Shown here: piece after piece, positions 1 through 64,000 of the stretch | How the letters are laid out: every line of letters starts with the position of its first letter | Numbering within the stretch: position 1 is the first letter of the stretch | NCBI GenBank assembly: GCA_003116975.1 | Contig: BGKB01000061.1 | Coordinates: 248,001-312,000, forward strand | Direction: 5' to 3' | DNA from: Aurantiochytrium sp. KH105 | Lineage: Eukaryota; Sar; Bigyra; Thraustochytrida; Thraustochytriidae | Length of the DNA: 64,000 nt | Notes under the pieces: generated by a model | What the model was told of the DNA's origin: nothing | Database searches by the model: none | The model's input: the letters and a program-made list of their open reading frames with translations, nothing else | Position numbers and translations under genes: made by a program

Positions 1-24
1 AAGAGCTTGTTCTCGTCTTGAAAC

Positions 25-1157
25 CTATCTGGTAGAAAGGCACTGCGGTTTACCACACCACATTGTTGTGGGCGTCGAGCCAAAGCTGCAGTCGCCGTTT
101 CCTGCGTTGGGGCAGTTCATGTAGCTCACCTCCCCGTTGACGCAAGCAGTGATGTAGAAGAACCTGTCGTCGAGGGGGATCTCTTCTAAGGCAAGGATCG
201 TCACGTTGTCGTCGGTCATGCGGCGCGTGTTGTCAACGCACTGCTTGTGCCACGGATTGAATCGTTTCCTGTAAAAGCTTTGCGTAAGACTTCGGAAAAG
301 AGGACTTGTTTCGTGTTTGTACCAGTCAAGGGTCGTGAATTCCCGCGCCGCTTTGCGGACGGCTGTGATGGGGAACCCCACGCCGATCGAAGCAGACACG
401 GCGAGATCGTAGAAACCAATGCCTACATGCTCGTTTAACTTGCGCCGCGAGTCATCTCTTCCGTCGTGCGCAGACGTCAGCTTCTGCACCCACGTTTCAT
501 TTGACCCCACGGCGCCTGAGAAGAAATGAGTGTGCACTGAACGCGTGCCCAAGTCATCGGGGGTGTACTTGTTGGTGGCAGGGCTTAGATGGCACTCACT
601 TTTGTTATCTGCGCCAAGCATTGACGCCTTGTATGAATCATTGCCCTTTGCGCCAACCCCTTCTGTAGCAATTCGGAAGGTGTGGTTGTCCAAGTCAAGG
701 AGAATGTCGTCTCTATTACCGGAGTCGAGCCTGCATCCAAAATTGTTTTCGAGGTTGCAAAGCTGCGCGCTAGCAGTTGGAACAAGGCCAAGGCGAGTCT
801 TGATCGTGTAATACCTGCGCGAGTTGTCTGTTGCAAGGCACCAAGGGCGGCTGTCACAAAACGCGCTGCACGCGACTCCAGTGTATCAACGCCGCTCGCG
901 GTGATCTGAACTTCCTCAAGCGCGAAGACATCCATGCGCGTCTGCCCGTCATCGCCGGATCCAAGTCCAAGGTCTTTTGGGTAGTCCTCCAACACGCACT
1001 TCGCTTCCGAAGGAAAAAATTGCAACAAACACAAAAGGGGAACTAGCAGCAGCAGCAGTAGCATCAACATGATGACGATGATGATGATGATGGCGGTACA
1101 AAGCGCGCGCGCAATCTGACTAACTTTATGGGTCTTAGATATATCGACACTGGGCAT
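25..1157 (-). CDS. Single-pass membrane protein with cysteine-rich ectodomain, frame interrupted once
   Basis: I do not recognise the family. The ATG at 1157 opens a frame with a very hydrophobic stretch (residues about 21-47, runs of I, M and L), a type II anchor or uncleaved signal. The frame then reads about 45 plausible residues up to position ~888. From there the coding-like sequence continues in a different frame: it is Cys-rich (ACSAFCDSRPWC, later CNLENNFGCRLDSG) and stays open without gaps to a TAG at 25-27. Together this gives about 375 residues: a short cytosolic tail, one membrane helix and a lumenal or extracellular domain with many Cys and several N-x-S/T sites. The switch lies near 870-888 and fits a one-base indel better than an intron, as I see no GT-AG pair there. 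It may be a sequencing error or an early pseudogene; the neighbour at 1229 is also frame-broken. Confidence 0.55.
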
Positions 1158-1228
1158 GTAGATGAGAGAGGGAGGGAGAGAAGAGATCGAGAATTCGAAT
1201 AATCGAAGCCGGGTGGCGTCATACTAGT

Positions 1229-3656
1229 TTGGCCTGCCCCATGTTTTCCATCCTCTGTCTATGGGCGTACGCCTTTAAACCATGGGCACGCTTGTTCACT
1301 GTGGTGGGACTTTCAATCCTTTTATCAACGACGTGCTACTCGCTGCCCTTCGTGAGCAATGAGCTTTTTTACTTTGACGATGGGACAGACGTCCGTGTCA
1401 AGGTAGCGGGCGTCTCTTGGATCCACGGCGTCATGGGCGTTGAGCGCGCGGTCCATATTCTGTGTGCTGCCATCGTGTGTGCTAGCTTGGTACAGGTGCC
1501 GCTCCCTCAGGAAGAGGTCGACGAAGAGGATGGATCCGTCGAAGAAGCCAAACAGGCAGGGGGCGTCTTCAACGCCCTGCTGGAGAGATACGCACATGGC
1601 CGTTTTCCTGCTCAATGTCTGCGGCATCAACAGGAATAGGCTCTCAGAGGTAATAATCAGAGGCGACTTTGTTGAAACACACTTTCACGTTTCAGCAAAA
1701 GAAGCAACTGCTTTCGTAAGGCACGCGTTGCTCATTGTGCGCATGGCCTTTTTCGCCATGGGTCTTGGGGCAGCCGCTCTCAATATGACCACACTCCGGC
1801 CGGTCCCGATTGGCTTTTCAGACAAGGCCCTGGCTCGATGCGCTGGTGCACTTGTCTTCGTCTTTCAGTTTGGGATCATCACCGCCAACTTTGTCACCAT
1901 GCACCCGCACATTTTGGCGGAAGCCGTGTCAGACAGGGTCGACTCTTCGACGCTTCGAGACCGCCACACCGAGTTTATCTTGGACGCCTGCATCGACTGG
2001 TCTCTGTCTCTCATCGGAGTGGCACTGGCTTTTGTTAGCTCACCAATTATGGACGCCGGGGACCCTCGCGCGGACAGGAACCGCTTCGTTGGGACATTCG
2101 TGTTTAACAACGTGTTTCTGGGGACGTACGGGTCCGCAGTTGCGACACGGATGGACTTTGCGCTCCAAAACGCGAACCTCAGCCACGCCTCCACGGTGGC
2201 GGCATCCTTCCTCTCGTGGTTCTGGTTTCTCTCCTTGCCGCGTCTGCCTTCGGGGAGGCGCTCCAGCGGTCTCTCTCTCACCGAGACAGGCGCGGCCCTC
2301 GCCAAGAATGCGTTTCGCGCTGCCGGTGGGACGAGAGCTCCCATCGTTATCCTCTGGCGCGTAGCCATTGCCGCCGGCGTCGTGAGTGGTGTGATCGCGT
2401 GCTTTTCTGCGAGCTCGCCTTGGTTCACATTCACGATCGAGGCAGGAACGATTCCCAAAGAGATCGGCATTCACGCCGAGAATGTGGAGGACCTCATCAG
2501 CGAGCTGAGCCACAGTGCACTTGGTGTGGTGAAGAAAATGGACCCGTGTCGGTGGTCCATCAGCAAGCCATCCGAGGCACTGAATTCAAGCATGTCGTAT
2601 GCGTACCCGCCGGAGTACAGCCACACCATGACTCACAAATCCTTCTCTCTCTCGACAGCCAAGGCCGACATCAGCGAGATGGACTGCAAGTGCAGGGCTG
2701 CAGGGGCCTGCGACTGCGAGACTATGCACGCCGCGCGGGCCCACGTTGCCACCAAAAGACAGGACAAGGCGGACTTTGCCGCGACGAGTAACATTTCATA
2801 CGTGCGCGACGAGGTCACTCACTTTCGCCAAATCACGGAAGATGTCATGTACGATGACGCAATGAAAAAGTGTCACGCGATGGAGTGTGACATCGTCTTG
2901 GGCGTTGCCGTTACCGCCGAATCAAGAATCCTCGCGAGCGGGACCGTGTGGCTGATCCCGGGCCTCGAGGACGCGATCAGCACGGCAGCCTGGTTTGGGC
3001 AGCTCGTGAATCGCGTTGGTCACGGGGTGCTCAAATACGGGCCCGACTTGCAAAGTTCTTGACAAGCCTTGCTCTAAAAATCAAATGCGTTCGTCCGTTC
3101 CTGCAGATGGTGCTGCGGCTTGCAGGTACCCGGACAAGGCGCGATACAATTTTACCATGGACCTCGCCATGATCTATGCCGCACTCGCGCTCAACTCTGC
3201 CTTTTGCGTTTTACTGGGTCTGTGGAGGAGGAAGAATATGAGGAACGTGTCGCACGTTTGGGTTCTTCACTCCTCTCTTCGCCGTGAACGTGATTATGAT
3301 GGGGCTGACGTTCGTGTTCCCCCTCGTGGCGCACGAAGTCGTCGGGCACGTGCCGTCGAAGCTTATTATGGTTGTAAAGGGGCAGATGCACGCCGGCTTT
3401 TACCTCTTGCGATACGCTTACTGCGGGAGTGCGATGAGCACCTTTTTTTTTCATCCTCGTAAGCATCGTGGACGACCTGTCACTCTTCCGGCGAAAGGCA
3501 GCCGTGTTACGCAGCCTTCTTCGAAAACCCCTTGCGTTACTATCAAGAAGGCCGTCGTCCACTGCCACTACCACTACCACGAGCACTGCCGCCAGGGCGA
3601 GCATGCTCAATCCAGGAGAGGCCTCAGACGACGACACGAAGCAGACGGCGGCGTGA
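1229..3656 (+). pseudogene. Polytopic membrane protein gene, frame-broken
   Basis: A multi-pass membrane protein of unknown family, readable in successive frames: 1229 to ~1600, ~1600 to 3060, ~3050 to 3240, ~3280 to 3440, then to a TGA at 3654-3656. Each piece continues the previous one without overlap of coding-like sequence. The longest piece (about 480 residues) holds roughly six hydrophobic segments. These are followed by a large ectodomain of about 200 residues with paired Cys (CKCRAAGACDCE) and N-glycosylation sites. Two or three more hydrophobic segments and a basic, Ser/Thr-rich tail come after it. No GT-AG intron convincingly explains the joins, so at least four indels are implied. 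Divergent from the gene ending at 1157, with only about 70 bases between starts. It could be a real gene in a poorly polished stretch; I favour a decaying gene. Confidence 0.5.
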
Positions 3657-3895
3657 ATTCAAACATTTGCGATCTCCGCACCGGTCCTTGCTTTCACGGC
3701 AGATGGGTTTACCGAGAACGTGCAGCTCGTGCATATCAGCTACGGGCCGGAAGGAGCCTTGCTCGATGTAGTGCACGCCTTTCCCGCACACAGACACCTC
3801 CTTGAAGCTGCTCACCTACAACGAAGAAAATACCTTGTGTGGCCTTATAGGCAAGGGTATCGAAGTGATGATTTCGGTCGCAATAAACGAGTTGC
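3657..3895 (+). pseudogene. Purple-acid-phosphatase-like N-terminal fragment
   Basis: In one plus frame (GCT near 3690) about 45 residues read like the Fn3-like N-terminal domain of purple acid phosphatases, where a segment of the type 'p-E-Q-V-H-i-S-x-G-p' precedes the metallophosphatase domain. Here it reads ENVQLVHISYGPEGALLD. No start codon, metal-binding motifs or downstream domain follow; the frame closes near 3895. If the resemblance is right, this is an isolated relic. The match rests on a short motif. Confidence 0.25.
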
Positions 3896-3973
3896 ATAGT
3901 TTATTTGAGGATGTAGTTCAGGTCCTCGAAACAGTTGCAGAGAGCGTCGTCGATGTGGCGTCCATCATCTTAT

Positions 3974-3993
3974 CTAACCTAACCTAACCTAAA
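3974..3993. repeat. Short CCTAA tandem (TTAGG-type)
   Basis: Three to four copies of CCTAA/TTAGG in a row. It resembles an interstitial telomere-type tract but is too short to be more than suggestive. Confidence 0.4.
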
Positions 3994-5670
3994 TCCACAA
4001 ACGACTTGATCAAGGCACCTCCGGGATCACCTTTTCCCCATCTATTCTCATGTCGAGAGCGCGCCTTTCGCTCTCAAAAGCGTCTGCAGCTGCGCTCTCA
4101 AAAGCGCGGGATCTCAACGCGCCTGAGCGAGCTCAAATTTCAAAGGTCTCAATGTCCATGTCAGCAGAGACGCCGCGGAGACGCTGCCGCGCAGGCGGGT
4201 AGGCAGCCCTGATGCGCGTGCTTGGTGGACGGTGTCGCAAGCTTGCGGTGCCCATACTCGGGCAGGCGCGCGCTCATCACCTTGCTCGGCGCGGAGTCTC
4301 GCCGCTGGGAGCAGCTTGAAGATCGAGCCAGCGAAGGTGCGTGCGGGTGCGGGTGGCGCGAGCAACGAGAGGCGAGGCGCGGGGAGGCCAAGACGCGGCT
4401 GTATCGATGGAGATGCGCATTTCGAGATGACCGCCTCGCGCTGCCCGGCGACTTGAGGATTGAATTGAACAACAGCAAGCAAGAAAGAAAGACCACCACA
4501 GCGTCTCGGACGCTGTGAAAAGCGCTTACGATGCGCGTCGCGTCCGCAGTCATGCTCTCTGTAACCTTATACTCCGTCAAGCTGATGTTTAGAAGCCGAT
4601 GCTGGCGGCCAAGCAGAGTTCAGGTCAATGAGTCGATGCGGCCACGACCGCTCGCTTTACAGTTATGTCGCTTTACAATTATGGTGTCAAACGCGTAGCG
4701 AGTGAAAGGCCCACGCACAGCGAGAAAATATTGCAAGGAGGACCGCCGTCATGTGCTGAGTCATGCATACTGTGCCCTTTGAAGCGTGCGTGCTGGGCCA
4801 ATGTCACATCGTCAAGCCTGTTGTCGCCCTGCAATGTTGCTCTGCTTTTTTGGCATATTTGAAACAAATCAGTAGCGCCAAGGCGAAGTAGTTTTTTGCA
4901 AAAGGTGTGTAGCAGACGAGCGCCGGCCTCGGTGTCGAATCTGGGATACTGTTCAGGCCAGCGCCGAAGTGTCATTGAGCCACATCACGCTTACGGGTAC
5001 GATTAGGCAAGGACACTTTTTGTTGTAGTTGCTGTTGATGCGATGGAATGAGAGGCAGAGCCGCGGCAAGGATGGCATTCGAAGCTGGCCGTGGCTAGAT
5101 AAGTCAAGTTCAGTCGGAAATTCGAGGCGCTCAGAGCAAATCGCAGTCGGCCCCATTTAGCCTCCGCGCGTCGTATCTAGATTTGTATTTTGAGTCATGA
5201 TGCCGCGGAAATTCTTACGCGGCTCTTTCATGCCAGACAAAACTTCTTTGCGACCCTATTCTTGAAGAAAAGGAAGGAACGCCGATTGGATGACGAAGCA
5301 TACTTGACGATGACCACTCGAAAAGTCGGCAGACGAAGGATTGAGTTGCTACTGTTGTCGACTGTTGTCATGGCTAGGTAAGAGATGGCAGTCTCTCTAA
5401 CATCCTCGAGAAAGTATCAATTGGAAAAGTTTCTCATCAGTACTTGAGGTGCGCTCTCCTTGCAATTAGGTGCGTTCTGCTTGCAATTTGTGACGCCGCC
5501 GCCGCATCTCCTGTAACCATAAAAAAGACCGAGAGGGTAAAAAAGTAAAGCAAAAGTTTATAAGCGAGATATTACTACTGCGTTGCAGTAAGTGATCACA
5601 AGCTGATCACAAGCAGTTAATGTCGCCCACGCAGGCATGGCACACGGTAGCGCAAAGCCGCACCGCACGA
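3994..5670. other. Intergenic, no supported gene
   Basis: Only short overlapping open frames are present, none with recognisable domains. The stretch holds a repeated CGCTCTCAAAAGCG-type motif near 4070-4106 and one copy of a dispersed 38-base repeat (4130-4167). It becomes AT-richer towards 5400-5600, just downstream of the stop of the receptor gene on the minus strand, where terminator signals would be expected. Confidence 0.5.
4130..4167 (+). repeat. Dispersed repeat copy 1
   Basis: A 38-base segment starting AGCTCAAATTTC and ending ATGTCAGCAG recurs at 11058-11095 with three mismatches by eye. The flanks do not match. Confidence 0.6.
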
Positions 5671-8600
5671 TTAGGTACTGGGTTCGATTCCTTGGACATG
5701 CAAGATGTGCACCATCCCGCCATCGTCGCCAATAAAGAAGACACTTCCTTGGCGAGCAGTATCAAAGATTGCGTGATCCGTCGTGAAGCCTATGCCTCCG
5801 CTGAGCTTCACATGCGTTCTGTTCTCGGTATTCACCAACGTCTTTGTTTCAGGTGTGATCGATGCCTCCGCTTCATCCGCGTCGAGTGCCTCGCCCGTTC
5901 GAGCGTTCCAGTAACAAGTCTCATTCTCTGACTCTGATACGATGGTGTTGCCCTGTATCGCCACGCTCCAGACCTGACCAGAGTGCCCCTTCAACACGTG
6001 CTGCTCCTCGCCCGACGTAGCGTTCCAGATGCGCACCGTGTTGTCATCGGACCCACTGACGATGGTGTCGCCCTGTATCGCCACGCTCCAGACCCAACCA
6101 GAGTGCCCCTTCAACACGTGCTGCTCCTCGCCCGACGTAGCGTTCCAGATGCGCACCGTGTTGTCATCGGACCCACTGACGATGGTGTCGCCCTGTATCG
6201 CCACGCTCAAGACCCTTCCAGAGTGCCCCTTCAACACGTGCTGCTCCTCGCCCGACGTAGCGTTCCAGATGCGCACCGTCTTGTCCTCGGACCCACTGAC
6301 GATGGTGTCGCCCTGTATCGCCACGCTCAAGACCGCATCAGAGTGCCCCTTCAACACGTGCTGCTCCTCGCCCGACGTAGCGTTCCAGATGCGCACCGTT
6401 CCGTCACGTGACCCACTGACGATGGTGTCGCCCTGTATCGCCACGCTCCAGACGGTTCCAGAGTGCCCCTTCAACACGTGCTGCTCCTCGCCCGATGTAG
6501 CGTTCCAGATGCGCACCGTGTTGTCCGTCGAGATAAACTCACCGGACCCACTGACGATGGTGTCGCCCTGTATCGCCACGCTATTGACCCAATTAGAGTG
6601 CCCCTTCAACACGTGCAGCAAGGGGTCGCGGGGATGAGCAAGGGTGACGCGAGTGGGCTCCAGCCATGGCTGATCAGGTGTTTGCAGACTACGTGCCAAG
6701 GGATCTTTCGAGTCGTGACCAAGACGCGCCAGAACTTGCGACGCAAGTTCGTTGGGATCGTAGCTGAGGGCATGCACTGCTTTGCTCAGGAAGCGCGGCG
6801 TATCACTTTCGGGCGCAAAGTAGATGTCGAGTTCGACGCAGTCGCGAATGAGGTTTCCGATTGTGGCGCGCCTTTGCGCTTCATCGTCACCGACAGAGAT
6901 GGCGCTCTGTACCCATGCAAAGTCATTCAGGAGCTCGAAAGCCTCAGCGTGCTCACCGCTCTTGACGAGGTGAAAGACGGCATGACGGAGCGAAAAAACG
7001 TCGTTCCGCGAGCTGCTGCAGTAGTCGGCCAAGGCAGTATGGCCATCTTCAACATCCACGCCAAGATTTCCGCTCAGGTCGTCATCCAGCAGCCAATCTG
7101 CCATCCGCTTGTGGATGAGCGCTACACGACCATCGCCGCCCTGGTACAAGAGATTACGCGCGTCGCCAACGATCTTTTTCGTCTTCTTCTTGGTTTTGTC
7201 AAGAATCACGGTGAGTTGCTCGACGCTCAACGGCTCGCGCGCTGCCACGATGGGAGTTAGCAATGACTGATAGGCATCCTCACCGCCCATCTTGTCGCGC
7301 AGGCGCTCAAAGTACTCTTCGAACATGCCGCCAAGCCCATTGGGGATGGCGTCTTTGTGAGAGATGTCCTGCAAGGTCAGCACTCCACCTTGTTTCTCCT
7401 CGTGCATCCGGTTCAGGGTCTCGGGAAGGAAGCTCGCCCAGAGAAAGAGACCTTCGGATCGCTTGGAAAGAATCTTGGCGCAAGAAGCAACGTCCTTTTG
7501 CTCCACGGTATCTTTCATGTCGCACAGCAAATGCTCGATGTGCTTTTCGATGTCGCGAAAGTTCTCTTTGTCCTTGAGCTCCAGCACTTTAAATTCAAGG
7601 CTATTGTTGGTGATGCCGCGCTGGATCTCGCCTTCGGGACGTGTGCTCACGACCAAGCTGAGCCATGCCGGCATCGCATCCTTCCACGTGCGAATGACCT
7701 TTCGCAAAACATCGTCGCTCTTGCTGCACTCATCGAGAGCGTCGAGCACGACCACTTGTCGCATCTGGTCTGACCCGAGCTTGGTTGCAGGATTGACGAG
7801 AATGGTCTGGAATACGTCGGCCAGAGGCTTGTCACGAATACCGTCCAAGCTCTCGGAGTCCAGTGCATCGGTAAAGCCAGGCACGCTCAGGCAGAGCTGC
7901 CATGCAATGCTCACAAGAGCCTCTTTCGGCGCAGCGGTCGTGACTTGATCATGCCGAAAGAAATGATATGCCGCAACAAAAATAGGATGGCGCTCTTTCT
8001 TGCTACGGCGCCACAAGCTACGTACACGTGACGACTTTCGGCGCGGCTCGACGCGTTCATCAGCCTTGCTCTTTTCGACATCTTCGTCAGTTTTCAGAGC
8101 GCCTCCGCGGTGGCAAAGCTCGGCCATGATGACGCTTTTGCCGACGCCACCGTCGCCCACAAGAATGAAGACGGCGCTCTTGTTGTCGCTGTACCACTTG
8201 CAGAGTTCGTCGACGATCCAGCTCCGCGTGCCGAGGGTAAAGTTTTCCGCCTTGCCCTTGGCCCATGCCTCTGAGCTGCACGGATTCAGGCGAGGATAAA
8301 TGTCGCGCATTAGAGGAGTGAGGTCCGATGAAGCCTCGGGCGTCTCGATGCGCATGCGAACGGCATTGACGAGGCTTTCGATCGCCTCGTCCGAAAAACT
8401 GCCATTCGAACATTCGGAAAGATTCACCGGTGCTTGCCTTGTGAGCGCGAGCTGAAATCGCCCATTCCACCCGGTTGCGGGCTTAGTCATGTCCTCTTCC
8501 AGCGCAGCAACAACGATGCGGTCAAATCGTTTGTTGCCAGCATATTGGAACTCCTTGAGGCAGTTATCGGCATAGTTACCGCTGTTGATCTTTTCCATGT

Positions 8601-9363
8601 ACCTTTTAGTCGCGAGAATAAGGAACACCCTCGATTTTTCGATGCCCTTTGCCATACTCTCGTCAGTGCTTCCAGACATCTCATTGTCATCGAGCCACGC
8701 TTCGAGACCTTGGTCACGCAGTTTCTGAGCAATTTCGATGGCTTTATCGTGAATGCCCCACTCATGCGAAACGAAGAAGTGAAACTCCTTGCTATCCAGA
8801 GCTGGCGAAACACGAACTTGGGCGGCATCAACTTGGGCCATGATCGCACGCATGTCAGCCTTGACGGGGTCACAGAAATCGACATAGAGTAGATTGGGCA
8901 TGTACCACGCAATCGCGCCTTTCCAGTCCTTTTGTTCATACATTGTATCGTCGATGAGGATGGGTACAAGCGCGTTCGGGAGGATCCTCGCCACTGCCTC
9001 AACGAGCTTCCAATTGTCTTCGAGTTTTTTGCTCACGAGCAGTAGAGCGACCTCGGCATTTTTGGCCTCCTCTTCAGCCTCTGCGGCGTGGCTGCCGGTG
9101 CACACGGGCACGCTGAGGTGGGGCTGAATCGCGTCAACCAGCTGCTCGGCCACGGTCTCGTCAGCGGGATCGTGTACGACGAGGACGGCGACGTCGGCGA
9201 GCACCTCAGGGGGACTACGAAGCGCCTCCGCCTGCTCAGACGCGGCAGTATGGAGCTCTGCCTCCGCCTGCGCGGCATCGTTTTCCTCGCGCTCGACGCT
9301 TGAACCTTCGTTCCCTTGCCCTCTGCCGAAGACAGCGTAGATGCTTTTTCTCAATCTTTCCAT
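5671..9363 (-). CDS. TIR-NACHT-WD40 STAND receptor (NLR-like)
   Basis: A 1230-residue signalling ATPase of the STAND class, intracellular and probably a sensor of ligands or non-self. I start it at the ATG at 9361-9363; the frame extends upstream without another ATG. Order (numbered from this Met): degenerate TIR-like fold about 56-168; a full TIR domain about 193-313 (FHFFVSHEWG, AWLDDNEMSG, RVFLILATKRY) with Glu271 in NCLKEFQYA, at the place of the SARM1 catalytic Glu; NACHT with Walker A GDGGVGKS (403-410), Walker B VVVLDALDE (537-545) and an STRPEG sensor; a helical region to about 900; six WD40 repeats 916-1158; a tail of about 70 residues. The repeats are nearly identical. In fungi and animals such proteins oligomerise through NACHT when the repeats bind a trigger, activating the N-terminal effector. 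NAD cleavage here is inferred only from the conserved Glu. Intact, with no intron visible. Confidence 0.93.
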   Translation of the reverse strand: MERLRKSIYAVFGRGQGNEGSSVEREENDAAQAEAELHTAASEQAEALRSPPEVLADVAVLVVHDPADETVAEQLVDAIQPHLSVPVCTGSHAAEAEEEAKNAEVALLLVSKKLEDNWKLVEAVARILPNALVPILIDDTMYEQKDWKGAIAWYMPNLLYVDFCDPVKADMRAIMAQVDAAQVRVSPALDSKEFHFFVSHEWGIHDKAIEIAQKLRDQGLEAWLDDNEMSGSTDESMAKGIEKSRVFLILATKRYMEKINSGNYADNCLKEFQYAGNKRFDRIVVAALEEDMTKPATGWNGRFQLALTRQAPVNLSECSNGSFSDEAIESLVNAVRMRIETPEASSDLTPLMRDIYPRLNPCSSEAWAKGKAENFTLGTRSWIVDELCKWYSDNKSAVFILVGDGGVGKSVIMAELCHRGGALKTDEDVEKSKADERVEPRRKSSRVRSLWRRSKKERHPIFVAAYHFFRHDQVTTAAPKEALVSIAWQLCLSVPGFTDALDSESLDGIRDKPLADVFQTILVNPATKLGSDQMRQVVVLDALDECSKSDDVLRKVIRTWKDAMPAWLSLVVSTRPEGEIQRGITNNSLEFKVLELKDKENFRDIEKHIEHLLCDMKDTVEQKDVASCAKILSKRSEGLFLWASFLPETLNRMHEEKQGGVLTLQDISHKDAIPNGLGGMFEEYFERLRDKMGGEDAYQSLLTPIVAAREPLSVEQLTVILDKTKKKTKKIVGDARNLLYQGGDGRVALIHKRMADWLLDDDLSGNLGVDVEDGHTALADYCSSSRNDVFSLRHAVFHLVKSGEHAEAFELLNDFAWVQSAISVGDDEAQRRATIGNLIRDCVELDIYFAPESDTPRFLSKAVHALSYDPNELASQVLARLGHDSKDPLARSLQTPDQPWLEPTRVTLAHPRDPLLHVLKGHSNWVNSVAIQGDTIVSGSGEFISTDNTVRIWNATSGEEQHVLKGHSGTVWSVAIQGDTIVSGSRDGTVRIWNATSGEEQHVLKGHSDAVLSVAIQGDTIVSGSEDKTVRIWNATSGEEQHVLKGHSGRVLSVAIQGDTIVSGSDDNTVRIWNATSGEEQHVLKGHSGWVWSVAIQGDTIVSGSDDNTVRIWNATSGEEQHVLKGHSGQVWSVAIQGNTIVSESENETCYWNARTGEALDADEAEASITPETKTLVNTENRTHVKLSGGIGFTTDHAIFDTARQGSVFFIGDDGGMVHILHVQGIEPST
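5890..6618 (-). repeat. Near-identical 120-bp WD40-coding repeats
   Basis: Six tandem units encode WD40 repeats. The four central units (about 6001-6480) are exactly 120 bp long and almost identical at nucleotide level. Differences cluster in the codons after GHS (NWVN, GTVW, DAVL, GRVL, GWVW, GQVW) and in the SGSxDx turn (RDG, EDK, DDN, DDN). The first unit carries a short insertion and the last is eroded (SESENETCYWNA). Confidence 0.95.
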
Positions 9364-10863
9364 GGTGCAACTAGCCTCACCGTCCTTTGATTCGACTGCG
9401 CGCCCCTTCTCGCGCGCGGCTGCCCCCACCCGAGGGCCGTTCCCCTCGCCCCCGCGGCTGCGCGTCCTCGACCTCGCTCTCGTGCAGCGAATTAGTTCTG
9501 CTGCTCGCGTGCAGCTCCTCTACCGCCCTCGGGGGCTGGAGCCGGGGGATAAAAATTCCAGAATACTCCCTTGTTTGGGCCTACCATGTACGAAGGTCCG
9601 AATGTGGTTCTGCTGGAGGGAGTAAAACAAGAACTGCATGCTGCGCGTGCTGCGCATTGTTTCCGAAGCCAAAAAGCCCTTCTTCTTTCCATATAAAATC
9701 TGGTGGGCGGGTGCGCGTGCACAACGCAGCCGCCACTGCCAATGGCTAGCGGCCGTTCTCCAGCGTGTCCAGCGTGCACACGTCGCGCGAGCCCGTCCGT
9801 CCGCAGCCTTTTCCCCTCACTGCATCCGCCAGTGGTGATGGGCCTGAAGGAAAAGGAAAGCGGGCCTGACCTGGAAGGCGAAGGGGGAAAGGGGGTAAAT
9901 CGAAGTAAACGATCATCATGATGAGAGTGTGTGCGGACGCTGTCGCGCCTGGCTGGCTGTTGGCGCAGCAGGCTGCTGAGAGGGAGTCGCCAAACTCGCC
10001 TGCCGCGCCAAACTCGTTGCGCGGACCGACCGAGCCTGACAGCTCTTTCACGAGGTTTATGTAGTATACTGGCTGACGCGCCAGAGTGTCTATCCGGCAG
10101 GTAGATGACGACACTGCAAACAAAGAAAGAAACAACCAACCAAGCAAATGGTCTATCGGGAACGGGCGCGTGCCCACCAGTGGCAGCTGCTCTTTTTAAG
10201 CCCTCCCTCGGCCAGATTCTTCTCTTTATGATCTCGGTAAAAAGCATCAACCAACTCGCGCGAAGCAGCCAGTCCAGCTGTGGAAGCAGGCCAACGACAA
10301 CTCGCAGAGCAATTTCCCAGCGCACGGCCTGCTCTGTCCATCAGCCAGGCGTTGTGCGGAAGAAGAGGGAGGCGCGAACAGCGTCCCGCGCGGCGAGCCT
10401 GATCAATCAGCATCGGTCGATCGAAGGCGCACGTCAAGTTGTCGGAAGGAGGGAAAGCAAGAAGAGGAAGGGGGGTCAGCAGGCAGATAGGAGCTCTGCA
10501 CGCGCGCGCAAAGTAAAGCAAAGCGTTCCATCTCCACTGACGACGTAGCGATGACAAGAGCGCTGCGCCGAGGTCCATTGAAGATTGCACGCCCGACACA
10601 AGGTCTGCAACTTTCTTTTAGAGTTTAGAGTCATGTCATTTTATGAAGTATGTGGGTTCAAATGGATTACTAGTATGCCTAAGTACGCAAGGAATGTCTG
10701 GGGAGTTTCGGTTCTGCTGAGACGAACTTGTCTGGTGGTGAAGATCGATGTTTCTCCCCACCTTAAAAGGCGTCTCGAGGATGTAGAGAAGAGCTTGATG
10801 ATCACAAATCTTTTGGCCGTGCTAGTTCGTGTTCTGAGCGATGTTAGACTTACCTTAATGTCG

Positions 10864-10937
10864 CACGAACTAGTGGCTGCCGAGATTGGATGGTTGTCGG
10901 CACGAACTAGTGGCTGCCGAGATTGGATGGTTGTCGG
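10864..10937. repeat. 37-bp perfect tandem duplication
   Basis: Two identical, directly adjacent 37-base copies (10864-10900 and 10901-10937) beginning CACGAACTAGTGGCTGCC. No sequence change between them, so the duplication is recent or maintained. Confidence 0.95.
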
Positions 10938-11057
10938 CACGGCAAGTCTACAATAGACTTCCCATGGGTCCCAAGTTTACTTCACCACTTCTGTGGCGCT
11001 GCTGTCTGCTCACGTCATTTCCATTTCCCAACACATTTCTTTCGAGAATTTTAGTCT

Positions 11058-11095
11058 AGCTCAAATTTCGAAGGTCTCAATCTCGATGTCAGCAG
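11058..11095 (+). repeat. Dispersed repeat copy 2
   Basis: Partner of 4130-4167: 35 of 38 bases match, same orientation. Confidence 0.6.
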
Positions 11096-11154
11096 TGCTG
11101 GATCTCGATGGCGAACTTGCATTGATAAATTTTGTCCGGGGCGTCGTGCACCTA

Positions 11155-11350
11155 CCCCTTAAAAAGGGGGTCACGCAAAAAAAAAAAGTGCCTTTCAAGG
11201 TGCCGCCTGAAAATGGGGGTCAATTGCTTGTGCTTAAGGCCCTAAAGTTACAAATACGTGAAGCTGACCCAAAAAAGGGTTCACACTAGAAAAGAGTGCC
11301 CCCCTTCTTTTCCAAAGTGCCGCCAATTGTCTGATGCTAAGGACGCAAAA
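11155..11350. repeat. Imperfect tandem duplication of ~100 bp
   Basis: Two diverged copies (about 11155-11250 and 11271-11350). Each has an A-run/G-run block, a GTGCC...AAAGTGCCGCC or AAGGTGCCGCC segment, and then CAATTG-CTTGTGCTTAAGG or CAATTGTCTGATGCTAAGG. No coding role seen. Confidence 0.5.
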
Positions 11351-11670
11351 AATGACTCACATGTCAGGGATGTATAGCACGACGGTACACACCCAGGATA
11401 TTTGCTACATGATTACAGGTTTTGTTCTGCCTGGTATGATGAGATTTTTTTTGACGATGCCCGTCACAATGAGCTATCCAGCACCTTAACACCAGGTGGT
11501 AAACTGCTGTAGGACCATGCAACACGCAGTGTAGGACCTAGGCATCTACCCATCGTGCGAACCGCAACGCGCATCGCAACACAATCAAGGCGTGTGACAC
11601 AAGTCGCACCCACTGCAATGATGCCGTCCTAAGCTTTGAACAGCAGCCAAAAGACCAAGTGGGCCCTTGC

Positions 11671-11940
11671 TTACCAGATATATATGATAACTAACGAATT
11701 AACGAAGATGACCAGACATATAAAATCACCCACGGACCGAGCTTGTGTAATGGAAAAAACGAATAGCGGGAAAAGGATCCATCCGAAGTCTGAATTGTAT
11801 TCCTCCTGAAAATTCTTCTGTGCTCTCTTCCTGTCTGTCTCTAATTCTAGCGTAAACAAGTCCCAGTTGTAAAGAACCTCCGAGGCGCTCGGAGTCGAGA
11901 TTTGAGATGGAGTCGAGATTTGAGATGGGGCAGTACCCAT
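11671..11940 (-). CDS. Small two-helix membrane protein, doubtful
   Basis: An 89-residue frame from an ATG at 11938-11940. The N-terminus carries a perfect SQISTP duplication (from a short DNA tandem at about 11889-11926). It is followed by a charged amphipathic segment (ELETDRKRAQKNFQEEY) and two hydrophobic segments (GWILFPLFVFSI and FICLVIFVNSLVIIYIW) ending at the stop. The polarity pattern looks protein-like, but length, AT-rich context and lack of any known family keep this uncertain. Confidence 0.22.
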   Translation of the reverse strand: MGTAPSQISTPSQISTPSASEVLYNWDLFTLELETDRKRAQKNFQEEYNSDFGWILFPLFVFSITQARSVGDFICLVIFVNSLVIIYIW

Positions 11941-12009
11941 GCTACCTATTTTCGGCCGAGATATCAAGAGTTAGAGGTTTGGACCTGGACGGTCCTTGAT
12001 TGCTTAGAT

Positions 12010-13450
12010 TTGGTTGCGTCTCCGAAAAATGGACGGCCATCGCCAATCGTGGACTCATCCAGCTAGCGAGCGGTGGCGCGCGTCACTTGGGCGCACCGCC
12101 CTACTTGTCTTTTTTTACCCTTTTACAGGAAGAGCACTGGACCTTGGTCAATCTCGCTTGAGCATCGAGAATGGACAGCCAGGCGAGCGTCCATTCCAAA
12201 GCAACAAGCCTTCTCTACTGCCACCCTTCATCCTGTTGCAAGTGTCATTTGCAGTCGTGTATAATATCGCTAGCAAGCGCGGGCGCTCGGGCATCGCGTC
12301 CTGCGGCTCTGTACTGAAGGGAAGGCTGTTTAGCGGCATCATCCAACATTCGGAAGAAGAGAAATAGTGAGCAGGGGCGCGAGCATCACATGAACACGTC
12401 CACGCTGGTTGATCTATATCATCATTTACTCTTTATTCCAAGAAAACTGAACTTTGGTGGTCAATCGCGCTTGACTGTGGAGAATGGACAGCTGTTCAAT
12501 TCTCGTGGGAATGCAAGCACACGCAGGTCTTTAGAGCACAGGCTATTTTCGCTGCCAATGTCAGTGGCAACGGCTCTGTACTGAAGGGAAGGCTGTTTAG
12601 CGGCATCATCCAACTTTCGGAAGAAGAGAACTAGTGAGCAGGGGCGCGAGCGTCACATGATCACGTCCATCCTACTTGTTCTATACCATGATTCACTCTT
12701 TTCTAAATTCCAAGATAAGTGGACCTTGGTGGTCAATCGCGCTTGACCGTGGAGAATGGACAGCAGTTTAACTCTTATGGGAATGCAATCACACGCAGGT
12801 CTTTAAAGCACAAGCTTTTTCCGCTGCCAATGTCAGTGGCAACGACTCTGTACTGAAGGGAAGGCTGTTTAGCGGCATCATCCAACTTTTGGAAGAAGAG
12901 AACTTGTGAACAGAAGCGCGAGCGTCACATGAACACGTCCACCCTGGTTGTTCTATACCACGATGTACTCTTTATTCCAAGAAAACTGGACCTTGGTGGT
13001 CAATCGCGCTTGATCGTGGAGAATGGACAGCAGTTTGTCTCTAAGGGAATGCAAGCACACGCAGGTCTTTAGAGCAAAGGCTATTTTCTCTGCTAGAGCC
13101 ACATTGCCGGTGGTACAAAGGATCAACGGCTATTTGAAGTCGCTGTGATAGGGGCGCGCCCTTCCTTTTGCTTCCACACCTCCCTCCTCTCGCATCTTCC
13201 TGCACTTGATGGTTAGCTCTCGCTGCTTCAAGCACAATGGAAAGTGGCGCACAATCACCGTACCTTCATGTCGGAGTTGGATCTGCTGCTGCATCAGACA
13301 GCTGGTCATGCTCTATGGTCAAGCACGACTGACCAAGGTCCATTTTTCTTGGTTTGAAAAGGTACAAGGAAACAGGTAGAGTCCACGCGGTCAAGTCACG
13401 CCGGCGCCCGCGCTCGCCAAATATGTTCCACCGATATGGATGAAATAGGA
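12010..13450. mobile_element. Foldback (TIR) element with internal ~270-bp tandem monomers
   Basis: A left arm at about 12060-12185 (GGACCTTGGTCAATC, then GAATGGACAGC) reappears inverted and diverged at about 13310-13420 (CTGACCAAGGTCCATTTTTC). The similarity continues through the neighbouring pyrimidine tract and GCGAGCG segment, giving long imperfect inverted repeats around ~1.4 kb. Between them lie tandem monomers starting GGCTCTGTACTGAAGG at 12305, 12572 and 12844, a period of about 270 bp, each containing the same CTTGGTGGTCAATCGCGCTTGA core as the arms. I see no transposase, so it is non-autonomous: a foldback or MITE-like DNA element, or a satellite with an inverted end. Exact ends and a target-site duplication were not resolved. 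Confidence 0.55.
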
Positions 13451-13730
13451 GGACTGGTCCAGTTCATTCTCTCCCAAGTACAAACGGATGGTGGCCAAAA
13501 TTTTAGTCCTGGGCCTTGGCGATCTAAACTAGACGAGCTACTTTGCTCAACAGCTGAAATATGGTGACCGTGCGCTGTCTATTCTCGAAGAAATTCTGGG
13601 CAGCTGTGCAAATATCGAGCAAACTCCGAAGGCGAAGACCAAAAATTCAGCAAATCTCTAAGTCTTGCTTGCTCGGCAAAGTATCGAAAATAGACAGAGT
13701 GATCACTGAAAGATTTGCAACGCACACACC

Positions 13731-14386
13731 ATGAATTTTTCTTCATCTCAACTCTCGTCTCCCAGCCCCGTTGCGCTTCTCTACAAATGGGATGTCGAAA
13801 TGGCAGAATGGCGGTCCGAGATGGAAATTGTACTCAGTGTCATTTAATGTTTCTCCTGTCAAGCGTCACGTGCTTTTATGGCGTCGTCTGTAGCAAAAGG
13901 TCGGATATGACCTGCGTTGCGTGGAGTTTGTCTTTCTTCCTGCAACTTTCACGCAGTTCTCCGCTGGGTCTCATTGTTGGTTTTCACCATCCTGTTAGTG
14001 ACCTTTCCCGCATTTATCTTGTTACTAAAAGTCTTCAGGTCGACAATCATCTATTGTTGATCTGTCCAGCGAAGGAGCTGATTCTCGTTAGTATTTCCTG
14101 GCTTATATCGCGTCAAGACATTGACGCAGTACAGATGCTTACTAGCATTACCGTTTTGTCTGACTTTTATGGCATTGCAGGGAATACTAGTCTAGGCCAT
14201 GGTCTTGTCATGCAAAACGTGATTCAAGAAATTAACAAGGTCCAGGATGAAGTGTCACAAGTCGCGCGAATCATCAAGACTAGTCCTGGCCATGTCTTTG
14301 CCATGCAAATGGTGCTCGAGAAAGTTGATAGAGTGCAAACTGAGGTGCAAAAAGTCGCGAGAATCATCAAGCAGCAAAAAGATTGA
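13731..14386 (+). CDS. Possible spliced gene with C-terminal coiled-coil repeat
   Basis: Not a recognised family. An ATG at 13731 opens 38 protein-like residues (MNFSSSQLSSPSPVAL... WDVEMAEWRSEMEIVLSVI) that stop at about 13845. The same strand ends in another frame with a clearly repetitive segment, 14190-14386. There two ~30-residue units share GHxxxMQxVxxxxxxVQxEVxxVARIIK, a heptad-like pattern, and stop at 14386 after KQQKD. One or more introns between the two are likely; a plausible acceptor is TGGCATTGCAG just before 14181, but I could not settle the donor. Alternatively the end piece is a fragment of a larger gene left next to the foldback element. Confidence 0.33.
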
Positions 14387-16240
14387 GCATGCTCGAGAAG
14401 GGAGGAGCAAGTCGACCGGTGAAACGAAGGAACCTAGGGCTGCAATTCGGCGGGGTTGTTCGCGCTCGAGACACCGGTAATGGAGTGTAGAACGTTCGAA
14501 GCCGAGCGCCTGCCCGCCAACTAGCTAATCCCGTAAAGAAGAGTTCACACCCAATGGAATATGATCTGCGATTCGAGAGCAACCAAAGAGCTTTTCGGAT
14601 AGCGCAATGCGTTTTTAATTTTTCGTGCAGCCTATGTTTTCAGTCGCGCTCTTCCACTTGTGCTTTTGGGACTCTCTCAACATGAATTTCGAGGACGCGC
14701 TTCAAGTTCGAGGATGCGCTTTCGAGACGCCACGTTGTACAGAGTCTTGCGCAGACTGGGATACTAGAAGCCCAGGAAGGCGTCTGGCTACTTGCGAGCG
14801 GCGCGTAGACTTGACGAAAGAGTCGCCGCGGACTTGGATGCCCTCGCGATCGCGGGCAGAAAGTCGTCTCAAGATTGAGGCAAGAAGATAGTTATTAACT
14901 TCATGTCCCAAACACACCGCTCGTGGCAAGTGAGGCGGAGCAGAGGACACGCGTTCCACGGCTCAACTAGATGAAATCCAGACGATGAGCCGCTTTGTGG
15001 CGCCATGCCGCGCTGAGAATCATGGTGTATTCCAGCGCGGAAAAATTTGCGGAGCCAGAGGTTCAAATGTTCCAGGATCGCTTCATGTAAATGCAAGTGA
15101 AGATGTACTGCGCATGCAGTATCGGCGAGCAGAGGCGGGAGCGAGGGTCGAGTGGAGAAGAATTCTTTGTGGAGGTGGGAAAGGTCCAGGAAAGTGTACA
15201 AGCAAACGTGGCTGCGGCCAACTACTTGCTCAAGGCTGCCTTAAAAAATTCAGACCAGGCTTTCCGGCTCAAAAGCCCAGGTGGTTTCGCTCCTGCGCGA
15301 CTTCTACAGTGAGGTCGCTTCGATTGCTTCCGGAGAAGCAGCGCTTACAACACACTTGCCTCCTGCAAAAGCTGACCGGGAACAGCACTGCAGCATATAA
15401 CCCGCATCGTCGACCCTCTCTGCACTGCCTCTTCTAGGCATCCCTCCCTCCCAACAAGCTCACGCGTGACATCCGCACCACCTTGCGCCCACAAATCGTG
15501 CCGTCCATCTCGAGCCCGACGTCCACCTCTTCCCCTCCTCCTCCGTCTGCAAAAACTCCGGCCGCCCGCGCGTCTTGCGTCCGTCCGTCCAAGCCGTGGC
15601 CCCGCTGGCTCTCCATCCAGATATGGTTCGTCCCAGAAGCGCGGAGGCGGACATGGCCTCCGCGCTGCCCTACCGCGACTAACTGTAAGAGCGGCAGCCG
15701 GGATCCAACCTAGCCTGGCCAAGCCGAGGCTTAAAATTGACAAACACTTCGTAAACAGGCGCAGAATCCTGGCGAGCAGACCCGAAAGGTAGGTCGAGCC
15801 CAGGCGCCGCCGCCCGCGACCTGCGCGAGCGCGAGCGGCGCGGCGGAGGCGGAGGCGGAGGCGGAGGCGGGGCCCGCGCGCGGAGCGAAGACCGGGATGG
15901 AATGTACATCGTGGCGGCGGACGCGACTTTCGCGTGCTCAGGATCCCGCGCGGAGGGCCTGGCGAGGCGAGGCGAGGGTGCGTGCGTGCGTGCGCGCGCG
16001 CGCGAGACTTCGCGTTGGCGCGCTGAGCTAGAAGATCGTGGTGCGAGCCGGAGGATGCGGGGTGGTCGCATGATGACGAAGCTGATCATATTTTTAATGA
16101 TCAGGAGGAGGAGAAGGAGGTGTAAAAGTCACAACGCATACTGACGCGAGCGCATGATTCTTGACGGATCTGTTGACAGAGCAACGCTCGAGACCAAAAG
16201 ACAAACAAAAGAGACAAGAGCAAAAACAATAACGAGAAGA
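14387..16240. other. Intergenic, GC-rich towards the right
   Basis: No gene supported. A 73-residue frame at 15091-15312 has a helical look (VGKVQESVQANVAAANYLLKA) but no family. From 15400 the DNA is GC-rich and all frames open by composition. A (GGAGGC)n tract lies at 15841-15872 and a short GTGC(G)n tract near 15980-16005. The last 100 bases form the leader of the nitronate monooxygenase gene. Confidence 0.45.
15841..15872. repeat. (GGAGGC)n microsatellite
   Basis: About five hexamer copies in the spacer upstream of the nitronate monooxygenase gene. Confidence 0.9.
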
Positions 16241-17407
16241 ATGGGGGTCTTTCGCACGCGCGTGACCGAGCTGCTCGGCATCGAGCACCCGGTGATCTGC
16301 GGAGGCATGACGGGCGTCGGCACCGTGGAGCTGTGCGCGGCTGTCTCGGAGGCAGGTGGTCTCGGCATGCTGACCGCGCTCCGTAGCGAAACGCCCGAGA
16401 ACCTTCGGCGTGACATCGAGCGCGTGCGCAAGCTGACTTCCAAGCCTTTTGGCGTCAACCTCACGATTCTGCCCGCCATGGTCCCCCCTGACTACGAAGG
16501 GTTCGCGGACGCCATCATTGAGAGCGGGGTCAAGATTGTCGAAACTGCTGGCAACAACCCCAAAAAGTGGGTTGGCAAGTTCAAGGCCGCAGGTCTCATT
16601 TGCATTCACAAGTGCGTCACCATTCGCCATGCCCTCAGTGCGGAGAGAATTGGCGTCGATATCATCTCCATGGACTCCTTTGAGTGCGCCGGACAGTACG
16701 TTTGACTCAGCCTCTTGACATTTCGTTTTCCTTCTTTCCTTTCCCCCTCCCCTCCGCAGTTCTTTACACCTCCTCTCTCAATTTGCCCTCGCTTGCCTCG
16801 CTCGCTGACCTTCCCCACTAACGAAACGATTACGAATAAAAAACGTGTGGCGTGACACAACAGTCCCGGTGAGGAAGACATTGGCGCCATTGTACTTTTG
16901 GCCAAGGCCGCCAAGAAGCTTCGTGCCCCATTTGTGGCAAGTGGAGGCATTGGTGACGGCAAGCAGCTCGCTGCCGCCATTGCGCTCGGCGCCGAGGGTG
17001 TCAACATGGGCACGCGCTTTTGCGCCACCAAAGAGTGCAATTGGCCGGAATCTTTCAAGCAGCGCATGGTTGATGCCCAGGAGACGGACACCGTACTCAT
17101 GTTCCGCGCTCTCCACAACACGGCACGCGTCTTCAAGAACAGGGTGGCCAGCGAGGTGGACGAGATCCAAAAGGCAAAGGGCATGGATCTTGACTTTAGC
17201 GATATCGCGCACCTTGTTGCCGGCACCCGCGGCCGCGAAGCGGAGCGCAACGGTGATGCCGACGGTGGCATCTGGACAGCCGGCCAGGTGATTGGCCTCA
17301 TTGACGACCTTCCAACCGTGAAGGAGCTCATGGACAACTTTATTGGCGAAGCTGAGTCCACGATCCGCAACCGCATGCCCAATGTGCTTGCGTCTTCGCG
17401 CCTCTAA
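16241..17407 (+). CDS. Nitronate monooxygenase (2-nitropropane dioxygenase family)
   Basis: An FMN-dependent TIM-barrel enzyme that oxidises alkyl nitronates (such as propionate 3-nitronate) to carbonyl compounds. Exons 16241-16695 and 16864-17407 give 332 residues, normal for the class. The N-terminus MGVFRTRVTELLGIEHPVICGGM is typical, so I start at 16241; an in-frame ATG at 16154 would add 29 basic residues. Landmarks: GVNLTILP near residue 70, ETAGNNP, SFECAGHPGEED (His152, completed exactly across the intron), SGGIGDGKQLAAALA-type phosphate-binding strand (here AAAIALGAEGVNMGTRF). These are the hallmarks of the family. Ends 216 bases before the stop of the convergent PTPA-TIP41 gene. Confidence 0.93.
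16696..16863 (+). other. Intron of the nitronate monooxygenase gene
   Basis: Starts GTACGTTT and ends ACAACAG, 168 nt, phase 2, with a pyrimidine-rich middle. Removing it joins CA to T to make the histidine of FECAGHPGE, a motif expected at this point, which confirms the boundaries. Confidence 0.93.
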
Positions 17408-17623
17408 GAAAAAAAAAAGTGCGACCGGCCGACGGCCCTTTCGACCTTTTGCGCACGTACTTGCAAATAGCTTTTCGAAATGTATGCTCTCTGCATCATC
17501 GTAAAGTATGCTTGTTTCGCGTGCGTTCTCCTCCAAGTAGATATTCCTTTTCTACTCGTTTTCGCTTCACTTCGCAGTCACTTTTTATATATAAATTCTT
17601 TGCTTTTTCCTTTTCCCCATTCT

Positions 17624-19669
17624 CTACTCGTTGGCCGTGAGCGGGATCTTGATGGTCTCGCGCGAGATCTCGCGCAGCAGCTTCTCTACGCGCTCCTCAT
17701 TCATCATGATGCGCATGTCCCCAAATCCCTTGTCCGCAAGTTCCTTGGCTGACATTTCCTTGCGTGTGTGCTCGATGACCATGTGGTCCGCGCCATACTT
17801 GAAAAAGACGCGCGTGTCGAAACAGCGCACAAAGTGATTGTCCACGCGCAACCAAAAGCGGGAAAGCGCAAAAAAGCACGACGTCATGGCACGCACACGT
17901 ACCGAGAGTTTACTCTCGCCAAAGTCAAAGAGATCGTCTTCAAACAGAGGCACGGACTCGAAATACAAGAACGGTTCACGCTTGCGCAGCAGCTGATAGT
18001 CGATCTCCACGCCGTCCTCGGGAGACGGCAGGGGCCGTGGCTCATCTTGTACGGAGAGCGAGCCCTTGTACCTTGTTGTAAAAGTCCAATCAAAGTCATC
18101 ACGCCAAGACTTGATGGTTTCGCCGTTGAGCGTTTGTCGATTTTCCCAGTCAGCAGCATTGGGGAGCTTGAACAGCGTGCGGTCCGGTGTGCCGTCCTCC
18201 GCGCGGACGATCTTGCATCCGCACAGGGCGTCGGCAGCGTTGAATTCGAGCGAAACGCCACTTTCAAGGTGAGTGAAGCGAACAATGTTGAGACCAAAGA
18301 GCATTTCCGGAAGCGGAAAGTCCAGACAATGCCCTTCAAATGTGTGCTCGTCTCGAATGCTGTCGAGCTCACTCTCTCCAGAGATGCGTGTTTTATTGGT
18401 CTCGATACGAAAACCCGCAACCTCCACGCCGCGCTCGTCGTCCAAGAGCGTGTGCGCCACGGCTGCAGTCTCGACCGCAGCGGTCGTCTCGGTCGCAGCA
18501 TTTGATGCGCCAGCACCTGCTCCAAAACTTGGGACAGGCGCGCGGCCTCGACCAGGTCCTACAATCGGGCGTCGCGAAACGCCAAAGTACTTTGTCAGAG
18601 CATCGCCATTTGCCGGCATGCGAAGTGCTGCCTCAAAAGGGCTTGGCACACCAGACATGGCGCTTGCACCCGTGGCCGAGGGCCGCCCCGTCGCGGTTGA
18701 CTCCGTCTCGAGCGCCGACAGGTCGGCGCTGTCGACCTCCCACGTACATGGGAAGTGAGGGCCAAAGAGAAAATGCTGCGCAACCGGAAACTTGGCAAGA
18801 ACTTCGCCTTTGAACATGGCGATAAGACCTGCGTTGACCTTTTTCCAACTCGGCAACTGCGCGATATCCGTAAGCAGCGGCGAGTGCTCTTCAAAAGGGC
18901 CCGTTTTCAGCTCGGTGATGCGCTTGATGGCGCGCATGTACATGCTTGACCCGGCCATGTCCTCGACCATCATGCGGTCGCGCGAGGACCGCGGTCGCGT
19001 GCCAAGCAGACTTCCCGCCGTTGTGGGGTCATTCTCCTTGGGACAGAGCTGCGCCGACCCAAAAACAAAGGGCAAAATGTGAAAGTCGTCGAGTGACCAC
19101 ACACCATGCGATCCAGCCGGCTCAAGCCGGTAGAGGGTCTGGACGGCATAGACGAGTTCCAGATAGCGGGGGAAGACGGCGAGAACGAGGCCTTCAAGAT
19201 CGCTCACGACGCCCACTTCGCGGCTCGCAAATAGCCACACCAAAAAGCTAGCCTCGTGGCCTGTGCCGAAATCAAGCCTTCGCGCGTTGCCAAAGCTCCC
19301 GCACCAGTAGCCAGCGAGCTCCATGGCGTGCTCTTCGCTGAGAGCACTCATATCGTCAACGCTGGATTTTTCGACGGCCTCCATCCAGGACCGAAACGCC
19401 GCGTTGCCGAAGCGCGCAGCTTGCTGGGCAACGGGCGGGTGTTCCTCAAGCATTTGCTCCACGTGCTCGATCAGGTCGAGCATCGTCTGCACACCCGAGT
19501 CGCCGCCCTCGTACGTTGCGGCCACCGTCGGCTTGCCGCCCTGGGCCGCAGAGTTCATCTCGCCCACGAAAGTTTCCAGACGCTCATAGGTGGGCGAGGA
19601 GAGGAACGCGTTCAGGTGCTCTGGCCGCACGATGCGCCGCACCGGTGCGCTGTCCGCTACGTCCGCCAT
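17624..19669 (-). CDS. PTPA-TIP41 fusion, PP2A-type phosphatase regulator
   Basis: One 681-residue frame joins two normally separate regulators of PP2A-family phosphatases. Residues about 14-310 are PTPA, the peptidyl-prolyl isomerase-like activator and assembly chaperone of PP2A: PTYER, SFGNARRLDFGTGHEASF, YRLEPAGSHGVWSLDDF and LPFVFGSAQL are diagnostic. A low-complexity Ala/Thr/Gly/Pro linker runs 311-410. Residues about 411-640 are TIP41, which binds PP2A/PP4/PP6 catalytic subunits or the TAP42/alpha4 partner in TOR signalling: PEMLFGLNIVRFTH, FNAADAL, DFDWTFTTRYKG, YQLLRKREPFLYF, LFEDDLFDFGESKLSVRVR, LRVDN. ATG at 19667-19669 gives MADVADSAPV. Uninterrupted, so not an annotation merge of neighbours. 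Likely cytosolic and nuclear. TIP41 begins well inside the frame with no intervening stop. Confidence 0.94.
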   Translation of the reverse strand: MADVADSAPVRRIVRPEHLNAFLSSPTYERLETFVGEMNSAAQGGKPTVAATYEGGDSGVQTMLDLIEHVEQMLEEHPPVAQQAARFGNAAFRSWMEAVEKSSVDDMSALSEEHAMELAGYWCGSFGNARRLDFGTGHEASFLVWLFASREVGVVSDLEGLVLAVFPRYLELVYAVQTLYRLEPAGSHGVWSLDDFHILPFVFGSAQLCPKENDPTTAGSLLGTRPRSSRDRMMVEDMAGSSMYMRAIKRITELKTGPFEEHSPLLTDIAQLPSWKKVNAGLIAMFKGEVLAKFPVAQHFLFGPHFPCTWEVDSADLSALETESTATGRPSATGASAMSGVPSPFEAALRMPANGDALTKYFGVSRRPIVGPGRGRAPVPSFGAGAGASNAATETTAAVETAAVAHTLLDDERGVEVAGFRIETNKTRISGESELDSIRDEHTFEGHCLDFPLPEMLFGLNIVRFTHLESGVSLEFNAADALCGCKIVRAEDGTPDRTLFKLPNAADWENRQTLNGETIKSWRDDFDWTFTTRYKGSLSVQDEPRPLPSPEDGVEIDYQLLRKREPFLYFESVPLFEDDLFDFGESKLSVRVRAMTSCFFALSRFWLRVDNHFVRCFDTRVFFKYGADHMVIEHTRKEMSAKELADKGFGDMRIMMNEERVEKLLREISRETIKIPLTANE

Positions 19670-22372
19670 GGTTGATGTCTCCGTGCGCTGCGTCCCGCGA
19701 CGAAAACTCGTTCAAGATACGTGTCTCTCTCGCACGCACCGACGCGTCGCGGTCAGGGTTCCGAAGCGGCCGGGGCACTTGATTTGAGGCGAGTGATGAT
19801 ATTTAGGGCTCCCCTGCCCAATGACGGATAGAAATTAGATTCGCTTATAATACGTAGGCTACTATCAGCAATTCCTTCGTTTCTACTTCAAGGTCAGTAA
19901 AAGCTTGTTTCAAGTCAAGTCTTGTTGAATTTGTAATTGTAGAAGCTCAGGAACCGAACAGCATCATACAGTCAAAATTGCCATAAGCAAGACGTTTTCA
20001 TCAAACTACCCGCCGGTGGAAATTGGTGATTGACCAACAAATGTCCTCAGCCCGCGACCTGCTACGAACAACACTCTATTCACCGCATCTGTCAGCATGA
20101 AGGATCGTTCTGAACTATGAGACGTCCACCGCGCAAATTCTAACGTATACGATGGGCTAGAGCGTGACCGTCTCATGATTTTTCACTCAAAACCAAGACT
20201 TGGCTTGACTTAGCCTACGGTAATATGGCCATTTATGTGTTGCTCGGCTTATGAGCCAGACAGCCAAACTTTTGCTTCACTTCTGCTTCATTTCATTTCA
20301 CTCTTACTGTTCTTGCAAAGTCCGTTTCCTTCGTCATCATCCACCATTCCCTCGTCTCCGATCAGGACTTTGAAAAAAAAGAAAGTCGTTGACACGCAAG
20401 CTGTTGCCAGCGCGTGCTGCCAACCTACCTGCCTACCTACCTATTTCAACATATGACAAGCGTTCTCCCGTCTCGACGTGGGAACCGTTCGTCCTGCTGT
20501 GCAGTGCTCTTCGCTCCATTGGCCCACTTGGTTGGCCGTCTGACTCACCAGTGGCCCGGCCTAACGTTGTGCCGAACTTGATTATGGCCCTGCTGTTGAC
20601 TTGCGCCTCGCATCGGTCGCCAACTCGGTCCAGCTCGAGACTTGAGACTGAGCCAACTCGGGATGTGCATCCACTCTTGCTGCGGACAATGATGCGGGAC
20701 TTGTGTGGTATACCAGAAGTGGATATTTGTCCCCACAGCATGGCCCCAGTGACGCGGCCCGTCCGTGTGCAGCAAGCCAGCCAGCCAGCCAGCCGTGGCC
20801 GTGACTGACAATACCTTTGATTTGAGGGCTTGGGTGGGACGTCTCGATTGGGCACAAGGAAGCCCAAGGTCGGCTCAAGGCTGGCATGCTCAAAACTTCG
20901 GACGACCCCTTCCTCCTTTTTCGCTTTCGCGCGTGCTCGAAAATGCACCACTGAAGACCGCGAATTTTGTTAGTGGACAAAGGTGTACGCATCAGCCGCG
21001 GGCGGTTCCTACGCCTTCTCTTTTTCCAATACGACAAGACGGCAGCAACCTTATTCAGCACATCAATCTTTTTTCCTGCAGAACTGAGGACGTGCGAAAG
21101 GCCCCGGAGATTCACCTGCGTTGTTCGAGTCGAGCTGCCATGGCTGGCTTACCAATTGCCATGGTTGATGTCTCGGACAAGAATCTCGCTGGAACCGCTC
21201 ACAACGCGAAACTCGACGGACTGTTCGCCGACGCCGCAAACAATCCTGAAGAAGCGACAATCTGAACGAGCATCGATCTGCCCATCAGGGACGTTTATCT
21301 CTCCTCGCCACGGCAGCCACCAGCCAGAGGACACGAGTCGCGAATCGCACGGGTTCGGGACTCGTGCTCCTCGCACAGAGAGTCGCACCCCGCCCCGCTG
21401 GCCGCTGCCTGTCCTACTGCGATCTCCTCGCCTCTCCGCGGCGTCCAACCTGCCACCATGGCTGAAGTGCCCGGCGGCTACGAGCCGAGCCTGGCCGCGT
21501 CCGCGCGTCGGAACTCGTTTGCCGCACTTCTTACCGTCGCGCCCCCACACCTCCCTGGCCTGGCTGTGGCCGGGGCTGTGGCCGGGGTGGGTGGCCCTGG
21601 CCGCGGGTCCTCGCTCGTCCTCGACGGACCCCGGCCCTCGCGCACAGCAAAGCAATGCTCGCGCTGCTTCAACTCGCGCGGCCCTCGCGCTCTCCCTCGG
21701 CCTCCAGTCCGCGCGTCTGGCTCGGCGCCCCGCCTGGTACCGAGCCCCTCGACGCTCCCTCTGCGGCAGCCAGGAGAACAGACGCGCGCGACCAGCCCGG
21801 CCCAGCCCAGCCCAGCCCAGCCCGGCCCAAACCAACGAGGAGAGAGAGGCGTCGAGTCCTCGTCCCGGGACGCCGGCCGAAGACAGTCGCCAGGGCCGGT
21901 CGCCCTGGTCGCCGGCCACGCGGCGCGGGCGCGGGTCCCGTCTCGGGCCTCGGGCCGCGGCGCTGGACACGGGCCGCGCGCGAGGTCCCGGCCAGGGGAG
22001 CGCAGCTTGTTTGACACTCGGATGTGAGGGGCGAGGAGGGGAAGCGCGCGGGGCGTCTCTCTGCGCGTTGTAGCAGGGGCAGTGAAGAGTGGGAGCAAAG
22101 AGAGGGGGAACGGCACCTTGAACGTGTCCAGGACCGGGCACCCGTCGCGGACCAACGCAGTTCAATGCAGGACAAACGGGCTGGTGAAGGGAGGGAAAAG
22201 GGGAGAGGGAGGGAAAAGAGGGGAGAGAGGGAAAAGGATCTCGCGCGAAAGGGCCAGCAGAGATCGAGCAAACCCGAAACGCCGAAGAGCAAACTCAAGC
22301 ACAAGCACAAACAACACAAGAAGAAGAAGAAGAAGAAGAAGAAGAAGAAGAAGAAGAAGAAGAAGAAAGAAG
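19670..22372. other. Long spacer, promoter side of two genes
   Basis: Lies between the start of PTPA-TIP41 (minus) and the first cysteine-rich gene (plus). 19800-20400 is AT-rich with no gene. A 41-residue frame at 21140-21265 (MAGLPIAMVDVSDKNL...) is the only tidy short ORF and has no known relative. 21300-22050 is very GC-rich, with GCCCA/GCCCG pentamers at about 21797-21832. 22080-22370 is strongly purine-rich and ends in an AAG repeat at the start codon. Confidence 0.45.
22318..22371 (+). repeat. (AAG)n tract in the 5' leader
   Basis: About 17 AAG units run up to the start codon at 22373, within a ~290-base purine-rich leader. Confidence 0.92.
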
Positions 22373-23989
22373 ATGCGAGGCGCAGCGGCAATCCTTGCCG
22401 TGCTGGCATCGCTCGTTGTCGCCAGCTACGCTGACGACGAGTGCGGAGCCCGCAACCAGGCACCCTGCGGCGGAGAATCCTGCGAAGAAGGCCTCGTCAA
22501 ATACACCTACACCAACAGCAACAGCGATACCGTCACCGTATGCTCTCCTTGCGGCTACTGGAACCGTCTCCCCTGCACGGCGGAGGGCACCGAGCCGTGC
22601 GCTGCTGGTTATGCGGTTGATACGGAAGGTTTAATCACCACGGAAGGGACGTGCATCGACTGTGGCACCAACAAGCGCCCTGTATGCACTCACGACGGCG
22701 AAGAGCCTTGCGAGAATGGCTACTACGAGAAGGACGGCTACTGCTACACTTGCGGCATCGAGGGCGTCGCCTTTTGCGAGGGTCAGAACAAGTGCCTTCC
22801 TGGCTACACGCCCATGCTTGATAACACCGAGGCGTGCACGCGTTGTGGCTACAAGGACACGCCCGCTTGTGCCAACCCGAACGAGTCGCCGTGCGGCAAC
22901 GGCCTTGGTGTCAACGAGGACAGTGGTCTTTGCGAATATTGCGGCACAGCGGGAAAACCTGGCTGCGAGACAACGTGCGAGCCGTGCAGAACTGGTCTTG
23001 CTCTCGACGGCGAGGGTCTTTGCCAGTACTGCGGCTGGAACAAGAAGATTTGGTGCACGAATCAGGGCGAAGACATTTGCCGCAACGGGCTCACTCCTGC
23101 CGAAGATGGTACTTGCCAGGCATGCGGATCAAATGGCCAGCACCAGTGCGGCATCATGGGAACGCACATCGCCGAAAAGTGGGATCTTGGCAGCTCTGGT
23201 GAATATTTCGACCTTCTCAAGGACGCATTCTACTTTAAGCCTGTGAACGACGACCAATACATTGTCACCAAGGAGAACCGCGGCGATGCTCATCTTGGTG
23301 ATGTCGCGTCCGCGTCAACGATCGGAAGCGACATTACCTCGTCAATGACCGTCAACCTCGACTTCGACTTCCCCTTTTACGGCACCACGTACCGCTCGCT
23401 GTGCCTGAGCCCCCAAGGTCACCTGGTATTTACCGATACGGATGTGCAGGAGCAGGACTGCGCTCTCGTCGAGAATACGGCCATCACGCTTGATACGCAT
23501 TACAGCGCAAAGCGCATCAGCTTCAACTTTAATTCGTGGGTTCCCGAATGCACGAGCAATGGCATCGGCTGCATCGGTGCAAAGCAAGGTATTCTTACTG
23601 ATGGACGTAAGTTCATGATGGTGAAGCTGCTCAACGTTGTCGATGAGACCGGCTGGTGGCAGGGCAGTCTTGAAGAGACGTGGGCCCAAATCACGGTTCG
23701 CATCATCGATGACGGTGAGATTCAAATGTACACGCGCGCTGGTCGCTCCCGCGATGGCATCATGGGTCTCTCGCCGGGGTACCCGCCGCTTAGCTTCGAC
23801 GATGTCAACTTTTCGGGCGAGTTCTGCAAGCCTGGAACGACGCCGATCGGCGATGGCACGTGCGCAAAATGCGGCGGCAAGAACCAGCCCATTTGCAGGA
23901 ACAGCAACACGGACAGTCCTTGCAAGAACAACTTTGTCCAAGAGACTGATGTGGACGGCAAGAAGACGGGATACTGTGTGCGAGCGTAA
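22373..23989 (+). CDS. Secreted cysteine-rich protein, array copy A
   Basis: 538 residues. A signal peptide (AAAILAVLASLVVASYA) is followed by about 260 residues of short Cys modules of the form CG-x(3)-[KR]-P-x-C-x-PC-x(2)-G-x-C-x(2)-C. A ~220-residue domain comes next (YFKPVNDDQYIVTKE, LDFDFPFYGTTYRSLCLSPQGHLVF, RISFNF, QITVRIIDDGEIQMY, DGIMGLSPGY), then one more Cys module to CVRA. The FPFYG...SPQGHLVF strand pair resembles the beta-sandwich of nidogen/plexin-domain-containing (PLXDC) proteins; this is inference. Probably extracellular, wall or scale material or an adhesin. Its first ~90 coding bases match copy B almost perfectly, its middle matches B and C, and its last part is distinct. 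ATG chosen because it starts the signal peptide. Confidence 0.9.
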   Translation: MRGAAAILAVLASLVVASYADDECGARNQAPCGGESCEEGLVKYTYTNSNSDTVTVCSPCGYWNRLPCTAEGTEPCAAGYAVDTEGLITTEGTCIDCGTNKRPVCTHDGEEPCENGYYEKDGYCYTCGIEGVAFCEGQNKCLPGYTPMLDNTEACTRCGYKDTPACANPNESPCGNGLGVNEDSGLCEYCGTAGKPGCETTCEPCRTGLALDGEGLCQYCGWNKKIWCTNQGEDICRNGLTPAEDGTCQACGSNGQHQCGIMGTHIAEKWDLGSSGEYFDLLKDAFYFKPVNDDQYIVTKENRGDAHLGDVASASTIGSDITSSMTVNLDFDFPFYGTTYRSLCLSPQGHLVFTDTDVQEQDCALVENTAITLDTHYSAKRISFNFNSWVPECTSNGIGCIGAKQGILTDGRKFMMVKLLNVVDETGWWQGSLEETWAQITVRIIDDGEIQMYTRAGRSRDGIMGLSPGYPPLSFDDVNFSGEFCKPGTTPIGDGTCAKCGGKNQPICRNSNTDSPCKNNFVQETDVDGKKTGYCVRA

Positions 23990-26065
23990 TTTCCACCCCT
24001 CAAAAAAAGTTCTATAAGAAATTTTGACAATAGATGACGAATGCTGGTGATGTAAGAAAAGAGTTTCGTTCGATGCGTGTTTTAATCAGAAAATGTATAC
24101 ATATTGATTCTGCCGCCTGTCATCGTGAAGAGCTCTGGAAAAGAGTGTTCTGGCTGGCGACGCTTTGCGCAGGGCAATATCGGCCCGCGTCCGCTCGTTC
24201 TTCCGCTCGTCCGCTCGCCCGCTCGCTCGCGCGCCAGCATGCTTCAGACCGCGTCGAAGATCGACGTACGACTCTTGCGCCTCGACAGCTTGAGCCTATG
24301 TGGGAGCAACTGTGGCGTTTTGTCCCCGCAGCGGACTTCAACCGGGGCCAATCAACTTACTACATGGATGGTCGAATACGAGAGCCAGCGACTACCCAAT
24401 TGGCGGTGAGCACGAATAAGTCTTGTCCGCCCGCATTCTTTCCAGCCGTCCCCTCAAGTATACTTTCTTGTGCAGCGAAGCTGCTGGATAGGCTGGCTGC
24501 TGCCGCCGTGATTGTGATCGGTTCTGGGAGAGCGGCCAGTCGTTCCGGCCATCGTCGCGCTGGCCGCCAGTCTCCCCGCCCTTCTTTTCTTTTCTTTTCT
24601 TTTCTTTCCTTTTCTTTTCTTTTCTTTTTCTACAAGATTTACGGGCCAAGCGCCGAGGAGTGCTCGACGCAGCTGCTTCGATGACACGTCGAGCGATCAG
24701 AGATCCCGGCCGTGCGTCCATGCCAGGCTCTTCGTTGGGCGCGCGTTCTCCTCCACCTCCGCAGTTTGTGCGTCACTCCTCTGTCCACGAAAAGACTTGA
24801 TTGCACACACGCGTCCCTGCAGTCATGTTACTGTCAGGTCCCGACTCGACTGCGAGTTGCCTGCGCCTCATCGCTTGGTTGAAAAAGTGGGGAACATCAG
24901 CCAAGGCAGCCAGCTACCAAGCCACCATGACCACTCCAGGTTCGGCCAGCTATCAGTGACAGGCCAGCCACCCCCACGTGGCAGCTGCCTGCAGCGCCCT
25001 CGGCCCCGGCGCGGCCCGCGCCTTGCCCGATCGCTAGACGGCCGCCAGTCGGGCCGCCGGGCACGGAGAGAGAGAGAGAGAGAGAGGAAGAGAAGCGAAG
25101 GCGACGGCGGAAGCCTCGGCTGCGGGGCGAGCGGGGGAGTGCGGGCTACTTTCATTCATTCTTCCTTCCTTCCTATTTCCTGTCCATCTATCTGGCCGAG
25201 GCCGTCCGAAAAGATGCGAGTCCAGATCCGCCGGCGGCCGCCACCCGGGATTGCAGTGGACACCGCCCGCACGTGGGGAGCGGCCGCTGCGCCCGGGAGA
25301 ACGAATGGACGTACTTTCTTCCCGGCGCGCCGACAGCGCTGTCGCCTGCCTGGCAGCCCGCCAGCCGCCCGCCAGCCGCAGGCTGTGCGATGTGGTAGAG
25401 GCTTACTTGATTTGTCTGCGCACGCAGAAAACCCCCCTCCGATCGTTGAGCCCGCCGTAGTTCGGCCGCAAGAAGTCTGAGCAGACAACTCGAGTCAAGA
25501 CACACGAAGAGCTTCGTCTCGCGGCGTCTTCGCGCCCGGCCGCTCTCCCGGGCCGGGCCGGGCCGGCTGCCAGCCTCGACGATCTTTCGGGACATGGACA
25601 ACGCACCAACCGGGCGTCCGGGAGAGCGAGGTCTCAGAGAACGAGGGGCTGGAGTGGAGATCCCTCACTGCGCTGCACTGGCTTGAGCTGTACATGGCAC
25701 GATGTGCATGCAGGGCACGATGTGCATGCAGCGCACAGAGGCAGTGGACACGCGAGCTCACCGCTGGACGCGGGCCGCCGCGGACGTACCGCTCCGGGAC
25801 CTCGGGACAACAAGTTCGTAGAATTACCTCCCGCTTGGCCATGCGGGAGAGCGACGCGGCGGAGGGGAGACCAGCCGACTCGCGGTGATGACTTGGAACT
25901 GCATTACATTGCGAGTTAAGGGGTGGAGGATCACGAGACAAGAGCAAGGAAGCAGCAGGGATGTTTCGCGAGAAGCAAACCTGAAACTCTTGCGACTCAA
26001 GCTCAAGCAGCTCAGCCACCCAAGCACAAGTGAACGAGAGGCGCACCATCGCTCGAAGACTGAAG
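23990..26065. other. Spacer between array copies A and B
   Basis: No gene supported. It holds a (TTTTC)n tract at 24583-24630, an (AG)n tract near 25068-25087, a 16-base direct duplication GCACGATGTGCATGCA at about 25697-25729, and a GGGCC/GGCCG run at 25552-25572. The last 100 bases share CTCAAGC-type leader sequence with copy A. Confidence 0.5.
24583..24630. repeat. (TTTTC)n microsatellite
   Basis: About nine imperfect pentamers in the spacer between the first two array genes. Confidence 0.9.
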
Positions 26066-27685
26066 ATGCGAAGCGCAGCGGCAATCCTTGCCGTGCTGGC
26101 ATCGCTCGTTGTCGCCAGCTACGCTGACGACGAGTGCGGAGCCCGCAACCAGCCACCCTGCAATGGAGATCAATCCTGCGAAGAAGGCCTCGTCGAATAC
26201 ACCTACACCAACGGCGACAGCCAGATCGTCACCGTATGCTCCCCTTGCGGCCACTGGAACCGTCTCCCCTGCACGGCGGAGGACACCGACCCGTGCGCTG
26301 CCGGACTCGCGATCGATGCCGAGGGCAAAGTTACCACCCCTGGAACCTGCATTGGCTGCGGCACCAACAAGCGCCCTGTATGCACTCATGACGGCGAAGA
26401 GCCTTGCGAGAATGGCTACTACGAGAAGGACGGCTACTGCTACACTTGCGGCATCGAGGGCGCCGCCTTTTGCGAGGGTCAGAACAAGTGCCTTCCTGGC
26501 TACACGCCCATGCTTGATGACACCGAGGAGGCGTGCACGCGTTGTGGCTACAAGGACATGCCCGCTTGTGCCAACCCGAACGAGTCGCCGTGCAGCAACG
26601 GCCTTGGTGTCAACGAGGACAGTGGTCGCTGCGAATATTGCGGCACAGCGGGAAAACCTGGCTGCGAGACAACGTGCGAGCCGTGCAGAACTGGTCTTGC
26701 TCTCGACGGCGACGGTCTTTGCCAGTACTGCGGCTGGAACAAGAGGGTCTGGTGCACGAATCAGGGCGAAGACATTTGCCGCAACGGGCTCACTCCTGCC
26801 GAAGATGGTACTTGCCAGGCATGCGGATCGAATGGCAAGCCTCAATGCGGTATCATGGGAACCCACCTTGCGGAGGTCTGGGAGTTCGACGGCGAGCCTG
26901 GCGAGTCGTTTGACATTACCGGGACAGCGTTTTCATTCAAGGCTGTCACAGATGACCAGTACCGCGTCACCAAAGAGCCGCGCGGCAACAACTACCTTGG
27001 AGGCGCTACATCTTCCTCTTGGCTTGCAACGGACATTCAGGAGCCAATGAACTTTGATCTGGACTTTGAATTTCCCTTTTACGGCACCAAGTACAGCTCG
27101 TTGTGTTTGAGCTCGCAGGGCCATATTGTCTTTCCCGACACCGAGGGACTCTTCACTGGTTGCGAACTGATTGACACGGAGACGCCCATTACATTGGAAA
27201 CGCACTACAACGCCAAGCGCATCAGCTTCTCCTTTGATCACTGGGTTCCTACATGCGGAGAGAAAAACCTCGGCTGCATGCGCGCCAGAAAGGGTGAGCT
27301 CGAGGATGGCCGCAAGTTTTTCATGGTGAACATGCTCAATGTCCCCGATGTGTCGAACCCGGCCTACGACCTCAACGTTGCGCAGGTGCAGGTCCGCATC
27401 ATGAGTGATGGCGAGATTCAAATGTACACGCGCTGGTCGCGCTCTCGAGACGGTATCATGGGAATTTCACCGGGCTACGCGCCGCTCACCTACGAGGAAG
27501 TCAACTTTTCGGGCGAGTTCTGCAAGCCCCGCACGACCCCCTTGGCCGATGGCACCTGCGCAACCTGTGGCGGGAAGAACCAGCCCATTTGCGAAAACAG
27601 CAAGTCAGACGAACCTTGCCGCAACAGATTTGTCGAGGAGGTCGACGACGAAGGTAAAGAGACCGGTCTCTGCGTGCGGCCTTAA
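26066..27685 (+). CDS. Secreted cysteine-rich protein, array copy B
   Basis: 539 residues, same plan as copy A: signal peptide AAAILAVLASLVVASYA, Cys modules to about residue 270, the FEFPFYGTKYSSLCLSSQGHIVF beta-sandwich-like domain, and a final Cys module ending GLCVRP. The start at 26066 lies in nearly the same sequence context as copy A (GAAGATGCGAAGCGCAGCGG). Upstream in frame only 12 codons precede it. From about 26670 to the end it is almost the same as copy C; its signal peptide is that of copy A. No intron. Function unknown; all copies keep the Cys spacing, so they are likely expressed, disulphide-bonded surface or secreted proteins. Confidence 0.9.
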   Translation: MRSAAAILAVLASLVVASYADDECGARNQPPCNGDQSCEEGLVEYTYTNGDSQIVTVCSPCGHWNRLPCTAEDTDPCAAGLAIDAEGKVTTPGTCIGCGTNKRPVCTHDGEEPCENGYYEKDGYCYTCGIEGAAFCEGQNKCLPGYTPMLDDTEEACTRCGYKDMPACANPNESPCSNGLGVNEDSGRCEYCGTAGKPGCETTCEPCRTGLALDGDGLCQYCGWNKRVWCTNQGEDICRNGLTPAEDGTCQACGSNGKPQCGIMGTHLAEVWEFDGEPGESFDITGTAFSFKAVTDDQYRVTKEPRGNNYLGGATSSSWLATDIQEPMNFDLDFEFPFYGTKYSSLCLSSQGHIVFPDTEGLFTGCELIDTETPITLETHYNAKRISFSFDHWVPTCGEKNLGCMRARKGELEDGRKFFMVNMLNVPDVSNPAYDLNVAQVQVRIMSDGEIQMYTRWSRSRDGIMGISPGYAPLTYEEVNFSGEFCKPRTTPLADGTCATCGGKNQPICENSKSDEPCRNRFVEEVDDEGKETGLCVRP

Positions 27686-29227
27686 AGAGAAGAATTACGA
27701 ACCTCTGAAGATATTCATACAGTCATTCATATCTGAAGAAGAATTACGGTCCGAGACATTCAATCACACTCGAATCATGCAACAGAATCAGAGGTAATCA
27801 TTTTTTTTCAAGTTTCTACATCCTCAAACTGTGTTTCTTACCAAATTTCATCATATAAGGACAATAAGTTTTGCGTTTGATCATCAATCCAAAGGTGAAA
27901 ATAGCTGCAAAGGATCCCTTGTTTGTGGGAGGTGGAACTGACCTTAACTTGCAGGACTAGAAACATCGCGAACTGAAGTGCACTTTAAACTTTCAAAATA
28001 AGAAAGTACAGGACAGTAAAAGCCCGCTCACCCGGGCGTAGAAATGCGCACGGGCTTGTGGGAGGTAGAAGTTTCAAATCGGTTCGAGAAACGCGCTCCA
28101 ACGCTGCAAAAATGCGTGGCAATGCAGTCAGTGGCATGACTTGCATCGGCCCAGAATGTCGACCAAGTCCAGCGCGACGCAGCAGTAGTCCAGCGCAAGA
28201 CACGGGACAGCTCACTCTCTTTTTTTGTCCGCGTAGGACAGGTCGTTCAAAGACTCATCCAGCTTAGCGTGTCAACGTCCTTCATCCGGCGCTACTGCAC
28301 ATCGGATGTCCTGGATCAAGTTTGCAATCGGACATCGGTCTTCCATCGTGCAAGCGCTTCTTCCCTTCTCCTTTTTTCTCCGAGTGGCACAAGAAGATGT
28401 TGCGTCCCGGACGGCCGCGTGCTGGTGGGTCGGGCGATGCAAGAAACTCGAATAGCCAGCGGCGAAACGAAAGAGAGGCCAGCCTCCACACCGTGGCATT
28501 CGGTCTTGTCCCAAACCGCGAGTCGTACTTCGTACTATTCTTCTCCCACTTTGACAGTATGATTTACTCATTTAGTAGTCAGTTTATAAAGTAAAGAATA
28601 CGAGCTCTACTGCACTTGTACTTTATCCATCTCCTCCCCTCACCTCCCCTCACCTCACCTCACCTCTCCTCACCTCTCCCCGTTGGACAAGAAGTCGGAC
28701 AACACCGAGCCGGGAAGGCCATTCTGGACGCGGGCCTCGAGATGAGGGCGCCGCGCTCGCTCTCGTCCGAGTCGGCACGTGCGCCAGGCGATTTGGCTGC
28801 CGGCCGCTCAGCTCATATGCATCAGCTAAGCCTATTTCGTATGACCCACTCTTAGACCGTGAATCCATTTTTGTGCACGGGACACATTCCGCGCCAACAC
28901 GAACTTGATTGGCTTCGGGGAGATACGCGCTCGCCCTTTCTCTTGCTTTTCCTGGATTTTGACTCACCGAATGAGGGCCACGCCGGGAGTCCCTGGGCCT
29001 GAAAGCGCACGCTCGTAGTCCCGAATGCCAAAGACCAGGCCTTGTGCCTAGCCTTGCGCTGCGCGCGAGCAAGGACAGGCAAAGGCCGCCGCGACTGAAG
29101 CGCGCCGCCGTGTTGCACATCAACACGGGCACATAGAAAAGCAAACCCAAAACACGCGAGTACAAAAAAGCAAAGCGAGGAGAAAAGCCTACTCCAGCCC
29201 AGCCTTCGCTTGAGAAAAGAAGCAATC
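27686..29227. other. Spacer between array copies B and C
   Basis: AT-rich after the stop of copy B, with no gene supported. Includes a CTCAC/CTCCC pyrimidine repeat at about 28625-28681. Copy C is preceded by about 100 A-rich bases (28120 onward has no coding signal). Confidence 0.5.
28625..28681. repeat. CTCAC/CTCCC pyrimidine repeat
   Basis: Imperfect pentamer repeat in the spacer upstream of copy C. Confidence 0.85.
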
Positions 29228-30856
29228 ATGATCTCGAAAACGAATAGGCTCGCAATGCTGGGCGTTCTTGCTTCGCTCATCGCTATTAGCCACGCTGATG
29301 GCGAGTGCGGAGCTCGCAACCAGGCACCCTGCAATGGAGAACAATCCTGCGAAGAAGGCCTCGTCGAATACACCTACACCAACAGCGACAGCGAGACCGT
29401 CACCGTATGCTCCCCTTGCGGCCACTGGAACCGTCTCCCCTGCACGGTGGAGGGCACCGAGCCGTGCGCTGCCGGACTCGCGATCGATACCGAGGGCAAA
29501 GTTACTACCGCTGGAACCTGCATTGGCTGCGGCACCAACAAGCGCCCTGTATGCACTCATGACGGCGAAGAGCCTTGCGAGAATGGCTACTACGAGAAGG
29601 ACGGCTACTGCTACACTTGCGGCATCGAGGGCGCCGCCTTTTGCGAGGGTCAGAACAAGTGCCTTCCTGGCTACACGCCCATGCTTGATAACACCGAGGA
29701 GGCGTGCACGCGTTGTGGCTACAAGGACATGCCCGCTTGTGCCAACCCGAACGAGTCGCCGTGCAGCAACGGCCTTGGTGTCAATCACGACAGTGGTCTC
29801 TGCGAATATTGCGGCACAGCGGGAAAACCTGGCTGCGAGACAACGTGCGAGCCGTGCAGAACTGGTCTTGCTCTCGACGGCGACGGTCTTTGCCAGTACT
29901 GCGGCTGGAGCAAGAGGGTCTGGTGCACGAATCAGGGCGAAGACATTTGCCGCAACGGGCTCACTCCTGCCGAAGATGGTACTTGCCAGGCATGCGGATC
30001 GAATGGCAAGCCTCAATGCGGTATCATGGGAACCCACCTTGCGGAGGTCTGGGAGTTCAACGGCGAGTCTGGCGAGTCGTTTGACATTACCGGGACAGCG
30101 TTTTCATTCAAGGCTGTCACAGATGACCAGTACCGCGTCACCAAAGAGCCGCGTGGCAACAACTACCTTGGAGGCGCTGCTTCCATGGAATACCTTCTTC
30201 GTAACATCACCGAGCCAGAAACCTTTGATCTGGACTTTGAATTTCCCTTTTACGGCACCAAGTACAGCTCGTTGTGTTTGAGCTCGCAAGGCCATATTGT
30301 CTTTCCCGACACCGAGGGACTCTTCACTGGCTGCGAACTGATTGACACGGAGACGCCCATTACATTGGAAACGCACTACAACGCCAAGCGCATTAGCTTC
30401 TCCTTTGATCACTGGACGCCTAGCTGCGGAGACAAGGGTCTTGGTTGCATGCATGCAAGAAAAGGTGTGCTCGAGGATGGTCGCAAGTTTTTCATGGTAA
30501 GCATGCTCAACGTCGCCGATGTGTCGAACCCGGCCTACGACCTCAACGTTGCACAAGTGCAGACCCGCATCATGAGTGATGGCGAGATTCAAATGTACAC
30601 GCGCTGGTCGCGCTCGCGGGACGGTCTCATGGGCATCTCGCCGGGCTACGCGCCGCTCAACTACGAGGAGGTCAACTTTTCGGGCGAGTTCTGCAACCCC
30701 CGCACGACCCCCTTGGCCGATGGCACCTGCGCAACCTGTGGCGGGAAGAACCAGCCCATTTGCGAAAACAGCAAATCAGACGAGCCTTGTCGCAACAACT
30801 ATGTTGAGGAAACCGATGAAGACGGCAAAAAGACCGGGCTCTGCGTTCGCGCGTAA
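29228..30856 (+). CDS. Secreted cysteine-rich protein, array copy C
   Basis: 542 residues. The signal peptide differs from A and B (MISKTNRLAMLGVLASLIAISHA), but from residue ~24 (GECGARNQAPC) the protein is nearly the same as B through the Cys modules and most of the FEFPFYGTKYSSLCLSSQGHIVF domain. Differences cluster at two places: about 30180-30225 (SMEYLLRNITEPET against SSSWLATDIQEPMN in B) and 30410-30480. It ends GLCVRA. The in-frame extension upstream begins at TTG only, so the ATG at 29228 is the start. Confidence 0.9.
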   Translation: MISKTNRLAMLGVLASLIAISHADGECGARNQAPCNGEQSCEEGLVEYTYTNSDSETVTVCSPCGHWNRLPCTVEGTEPCAAGLAIDTEGKVTTAGTCIGCGTNKRPVCTHDGEEPCENGYYEKDGYCYTCGIEGAAFCEGQNKCLPGYTPMLDNTEEACTRCGYKDMPACANPNESPCSNGLGVNHDSGLCEYCGTAGKPGCETTCEPCRTGLALDGDGLCQYCGWSKRVWCTNQGEDICRNGLTPAEDGTCQACGSNGKPQCGIMGTHLAEVWEFNGESGESFDITGTAFSFKAVTDDQYRVTKEPRGNNYLGGAASMEYLLRNITEPETFDLDFEFPFYGTKYSSLCLSSQGHIVFPDTEGLFTGCELIDTETPITLETHYNAKRISFSFDHWTPSCGDKGLGCMHARKGVLEDGRKFFMVSMLNVADVSNPAYDLNVAQVQTRIMSDGEIQMYTRWSRSRDGLMGISPGYAPLNYEEVNFSGEFCNPRTTPLADGTCATCGGKNQPICENSKSDEPCRNNYVEETDEDGKKTGLCVRA

Positions 30857-31912
30857 ATCGTTAGTTTTTTCCGTCAGATCCGAACGGCACACGTTCTTCT
30901 TGTATAAAACACAAACAAATGCTAATTTCATCACTCATACTCCCCCTTCTTTTCACGTGTCAGAATACGCGCTGGTCGTAACATTAAATGCATTTCGCGG
31001 GGGAAAACAAAAAAATGAACATCAAAGAAAACCCGTACACATGAGTCTTCTCGCCGTTCTTCTTCTTCACGCCGTTCTTCTTCTTCTCGCCTCCCTCGCA
31101 CGTTCTCACTCGCTCGGTCAGCGGCGTCTTCTCTACGCCTCCTAGTTCTGCCAACAGCCAGTACCCGGATGGCGGGCTGCTCAGTAGGCTGCTTGACTGT
31201 CCCAGTCTTAGACGGAGTCCAAGATCGCGAACTCCACTTCGTAGCCGTGAGAAAGTTGATCGAACAGAAAATAAATAAGAAAAAGTAGAGCCCGCACCGC
31301 CTTGCAAGTGCGTCAACTGCGGGCGCGGACCCGGCTCGCCGAACTGGCCCGGCCAGCAGTCCTAGCACGCACGCAAGGACGAACACGCACGCACAAGTCA
31401 GTCAGTCCTTCGCAGGGCCTCGCCCTTGAGACAAGCGGAGTCAGGTGCAAGAACGGGGCCACCTTCTGTCCACGCAGACGTCCGCGCCGACAGAAGACGG
31501 AAACGGGAACGGAAACGGAAACAGCGACGGCGGCGCGGGCGCGGCGCACTCGCCATTCGCTGCTGCACGTAAGACCGGGCGCTGGCTGCAGTCCCGGGGG
31601 AGGAAAGCCAACCATAGCCGCGACCTGGCCCCGCGCGAGGCCAGCAGAGGGCGAACATCGGGGAGCTCTCGAACGCACGCCGGCGCGTCCTGCGTCTTGC
31701 CCGCGTCTTGCCCGCGGGCCTACGCCCGAGTCCCAGAGCGCGAAAAGAGAGAATAACGGGACCAAGGCTGTGGTCCGCAAGAGCGAGCCTGCAGACGAAA
31801 GGGACGCGGAAAAGGTGGCCTGGCCGGGCCGGGCCAAGCGCCTCAGAGTTTAGCTTGGCAAGCTCATCCAAATCGGAAAGTGAGCAACGAGTAGCAGCGC
31901 AGGGCCGTCTCG
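30857..31912. other. Spacer between array copies C and D
   Basis: No gene supported. AT-rich just after copy C, then repeats of CTTCTTCTT/CGCCGTTCTTCTTCTTC near 31050-31090, then GC-rich. A GGCCGGGCCGGGCC run at 31821-31836 resembles the one before copy B and may be a shared promoter element. Confidence 0.45.
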
Positions 31913-33514
31913 ATGCTTGGCAAGCTGCCAGTCGCGGCCATGCTGGCCGTCGCGGCTTCTCTCGTCGCCGCGAGCCGCGCCGATGCAGAGTGCGGGACCC
32001 GGAATCAGGCACCATGCGCAAACGGCGTGTGCGGCGAGGGCCTGGTCGTCTACACCTTTACCGACAGCTCTACAGGCGAAAATATCACCATGTGCTCTCC
32101 ATGTGGAGTCTACAATCGTCTCCCGTGCACAGCCACCGGTGAAGAGGCCTGCGCTGCGGGTCTCGCGGTCGACGAAACCGGGGTTTGCGTCAGCTGCGGC
32201 ACGAATAAGCGGCCTGTCTGTACTCGCGACACGGAAGAACCATGCGAGCTCGGCTTTTACGAGGCCGATGGTCTTTGCTACGCCTGCGGAACCCAAGATG
32301 CTGACTTTTGCCAAGGCGATAACAAATGCCTACCTGGCTACACACCAAAACTCGACGGAACACAAGAATGCACACGCTGCGGAAAGCTAGGAAAGCCTGC
32401 CTGCGCCAATCCCAACGAAGCCCCTTGCGGAAACGGCCTTGGCATTGACGATACAGGTCTCTGCCACTATTGCGGTACAAAAGGTGAACCAGGGTGCGAG
32501 ACCTCGTGCGAACCTTGCAGAATAGGTCTCACGATCGACCAAGACGGCCTCTGCGAGTACTGCGGCTCCAACGGCCGACCTTGGTGCACGAATCAGGGTG
32601 AGAATATCTGTCAAAACGGACTCACACCAAACAGCGATCAGACGTGTCAACCATGTGGATCGAACGGAATGCCACAATGCGGCATTGTCGGCACGCACAT
32701 CGCCGAGGTTTGGGCCTACGATAGTGACGCTGGCCAGAGCTCGGAGCCTGCTGGCACATCGCTTTCGTTCAAGCCCGTCACAAAGGAGCAGTACCGAGTG
32801 ACAAAAGAGCCCCGTGCGCAGTTTTCTCTGGGCGGAGACCATGCATCCGCCGCTTACGTCATTCGGGACCTCCAGGCGCCGACAGTCGTCGATCTCGACT
32901 TTGAATTCACCTTTTTCGATGTCACCTACAAGAGCATTTGCGTCAGCCCGCAAGGCCAGCTTGTCTTTCCCAATGCAGAAGGCAACTTTCCAGGCTGCGA
33001 TCTTGTACAAAGCGACGAAAGTATCACACTTTCTTCGCACTACAAACGCAAGCGCATAAGCTTCTCATTTGACCACTCGACTCCGATGTGCCCAGAAGGC
33101 GAATACGGATGCGTTCACGCCAGAGCTGGCTCTCTCACGGACGGCCGAAAGTTTTTCATGGTCACCATGCTCAATCTCGACGACGTCCCCTACCGAGACT
33201 TGGAGAACGCACAGGTTCAGCTTCGAATTCTTGATGATGGCGAGATCCAAATTTACACGAGATGGACGCAGTCCATGGATGGAATCACGGGCATTTCACC
33301 AGGGTACCCGCCGCTTTCCTATGACGAAGCCAACTTTTCAGGCGAGTTCTGTAAGCCAGGGACCACACCTTTGGTCGACGGCTCTTGCGCAGCGTGTGGC
33401 GGGAAAGATCAGCCCGTGTGCCAAAACAGCTGGACAGATGATCCTTGCAAGAACAACTATGTTGAAGAAACTGACCAGGAGGGCGCCAAGACTGGGGTCT
33501 GCGTCCGAGCGTAA
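31913..33514 (+). CDS. Secreted cysteine-rich protein, array copy D (diverged)
   Basis: 533 residues with the same domain plan: signal peptide (MLGKLPVAAMLAVAASLVAASRA), Cys modules (GTRNQAPCANGVCGEG, CGTNKRPVC, NKCLPGYTP, WCTNQGENICQNGLTP), then FEFTFFDVTYKSICVSPQGQLVF, QVQLRILDDGEIQIY, DGITGISPGY and a last Cys module ending GVCVRA. Unlike A-C it shares no long identical nucleotide blocks with the others and uses different codons (more A-ending), so it is the oldest split or has escaped conversion. ATG at 31913 directly precedes the signal peptide. Confidence 0.9.
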   Translation: MLGKLPVAAMLAVAASLVAASRADAECGTRNQAPCANGVCGEGLVVYTFTDSSTGENITMCSPCGVYNRLPCTATGEEACAAGLAVDETGVCVSCGTNKRPVCTRDTEEPCELGFYEADGLCYACGTQDADFCQGDNKCLPGYTPKLDGTQECTRCGKLGKPACANPNEAPCGNGLGIDDTGLCHYCGTKGEPGCETSCEPCRIGLTIDQDGLCEYCGSNGRPWCTNQGENICQNGLTPNSDQTCQPCGSNGMPQCGIVGTHIAEVWAYDSDAGQSSEPAGTSLSFKPVTKEQYRVTKEPRAQFSLGGDHASAAYVIRDLQAPTVVDLDFEFTFFDVTYKSICVSPQGQLVFPNAEGNFPGCDLVQSDESITLSSHYKRKRISFSFDHSTPMCPEGEYGCVHARAGSLTDGRKFFMVTMLNLDDVPYRDLENAQVQLRILDDGEIQIYTRWTQSMDGITGISPGYPPLSYDEANFSGEFCKPGTTPLVDGSCAACGGKDQPVCQNSWTDDPCKNNYVEETDQEGAKTGVCVRA

Positions 33515-33877
33515 TTCTTGCGCGCGCAATTGAGGGCGGCGTATTGTATCATCCGAACGAATCTTCCGTCGCGTTGCTCCTCATTCTTTCCAAGCCAGAA
33601 CAAACAAACACAGAAAACAAGGAAATGTGAGGGTTGAGACGGGAATGCCGCAACGCCTCTCGTCATCCGCACCTTGTGTGCACGTGTAGCCCCACACTTT
33701 CACTTTTGTTGTCAATTCATTTATCTGCAGACGTGTATCCTTTTCTCTCTTTTCTCATGTAGTCCGTCTGCCTCTTCTGAAGGTTCGCAAGTGGAGAAAA
33801 CAAACAAATCCAGAAAACCTAAAAACAAAGTCAAGCGAGTTGCACATTTGTCTGAAAAATAAACTTCCGCGAATTCA

Positions 33878-36800
33878 TTAGTCATCAAGACTTGGAAACG
33901 GAAAACTTTGCTCGAGACTCTCGTCCGTCGCGACAGGCTTCGATGCATGAAAGCCTCCGCGTTCCGCACGGGCCGGCGAAAACTCGAACTTGGGCTGGAC
34001 AGCAGACCCAGGGCGCCGCTTCACATTTAGGTGTTTTACGGGCGGGGTATCCGGGACCGCAAAGCCGCCGCCATTCGCGGCTGGGCGAGGCGTCGGCCTC
34101 GCAAACGTTGACGAGGAATAAAACGAGTCGAGAGAGCCCGCGCCATCGAATCGCGAATGCGCCTGGTGCGCTTGACTCAGGGCGTCTCGGGACAGCTCGC
34201 GACTCTCTCGGTCAATCGACTGCAGGACTCGCTGGGCCACAGCAGAAGGGTCGTGATGCGACCTCGGTGCACCTCCTCCAGCAGCAGTAGCACCAGCAGC
34301 GGCGGCGGCAGCCTTTGGCCCATGGCTAAAGTTCCCATTCGCTGCTGGCGCGGGCGTTCCCATGTGCACGGCGCTTCCAAATTTCGGAAAGACGGGTCCC
34401 CCGCGAACACGCGACACTGACGAAGCGCCAAATCCGCCGAGCCCCGGGGCAGCGCCATATTGTCCTGGACGACGCGGCGTGCCATTTGTGAAGGGTGAAG
34501 CTGCCACAACAGACCTTGATTTCCCATTGGCAAAGGGAGAAGGCGCGATCTTGTGACCACTGGAGTCAAGCAGACTCTGCTGCTCAAAACTCTGGTTCGA
34601 AAGGAGCGATTCACGCCACTTGGGCTTGCCGGGGAAAAGCGCATCACCTCTGTCGCCATGATCATCATCGTGGTGGGCTCGGCTCGATACCGAATGGGGC
34701 GTTGCATTCACCATTGGGGTGGCCACCGAGTCAAGCGAGTCGTCCACGAGATGCACCGATTGATGCTTGTGTGACGGGTGATGCGTGTGCCGAAACGAGT
34801 CATAATGGTCACGTGCCTGCGAGCGCCCAAGCTTGCGCGCGGTCGCACTTTGGCTTCCAATCCCAATGACACCGTCATCCTCGTCGCCGTCGAGAGCGCT
34901 CATCTTGATACGCTTCTTCTTCTTCTTGCTTGACTTTTTCGTGCTCGATTTCTTCTTTTTGCTCTTCTTGACGCTTCCATCCGCATTTCTTGCACGCTCC
35001 TGACGGCCCTCCGACTCGTACCCGGAGCCAGCTTCATCGACTCCGAGTAGCTCTGCCGCTTCGGCATTTTCAGCGCTGCGCTTTCTGGATTTCTTCACAC
35101 TCGAGAGCTTTTTCTTCTTTTTGCTGCTCGCCTTGCTTTTGCTCGCGCTTTTGGACTTGCGCTTCTTGCTTCCGGACTTTGCACCGTCGTCACCAACAAG
35201 TTGGGCCAAGAGGCCGTGAAACTTTTTAAAGTCGTCAGCGGTGATTCCGTCCTGCTGCAGCTCGTCCATGAGACGCTCGATTTCCTTGGCCGGGTCAGAA
35301 GTTTCCGTGCGTGCTGGGGTCTCGGGTACAATCATGCCACGCCCGCTTTCATTGCCGCCACCGTCCACTTTGTCGTTGGCGCGTTCAGACACACTTGTTG
35401 CGGCTCTCACTTTTTCCTTAAGGGCCTCTGCCGGCGAACCTGGGACTGCGGCGTCGCTCCAGTTTCCGGATACCGCCTGGTCCGCAGGAGCGGGTGTTGG
35501 TGGGATCACCTCAGCTACGTTCTTTTCATCCTTGCGCATCATAGAGCGGCTCTCCAGCATTTCCTCCTCCTCTTCTTCGCCAGGGCGCGTTCCGCCTGCC
35601 GGCCGTTCCTCCGATTCCACAGGAGTGAAGAAGCCCTCTGCGTCGTTATCTGCCCCAAGCAATTGTGAGGTGCTTGCCTTTGTAGGCGTGTTGGTCGTGC
35701 CCGCTGGGATCTCATCCGCTTCAGCTTGCGTCCACTGCTTACTGGCAGACAATTCCTCTGACGATACCAACTTTTCCTTTCCGCCACTGATGACATGAGT
35801 CTCGCTCACTGCATACTCCAGCGTCTCCACGCGCCCATTCACCAAAGGCGTGGGGGGCACGACCCCACTTTCACGATCAGTGCCAGTCGACGGTCCACGG
35901 TTTTCTTTGGTGCCTTTGGGTTCGTTCTGCCTGATCGCGTCCGCATTTTCCTCGCGTTGTAAATGCCTAGTGTCTGCCTTCTTGGGCGACTTTTTCCGGG
36001 GACTCGGCTTCGGTTTCTTTACCGACGCACTCTCGTCATCCGACTGCAGTTGCGTCTCGTGCAGCTTGGTGCCAGTAATGTCTCCACCAAGAAAACGAGC
36101 CACTCGTGCTTGCAGCTCTGCTTTGCGGCCCGAGACCTTGCCGCCGATCAAGTGTAAATACCTCTTGAGGTCGGCAACCGTTAAGCTTTCAGTGCCTGTC
36201 ACCAAATGTCTTCCTAAAGCCTCAATGAGCTCATCCTTTTTCTCGTGTGAATGAAGAGGCAGTTCGAGCTCGCGCATTGCATCTTGCAAATCGACCACAT
36301 GCCAGGTGTGTAATACGTCTAAAAGCACCTTGGGAATATCAACCTCGATCTTCTCCTCTTCCTCTTCCTCTTCTCCCTCGTCTTCTTCCATTTTATCGTC
36401 TTCGACACTAGGCTTTTCGTCCTCCGACTGATCTTCCGCTCCATTCTCCTCAGCGGCCTCTTCCTTCTCTTCGTCACTGCTGTGATCTGGACGTTTATCA
36501 TCCATTGTACCAGCAGTGGATGCTGCGAGGCCCTCGTCATCGTCTTGAGGGCCACTCTCGATATCGTCGTTCAAATCCTGCTGGGCCAGCACCGCGACAG
36601 GCCGAATCTTCTTTGCGGAGCGCGGACCTGTCCTCCGCGGTGTCTTGCGAGCCTTTCGCAAGGGTGCCTCAATTGGCCTGCTTGTTTCTCTCGGCGGAGA
36701 GGGGGCTGGGACTGGGGTCGGAGCTACACTTGCGCTTATATCGCTAGCAATGTCTTCGTTTTTCTCTTGGTTATCTCCATGTTCTTGCTCCTCCTCTTGC

Positions 36801-37987
36801 GGCGGCGGCGGCTGCTGCTGCTGCTGCTGCTGATGCTGTTTCTCTTCCTCCTCTTCTTTGTCTTCGGAGATAACTTCGTCCTCAGGAGCAGCGTTCTCCG
36901 TTGCGTCTGGAGCTCCAAGCGATCGGCGCGGTCCGGTTTTTCGTAGCGACGAGGATTTGGGTTTCCGGACTGGCGTGGGCTCAACGATTCCATCTGCATC
37001 AGTTTCACTCTTGCCGAGACTTGAGCGAGGGCCTGTGCGACGTGATGCTGGAGGCTTGAAGGGTGTTGGGGCCTTATTGTCCCGGTCCATTTCCTCATCT
37101 TCCTCGTTGTTCAGAACTGCACTTGCTGTATTCTTTGCCTGATCCTCTTGTTTCTGATGCTGCTGATGCTGCTGATGCTTCTTCTTCTTCTTCTTCGACT
37201 CATTTTTGGTGGCGGAAGCCGTCTCGGGTCTCGCATCAGAAGATGCTGTCGAGGCCACCCCCCCTGGACGAGGTTTCGCACTTTTTACGAGAGCATCCTG
37301 CAGATCAGACTTGAGGCGGATTGTAGAGTCTGCGAGATCGAGCGTACGCAAAGCCTCTTTAAGCTCCATAACCTTGAGCTTGAGCACGTCTTGGCCACGC
37401 CATGTCACAGATCCATCGTCTTCAAGAACAAGATCTCGCATGTTTTCATTGGGGGCAGACTTTTGCTGTTGCCCATCCTCGCTGTCCTCGGCTTGTTTTC
37501 CTTGCCTTTTCTTCTTGCTCGTACTTGCCTTGGGCGTCTTTGCTGGTCGCGCTCGCCTTGGCGTTGCAACGTGGGCAGCCCCTGCCTTTGTTTTGCTGGC
37601 AGTGGCTTTCGTGGAGGAGGTTGATGAGGTAGAGGATGAAGATGACGATGAGCTCTTGCTCTTGGGTCCAGGCGTCTTGGCCGCAGCAGACGCCCGCGGC
37701 GAGGGCGCAGGCAGCGGTGTCGAAGCGCCTCCCTCGACAGCGTCCAGGAGGCGCTCTTGCAGCTCCGCCTTGCGACCTGATACAGCCTTTTGGCAGGATC
37801 GCAGCGCATCCTGCAAGGCCTTGACGGTCATTTCCTCGATGCGCTGCTCATTGAAAGTGGCCTTGCTCTCCATCACGCGCCTCGGCGTCGCGTGCGGCTT
37901 GGGCGTGCGGCGACTGGCCGCGGGCGTCGAGGCTGCCTTCGCCGGCGTCGCGGCGGCCGTCGCCGAGGTGGCGGTGGTTGTCGTCAT
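33878..37987 (-). CDS. Multi-SAP-domain nuclear protein
   Basis: 1369 residues, uninterrupted. SAP motifs bind AT-rich or structured DNA in chromatin. One lies at about 53-86 (VKALQDALRSCQKAVSGRKAELQERLL), a weaker one at 203-236, and two at about 562-594 and 601-634 (VADLKRYLHLIGGKVSGRKAELQARV). Between them are acidic runs, a short poly-Q (385-392) and three copies of R-[RK]-T-G-P-R. Lys-rich blocks near 1000-1080 look like nuclear localisation signals. Short motifs of the type [VI]-P-x-T-P (VPPTPLV, IPPTPAP, VPETPAR, VPDTPPV) recur along the chain and suit proline-directed kinases. The C-terminus is rich in FG, NG and Arg. The ATG at 37987 has no better alternative. Likely a chromatin or nuclear-matrix scaffold; I do not know an orthologue. 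Confidence 0.85.
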   Translation of the reverse strand: MTTTTATSATAAATPAKAASTPAASRRTPKPHATPRRVMESKATFNEQRIEEMTVKALQDALRSCQKAVSGRKAELQERLLDAVEGGASTPLPAPSPRASAAAKTPGPKSKSSSSSSSSTSSTSSTKATASKTKAGAAHVATPRRARPAKTPKASTSKKKRQGKQAEDSEDGQQQKSAPNENMRDLVLEDDGSVTWRGQDVLKLKVMELKEALRTLDLADSTIRLKSDLQDALVKSAKPRPGGVASTASSDARPETASATKNESKKKKKKHQQHQQHQKQEDQAKNTASAVLNNEEDEEMDRDNKAPTPFKPPASRRTGPRSSLGKSETDADGIVEPTPVRKPKSSSLRKTGPRRSLGAPDATENAAPEDEVISEDKEEEEEKQHQQQQQQQPPPPQEEEQEHGDNQEKNEDIASDISASVAPTPVPAPSPPRETSRPIEAPLRKARKTPRRTGPRSAKKIRPVAVLAQQDLNDDIESGPQDDDEGLAASTAGTMDDKRPDHSSDEEKEEAAEENGAEDQSEDEKPSVEDDKMEEDEGEEEEEEEKIEVDIPKVLLDVLHTWHVVDLQDAMRELELPLHSHEKKDELIEALGRHLVTGTESLTVADLKRYLHLIGGKVSGRKAELQARVARFLGGDITGTKLHETQLQSDDESASVKKPKPSPRKKSPKKADTRHLQREENADAIRQNEPKGTKENRGPSTGTDRESGVVPPTPLVNGRVETLEYAVSETHVISGGKEKLVSSEELSASKQWTQAEADEIPAGTTNTPTKASTSQLLGADNDAEGFFTPVESEERPAGGTRPGEEEEEEMLESRSMMRKDEKNVAEVIPPTPAPADQAVSGNWSDAAVPGSPAEALKEKVRAATSVSERANDKVDGGGNESGRGMIVPETPARTETSDPAKEIERLMDELQQDGITADDFKKFHGLLAQLVGDDGAKSGSKKRKSKSASKSKASSKKKKKLSSVKKSRKRSAENAEAAELLGVDEAGSGYESEGRQERARNADGSVKKSKKKKSSTKKSSKKKKKRIKMSALDGDEDDGVIGIGSQSATARKLGRSQARDHYDSFRHTHHPSHKHQSVHLVDDSLDSVATPMVNATPHSVSSRAHHDDDHGDRGDALFPGKPKWRESLLSNQSFEQQSLLDSSGHKIAPSPFANGKSRSVVAASPFTNGTPRRPGQYGAAPGLGGFGASSVSRVRGGPVFPKFGSAVHMGTPAPAANGNFSHGPKAAAAAAGATAAGGGAPRSHHDPSAVAQRVLQSIDRESRELSRDALSQAHQAHSRFDGAGSLDSFYSSSTFARPTPRPAANGGGFAVPDTPPVKHLNVKRRPGSAVQPKFEFSPARAERGGFHASKPVATDESLEQSFPFPSLDD

Positions 37988-39246
37988 GACGGCCCCGCTT
38001 CGCTTCCTTCGCTCGCTCGCGCGCGCGCGCGCTCAATCCAGCCCAGGCCGGCTCCGCTCCCGGCGCCCGGGGGCCTCGCGCGCTGCGCCGCGCCGCGCTG
38101 CGCTGCGCCGCGCGAAGGCCGCGAAGGGCGCGAGCTGCGCGCGGCCTCGCGCGCCGTTCGATCGAGGAGGCTCGCTCCGCCTCGCGCGATGCGCCGCCGG
38201 GGCCTCCCTCTGCGCTGCGCTTCGCTGCGCTGCGCTGCTCTCCTGCGCTCTGCGGCGCGGCCGGGCCTGCGGCGTGCGCGGCGCGGCGGCGCGGCGGCGG
38301 GCGTTGGCGGTCTGTCTGGCCGCGCCCGCGCCGCCCGAGCGCGATCCCAGCGCGCCTCGAAGATTGGCGCCCGCAAAGCGGCCTATCAAGGGGGCTATGC
38401 GCGGGGCCTGCCGCCGTCGCGTTTGTGACGAATAGAGGGCGCGACTGCGACTTGCGGAGCGTCCTGGAGAACGAGGTTGCGGCGAATGTGGGCGAGGCCG
38501 TGCCGAGCGAGCTTGTCGGGGGCTTGGGGGACGAGATTGGGGCGGATGTGGCCTCGTGCTGGGCGGGGCGGTTGACTTTGGGAACGGGATCGGGGTGAGA
38601 GCGGCGGGTCAATAAGTGAAGAAAGCAAAGAGAGAAACGAATGAAAGTGTTTGAGAGAAGAAGGAGCGAGAGGGAAGAAAGAAACAATGAAGGGGAGAGT
38701 GGCATCGCGCCTGGAGCTTCTGACACAGAGAAGGCTTGAAGAGGATTCCTTCTTTGAGAAAATGCTGCGAAATGCTGAGTAAAAGAACGCCCAAATCCTG
38801 TCGGTCGAGCCCGAAGACGCGGTTGCAGCTGGCAGCGAAATCGGATGGCTTGCATCTGGCTGCAAGATTGGCCAACCGCACTTCGCCCACCGGTTGTGTC
38901 GGCGCCGTAGGCCATAGAGTCCGAGTCCTGTGCACGCCAAACGGGGTCATGAGAACGTTCCAATAACCGAGACTCAGGCTGGCAACGAGACCTTGAATGC
39001 CCGGCCATGTTATACTATGTCACTTGGCCCGCACGCAGGTGTGGGGAGTTGATATGGAGGCGAAGAGGGAATCCAGTTCAAGACTGAGGTCAGGGCCGAG
39101 CGAGCGAGGGAGGCAGGCAGCGAGGGGGGGGGGGGGGGGGGAGGCAAGGAGACGAGCGATGCAAGCAATGGACATGCTTGAATGAATGCCGCAAACCCTC
39201 TCTCACATTGACGAATCAACAAGCAAGCATATCCGTTTCGGACGAG
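37988..39246. other. Divergent promoter region, GC-rich then mixed
   Basis: Lies between the starts of the SAP gene (minus) and the helical-repeat gene (plus). 37990-38340 is extremely GC-rich with GCGCTGCGC-type repeats, so all frames are open there by composition. No gene supported. A run of 18 G lies at 39124-39141, about 105 bases before the start codon at 39247. Confidence 0.5.
39124..39141. repeat. (G)18 homopolymer
   Basis: Uninterrupted run of 18 G in the leader of the gene at 39247; prone to length error and able to form a G-quadruplex. Confidence 0.9.
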
Positions 39247-41121
39247 ATGGCGAGCGTCGCGGCGACGACGCCGACGCCGTATGCAAGGATTGAACGTCTC
39301 GGCGAAGAGCTCGCGCGACGGCTTCGACGAGACGATGGTGAGGCAATGCTCCGTGAGGAACTCGCTCGCGTTGCGCAGAGGCTGCAACGACACAAGAGCA
39401 TTGACGGAAGCATGACGAAAGTTGACCTTGAACTCGCTCCAGACTTTTTCGAAGTACTCGTCAGCATACTATGCGAAGCGCAGGACGACGAAACCCTTCG
39501 CGCTACCGAGGATGTACTCTACGCAATACGAGACTGCCTGCAGCTCTCGTCCATATTCGAGACACAATGTCTCGCCTTCGCTCGACAAGCCATTCAGCAT
39601 GGCAACGACTGGCGACAACATCGCGCAGCAGCCACGCTCGTTGGTATCATGGTGGATCTACGCGACCCAGAACCAATTGCAGAACTCCTCTTCAAAGTGC
39701 GAAGCTCGCCAGCTCACAAAGCTGGAGCAGCTGTTGCCTTTGCTGCTTCCCAGGTAGTCGATATGCTTGCCGCCGAAGACCTGGTCACAGGCTCTACAAG
39801 GTTTCTCTTGGATGGCATTCTAAACGAGAGTTTACGAGATCCCGCTGCCTTTCACGGAATCGACCTTTTTGCTGCAATTGTCCACCATGCCAGCTTTGTT
39901 GCAATCGATGACCCTTACGCCGAGGGGGAAGAGGAGGAGGAGACGCGCAGCAGTGATGAAGCTGACCTCGATCGCGCACTGGTTTCGCTTATTGTGCAAT
40001 GGGTCAATCTCGCACTGGAATGGCTCGTTGTGACGGGTTCCTGCCCCGCACATCATGTCTTTGAGATTCTTGCAGATTTTTTCCGCTCCGACCTAGGGGC
40101 ATCGAGGCTCGACAGCATTGTACAACTCCAGTCTTCGGCAGCGCACAGTTGCGCTACTCTCCTCGCACGGGCGCTTGTCATCAACGACCCACGCCTTGCG
40201 TCAGCTGCGGCCTCAATTCTCTCCAGTCCTGGAGTTCTCGTCCGTGAGCCAGGGACAGCAATCCTTCTCGGAGACTTTTTAGATCGAGTATCGGACACGG
40301 CGCATTGGTCAGAAACTGCATTCGAAGATGCAGCAGCAGCGGCGCAACGTGCTCTTACTTGCGACGGCCTCGACGCAAAAGATGAACTTGCGCTACGCTT
40401 TTGGACCGCAGTCGCGGACTGGACAATTACAGAGCGAGAAGCCCCAAAGCAAGCTGCGCTCATTCTGTGCAGCGAAATTCTTCGCGATGAATCTGTGCTT
40501 TATCGCCTCGAGCCGTCCGTTGCAGTTGTGGCGGACCGAATTCTCGATGGTATTCTCAGTCTTGGCTCGAGTCTGAGAGATGCGGGCTTAAGCGGCGAAA
40601 CTGCCGAAACCCTGTTTACATATCAGCTAGCCTTCGATGTCCTTTGCAGGTCGGTATCGCTGCATTCAAGAGAACTGAGTCCAGCGAGGGCAATGATTCA
40701 ATTTCTTGAGATGGAACTCGGCATTGACGACAATATCGTCCTGCTTGGTCTTGAATGGATTCTGGCGCTCATTGTTCACGGTGTCATGTCCGACCAAGAC
40801 ATGAATTGCATCGCACAATTTCTTCGCACAATCATTCATTCCGACAACATTGCGCAACGCTTGCAAAAGGAAGCCGCACTTATCGTGGTCGATTTACGTT
40901 TACTTCGGAGATTTGATGTGCTGCACGAGCTCGCACGCGCACGCGAGATCCTTGGGCACGACCGCGAACGCCTTCTTGCGAACATGTCGCGCGAGGAGGT
41001 TGATGTTCTACTTGAGGAGGTTCCTCTCCAGCGCAAACTATTGGACATACAACGAACAGACGCCGACGCCAAGCACAGCGGCAGCTTTGCCTGCGCTCGC
41101 ATGTCACAGCGCATGCAATGA
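39247..41121 (+). CDS. Alpha-helical (HEAT/armadillo-like) protein, unknown
   Basis: 624 residues, start at MASVAATTPTPY (39247); the frame runs 23 codons further up without an ATG. It is predicted almost wholly helical, with repeated ~40-residue pairs of amphipathic helices rich in Ala and Leu (for example AAATLVGIMVDLRDPEPIAELLFKV, AAHSCATLLARALVINDPRLASAAASILSS). That suggests an armadillo/HEAT-type solenoid. An acidic loop (GEEEEETRSSDEADLD) sits near residue 250. No catalytic motif or membrane segment. The tail is convergent with the membrane gene at 41202, 80 bases away. Confidence 0.75.
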   Translation: MASVAATTPTPYARIERLGEELARRLRRDDGEAMLREELARVAQRLQRHKSIDGSMTKVDLELAPDFFEVLVSILCEAQDDETLRATEDVLYAIRDCLQLSSIFETQCLAFARQAIQHGNDWRQHRAAATLVGIMVDLRDPEPIAELLFKVRSSPAHKAGAAVAFAASQVVDMLAAEDLVTGSTRFLLDGILNESLRDPAAFHGIDLFAAIVHHASFVAIDDPYAEGEEEEETRSSDEADLDRALVSLIVQWVNLALEWLVVTGSCPAHHVFEILADFFRSDLGASRLDSIVQLQSSAAHSCATLLARALVINDPRLASAAASILSSPGVLVREPGTAILLGDFLDRVSDTAHWSETAFEDAAAAAQRALTCDGLDAKDELALRFWTAVADWTITEREAPKQAALILCSEILRDESVLYRLEPSVAVVADRILDGILSLGSSLRDAGLSGETAETLFTYQLAFDVLCRSVSLHSRELSPARAMIQFLEMELGIDDNIVLLGLEWILALIVHGVMSDQDMNCIAQFLRTIIHSDNIAQRLQKEAALIVVDLRLLRRFDVLHELARAREILGHDRERLLANMSREEVDVLLEEVPLQRKLLDIQRTDADAKHSGSFACARMSQRMQ

Positions 41122-41201
41122 GGTTCAGCAAGTCAAGGCTTTCTGGAAACAGACAGCATATCATCAAAATTGCTTATGGCATGCGAAATGAGAAGGCTGT
41201 C

Positions 41202-42080
41202 TTAAATAGTGAGACGAGAGTCACGTTTCGGTGAGATGGCCCCAGATTCGGGTGACTGCGACCGCGCTGCCTTGATGCGATAAAAGGTTTCAAGGCAATT
41301 GACGAACAGAGCCGGGAAGCTGATCAGGATCATAAGGATTTGCAGACGCCCAATCTTGAAATTGTTGTCGGCCGGAGTCGTTGCAACATTGCTAGCAGAG
41401 AATGCCTGGCTTGCCCAAATGTCGTTGTAGCGAAGGATACGATACATTGTCAGCGCCGTTGGATATGTAAACATGATTCGCGTCTGGATGAACATGCCCA
41501 AGTGACTGCTCCCGATCGTGAGACTAATGATTGTTACGAGAATGCCACCGAGATGGAGGTAGTAGAACAAATTGAAGAAATGTCGCGTCTCGCTTCTTTG
41601 CACGAAAACGACAGACACGTACGTCAGAACAGAGAAGATAATTCCGTTCAAAAAGTGGTTCATTGAGTCGTAGATTGACCCCCCGAGCTCACTGTATCGG
41701 CTTTCAAAGTAGTCATTCTCCGTTTCGTCCAAGAGAATGCTTGACGAGGAGTTGCCTCCAGTCAGCGCAAGCACTCTCTCTGCCTCCTCGACGATCCACA
41801 GGGAACGGTCTGCGAGCGGAGCTCCTTCTTGTGCGTAAAATTCGCGGGCATTGGAGACGGCGTTGAGAACCCGGAACATGTGTTCCGGCGTGGGTGCATC
41901 CATTGGATTAGAGAAGAGCGCAGACGCGGCGCTCGTCAGCGCAAGGGAGGCAATGACGGTGAGGAGCTGCGTGCGCTCGACAATGAGTCGATAATTGAGA
42001 TCGATGGCGCGGCCATCGACGATCCCAACTATTGTTTGCAGGACTTGCTCCAGCCAGTTCATTTTCGACCAGCGAGACAT
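41202..42080 (-). CDS. Polytopic membrane protein, unknown
   Basis: 292 residues from the ATG at 42078-42080 (MSRWSKMNWLEQVLQ); the frame is open further up but only from GTG. It has a short cytosolic head, one hydrophobic segment (LLTVIASLALTSAASALF, about residues 40-57) and a ~100-residue lumenal loop with Ser/Asn-rich sequence. Four more hydrophobic segments follow (GIIFSVLTYVSVVFV; YYLHLGGILVTIISLTIG; IMFTYPTALTMYRIL; LQILMILISFPALFVNCLETFY), then a polar tail rich in Ser and Arg. No family recognised. Confidence 0.75.
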   Translation of the reverse strand: MSRWSKMNWLEQVLQTIVGIVDGRAIDLNYRLIVERTQLLTVIASLALTSAASALFSNPMDAPTPEHMFRVLNAVSNAREFYAQEGAPLADRSLWIVEEAERVLALTGGNSSSSILLDETENDYFESRYSELGGSIYDSMNHFLNGIIFSVLTYVSVVFVQRSETRHFFNLFYYLHLGGILVTIISLTIGSSHLGMFIQTRIMFTYPTALTMYRILRYNDIWASQAFSASNVATTPADNNFKIGRLQILMILISFPALFVNCLETFYRIKAARSQSPESGAISPKRDSRLTI

Positions 42081-42657
42081 CTTCGCTTCAATCTGATCAC
42101 TTCTCGCGACTCGGCTCCTCCGTTTTCGATTTGCTGCATCACTCTGCCGTGCTGGCGTCTCTGCCTGCACCTGCGCATATATAATCGCGCTTGACCATAG
42201 CAGCCTTTGATTCCATCATCCCTGATCAAAGCAGCCTTAGAGATCGGTGTGAAGAGTGTCAACTCACTCGGAGGTGGGCGACTGACGTAGCGTTCCACCA
42301 GGCCTTCACAAGTCTCTTCGCGACCGACAGCGCCAGCGGATGATCAGCTCTGACCAAAGCAGCCTCAAAGATCGGTGTGCATATCGGAGGTGGGCTCGTG
42401 CTTCGGGCTTGGCTCGACAACTTGAAAGGCCGAGACCTAGTCCAGGGCCTAGTCCAGCCTAGGCCTAGCCTCCGACTATAAGAAACCCTACAAGCCCAGC
42501 GCGAATACAAAATGTTCCAAGTGTCGCTCTGGCACGCGAAAGTGCGATCCGGCGAAAAGAAGACGTATGTTGGCCGCGGCCGCGGCCGGCTGCGGCTGCG
42601 GTAGCGGGTGATGAAAGTAGGATAAATTCAATTGTTTCAGGGGCTTTGATGTCAAAT
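42081..42657. other. Spacer with a repeated block
   Basis: No gene. Contains two copies of a ~50-base block (42222-42278 and 42351-42396) and a fragment of a third near 42193. CCTAG/CTAGTCC repeats lie at 42436-42470, and a short CGGCCG-rich palindromic patch near 42575-42600. Confidence 0.5.
42222..42396. repeat. Direct repeat pair, ~125 bp apart
   Basis: 42222-42278 and 42351-42396 share GAYCAAAGCAGCCTYAAAGATCGGTGTG and, after a gap, TCGGAGGTGGGC. A shorter third piece is at about 42193. Confidence 0.7.
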
Positions 42658-44940
42658 TCACGCGAGGTCGCGCGTGTTGGTGCTGGAGGACGCGCCCGTG
42701 GCTCCCGATTGTTGCTGTCGATCAGGGACCCCTGCGCCGAGACATTCTTGCAGCTCGCGCATCTCTGCTTCGGCGCCTTGCTTGGCCTCCGCGGATTCGG
42801 GCTTGACGAGTCGAGCGCGCACAAAGTCAATCACCCGGACAGCTTCCAGCGCCACGTCGCCGTGCAAACACCCGGCGGCGTGCACGCGGGTCAACGCCGC
42901 AAGGGCCCCCTCGCGGACCTCGGCGGCGAAGGGCGCGCCGATCTCTTGCAGACTCGCCCCGACGTCCAGGGTGATGACGGCGAACCAGTTGCAAGCCCGC
43001 CATGGCGTTTCGTGGGAGCGGCAGAAGCACATCGTGGCCGGGAGCGCCCGGTTCGGTATCGCAAACGCCTCTGAAGGATTCATATGTCGCGTCATTACGG
43101 ATTGCAACGTTGGACCGAGGAGCCCCTGGCGCAATTGCCTTATAGGCCGCTGCGCCAATCCATGAGTATGTGCTGCCCCAGTTGTGAGTCACGTTCGGGA
43201 AACTGGTTGCGAGCTTCCCGGTCCTCCGGTGCTTAACAGAGCGCAATGAGGTAACCCATGTGCACGGACTTCGTACCTTTATCTGTGCACGAATACGCCT
43301 TGGATACGGGGAGCCGGTGCGTTATGGGTTCTCGATTCTCATCGCTTCCTTGCCATTCCTCACGCTCGAGAGAGCAGGTGTACTCTGTCGTGCTCAGCGC
43401 CCCATACCAAAGCCCGAGGGCAATCATGTAGCCATAGACCTGTTCCAGCGCTTCCGTGGTGCCGCTGTGGACATAAAAGGGGTTTGTATCGTCCCCGCTG
43501 GTGCTCTGAGCATTCCCTCCGCCGCCTCTCTCACTCTCGCGGGCCGCTGCGATCAAACGCGCGCTTTCCTGTGCTGGCGTGCGCCGCAACCCATATTTCC
43601 AGATCCGTAGTTGTCTCGGGTTGCTTTCCTTCTCCTCCTCGTCGTCGTCTCGAGTGTTCTCTCTCGCCTCGAAAGATTCGGGGTAAGACGGCTGGTTTCT
43701 TGTGCTCATGTAGGAAAATGGCCTCCTTCGCTTCACTTTGCTCTCCTTTATTGGAAAGGTTTTCATCGACCCATAGCTCGTCAGGGCGTGATCGCACGAC
43801 AGTTAGGGACTTAAACTTGATCTCCATCTTCACGTCCTTAAAAGCCTTCAGGTTGCTGAAAACGTGCCTCAACAGTGGGTCCCCTGAGCGCGCGAACGCC
43901 TGCATCGCACAGCCTGTCTCACTCTGCGAGCGATCGAAGATGGCGCCTGGACGGAACGCTGCCGCATCAAATGAGCATCTTACCCAGATCATAGATCTCG
44001 AAGTCCTCCCACTTCTCCAGGCCCAGTAGCGGCACTCTCCAGTTGCGAGAACCCGAGGTATAATGGGGCGGGACACCCACAATTGCCTCAAACAGAGGCA
44101 GGCCCAACGAGATTGTCCAAGGCAGCTCTTGACTTCTCATTATCACTTCGGGGTCGACGACAGAGACCGCAGGCTCGCTCTGCGCGGAGCCGGTGGACGC
44201 TTTTTGATTTCTGGCAATCCTAGCCATAATAATATCGTGTTCCACCTTGATAGCTTCAAGTTGCAACTTGATAGCAACTTGATAGCTTTTAACTCTTCCT
44301 CGAGCGGCGCCAACCGGACCGCTTGTCTTCGCAACTCGTGCTTTCATCTTCGTAGATAATTTGGATCCGACTCTTGAGCAATTTCTTCTCTCTTTAAATT
44401 TTTAAGACCGTCTCCACGTAAGACTAGGAGGCGATTTCCCATATTGCTGGACCAGCGCAGAACTGCGCGAAAGGGCGACTTTGCGCGAGCTTTGCGACCG
44501 TGTTCGTGGAGGAGACTGCCGCGCAGCTGATTTAGATGGCAGGCACAGGAAACGCGTGGAGAAGACAAACTTGCTGTTAGCTATCATTGTTGGTCGGTTT
44601 TGCCTGCATTTTGCGATATTTGGTGCTCATGTTTGCAATCTTTTGCCTTGGTCCGGGTGTCTGTAGGAAAGCTAGCTGGCTTGGGCCCGCCGTGTTGATC
44701 AAGAAAAGTCTTCGTGTTCTGCTCAAGTGTTTTGCTTGGGTTCGTGACCGTAGGAAGTTGAATCTCGTTGGCAAATTTGGCTTCCATGCCTTTTCGCCCC
44801 CTTCCTGATGACCCAGACTGCATAACTGCTGCAGCTGCTGCGTCCTATGGCGCAAGCTCTGCGGCCGTTGCCATTCTTTCAGCTTGCTCTCGAGCATTCT
44901 GTTGAGTTCCAAGCTGCCCGATGATGTATTCCTCAAAAGG
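42658..44940 (-). pseudogene. Kinase-like gene in several frames (spliced or decayed)
   Basis: Protein-like sequence runs down the minus strand in several frames. A middle piece (about 44347-43700) reads LPWTISLGLPLFEAIVG, then EDFEIYDL joined to GAIFDRSQSETG by a likely intron of about 39 nt (GTAAGATG...CGTCCAG, near 43957-43996). It continues to SRPDELWVDENLSNKG. A Glu/Asp/Arg-rich piece follows (43690-43240), then THNWGSTYSWIGAAAYKAI, and a C-terminal piece with LTRVHAAGCLHGDVALEAVRVIDFVRARL, which resembles the HGD...IDF catalytic loop of protein-kinase-fold proteins, with a shortened spacer. Further open segments upstream to 44940 may belong. The family is uncertain; Crinkler-type or fungal-type kinase-like proteins are possible. 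I cannot tell whether all joins are introns or breaks. Confidence 0.4.
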
Positions 44941-45057
44941 AAGACACAAGCGTCCTAGGAACTCCTTCTCGAGATGCGCGCTGCATGGTCTAATCTTCTG
45001 TGTTTGACTGCAACTTTAAGAGGCGAACTAGATGAAGTAATGAATGAAGGCACCTTG

Positions 45058-45123
45058 TGGGATGAGGTTGTGTTCCGCGCTCTCGCCATTGTGTTCCGCG
45101 CTCTCGCCAGTCGCCTCATCCCA
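45058..45123. repeat. Hairpin with 21-bp tandem duplication in the loop
   Basis: A 10-base inverted repeat (TGGGATGAGG 45058-45067 and CCTCATCCCA 45114-45123) encloses two perfect 21-base copies at 45068-45088 and 45089-45109. It lies ~500 bases upstream of the WD40-Roc-COR-TIR start codon and just before an AT-rich TATAGTATACTATG stretch. Confidence 0.85.
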
Positions 45124-45614
45124 TAATGTTATAGTATACTATGCGTCCTCCCTCCCTTCGCTCCGCGCAGCATACGAGGCTTTTTCACTGCTCACGAGCT
45201 GTATAATATCGTGCACGGAAAAAGGAAAGGAAAGCCGCGTGCCGTGTGCACGGCACGCGCTGGCATATTTTTTTTGCACAAACTCCTTTCGCTCTCGCCC
45301 TCGCGCCCCGGCGCGACCGCGTGGTAGGCAGGCAGGCGCGCAAGGCGCAAGCCAGCAACCCCCTCCCCCTCCCCTCCCCCTCCCCTCTTTCTCCGCGCGG
45401 GCGCCGCCGCGACACGCTCCGTCCGCGCGCGCTCCCCGCGGAGACCGCGCCAAGGCCGCATCGCATCAGCAGCCGGCTCAGGCTCTTCCATCTCTCCCGT
45501 CTTTGTCTTTCCCTCCCCTCGCCCGAGTCTCCCTCTCTCTTTGCTTTCTCGCTCGCGGCGCCTCTTGGCGTCTCTTGCCCGCCCGCCCTCGCTCCCCTCG
45601 CCGCCATTGCCGCC

Positions 45615-48600
45615 ATGGGCCGCATCCAGGGCTACGTGCGCGGCGTCGCGCAGACCGCCGACCTCGTGCTGGCCGTCAGCTGGGACGGCTACCTGCGTGC
45701 CTGGAGCAAGAAGGACGGCGCCCTCGTCTTGGAGCTGAAGACGCCCAACCACAACGGGGCCTACGCTGTGGCCGTGCAGGGCAACCTCGCCGCCGTGGGG
45801 ACTGTCGCAGGCGGCCTCTTCCTGATCGACCTGGCCACCGCCTCCGTCCTGCACGCCCTCCAGGGCCACACCGACCATGTCTTGAGCGTCGTCTTGGACG
45901 GCAACGAGATCATCTCCAGCGGGTACGAAGAGCAGACCGTCCGCGTCTGGGACAAGATCAGCGGCCGAGAGACCTTGAGGATCGACGCCGGGGCGCCGGT
46001 CAAGAGCGTTGCCGCCCACGAGAACCTGCTCGTGGCCGGGCTGAGCGACAAGACCGTGCGCGTCTTCGACCGGGCCAGCGGCGGCCTGCGCCACGTGCTC
46101 ACGGAGGCGACGGGCGAGGTCAACGCGGTCGCGATCGACGCGCAGCGCATGGTGAGCGGGTCCTACGACAAGAAGGTGAGGGTCTACGCCGTGCCTTCCT
46201 TCCAGCTCGTGCGCGTGCTCAAACACCCCAACTCGGTGCTCTCTGTCGCGCTCGAGGGAGACCGCGTCGTGAGCGGGTGCGCCGACTACAAGGCCAGACT
46301 CTGGGACGCGCGCAGCGGGGCGAAGCCGCACGTCTTGCGGGGGCACTCGAGCAACGTGCAGGCGGTCTCTCTCTTCGGGTCGGACATCGTGAGCGGATCT
46401 TGGGACAAGACCGTGCGCGTCTGGAACGCGGAGCAGGGCGCCTTGACGCGCGCCTTGACGCGCGCCTCGACGCGCGTGCTGAGGGGCACGGAGGCCGTGC
46501 GGCCCATCGAGGACGTGCTCGGCGGCCCCGCGGCTACTGCGGCGGAGGAGGAGGCGCTCAAGGCGGCGCTGGCGAACGGGGACCCCGCGGAGCTGGGCCG
46601 CTGCAAGCTCATGGTCGTCGGCCAGGGCGCCGCCGGCAAGACGTCCGTGGTGCGCTCGCTGCTGGGCATGCCGCCCGTGGCGGAGCACCTCTCGACGGTG
46701 GGCGTCGAGCTCAAGCGCACCGATGCTGAGTCGTGGCGGGAAGAGGAATTCGACAGCGGGTTTGAACGCCAGGCGTACCGCGTGGCGGCGCTGCGCATGG
46801 CCGTGCAAGCGGAGCAACCCAGAAGCAAGAAGAGGCAATCGATGCCGAGGCGCATCTCCCAAGGCATTTCAAATGCCGGCTTTGGACGCCGACGTTCTTC
46901 TGCCGCGCGGCCTTTCGCGGCAGAGGTGCAGGTGGAACTGGTGCCCGAGGCCGAGGTGGCGCGACGATTCGACATGGCGGAGATCAGGAACATGGCCGGC
47001 AAGACGCAGTCGGGCCAGAAGATCATCTTTACCATCTGGGACTATGCGGGTCAGGACGTCTTTTACGCGCTGCACCACATTTTCCTCACGCGCGAGGGTG
47101 GCGTCTTCATGGTCGTCTTCGACATGCAGGAACTCCTCATCAAGCAAGACCAAGCCTTGAAGTACCTTTCCTTTTGGCTCAACTCGATCAAGCTGCATGC
47201 GCCAGCTGCACCCATTATTCTGGTAGGCACACACTACGACGAGGCGTCAATTGACGCCAACGAGGTGGAGGAGATCCTCGTCGAAAATCTGTCTGTTCAC
47301 GAAAACGAAAACATCGTGCCAAATTCGAGAGCAAGCTTGAGCTTCTTTCCTATCGATAACATGAGCCCCGAGCCAAATCGTGCCTCGGAATTGCGCGCTG
47401 CTGTCGAAGCAAGCGCATCGTCGCTCGAGGCCGTCTCGCGGAAGATCTCGCTGCGCTGGCTCAAGGTGTTGGACGACCTGCTGAAGCTGGACCGCGATTA
47501 TGTGCCTTTTGATACAGCGCAAGAACTCGCGACCAAGTACCACGCCGGTGATCAGACCGACGAGCTCTTGAGCTTCTTCCACGAGCTCGGCATGCTCGTC
47601 CATCTCCGCACAACGGACACCTTGCACGACAAGGTCGTTCTGAATCCGCAGTGGCTCCTGGACAAGCTTTCGCGCGTGATTGCGGACACGATCCACGTCA
47701 AGCAGATGCACTACAATCGCGAACTGCAGAACTCTGGTCTCAAGAAAGACTTTGCAGTGCTGCGCAAACGCGGCATCGCCACGCTCAGTCTGCTGAGGTT
47801 TCTTTGGAATGACGAAGAAGTCGACTATCTGCGGGAGTTCATGGACGAAACGATGCTGATGTCAAACTGGGCGTTTCCAGAAGAGGCGCTGACGAGCGGC
47901 CGCCGAGACGAGACGCTTTTCTTGGTGAGCAGTCTGCTCAAGAACACGACGGACCGCAAACTCGAACAAGACATTGCCAGCGTTCAGAGCGGGCTCACCT
48001 GCGTGATGGACTTTTCCGAGTTCTTTCTCCCTGAAGGTGCCTTTGCACGTCTTCTTTCGCTTTGTGCCAAGCACAGTGGCGATTCGGGTGTGCTTCGTCA
48101 TCCCCCGCGCCTTGCGGGACGGCACGCTATCATTCGTTTTGGTTTGTCGGAGTTTGCCTTGGAGGACGAAGGAGATCAGATTCGGCTCATCATGGTTCCT
48201 GGGACAGAAGCCCCGGCAAGCACGCTCAAGACTCTCATTAGCATGTTCCTTGGAGCGCGTGACGCCGTTTTCAAGGGTTTGCCCTGGCAACTGCATTTGC
48301 AATCACCCAACGACCCTTTCGCACTCGTTGAGTATGAGGAATTGGTCGACGCTCGCAAGGCATCGGCAGCCACAGTCGCGTTGGTTGGCGTAGGAAATGC
48401 TTCTGTCGCCGATTTTGACCCCTTCTTCGAGGATGGTTCGCTGACCGAAGACGAAAAGGACACTGGGATCGTGGAACAGGCGAATATCCCGCTGCCTGCT
48501 GGGCTCAAGTACCACGTCTTTTTGAGTCATCGCCAGTATGACGCAGGCGATGCTTGCAATCTCATGGCGGAAAAGCTTCGCAATCGTGGGCTTCGTGTCT

Positions 48601-48941
48601 GGATTGATCAGGAAACCAAGGGCAATCTCGCAGAGGATGCAATGAAGCGAGGTATCCGAGAATCCAAGTTCTACGTACTCTTCCTTTCCAAGACCGTGTT
48701 CGAAGGTGCCGTAACCATGGAGCTGGAAACGGCATTGCAAGAGGAGAAACCTATTTTGGTTGTGCACGAGAGTGATCCGAATCGTCCGGGGTTCGCCCCT
48801 TTCTCCGCATACATTAATGCTGCTCCGGCATCGGCCAAGCATCTCTTCAAGGAGACGGAGTCCATGCCTTTCCAGCGTCGCCTGTACCTGGCAGAGGCCT
48901 TTTACAAGGAGCTCATCGAGCGCATCAGGACCGCCCGCTGA
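45615..48941 (+). CDS. WD40-Roc-COR-TIR protein (ROCO family receptor)
   Basis: 1108 residues from ATG 45615 in a strong GCCGCCATGG context; upstream codons are open only from GTG. WD40 repeats occupy residues ~5-275 (for example VLRGHSSNVQAVSLFGSDIVSGSWDKTVRVWNA). A Roc GTPase follows: P-loop VGQGAAGKTS (335-344), WDYAGQDVFYALHH (475-488, switch II) and VGTHYDE (537-543). COR-type sequence (VLNPQWLLDKLSRVI, then RFLWNDEEV) runs to about 780. Residues ~780-960 are an unassigned linker. A TIR domain ends the protein at ~964-1100: YHVFLSHRQYDAGD, RVWIDQET, FYVLFLSKTVFEG, VTMELETALQEEKPILVV. Glu1036 is at the catalytic position of NADase TIRs. ROCO proteins signal by dimerisation and GTP cycling. 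Presumably a cytosolic sensor; its WD40 and TIR modules resemble those of the 5671-9363 receptor but in reverse order. Confidence 0.92.
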   Translation: MGRIQGYVRGVAQTADLVLAVSWDGYLRAWSKKDGALVLELKTPNHNGAYAVAVQGNLAAVGTVAGGLFLIDLATASVLHALQGHTDHVLSVVLDGNEIISSGYEEQTVRVWDKISGRETLRIDAGAPVKSVAAHENLLVAGLSDKTVRVFDRASGGLRHVLTEATGEVNAVAIDAQRMVSGSYDKKVRVYAVPSFQLVRVLKHPNSVLSVALEGDRVVSGCADYKARLWDARSGAKPHVLRGHSSNVQAVSLFGSDIVSGSWDKTVRVWNAEQGALTRALTRASTRVLRGTEAVRPIEDVLGGPAATAAEEEALKAALANGDPAELGRCKLMVVGQGAAGKTSVVRSLLGMPPVAEHLSTVGVELKRTDAESWREEEFDSGFERQAYRVAALRMAVQAEQPRSKKRQSMPRRISQGISNAGFGRRRSSAARPFAAEVQVELVPEAEVARRFDMAEIRNMAGKTQSGQKIIFTIWDYAGQDVFYALHHIFLTREGGVFMVVFDMQELLIKQDQALKYLSFWLNSIKLHAPAAPIILVGTHYDEASIDANEVEEILVENLSVHENENIVPNSRASLSFFPIDNMSPEPNRASELRAAVEASASSLEAVSRKISLRWLKVLDDLLKLDRDYVPFDTAQELATKYHAGDQTDELLSFFHELGMLVHLRTTDTLHDKVVLNPQWLLDKLSRVIADTIHVKQMHYNRELQNSGLKKDFAVLRKRGIATLSLLRFLWNDEEVDYLREFMDETMLMSNWAFPEEALTSGRRDETLFLVSSLLKNTTDRKLEQDIASVQSGLTCVMDFSEFFLPEGAFARLLSLCAKHSGDSGVLRHPPRLAGRHAIIRFGLSEFALEDEGDQIRLIMVPGTEAPASTLKTLISMFLGARDAVFKGLPWQLHLQSPNDPFALVEYEELVDARKASAATVALVGVGNASVADFDPFFEDGSLTEDEKDTGIVEQANIPLPAGLKYHVFLSHRQYDAGDACNLMAEKLRNRGLRVWIDQETKGNLAEDAMKRGIRESKFYVLFLSKTVFEGAVTMELETALQEEKPILVVHESDPNRPGFAPFSAYINAAPASAKHLFKETESMPFQRRLYLAEAFYKELIERIRTAR

Positions 48942-49254
48942 TCAGTTGAATTAGATAAATGCTATTGTTGTTGTTTTTCGTACTGCTTTGCGACACAGGC
49001 CGTGCGTTGCTCTAGTTTGCTGTACAGGCTTTTGCAGTCCTCCTCCGTTCACGAGAGAGACTCGCGCGATCATTTCGCACTGAAGAAGTTCATTATTTTC
49101 ACGCCCATTGGTGATGATTGGTGGAAATGTTTAAAGGCCATGCAACCCAATGCAAATCACAATGATTATTCATGCTCTACTGCATGCATGGACGACATTT
49201 TCGTTTCAGAACCATCAATATTCATAGACCAACGCAGATCGGATCCAGTGCAGC
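48942..49254. other. Short spacer
   Basis: Downstream of the ROCO gene and after the stop of the SNU114 relic; no gene seen. Confidence 0.5.
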
Positions 49255-50043
49255 TCAGACGCGCCCTGCAGAGGACGATGAGCTCGAGCCCAAGTCTGAA
49301 TCCGAGTCCGAACCGGAGCCGGAAGAAGAACCCGAGTCCGAAGCAGCTTCGGCGTCGCCAGTCTGTCTGCGAATGGCCCGATCGTAGGCCTTGAGCAGGT
49401 TCACATCGTCAAAGTACTTTTCGACGGCTACATTCTCCGGGAGACCCTTTCGCCGACGCGTCTTGAGCATAAAGTCGCGAGCGAGCTCCTGATTCCGGCT
49501 CGCTTCCGAAACCGAATCACTATCGAGGATTTTATCGGATCGCCACCGCCCAATGATCGAGCGACTGGTGGCAAAAGGCGTCGCCGTGTGTGTAGGTCCG
49601 AAGATCCGTCTCGAAGCCAAACGAGTCAATCACCGGCAGATAGAGATGGAAGAGACTGAGCGGTGTCCATGGGATGACCGCGTCTGCGAAAACGCGACCT
49701 CGGCGCATGTTGAGCGCGCGCGCTTGATGGCCGCAGCCAAATCTCGCGGAGCCTGTACTTCCACAGAATAAATGGGCTCCATTAGACGTGGCGCTGCCGT
49801 AAGAAATGCAGAGTACGCTACACGACGCACCGTGGGAATGACAAAGCCAGCACCTCGGTGCACAAACTCCTCTGCGAGCGAAGCACCCAACATCCTAAAT
49901 TTGACTTTGCGCATCGGCTCATCGCAAAGCGGGCCTTCTTGGGACGCCCAGCGAAATCCCTGCACGAATGACTCGCGCACAGACTCTCGGCCCGAAAAAC
50001 GGGACGAATCAGAAAAGTTATTGAAAGATATAACCCAGATCAT
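49255..50043 (-). pseudogene. SNU114 (U5 snRNP EF-2-like GTPase) C-terminal relic
   Basis: Reads in two minus frames. 50043-49630 has [65 protein letters not shown]; the match to the domain IV-V region of Snu114/EFTUD2 is unmistakable. About 49700 the family sequence moves to another frame ([39 protein letters not shown]). 49629-49255 then holds the C-terminal LARDFMLKTRRRKGLPENVAVEKYFDD and an acidic Ser/Asp tail. The N-terminal GTPase part is absent; the sequence before 50043 shows no match. Hence a 5'-truncated, frame-broken copy; the functional spliceosomal gene must lie elsewhere. Confidence 0.8.
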
Positions 50044-50870
50044 TTTTTATATCTCGCACGTTGGCATAGTGATTCCCACGATACCCTTCCGTCTTCATGC
50101 AAGTTTTCAGGGGGATTCACCTGGTGGACATGATCAAGCTTGATCTGCAAAGTGGGTACATGTTGGCATTTTAGCGGGAGCCTAACCACCGCTCTGCGTT
50201 GATAGCTGCGACCGCTGCATAGTCTTTCTTACCTTGGCGTCGCGTTGCGTCGCGCAACGACGAGACCACCCAGCAGACGTGCCGCAGCTGTTTTCGCACC
50301 ACCTATCCTTCTTCGGGCTGTGGTCGGCACGCAAGTTCGTCTACGCCGTGACGAATGCCTTTGAGGATGGTGAAGTGCGAGCGCCGAAGCAATGAGTCCT
50401 CTGAGCGCAACGCAATTTTTGAGTTTACTACACGAAACTCCAGTAAGAGGGTCTTATAGCCTAAATTAATGTCCCATTTTTCGGGACGAGACCTATTCTG
50501 AAAAATAGACCACTTTGTACTCGCAGCCGCCAAATCAGTCTTTCATCTAAATCTCAATCGACAACACTTTTCAGAATCTCAAACTCTGGTATGGTAATTT
50601 AGACACGTAAACCTAGAACTGAGCTCAATTTCATGACTCGCTGTTAGATCTGATCGTGCCCACGCGAATAACGTGAGCAGAGATTTCGTCCCAATTTCGT
50701 CCCGTTTATGTTGACTAACCAGGATTATCGTGCACGATATTGTAATCGGCGACTGTGTTAGCGTCAACGGACCTGACCTTTAGGACCCAGCTCAACCAAG
50801 TCCGGTTCTTTCTTTCTCTCCTTCTCTCTTTCTCTGTCTCACCAAAGAAAGAAAGAAAGAGCGAGACGAC
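50044..50870. other. Spacer upstream of the 50871 gene
   Basis: AT-rich, no gene supported. A CTTTC/CTCTT pyrimidine tract (50806-50835) is followed by a GAAAG purine tract (50846-50862), an imperfect inverted pair just before the start codon. Confidence 0.5.
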
Positions 50871-51491
50871 ATGGTGGCGGTGCAGGTGCGCCTGTATACC
50901 GCGCCAGCTAACGTGCTGGAGGAGCATGCATACTTAGTGGGTAGCACGCAAGGTGGCCTTTCGGATGTGCTTGGCGTGGTGCACATCGACGACAAAACGT
51001 GCACGTTCGAGCGCTTTCGTGGATTAGTCGAGCTTGATTTTGGCACCGCGCAAGCCGGAACGTCGGGAGGTAGGCGCTCGACGCTCTTTCGGGAAATTCT
51101 CTTTGAGTGCGAGCAAACAAAGAACCCCCACGGCTGGACTCATCGTGTTCGAAGGTCTTCTTACCGTCTTGCGTACCTGGGTAAAGATGAATCGGACTCT
51201 GTTCCTCGACTAGTTGACCTCAATCTCGAGGGAGAGGTGAATCTTGCACAGCACTTGCGCAAGCACGCTCGTCGCGACATCCATTGCGAGGCTTTGCAAA
51301 TGATCGTCGTTCCTCTTTCCCAAGTTGGGCCAGGATGCAATGCGTGTTGCGCGGGCTGCGCGACCTGTACGGAAAGTAAACGTCCGGACTCCTCTTCACA
51401 AACCAGTTATTATCAAGACGGTCGCATACACGTTCTCGCATCAAATGCTATTGACTCGATTGAAATGGAGGGCTTGGAGATCGAATTCTAG
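50871..51491 (+). CDS. Hypothetical protein with CxxCC..C..C cluster
   Basis: 206 residues, ATG at 50871, uninterrupted. N-terminal half is beta/alpha-like with no signal peptide (MVAVQVRLYTAPANVLEEHAYLVG). A Cys cluster CNACCAGCATC (156-166) near the C-terminus could bind a metal or form disulphides. Acidic tail DSIEMEGLEIEF. No family recognised. Convergent with DNA polymerase delta; their stops are 379 bases apart. Confidence 0.6.
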   Translation: MVAVQVRLYTAPANVLEEHAYLVGSTQGGLSDVLGVVHIDDKTCTFERFRGLVELDFGTAQAGTSGGRRSTLFREILFECEQTKNPHGWTHRVRRSSYRLAYLGKDESDSVPRLVDLNLEGEVNLAQHLRKHARRDIHCEALQMIVVPLSQVGPGCNACCAGCATCTESKRPDSSSQTSYYQDGRIHVLASNAIDSIEMEGLEIEF

Positions 51492-51870
51492 TCGTAAGGC
51501 GTGCGGATCAGAATGTGAGGGTTGGAGAGAGAGGGGGAGAAGGAAGACAAGAGAGTAAATTAGAGCATAGATCCACAATGTAACCTTTGACGGAACGCCC
51601 TTTACGGTTTGTTTTTCATAAAATTGAAGAACATTATTTTTGTTCCCAAAGAGCTGGAAGCATCTTAAAATTAACAGTAAGACCATGCATTTTGCGTCTC
51701 GGCCTCTGTCATTGTTAGTTTCTCTACTTTTTCGTCCGTCTGGATAGTTTGCAAGGTTCGCTAGCTAAGGCTAGCTAGCTAGCAATAGCAAGCCAGCCAG
51801 CCAGCCACAACAAGTGTCTCATCTCATCTAGGCAGTTTTTTGATTTAGAAGAAAAAAAATTGGTCTCTAT

Positions 51871-54800
51871 TCAAAAGTCAATCTCTGCAAAGCGGTCGAT
51901 CTTGGTCTGGACCTGCTCAATGTCCTTTTGGACCTTTTTGCGCATGTAAAAAATGGGACAGTCGCGCGAAGTACAAAGCACGTCCTGATGCAGACTACCC
52001 TGGCAGCGTTGGCACTCGGTCCAGAGACGAGCGAAGCGATCTTCGAGATCATTCGCCTCTGCAAGGCGATCCAGGTAAATGGACTCGCGATTCTTCTCGC
52101 AACTACGGCAAAGTCCGCCCTTGCAATCGATGGGCGCGCGACAGCCAATGCACTGCAGCTTTTTCACGGCAAAACGAGCGATGCCAACGTTGCTCGAGGG
52201 AAGAGCTTTGTAGCGTTTGAGCGTGTGGTCGCCGTGGAGCAGAGAATCCGGGTTGGTGAGGATCGGCGTGAATATGCGCTTGAGTGGCTTTCCAATCTGG
52301 TCCAGGTAGTAATCGAAATCAAGGGGAATGTTGTGCTGCAAAACATACAACGGATCTTCAGACTTCATGTATGCGGGGGCCCCCTTTGCGGCCTTGATAA
52401 TCACGTAGGGGACACGATCACCCACAACAGGAGCGGAACCAGCGTCGCGTGCCCGCATACGCGCAGCAAGCTCAACATGGGCCTGCTTGACTGCATAGTC
52501 CTCAGATTTGCCGCTCAGAGATTTGGTGACGATGAGAAGTGAAATGTCCACCTTGTTCTGCAAGAGTGCAGAAATGGTTTCCTTGGCGTACGCCACAGCA
52601 TCGTCGACAGAACGATCGACAAGAATCTTGTGCAAGCAAGTACCGACAACAGTCCGTGCAAGCCCGCAATTGTCACGGCGCACGGTAACGAGACCCTTGA
52701 CGTCCATTTTATCGGGCTTCTCGGCGGAGCTGCAATAGTACATGCCAGCGTACGCCTTTTTGGCAAGAAGCAAAAAGGGCGAGTATACCTTTTCAAATTC
52801 CAGCGCAATGGGCTTGATGAAAAGCTCCTCCGTGAGCTCATTTGCCGCCTTCAATCCAAGCTCCATGGACTCGGCCACGTCGAGACCTCCAAACTTGATC
52901 ATCACAGAATCGGTATCACCGTAAATGACCTGGGCATCAGCCTTGTAGCCATTCTTGATCGTGTATTTGCGCTCCACAGCAGCTTTGGTTGCGTCAATCA
53001 TCTCGCGACCGTACGCCGTGACCGAGGAAGAAATGGGGATGCACGGCAAGGCGCCAATCGTCGCTCCAGTGAAGCCATAGACGGAGTTTGCCGAGACCTT
53101 GAGGGCCAGCTGACGTCCATTCATGACAGCCTTGCGCAGGGGGTCCTTTGCAGCCTTCATGTCCTTTTTCGCGCGCTTTCGGGCAGCCAAAAGCTCCTCC
53201 AAAATGGTCGGTAGAATACCCTTTTGCCGCTCCGTCGTCGCGAACAAGTGGCCCGTGGGCGTTTTCTTGTAGTCCTTGTTCTCGACCAGACCCTTTTCCT
53301 CACCAGTTGGAATCAGCGTTGTATAGCACAAATTGTGCGCCATCATCACAGAGGGGTACAAGGAGGCGAAATCGAGTGTAGCAATCGGTTCATCATAAAA
53401 CCCGCGGATCGGTTCGATCACAGTGGCGCCCTCGTACGAAACCTCGCCGTTGCCATCGCCCCCGGCGCGGGGCAACACAGGCACGATAATGTCGAGCTGC
53501 AGGCACTTGCGATAAAGCATACTGAGCACCTTGATCTGCTGACCTCGTGAAAAGAGAAAGGGCACGGGGACACCTGTGACACGAGCCATCTCAAGGTAGT
53601 TGATGAGAACCATGAGCTTTTCCAGGAGCTGGAGCGGCAAGTATGCATCCTTGAGACAGTAGACCGCGAGACGACGACGATCTTCGTCACTTCCGCGCTG
53701 AAGATCGCTAATGATGGAATGATGTACGTCCTCCTTTTGCTGCCCAAGAAACTCGCTCGAGACAGCGTTGAGCGAGTACGAGGACAACTTGTGGTTGCGA
53801 TACATGTACTGAATCATGTCCATGACCACGCGACCCTCCATCTCAATCTCCGAATTCTCGCGAGTTCCGTATGCAGCCGAGGAAAACGTCTTCTTGTTGA
53901 TTTTGGCAACCTTGTTGCGCAGCTTGCCAAGCTGACCAAATTGGGCCTCAATCTTGAGCGCCTTGGCGCGGCCCATCAAGTAGTCAAAGTCAAAGGACTC
54001 GACGTTGTAGCCCGTGACAACGTCTGGATCTGCGCGCTGAACAAGACGCGTCCACTCGAGGAGAAGCTCGCGCTCATCCGAAAAGCTCTTGACTTGCGCG
54101 CCTACAATGGGCAAGCACGAATCAAGCACAAGCACTACCTTGGCGCGTGCGTGGTCCTCGCCCTGGACCTTGATGTAGCTTGCGATCTGGATCACCGGGT
54201 CCTGCGTGGGATCCGGAAAGACGCCGCGCCGACCCATGCACTCAATATCAAAGGACATGATGCGCAGTGGCGCAATCGCTGACCACTCGGGCAAAGCTGG
54301 GTCGTGCGAGACAATGTCCTCGTACACGGCCTCAACCTCGAGCTGACAGCGCGACATGCGCGACGAAGGGCCGCGCGCGCGATATCGTCCCTTGGGGATG
54401 GTCAGCCAGTTGCTGCCCACGATATCGTTGTCCACCATGTAACGCAGCACAAACGGCACGTTGCTCTCGTACGTCATGAACTGTTTTTCAGGAAATCCGG
54501 GGCATGCAAATCCGTTCTGCAAGACACTCTTGGCCTTGGGGACGAGGTTCGGCAAGCTCATCATGATCTGGAGATACCTTTTCTTGGCCCCGCCGCAGTA
54601 CCCCATGATGCTCATCTTCTCGCGGATGACCACGGCCACGACAGCAGAGCCTTGGTTAATGCGGGCTGCCGAGCACACCCGTGCGTCGAGCGCTTCGCGA
54701 AAGCGGCTCAGTTCACTCTCCCCAAAGGCGTCTCCGGGGATGTCCGTGTAAAAGTAGGGCGTGACACCATAGACATGGCACATCACGCTCTGACCCTTGT

Positions 54801-55245
54801 CAGTCACACCATACACGCGGATGATGGGCACCTCGCCTGAGCGCAAGCCTGGGACATGCTCGCCAGGTACTGGGTGCTCCCGGAGTGGGTCCCCAGAGTA
54901 CATGTCCATGTCAACCCACTGCAGAACAATGTCATTTTCCATCTCGGATCCGTCTAGCGCGGGACGCTCCAAGCTCAAGTTCGAGGTGCCGGCATCCGCT
55001 GCATCGGCGAGCAGCGTGGCAAAGTCATCTCCGCTGTTCGCTTCCTTTTTGGCAGCGTTGAGAGCAGTTGCCGCATTTTGTGCGCTTGCGACGCCGCTTT
55101 GGGCAAAAACGTTCACCGTCTCGGCCTTTTCCATCTTGGCCGAGGCCTTCTTGGCGCGCTTCGCGTCCGGTGAGTCTTCTGCGCCGCTGCTCGCGGTCTC
55201 CGGTGCCTCTGTAAGCGCCTCCGCGGGCGCGCTCACGCGCTTCAT
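51871..55245 (-). CDS. POLD1: DNA polymerase delta catalytic subunit
   Basis: The replicative B-family polymerase with 3'-5' proofreading, leading the lagging-strand synthesis complex with PCNA. 1124 residues from ATG at 55243-55245 (MKRVSAPAEALTE). Exonuclease motifs: SFDIECMGRRG (Asp333, Glu335), YNVESFDFDYLMG, YCLKDAYLPL. Polymerase motifs: A LDFASLYPSVMMAHNLCY (Asp625), B LKVSANSVYGFTGA, C YGDTDSVM (Asp777, Asp779). Two C-terminal Cys clusters: CIGCRAPIDCKGGLCRSC (zinc, PCNA-binding region) and CQRCQGSLHQDVLCTSRDC (iron-sulphur). The N-terminal ~90 residues are low-complexity with basic patches, a likely nuclear signal. Complete, all motifs intact, no intron. Confidence 0.97.
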   Translation of the reverse strand: MKRVSAPAEALTEAPETASSGAEDSPDAKRAKKASAKMEKAETVNVFAQSGVASAQNAATALNAAKKEANSGDDFATLLADAADAGTSNLSLERPALDGSEMENDIVLQWVDMDMYSGDPLREHPVPGEHVPGLRSGEVPIIRVYGVTDKGQSVMCHVYGVTPYFYTDIPGDAFGESELSRFREALDARVCSAARINQGSAVVAVVIREKMSIMGYCGGAKKRYLQIMMSLPNLVPKAKSVLQNGFACPGFPEKQFMTYESNVPFVLRYMVDNDIVGSNWLTIPKGRYRARGPSSRMSRCQLEVEAVYEDIVSHDPALPEWSAIAPLRIMSFDIECMGRRGVFPDPTQDPVIQIASYIKVQGEDHARAKVVLVLDSCLPIVGAQVKSFSDERELLLEWTRLVQRADPDVVTGYNVESFDFDYLMGRAKALKIEAQFGQLGKLRNKVAKINKKTFSSAAYGTRENSEIEMEGRVVMDMIQYMYRNHKLSSYSLNAVSSEFLGQQKEDVHHSIISDLQRGSDEDRRRLAVYCLKDAYLPLQLLEKLMVLINYLEMARVTGVPVPFLFSRGQQIKVLSMLYRKCLQLDIIVPVLPRAGGDGNGEVSYEGATVIEPIRGFYDEPIATLDFASLYPSVMMAHNLCYTTLIPTGEEKGLVENKDYKKTPTGHLFATTERQKGILPTILEELLAARKRAKKDMKAAKDPLRKAVMNGRQLALKVSANSVYGFTGATIGALPCIPISSSVTAYGREMIDATKAAVERKYTIKNGYKADAQVIYGDTDSVMIKFGGLDVAESMELGLKAANELTEELFIKPIALEFEKVYSPFLLLAKKAYAGMYYCSSAEKPDKMDVKGLVTVRRDNCGLARTVVGTCLHKILVDRSVDDAVAYAKETISALLQNKVDISLLIVTKSLSGKSEDYAVKQAHVELAARMRARDAGSAPVVGDRVPYVIIKAAKGAPAYMKSEDPLYVLQHNIPLDFDYYLDQIGKPLKRIFTPILTNPDSLLHGDHTLKRYKALPSSNVGIARFAVKKLQCIGCRAPIDCKGGLCRSCEKNRESIYLDRLAEANDLEDRFARLWTECQRCQGSLHQDVLCTSRDCPIFYMRKKVQKDIEQVQTKIDRFAEIDF

Positions 55246-56145
55246 GGACCGGGTCGGGCTCAAGCACTCAACGCCTCACGGATCCACGGACTGGACTTGC
55301 TTGCTAGCTTGCTTGCTTGTCTGCTTGCGAGCGGGCGAACGTGGTCCGCCGCGCTGCGGATCGAGGCCGCGGCGGTCGCCTGCCTGCCTGCCTCGCCCGG
55401 CCGGCCGGTCGTGCTTCGTTCGCGCGCGCTTGCGGGCGTCCGTTCGTTCGTGCTCTGCTCCGCACTGCTCCGCACTGCTCCGCACTGCTCCGCCAAATTC
55501 GAATTCAAATTCAAATTCACTCGCCGTTAGGTCTCCTCCCTAGCCGTGGTCGTTAGGTTGCCCGACCGACGTGCGTGGCCTCGGATGATGGATGGGTGCA
55601 CTGCACGCAGGGGCGAGAACGCGGGAGAGAACGTGCAGCAGCAGGCGAGCGGCCTGTGGAGTTTCGAGTTTAGGTTGAGCTCTCAGAGACAGCTAGCTCA
55701 TGATGAGACAAGCGAGTGTGCGCCGCACGGGATAATATGATCATGACCGGAAAGTAGTCTTGCGGCTCGCTTACGATGATCGATTTTTGGACATACGAAG
55801 GAAGACAAGCGTAATGCTTATGGCGACCAAGTGGGCGTGGAACGTTGCGTGTCACTGAGCTTCAAGGATGAACAACAAATGGAATATCAGACGGCACTCC
55901 TCGCGACAACTCGCAGCTGCAGCAAGCAGTGAGAGTTCTCCTCCTCTTCTTCTTCGTCATCATCTTCTTCTTTTTCCTCTTCATCTTGTGTATTCGTATT
56001 CCAAAGTCACGCGGGTCACGTTTGTGGGATCAGGCAGGCCCAGCAAGACGACAATTATTGACAACAAGATTGTGCACATTTCATTTCCCATGTCGCTCGA
56101 CTGGGCAAGTTTTCAACAAAAAGACAAAAAGATCTTTTCGCCACG
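55246..56145. other. Divergent promoter region, POLD1 / carboxypeptidase
   Basis: No gene. Contains a 10-base tandem (CTGCTCCGCA, four copies, 55455-55494), an AATTC-rich stretch at 55495-55519, and pyrimidine tracts (55935-55985) upstream of the carboxypeptidase start. Confidence 0.5.
55455..55494. repeat. 10-bp tandem repeat, four copies
   Basis: CTGCTCCGCA repeated in tandem, the last copy ending CGCC; lies ~210 bases upstream of the POLD1 start on the minus strand. Confidence 0.9.
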
Positions 56146-57981
56146 ATGTGGACACTCGTCGCGGTCGTGACGGCGATTGCCGCGACGCTCGCGGGCGCTA
56201 GCGCAGCGCAATGCGCCGAGCACGCTACGCATGAGCACTTTGTCAGTGAGCTCTACGGCTTTGAAGATGAAGCAGATCGAGGCCTACCGTGCATGTTCGC
56301 GGGCACCGTCGCAACGACGCGCGAGCACGAACTCTTTTACTGGCTCGTGCAACACATGAAAGGAGATCCTGCAGATGCGCCGCTCGTCATCTGGGTGAAC
56401 GGCGGGCCCGGTGCTTCCTCGCAGCTAGCCAATTTTCTCTTTCACGGCCCGCTCCGCGTCGTCGGTGATGGCGCAGGGGTCCGGCGCACAAACGAAACCT
56501 GGGCTGAGATTGCAAATGTAGTGTACCTTGACCAGCCCGTCGGCACAGGATTCTCCTTTGGCGAGCCACTGCTCGAAACCATGGATCAAGTCACAGCAGA
56601 ATTCACGCGCTTCATGCAAGGATTTTATGCGTTGCATCCATGGACCAAAACTCTGCCTCTTTACCTAACAGGTGAGTCGTACGGAGGCAAGTACCTGCCC
56701 ATGTTCACTCGTGCGCTTCTTGACAGTGGTGTCCAGGTCGAGGCCACACTCATTGGCAATCCTCTTGTAGCTCCACGAACCCAGCGCACGGCAATGCACG
56801 TACTCCCCACGGCGCTTGGCCTCCTTGACCAGACCCAAGTTGCTCAAGTTGCCGCACTTGAAAAAAAGTGCGAAGAGTCCATCGCAAATGACCCTTTGGC
56901 GAGCGAAGAGGCTTGCAAGAACATTACGGCTTTTGTGGAAGTGGTCAGCGCCAACGTGCACGTTTATGATGCGCGACAATTCAATTACGACTTTGCGCCT
57001 CTTGAAGACGCCGTTGTCCGCTACTTGTCGCGACCCGAGGTACACCACCAGCTGCACGTGAGTCACAGCACCAAAACTCCGGTGTTCGAGATGAGCTCGG
57101 CGCGTGTGGGCCGCGCGCTCAGTCTCGACAACGTTCGCGCTTACATTGACGTGTACGAGGACTTGCTCGCGCGAGGAGCGAAAATGCTCATTTATGCGGG
57201 CGAATTCGACACCAAAGATGGGCCGTTTGGTCAGGAAAGCTGGCTGCGCACGCTTCGTTTTGCAGACGAAAAGGCCTTTTGGGCGCAATCGCGCAAAATC
57301 TACAAACTCGCCAGTGGCCACGTCGGCGGATACTATCGCGCGACAGCCAACTTCTCCTTCATGGTCGTTCCCAAGGCAGGTCATTATGTGCCGCACAACA
57401 ACTACGAGACATCATTTTCCATTCTACAGGACTACATTAATCAGGGCTCACTCGTTTGTCATGAATCTCTGACGAGCCAAAACACCGAAGCAGACGCGGG
57501 CTGCTCTGTGAGCGCCAGCCTATGTAAGGCATTAAACGAGTGCTCAGGTCATGGCGCCTGCGACTCTATCACGCGTGGCGCCTGCACCTGCGACCGCGGC
57601 TATGCGCTCGAGGACTGCTCGCTCAAGATTGAACGGATTGCAGAAAGTCAAACTGGCGCGATTGCATCGAAAACCTTTGCAACGCACGGCATCCGCTGGC
57701 TCGGCTTCGCCGTCGAGTCTCTCGACGTCTCACTGCTATCCGAGCCGTGCACATTTGATGTCTTCATTGCTCGTGATCCCGCCAAGCAGCCGACACATCT
57801 TGAGCATGACATTGCACTCCGCGGACAGTCAAAATTGCGCCTTAATCGAGAGGCGCTGGCATTGCCCTCTGGGTACCGAATGACTCTCCGCGTCAACGGT
57901 CTCCTTGAGCGAGAAAACCTTGCGCTTAACAGCACTCTCCGCATCCTTGGGACCTCTGCGCCAACCTCGACGATTATGTAG
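56146..57981 (+). CDS. Serine carboxypeptidase (S10) with EGF-like tail
   Basis: A secreted or vacuolar alpha/beta-hydrolase that removes C-terminal residues. 611 residues. Signal peptide MWTLVAVVTAIAATLAGASA; then WVNGGPGASS (the usual family motif is WLNGGPGCSS, so Cys is replaced by Ala), LDQPVGTGFSF, TGESYGGKYLP with catalytic Ser178, AGEFDTKDG with likely Asp355, and KAGHYVPHNN with His413. Beyond the catalytic domain, an EGF-like module CKALNECSGHGACDSITRGACTCDRGYALEDC (460-491) and a ~120-residue tail follow. The EGF extension is not usual for S10 enzymes and may anchor it to surface partners. Several N-glycosylation sites. Confidence 0.94.
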   Translation: MWTLVAVVTAIAATLAGASAAQCAEHATHEHFVSELYGFEDEADRGLPCMFAGTVATTREHELFYWLVQHMKGDPADAPLVIWVNGGPGASSQLANFLFHGPLRVVGDGAGVRRTNETWAEIANVVYLDQPVGTGFSFGEPLLETMDQVTAEFTRFMQGFYALHPWTKTLPLYLTGESYGGKYLPMFTRALLDSGVQVEATLIGNPLVAPRTQRTAMHVLPTALGLLDQTQVAQVAALEKKCEESIANDPLASEEACKNITAFVEVVSANVHVYDARQFNYDFAPLEDAVVRYLSRPEVHHQLHVSHSTKTPVFEMSSARVGRALSLDNVRAYIDVYEDLLARGAKMLIYAGEFDTKDGPFGQESWLRTLRFADEKAFWAQSRKIYKLASGHVGGYYRATANFSFMVVPKAGHYVPHNNYETSFSILQDYINQGSLVCHESLTSQNTEADAGCSVSASLCKALNECSGHGACDSITRGACTCDRGYALEDCSLKIERIAESQTGAIASKTFATHGIRWLGFAVESLDVSLLSEPCTFDVFIARDPAKQPTHLEHDIALRGQSKLRLNREALALPSGYRMTLRVNGLLERENLALNSTLRILGTSAPTSTIM

Positions 57982-58147
57982 AAGAAATCATAAACAACTT
58001 TTGAACTTTCTTGGCCGCCGCCCTTGAAAATTCGGAATACCTGTGCATCAATCAACGAGCGCAGAGATTCTGCTCCGAGGTCACGGACCACCCTTGAATC
58101 GATTGTTCATCCGTGTTCCCCTCTTTTAGGCGCTGTTTCCATTTCGC

Positions 58148-60760
58148 TCAGATAACCTCCTCGTTGCTCTCGCCGAGAGCGTCGGACGTCGCAACTTCAT
58201 TGCCGTTTTCGACTTTGGGGACCGTCGTGGGCGACGGAGCGGCATTTACGGGACTCTCCACGTCTGATACCCGGTCGCCGACCGACAGCTCCGTCACGGA
58301 ACTGCGCAAAGCAAGTATTTTAGCTTGAAGCCGCTCCTTTTCCTTGCACGCCTCCTGCAGCGCGGCTTTGAGCTTGGATTCGGTACTCTGTATGTCGCGG
58401 CGAAATTTGGCGCGACCAAGATAGCGAAAGGCGTGGCGATGCAGCGAAGGTACGCTGGCGTAGCGTAAATAGTACGCGTCCCAAAGCACCACCTTACGGG
58501 CCACCACCGCTGGGTGCGGAAGAAGGGGGATCTTTTCCTCGAGCTCGTTGCGCAAAGGCGCATAAAGAATGTTAAGAAAGTCCTCCCTGCGACCTGCAAG
58601 ATGGTCCCAGAGCGATATCGTCTTGAGCGGGATCGCTTCGCGCACGCGCTCAGCCTCGTTGTCGCACAGAAATGTTCCGTACTTGCAAGAGTACAAATGC
58701 TCGAGAATGCACACGAGATAGGCCTCGTTAAACTCAAAGCAGGGCGCAAACTGGTTCAAAAGCTGCCAGACGCAGTCAATAAATTGCAAAAAGCACGGTG
58801 ATCGCTCCTCCGACCCGCCCTCCATACCATGGCCGGTGCGCGTCATGAAGCGGTACCCAAAGGAAAGCCACTCTTTTTCGACCAGAACGGGAAATCCCTC
58901 GAGCGTGCGATAGTATGGGTCGAGCAAGAGCTGTGCCAACGCGCACACCTGCGAGGTGCGGTCCCAGCCGTCAGAGCAATGCACGAGAACGGGAAACCCG
59001 TTGCAAGCCACATATCGCGCCACGGTGACGCTTGCGTTCAAGACCGAGCGCAAATGATTGAGCCAGCCTGTGTTCTCCACGTTTCCCAGCCAATTGTGCC
59101 CGGGGCTTGACACGCTCGAGCTGCCCCCGCTCGAGCTTGCCGAGCTCGTGATGAGATTCATCAGTTTATCCATGGACGCGCGAATCGTGTGAATGTTCTG
59201 AATGTTTTGAAAGGTCACAGACGTGTGCGGGTAGCGGACCTCATCCTCGTAGCCCATACCCTTGGCCTTGTTGCCCAAAGCGTTCTTGTAGGGGCGGCAG
59301 TCGACGATGCGAGCAGCGACACTGTTGGCTCGTTCGAGTGCACTCGCCCAAAGTCTTTCGTCGGCCCAACAGGTATTGTTGGCGAGACCCACCTTGGGTT
59401 GGCTGCTTCGCCAGATGGAACCCTTGTTGTCTGCGTTATAATAAGTCAGCGCGGGGATGCGGCCCTTGCTCCGAAATGCCGCTACCGCGCGAAGGTCGTC
59501 GTCCGATACTGTCGAGGGTACCGCGAGAATGGAAGGGTAGCTCCCGCACAGCTGGTAGCGGCGATTCGCATCGCTGAGCCTCCAATATTTTGTGTCTGCG
59601 CCGGGGCCGAAAAGGCCCTGACGGATAAATTCTTGTTGAGGGTTGTACAAGCTCCAGCCTTGGAGCGGTTCGCTGCCCTTGGAAAGAGTCCATTGCCCGA
59701 ACTCGAGCGCAAAGAGCCAGCGAAGCCCTTGGCCTTCACTGACAGGAAAGGCTGTCGTACGCACCAAGTCGTGCACCTTGGACGCATCCGCAGTCGATGC
59801 AAATTTAAAGTGGAGACGGCGAAAGTCTTTGCATGTAAGGCTGACCATGAGAGCATCTTTGCCGCGTCCACCCACGACTTGGCTGCTGGCTCCGCGAGCA
59901 ATGCGGTCCACACATCCCAGAGGAACGTCAAAGATGCTGTCTTCCTGGAAAAGCCACTGCTCGCTGTTTGGTTTGCTCTGCAGAACGGGCTCGAACACAA
60001 CGCGATAGTTCGTCACGCGAAGCGTGCCATGAATAACATCCTGATTCATCGAAACGTACGCGACACGGTCAATATTGACCAGAGTCTTTTCTGCATCGAA
60101 TGTTTTCGCCACGGCAACGTTTTGCGGTGTAGACGCAGCATTGTTCGTTGCACTTGCAGGAGGGCTGCTCGCGCGAGCGTTCCTCGGCGCCGCAGACCCT
60201 CCTTGCCCTTCGCTACTAAAAGACTTGGGCAATCTCATGGTCTGACGTACTGGAGGTATGGGTGCTGTTGACGCAAGAGCAGGGGTAGCGTGCGACTGTG
60301 CGGTTGCAGAATAAGCTGGAGGAGGCGATGCAGGACTCCCCTGAGGCGGCGAGCCCAGTCGACCCGGAGATAGCTTGCGGTGCACTGAGGGTTTCATGAA
60401 GTGCATGTCTGAAGTGGCGCTGGCGGTCTTATGGCGTGCTGTGCCGCCATTTAAAGTCGGCATGACGGGCCTTGTCTGCCCGCGAACATGATGTTGGTTC
60501 GTGAGGAATTCTTGAGGTGACCCTGAAGACGTCCGCGCCAAGGCGCTCATCCCAGCGTGCGCAACGGAACCCTTGTTCTCCTCCGTATCGAGGGACGGCA
60601 CATTTGCGGGTTGCGGGCTCGCGAACGGGTTGAACTCCTTGCCTTCGTCCGGCACGGGCCCGCTCCCGAGGCCGGAGAGCGGGTCCCAGTCCACCTCGGA
60701 CCGCGCGGACTCGAGCGTTTTCCTCGCGCTGCCGCCTCGCGGTTCGCGTGCCGACGCCAT
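58148..60760 (-). CDS. Myotubularin-family phosphoinositide 3-phosphatase
   Basis: Removes the 3-phosphate from PtdIns3P and PtdIns(3,5)P2 on endosomes. 870 residues from MASAREPRGGSARK (60760). Order: a long Ser/Pro-rich N-terminus (1-220), PH-GRAM (~225-335), myotubularin phosphatase domain with LVHCSDGWDRTSQVCAL. The CX5R loop CSDGWDR (Cys595, Arg601) is the intact, active MTM1-type signature. Then a helical C-terminal part and a coiled coil (~791-824) typical of partner binding. Head-to-head with polyprenol reductase, 724 bases apart. No FYVE domain seen. Confidence 0.95.
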   Translation of the reverse strand: MASAREPRGGSARKTLESARSEVDWDPLSGLGSGPVPDEGKEFNPFASPQPANVPSLDTEENKGSVAHAGMSALARTSSGSPQEFLTNQHHVRGQTRPVMPTLNGGTARHKTASATSDMHFMKPSVHRKLSPGRLGSPPQGSPASPPPAYSATAQSHATPALASTAPIPPVRQTMRLPKSFSSEGQGGSAAPRNARASSPPASATNNAASTPQNVAVAKTFDAEKTLVNIDRVAYVSMNQDVIHGTLRVTNYRVVFEPVLQSKPNSEQWLFQEDSIFDVPLGCVDRIARGASSQVVGGRGKDALMVSLTCKDFRRLHFKFASTADASKVHDLVRTTAFPVSEGQGLRWLFALEFGQWTLSKGSEPLQGWSLYNPQQEFIRQGLFGPGADTKYWRLSDANRRYQLCGSYPSILAVPSTVSDDDLRAVAAFRSKGRIPALTYYNADNKGSIWRSSQPKVGLANNTCWADERLWASALERANSVAARIVDCRPYKNALGNKAKGMGYEDEVRYPHTSVTFQNIQNIHTIRASMDKLMNLITSSASSSGGSSSVSSPGHNWLGNVENTGWLNHLRSVLNASVTVARYVACNGFPVLVHCSDGWDRTSQVCALAQLLLDPYYRTLEGFPVLVEKEWLSFGYRFMTRTGHGMEGGSEERSPCFLQFIDCVWQLLNQFAPCFEFNEAYLVCILEHLYSCKYGTFLCDNEAERVREAIPLKTISLWDHLAGRREDFLNILYAPLRNELEEKIPLLPHPAVVARKVVLWDAYYLRYASVPSLHRHAFRYLGRAKFRRDIQSTESKLKAALQEACKEKERLQAKILALRSSVTELSVGDRVSDVESPVNAAPSPTTVPKVENGNEVATSDALGESNEEVI

Positions 60761-61484
60761 CTCGCCCTTCCCGGCAGAGCTGCAGCGGTGGCGCGGGCCC
60801 CCCGGCGGCAGCGGCGGCGGCAGCGGCGGCAGCGGCACCAGCAGGACGCCCACGCGCGCGCGCGGCCGGGCTCAGTCTCGGGGTTTGCTCGCGCGCAAGT
60901 TTGTTGCTGTTGCCTGCATGCCTCCTTGGATCCATCGCCTCATCTCATCGCGGCTTCCTCCGGATACTATACTCTTCCTTCTTCTTCTCCTCTTTTTCCT
61001 CCCATCCTTTTTTTTTTTTTTTCCTCGATTCGATTCGAGTTTCCGCAGGTTCGGGGGCCCCCAAAAGAGAGCGAAATTCGGGGCCCGCCCGCCGGCGCTG
61101 TCTCGCGGCACGTGCCACCGCGGCGTGCCCGCGCCCCGCGCGCCCCGCGCGACCCGAGGCGGCGGGCGGGGCAAGGGGGAGCGGAGCCCGGAGGGCCGCA
61201 GCCGCGGCGAGGGCGAGGCGGGGGCAGCCGCGCAGGCCCGCCGCGGGGCCAGCCGCAGTCGCCGCGGACTCGCGAGGGGCTCGCCGAGGCAAGGGAGCGG
61301 CGCGGGACGCGGTCGATGCGTCCCTCTGCGAGAAGCGGCGCAGACAGGATACCACTTTGCAGGGGAGACCAAAGCAAAGCGCGAACGACGTACTGTACTC
61401 CGGCAGGCGCGGCGGCGCGGCGCGGCGCGGCGCGGCGCGGCGCGGACGGGCGGAGGGCGCGGGCGAGGGAGGGCGAGAGAGGCG
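60761..61484. promoter_or_regulatory. Shared divergent promoter, GC-rich
   Basis: Lies between the starts of the myotubularin and polyprenol reductase genes. Very GC-rich with a (GGCGC)n run at 61407-61445 and a T-run at about 61010-61022. No TATA box is clear. Long frames here are compositional shadows. Confidence 0.4.
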
Positions 61485-62465
61485 ATGGAGCTGGTCGGGT
61501 GCGCGCACCTGGGCACACTGCTCGCCCAGGCGTACTGGATCCTGGCCATCGGGGTGACCCTGGTGGCGGCGTGCTGGACGCCTGCGGCAGACCTGAGCCG
61601 CTACGGCAAGCTGCGCGGACAGAGCGCTGCGGGCGAGGGGAAGAAGGGCCACAAGGGCTTCGTGCAACGGACCCGAACGTGGATGGTGCCCAAGCGCTAC
61701 TTTGCTCACTTTTACGCCGTCTGCTGGCGGTGGGCGGTTATGCTCACCGTGGCGACGTACTCGCGCTGGGATGCTGTCGTGCAGCAATGGGCGGAAGGGC
61801 TCATCTCGGACCAAGGGGTCTTGCGCGAGTTCACCGGTCTTGCAGTCTGCGCTTCGGACTGGCACCCTCCTGTGGTCACGGGCTGGCAGCGCTCGACAAC
61901 GATGCTTGTCTTGCTCGCGCTTCAAGGCCTGCGCCGCGTTCATGAGGAAGACCGTCTCTTTCGACCGAATCCAAATGCGCAAATGCACATCTTCGGCTAC
62001 GTCATCGGCATTACCTTTTATCTTGCCTTTGGCTGGAGCATTGTTGTTGAGTCTTCGCTTTACCGCCCCGTGGACGAGTTCTTCGACGCCGACTCCGAGG
62101 TGTGGAACCCGGTTTTTTGGCTCGGCGTTGCGCTTTTCGCGTTTGGTATGTACGAGCAGCACCAAACGCACCGCATCCTTGCCGGCTTGCGACCCCCCGA
62201 ATCCACAGCAGTTTCTGGATGTAGCGTCTACCGGGTGCCTCAGGGCAGACTCTTTGCCTTGGTGTCATGTCCTCACTACTTTTTGGAGATGCTCATTTAT
62301 CTCGGCTTTGCACTCATGGATTCTGTCAATCTTTCGTTGTGGCTCGCCTTTGTCTTTGTTTGCCTTAATCTGGGAATTACGGCGCTGCGTTCGCATGCAT
62401 GGTACAAGGCGAAATTTGATGATTACCCTGCGGAGCGCAAGGCTGTTGTACCCTTTATTCTCTGA
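61485..62465 (+). CDS. Polyprenol reductase (steroid 5-alpha-reductase 3 type)
   Basis: Saturates the alpha-isoprene unit of polyprenol-type lipids to make dolichol, the carrier for N-glycosylation, in the ER membrane with NADPH. 326 residues from MELVGCAHLGTLLAQAYWILA (61485). Several hydrophobic segments; the C-terminal block VSCPHYFLEMLIYLG and then RSHAWYKAKFDDYPAERKAVVPFIL is the hallmark of the SRD5A3 branch, including the final PFIL. The upstream open frame is GC-driven; this ATG gives the expected length. Confidence 0.9.
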   Translation: MELVGCAHLGTLLAQAYWILAIGVTLVAACWTPAADLSRYGKLRGQSAAGEGKKGHKGFVQRTRTWMVPKRYFAHFYAVCWRWAVMLTVATYSRWDAVVQQWAEGLISDQGVLREFTGLAVCASDWHPPVVTGWQRSTTMLVLLALQGLRRVHEEDRLFRPNPNAQMHIFGYVIGITFYLAFGWSIVVESSLYRPVDEFFDADSEVWNPVFWLGVALFAFGMYEQHQTHRILAGLRPPESTAVSGCSVYRVPQGRLFALVSCPHYFLEMLIYLGFALMDSVNLSLWLAFVFVCLNLGITALRSHAWYKAKFDDYPAERKAVVPFIL

Positions 62466-63031
62466 CAACTTTGACCATGCGGCCAAAAGGCCGGAAATGA
62501 TACAAGACAAGACAAGACAAGACAAGACCAACCAACCGAGTCAATCAAAGACAAGGCAAGCCAAGGAGCCAAGCTGGAGCACATCTTGTGATGCATTCAC
62601 TCACTCAATCAACCCCCACCCCCCATCCATCGTGCCAAGACATGGCAGACTGAATCTACCCAAAAAAAGGACCCAAACTCAGCTCCAAATCAAAAATTAT
62701 TTTGTCTCTCAAACGAGAAAGTGTCCTCTCAACCGGCGCTTGTTTGTCTCGGCTTGGCTTCTTGGCCTCTCTCGGCTTGATTTCGTGAAGATGAGAGGTA
62801 CACATGGAGGGTGTCCCTTGGCCGGGTCCGCGCTCTCAAGTCGGGTCCATTCGGCTGGCCTGGCCTAGCTGAGCAGTCACGGCTTTCGAAGCAGTGGCGA
62901 TTGAGCTTGCGCGTCCGCGCGCGCGCGCGCGCTCGCGTGCGTGGGGCGTGGCGGACGGACGGACGTGCGCCCTTCTTCGCCTTCTCTCCCTCTCCCTCGC
63001 GATCTCAAGCGCAGCCGCGCACTTGCTGTCA
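62466..63031. other. Spacer with (ACAAG)n
   Basis: No gene. An (ACAAG)n tract lies at 62502-62527 right after the polyprenol reductase stop. A (CG)n patch at about 62916-62934 precedes the next gene. Confidence 0.5.
62502..62527. repeat. (ACAAG)n microsatellite
   Basis: About five copies just downstream of the polyprenol reductase stop. Confidence 0.9.
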
Positions 63032-64000
63032 ATGACGACGACTCTTGGTTTGCACACGCTGCGCGCAAAGCATGAGCGCAGCAAGAGAAAACACCACTCT
63101 GCAGCGGCGCGCAAGCCGCAGCTGCCGCAGCGATCGGGGCTCGAAGAGGATGACGAGGACAATGGCTACAAAATGAAGAGAATCCCTCCTCTGGGGCGTC
63201 CGTCAAGACCGTGCCAGGAGCAACGAAAGGAGCACGAAAAAGAGTTCGCGCGAATCGCGGTAATTGCGCGCAACAGGCTGGTGACCGAGTCCTCTTGTTG
63301 CAAGGACCGCCGCCGCGTTCATGACGCTCTTGCAGACATTGAACCAATTGACGGCGAAGCAGCGTACTGGCAAGCACGCTGGATGCATCGTCGTGGCAAG
63401 GGACCCGAGCCCCTCGTGCAGCGAGCACAGTTGCAAAAGATGCGCATGTGGTTCCGCTCTCTGGATTACGCCGCGGACGGCACTGTCGGTGTGGACGATT
63501 TGCTAGACCCGCTGATCTCGGTAGGACTTGCTCGAACGCGGAACGATGTCATCAATTTGCTGGGCGTCGCCCTTGGCGAAAAAGAAGACGATGATCCCAG
63601 CATCACGCTCAACGATCTATTCCAGGTTTTGCAGCGCAAAGAGGTTTCCACCCAGGTTGAACGCGCACATGCTGCTCCAGCACGGCCTTTGCGGCAAAGC
63701 CGTCAGCGTGCGCAGCAGAGTCCCGGGCCACGACGCGCCGTCACTGTCGATGGCCGCGCCGTCGAGGATGCATTGCGCTGCGAAGCCCAGGCGCGAATGG
63801 CATCCTTCTTTGAGCTCCTATCGGGAGGCCCTCCCGGGGCATCCGGCCAGCAGCTCACTGTCCCACTCATTATTGCCTCGCACAGGCGACAAATGTTGCT
63901 GCAAGCCAACTGCGCGCCGCCTGGATCTGCTGCGCACCGCGAGGGCAAGCTCATCCTTGACGCCTTGGCGCGCGTGCGTGCAGACGCGCCAACGCCTGCA
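63032..64000 (+). CDS. EF-hand-like protein, 5' part (runs off the window)
   Basis: An open frame starts at ATG 63032 (MTTTLGLHTLRAKHERSKRKHH) and reads 323 codons to the window end without a stop. Basic, Lys/Arg-rich N-terminus, then an acidic patch (EEDDEDNGY). Near residue 150 there is an EF-hand-like helix-loop-helix (WFRSLDYAADGTVGVDDLLDPLISVG, with loop D-x-A-x-D-G-x-V) and a second weak one. The stretch RPLRQSRQRAQQSPGPRR follows. Family not assigned. Probably a calcium-responsive or scaffold protein. Confidence 0.65.
   Translation, partial: MTTTLGLHTLRAKHERSKRKHHSAAARKPQLPQRSGLEEDDEDNGYKMKRIPPLGRPSRPCQEQRKEHEKEFARIAVIARNRLVTESSCCKDRRRVHDALADIEPIDGEAAYWQARWMHRRGKGPEPLVQRAQLQKMRMWFRSLDYAADGTVGVDDLLDPLISVGLARTRNDVINLLGVALGEKEDDDPSITLNDLFQVLQRKEVSTQVERAHAAPARPLRQSRQRAQQSPGPRRAVTVDGRAVEDALRCEAQARMASFFELLSGGPPGASGQQLTVPLIIASHRRQMLLQANCAPPGSAAHREGKLILDALARVRADAPTPA

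Follow-up and report, generated by a model that had tools for sequence, protein, structure and literature searches.

Does a TIR-NACHT-WD40 gene of the thraustochytrid Aurantiochytrium sp. KH105 diversify its repeats for recognition, as the HNWD genes of Podospora do? The gene lies on the minus strand at positions 5671-9363 of the 64,000-nucleotide stretch of contig BGKB01000061.1 that was analyzed (the window). A sequence-only reading had described near-identical repeats there, likened them to those of HET-D and HET-E, and proposed a polymorphic gene for non-self or pathogen recognition. Here, these proposals are examined in the gene itself, in its relatives from the same genome, and in the codons of their repeat units.

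Gene architecture

The gene is a single open exon, with an intact reading frame of 1,230 amino acids that runs from the ATG at 9363 to the stop codon at 5671-5673 on the minus strand, and its start methionine is invariant across a 26-sequence paralogue alignment. Pfam domains in the protein were TIR_2, NPHP3_N (a P-loop family resembling NACHT, strongest at residues 450-574, 1.8e-17), and WD40 (five stretches, 3.7e-45), while the NACHT model PF05729 scored 25.4 bits, slightly below its cut-off of 26.7. The reading frame and these domains confirmed the architecture that had been proposed. The aligned paralogues carried NPHP3_N in 26 of 26 cases, TIR_2 in 26 of 26, and NACHT in 24 of 26 at E ≤ 0.01, and motif counts showed that the Walker A and Walker B motifs are retained in the NACHT region. 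No HET family was present among the Pfam families listed for the window protein and the 26 paralogues. A TIR domain, a P-loop NTPase with Walker A/B motifs, and a C-terminal repeat sensor thus occur in one chain, the combination that characterizes a TIR-type NLR (STAND) protein.

All parts of the gene are given in minus-strand order. Residues 53-190 (8794-9207) form a conserved N-terminal segment that, judged by eye from the paralogue alignment, may be a second, degenerate TIR domain; Pfam had no match in this segment, and the predicted model has low confidence there. The TIR domain proper spans residues 196-297 (8473-8778; TIR_2 at residues 196-296, with E values of 1.3e-16 and 2.1e-17 in two scans). 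At its residue 271, 25 of the 26 paralogues have E and one has D, making E271 a candidate NADase catalytic Glu by analogy with SARM1. Because the predicted structure of the N-terminal 640 residues was poor (mean pLDDT 50), the TIR region of the model was used alone; in Foldseek it resembled TIR structures determined for SARM1 and TIR-1, matching isolated SARM1 TIR domains with a target TM of 0.73-0.78. RPP1, which ranked at the top in Foldseek, was rejected as a structural match owing to its poor superposition (TM 0.13).

The NACHT/NPHP3-type P-loop NTPase region, defined by Pfam and the Walker A/B motifs, covers residues 361-640 (7444-8283). It is followed by a linker, the interval between Pfam matches, at residues 641-914 (6622-7443), with a median dN/dS of 0.29 (residues 641-916), and then by the WD40 array. 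In the WD model, the chain folds as a WD40 propeller (pTM 0.85; Foldseek TM about 0.7-0.83), and predicted strands reach residue 318 of 326, so that the C-terminal segment (5674-5883) is probably the closing blade of the ring.

Repeat array and variable codons

TRF located a 120-bp array at 5939-6525, with 4.9 copies and 94% matches. Units are numbered here from HVLKGHS, and the positions singled out by the sequence-only reading (11, 12, 14, 28, and 30) become 8, 9, 11, 25, and 27, a shift of three. Alignment of the six units that had been counted showed that units 2-5 (6001-6480) are full 40-codon units, unit 1 (6481-6615) is a long-loop version whose b-c loop is 5 residues longer than in the other units, and unit 6 (5884-6000) is a degenerate terminal unit; the earlier count lacked the details of the two outer units. 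Units 2-5 are identical save for codons 8, 9, 11, 25, and 27 and one more nucleotide, with a mean difference of 0.50 per 105 nucleotides outside the variable codons versus 7.17 per 15 nucleotides inside them. The same positions stood out in 226 units from 30 genes, a count that includes both members of near-identical pairs; entropy at the five codons was 2.46-3.71 bits, and at most 1.53 bits at every other position. The description of near-identical units differing mainly at five codons therefore held, and 197 different five-residue combinations were observed among the 226 units. Long-loop units, identified by a text pattern, numbered 14 in 8 of the 30 genes and had 13 distinct loops. As a control, five blades of another WD40 protein in the window (ORF 45246-48941) were on average 29% alike without gaps, compared to 72% for five blades of the window gene under the same measure, with the out-of-register long-loop unit counted.

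Codons 9 and 11 flank a conserved valine (V10), and codons 25 and 27 flank a conserved aspartate (D26). In unit 3 of the WD model, positions 8, 9, 25, and 27 lie in loops and position 11 is the second residue of a strand; loops of these kinds form one face in WD40 folds. For base usage, associations, per-codon dN/dS, canonical-core units, and spanning trees, one partner of each near-identical pair (L014, L029, and L034) was dropped; these partners were kept for entropy, unit differences, and chassis dN/dS. Units were excluded if they contained insertions or masked bases or scored under the cut-offs. Across 191 units, the first base of codon 8 was G in 144 and that of codon 11 was A or T in 185, whereas all four bases occurred at both the first and the second position of codon 9, and codon 27 was adenine-rich. 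As wholes, the sets 8/9/11 and 25/27 had no detectable association (p=0.20); linkage was found within the first set (8-9 and 9-11, p≤0.001), and weak associations, uncorrected, were found across sets (8-25, p=0.045; 11-27, p=0.03).

A large family in one genome

A search of the 76-Mb genome for relatives revealed at least 59 places, window gene included (67 rows), making the window gene one of a large family. Of these places, with haplotypes counted apart, 30 were read. Stops were found inside 2 of the 67 rows, and three places (C213, C131, and C27:3605-5753) were split over different frames. Peptide patterns gave 33 matches in bacterial and archaeal genome contigs and 38 in viral contigs, none confirmed by alignment; each scan used two short patterns, and neither speaks to whether the family is confined to the Aurantiochytrium sp. 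KH105 genome.

The block around the gene (1-11158) recurs on contig C155, and parts of it on C198, C23, C72, and others. C155 was considered as an allele of the window locus and was dropped, since blocks sharing its left edge are also present on C198 and C23. Contig comparison placed the end of homology with a putative partner haplotype, contig C129, at 12571; about 110 bp past this break, C129 begins to match an inverted member of the family, at that gene's 3' end. This relative, in opposite orientation, has an array that differs from that of the window gene. Elsewhere in the window, a DNA polymerase delta scored 1146.5 bits against 6s1m and 1018.6 bits against 6p1h, which we take to be the human and yeast enzymes, respectively, a weak indication that the genome is not fungal.

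Three haplotype-like pairs (L013/L014, L028/L029, and L033/L034) had equal unit numbers, matching unit order on separate contigs, and agreement at 139 of 155 variable residues; unit number was also equal in L025/L026. Changes in the three pairs were hardly faster at the variable codons (29 of 465 nucleotides) than elsewhere (157 of 3255). Within this one genome, the relative on C129 fits the expectation of a polymorphic array and the three pairs do not; their equal unit number and mostly shared variable residues are, for that class of genes, the very pattern that the sequence-only reading had named as speaking against it.

Among contigs of at least 100 kb and known length, 16 of 30 members lay within 20 kb of an end, versus 3.5 expected. 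A subtelomeric location was considered and set aside because this enrichment is indistinguishable from assembly breaks. Telomere patterns (four exact TTAGGG or three exact TTTAGGG) gave 0 matches.

Selection and concerted evolution

The chassis is under purifying selection, with dN/dS of 0.17-0.37 by segment. Per-codon dN/dS on a tree of units was 1.06, 1.75, 1.08, 1.40, and 0.80 at codons 8, 9, 11, 25, and 27, respectively; the best p value was 0.008 and no variable codon fell under 0.05/40, whereas eleven backbone codons were significantly conserved. The five variable codons look saturated in this test. When 85 near-canonical units were joined in a spanning tree, whose edges are not independent, single-nucleotide changes at the variable codons were 134 nonsynonymous to 15 synonymous, an enrichment of amino acid change (p=0.002) given that 19.1% were expected to be synonymous; the backbone had 36 to 41 (Fisher p=4e-12 versus the variable codons). 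Per nonsynonymous site, 11.0 changes were counted at the variable codons, versus 1.63 per synonymous site in the backbone, and the variable codons also had 5.25 changes per synonymous site, 3.2 times the backbone density. Selection as the driver of the diversification is favored by the pooled counts, but not by the per-codon test, in which no variable codon survived correction, and the roughly 3-fold denser synonymous changes also weigh against it.

The backbones of 14 genes with homogeneous arrays evolve in concert. Fourfold divergence of the repeat backbone in these genes was 0.055 within and 0.064 between genes, compared to 0.178 in NACHT, and was below that of NACHT in 88 of 91 gene pairs; across all genes, 292 of 435 pairs had lower divergence in the repeats than in the chassis. 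Five diverged-array genes showed no concerted evolution (WD 0.389 versus NACHT 0.358); both the 14 "fast" and the 5 "slow" genes were selected by within-gene similarity. Relative to an expectation derived from fourfold sites, units identical between genes were in excess at chassis divergences of 0.2-0.3 (107 versus 61.8 expected), with no excess at low divergence (63 seen versus 87.9 expected and 244 versus 377.4) and none at 0.3-0.4 (1.7 expected). Likeness to HET-D, HET-E, and the HNWD genes thus extended to the variable positions and to the concerted evolution of the 14 genes, and stopped short at the five diverged arrays.

Explanations of the pattern

We consider it likely that the window gene is part of an NLR repertoire in which the WD40 sensor is diversified in the manner of Podospora HNWD/nwd genes, with TIR as the effector. 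Such proteins would be intracellular receptors in which TIR acts as effector, NACHT as switch, and the WD40 propeller as sensor, the varying loop residues from all blades together forming a binding surface. Binding of a target, perhaps a marker of non-self conspecifics or a molecule from a parasite, would open the NACHT switch and bring TIR domains together, and the assembled domains might then act as NADases or in signaling, leading to a death or defense response. As with Podospora nwd genes, germ-line diversity could arise through duplication, loss, and exchange of repeat units, both at one locus and among loci; this turnover would keep the backbone uniform, while selection for new binding would make the five contact codons differ in almost every unit. 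The earlier interpretation is, overall, partly supported: the diversification is there as a pattern and its cause is accounted for in part, and recognition and cell death are inferred roles of the family.

Three competing accounts were weighed. Under a focal mutator, a targeted process (template-driven or repeat-induced mutagenesis) would mainly change the variable codons and selection would merely filter the outcome. Consistent with this, 417 between-gene unit pairs were identical over all 105 other nucleotides, of which just 4 matched at the variable codons as well, the remaining pairs being about as different there as other pairs are; the denser synonymous changes point the same way, as do the adjoining codons 7, 12, and 24, which deviate (4/36, 5/37, and 6/38) more than most others, although codon 4 also deviates in 4/36. 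Yet among 32 canonical-core units with 28 different variable-codon sets, the synonymous third base was kept at V10 in 30 and at D26 in all 32, so a mutator acting on the region would have to be precise to the codon. Little acceleration was seen in the three haplotype-like pairs, base usage lacked the plain adenine-only pattern of diversity-generating retroelements despite the adenine-rich codon 27, and a reverse transcriptase family was absent among the rows listed for ten other window ORFs. We therefore regard a mutator as the main cause as quite improbable. An unlikely, more far-reaching version would join such focal mutation at contact codons to diversifying selection: a eukaryote outside fungi, plants, and animals would then carry several hundred hypervariable WD40 units in its germ line, placed on TIR-NACHT receptors and reshuffled among loci and haplotypes, as an anticipatory recognition system with a logic like that of an adaptive repertoire.

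Under relaxed constraint, a WD40 scaffold would simply tolerate variation at the five positions, with recent amplification of the array making the rest look identical and no recognition involved. Surface loops vary in many WD40 proteins, and site dN/dS near 1 in the tree test is what this account predicts; the excess of nonsynonymous changes (p=0.002) is not, and 11.0 against 1.63 changes exceeds drift unless mutation is also raised at the variable codons, where 5.25 changes per synonymous site were counted. Low chassis dN/dS together with internal stops in so few rows argues for function, and we hold this account to be quite unlikely as well. Very unlikely, in our judgment, is ordinary NLR birth-and-death with structural, non-sensory propellers, in which assembly errors or haplotype duplication inflate family size and array diversity. 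Codon-level patterning of variable codons versus their neighbors is no product of assembly error, and unit order is repeated on separate contigs in three pairs, even though homologous contig pairs, the surplus of members near contig ends (as broken repeats would give), the five genes without concerted change, and the three places split over frames would all suit it.

If an NLR repertoire with a diversifying sensor is the right reading, fungal diversification of near-identical WD40 repeats at the binding face also occurs on a TIR-NLR chassis, at larger scale and with variable positions in the same register as the fungal ones. It would provide a second system for asking whether such repertoires recognize conspecifics or parasites, and for studying how a single 120-bp unit can undergo both concerted evolution and diversifying selection.

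Comparison with known systems

In plant TIR-NB-LRR and in animal and bacterial TIR/STAND proteins, TIR is the effector, joined in receptors to a STAND NTPase and a repeat sensor. The present family differs in that WD40 replaces LRR as the sensor and in that five codons per near-identical repeat carry the diversification. Our literature search, in which titles and the starts of abstracts were compared among the matches listed and few subscription journals were covered, found no TIR-NACHT-WD40 family with hypervariable repeats outside fungi.

The closest likeness is to Podospora HNWD/NWD proteins (HET-D, HET-E, and HET-R), for which the available passages describe NACHT with C-terminal near-identical WD40 repeats, concerted evolution of units, and varying unit number in 10 genes with 69 units (PMC1805685, PMC2873952, PMC12222747); the diverged-array genes here lack the near-identical units. 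According to those of PMC1805685, variable codons 7, 9, 25, and 27 surround conserved codons 8 and 26, and variable codons around V-type and D-type positions are thus common to both systems. Compared with what these passages report, our family has TIR instead of HET as effector, a fifth variable codon (8) and long-loop units, 16 instead of 18 codons between the conserved V and D, and at least 59 places, haplotypes counted apart, instead of 10 genes. The passages of PMC4986451 on fungal NLRs whose WD, ANK, and TPR repeats are highly conserved internally likewise describe conserved repeats with variable contact residues and contain no TIR-NACHT-WD40 family; they report only remote similarity of the HET domain to TIR.

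Two further systems are comparable, as far as the available portions of their reports extend. In multicellular bacteria, DGR-diversified sensors rapidly vary on NACHT proteins, some with TIR, but the variation is introduced into C-type-lectin domains through error-prone reverse transcription (PMC10907252), whereas no plain adenine-only pattern is found here. Brown-algal ROCO candidate immune receptors (PMC11378527), like the present family, form a diverse repertoire in organisms other than plants, animals, and fungi; they use ROC-COR, exon shuffling, and alternative splicing, in contrast to the TIR-NACHT chassis and open, concerted arrays described here.

A TIR-NACHT-WD40 gene and its paralogues

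The genome that holds the window (contig C61, positions 248001-312000) comprises 76 Mb in 367 contigs. The ORF called in the sequence-only reading is real; it runs on the minus strand from an ATG at window position 9363 to a stop at 5671-5673, encodes 1,230 amino acids and has Pfam matches to TIR_2 (residues 196-296, 1.3e-16), the NACHT-like P-loop family NPHP3_N (1.8e-17) and WD40 (3.7e-45). The 120-bp repeat array lies at window 5939-6525. Six WD units were identified in the protein: unit 1 has five additional residues in the b-c loop, units 2-5 are full 40-codon units, and unit 6 is degenerate. The predicted structure of the WD part (pTM 0.85, mean pLDDT 84) best matched designed and natural WD40 propellers among solved structures.

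A whole-genome search with residues 191-915 returned 67 rows, which were joined by hand into at least 59 family places, window gene and separate haplotypes counted (62 of 223 candidates scored), with 64-98% identity to the window gene in the best row per place. Some members are broken, given internal stops in two of the 67 rows (C35, C219) and three places split across frames (C213, C131, C27:3605-5753). At the end of contig C142, a fragment resembling by eye the largest RNA polymerase subunit (L044) adjoins the upstream region of a family member.

Thirty places (L009-L038) were read, some of them masked or truncated at contig ends. All 26 aligned paralogues matched TIR_2 and NPHP3_N, and 24 matched NACHT (E≤0.01). 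Walker A was VGDGGVGKSV in 22 and Walker B QVVVLDALDE in 23, the remaining sequences being one residue off in each case. Residue E271, a candidate catalytic residue by analogy with SARM1, is glutamate in 25 of 26. The N-terminal structure model was of poor quality; its TIR region matched isolated SARM1 TIR domains with target TM 0.73-0.78. The top-ranked match of this model, RPP1, was rejected for its bad superposition (TM 0.13).

Outside the repeats, the window gene (its chassis) is a mosaic, with the closest paralogue switching along its length. By eye, the aligned TIR segments (residues about 190-300) fall into several sequence types discordant with the remaining chassis, and effector segments too therefore seem to have been exchanged between paralogues.

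Five hypervariable codons per WD unit

The sequence-only reading had described near-identical units differing at codons 11, 12, 14, 28, and 30, which are 8, 9, 11, 25, and 27 when counted from HVLKGHS; the family bears this out. The four full units of the window gene differed on average by 0.50 of 105 nt in the backbone (the unit outside these codons) versus 7.17 of 15 nt within them, about 100-fold per nucleotide; wherever another gene had three or more units, the excess was 2.2- to 44-fold. Scanning 30 genes yielded 274 units (1-15 each), and a stricter cut-off kept 226, in which the same positions had the highest entropy (2.78, 3.71, 3.31, 3.30, and 2.46 bits, respectively, against ≤1.53 bits at all others) and 197 distinct five-residue combinations occurred. 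Of 417 between-gene unit pairs identical across all 105 backbone nucleotides, only four were also identical at the variable codons. By a text pattern, 14 units from 8 of the 30 genes have longer b-c loops, and these loops comprise 13 different sequences.

WD40 genes of the window do not all show this pattern: in its other WD40 protein, five blades that were compared average 29% likeness. That plus-strand ORF (window 45246-48941; WD40, Roc, COR-A, and TIR_2) is a second receptor-like gene, found in 40 rows at ≥38 genome places including the window copy (hand count; 38 of 707 candidates scored); other copies are 68-94% identical, with internal stops in 7 of the 40 rows.

Selection and mutation at the variable codons

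Purifying selection acts on the chassis, with median dN/dS across gene pairs from 0.17 (TIR) to 0.37 (residues 53-190). Pairwise pN/pS in 191 units from 27 genes was 1.24 at variable and 0.35 at other codons. The per-codon test proposed in the sequence-only reading, run by parsimony on 185 distinct units, gave ratios of 1.06, 1.75, 1.08, 1.40, and 0.80 at codons 8, 9, 11, 25, and 27; none of the five was significant after correction (codon 9 alone nominally, p=0.008), and eleven backbone codons were still significantly conserved after it. Because saturation pushes such ratios toward 1, 85 near-canonical units were also joined in a minimum spanning tree. Pooled in this way, a nonsynonymous excess emerged: of the single-nucleotide changes at the variable codons, 134 were nonsynonymous and 15 synonymous, against an expected synonymous share of 19.1% (p=0.002), where the backbone carried 36 and 41. 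These p-values are guides, because neither tree edges nor unit pairs are independent samples.

Synonymous changes per synonymous site were also 3.2 times denser at the variable codons (5.25 versus 1.63), an excess that selection alone does not predict. Evidence against a regional mutator comes from the codons lying between the variable ones: among 32 units with a wholly canonical core (16 genes, 28 codon sets), the synonymous third base was kept at V10 in 30 and at D26 in all 32.

Concerted evolution and haplotypes

In 14 genes with homogeneous arrays, fourfold divergence of the repeat backbone was 0.055 (median) within genes, a circular figure because the groups were picked by within-gene similarity, and 0.064 between genes, a comparison less affected. 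The same gene pairs differed by 0.178 in NACHT and 0.336 in residues 53-300, and repeats fell below NACHT in 88 of 91 pairs. In five diverged-array genes, picked likewise, repeats were as divergent as NACHT (0.389 versus 0.358); across all genes, repeats were less divergent than chassis in 292 of 435 pairs. The number of shared identical units, set against the fourfold expectation, gave a mixed result: it fell short where chassis divergence was low, was in excess at 0.2-0.3, and was zero at 0.3-0.4. Within units, codons 8-9 and 9-11 were linked (p≤0.001); codon sets 8/9/11 and 25/27 as wholes showed no detectable association (p=0.20), with weak cross-set associations, before correction, at 8-25 and 11-27.

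Window 13600-20000 has a single close partner, C129:192588-198988 (92%), and C129 is therefore probably the other haplotype. Homology ends at window 12571, and about 110 bp farther along C129 it resumes with the 3' end of an inverted family member, 83% identical to the window gene across 561 matched query residues; the contig ends about 1.7 kb past this match. By eye, none of its ten units read (one partial) had the same variable residues as a window unit. A 272-bp tandem repeat (2.9 copies, window 12307-13088) includes the end point of homology. A minus-strand ORF at window 17624-19669 carries PTPA and TIP41 domains, two regulators of PP2A-type phosphatases that are apparently fused.

Repeat number and codons fixed between strains would speak against a polymorphic recognition gene; comparisons within this one genome gave a divided picture. 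Three haplotype-like pairs (L013/L014, L028/L029, L033/L034) kept their unit numbers (13, 6, and 12) and 139 of 155 variable residues, with nucleotide changes at 29 of 465 variable-codon positions versus 157 of 3255 elsewhere; the C129 member has a different array. In L025/L026, with ten units each, 47 of 150 variable-codon nucleotides differed versus 58 of 1050 others. From these pairs, diversification seems tied to homogeneous, recombining arrays.

Contig C155 has a colinear block around member L036, with 11 units versus six in the window gene; it was treated as a duplicate and not an allele, because C198 and C23 carry further blocks with this left edge. The repeated block (window 1-620 and 1046-4180, also on these three contigs) adjoins the window gene and contains a 540-aa ORF with no Pfam match; in the window copy, about 426 additional bp separate its two parts. 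Alike plus-strand ORF sets about 3.18 kb apart (window 26030-27685, with no Pfam match, and 29210-30856) suggest a tandem duplication.

Comparison with known repeat-based recognition systems

Excerpts of PMC1805685 describe a Podospora data set of 69 units from a 10-gene family, with concerted evolution and positive selection at codons 7, 9, 25, and 27 around conserved 8 and 26; PMC2873952 reports instability and reshuffling of the Podospora WD40 units. PMC12222747 discusses double propellers as well as high internal conservation, which it places most often in WD40 proteins of fungi and bacteria. A literature search of partial coverage, by titles and abstract openings, found no similar repertoire outside fungi. 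Judged by variation and concerted evolution, the present family would work like that of Podospora. The likeness to HNWD genes drawn in the sequence-only reading holds for patterned hypervariable repeats and for concerted evolution (in 14 genes) but not for membership, because the effector is TIR, not HET. The family is genuine and strongly patterned and resembles the HNWD non-self recognition system, from which it differs in effector, in size, and probably in host.
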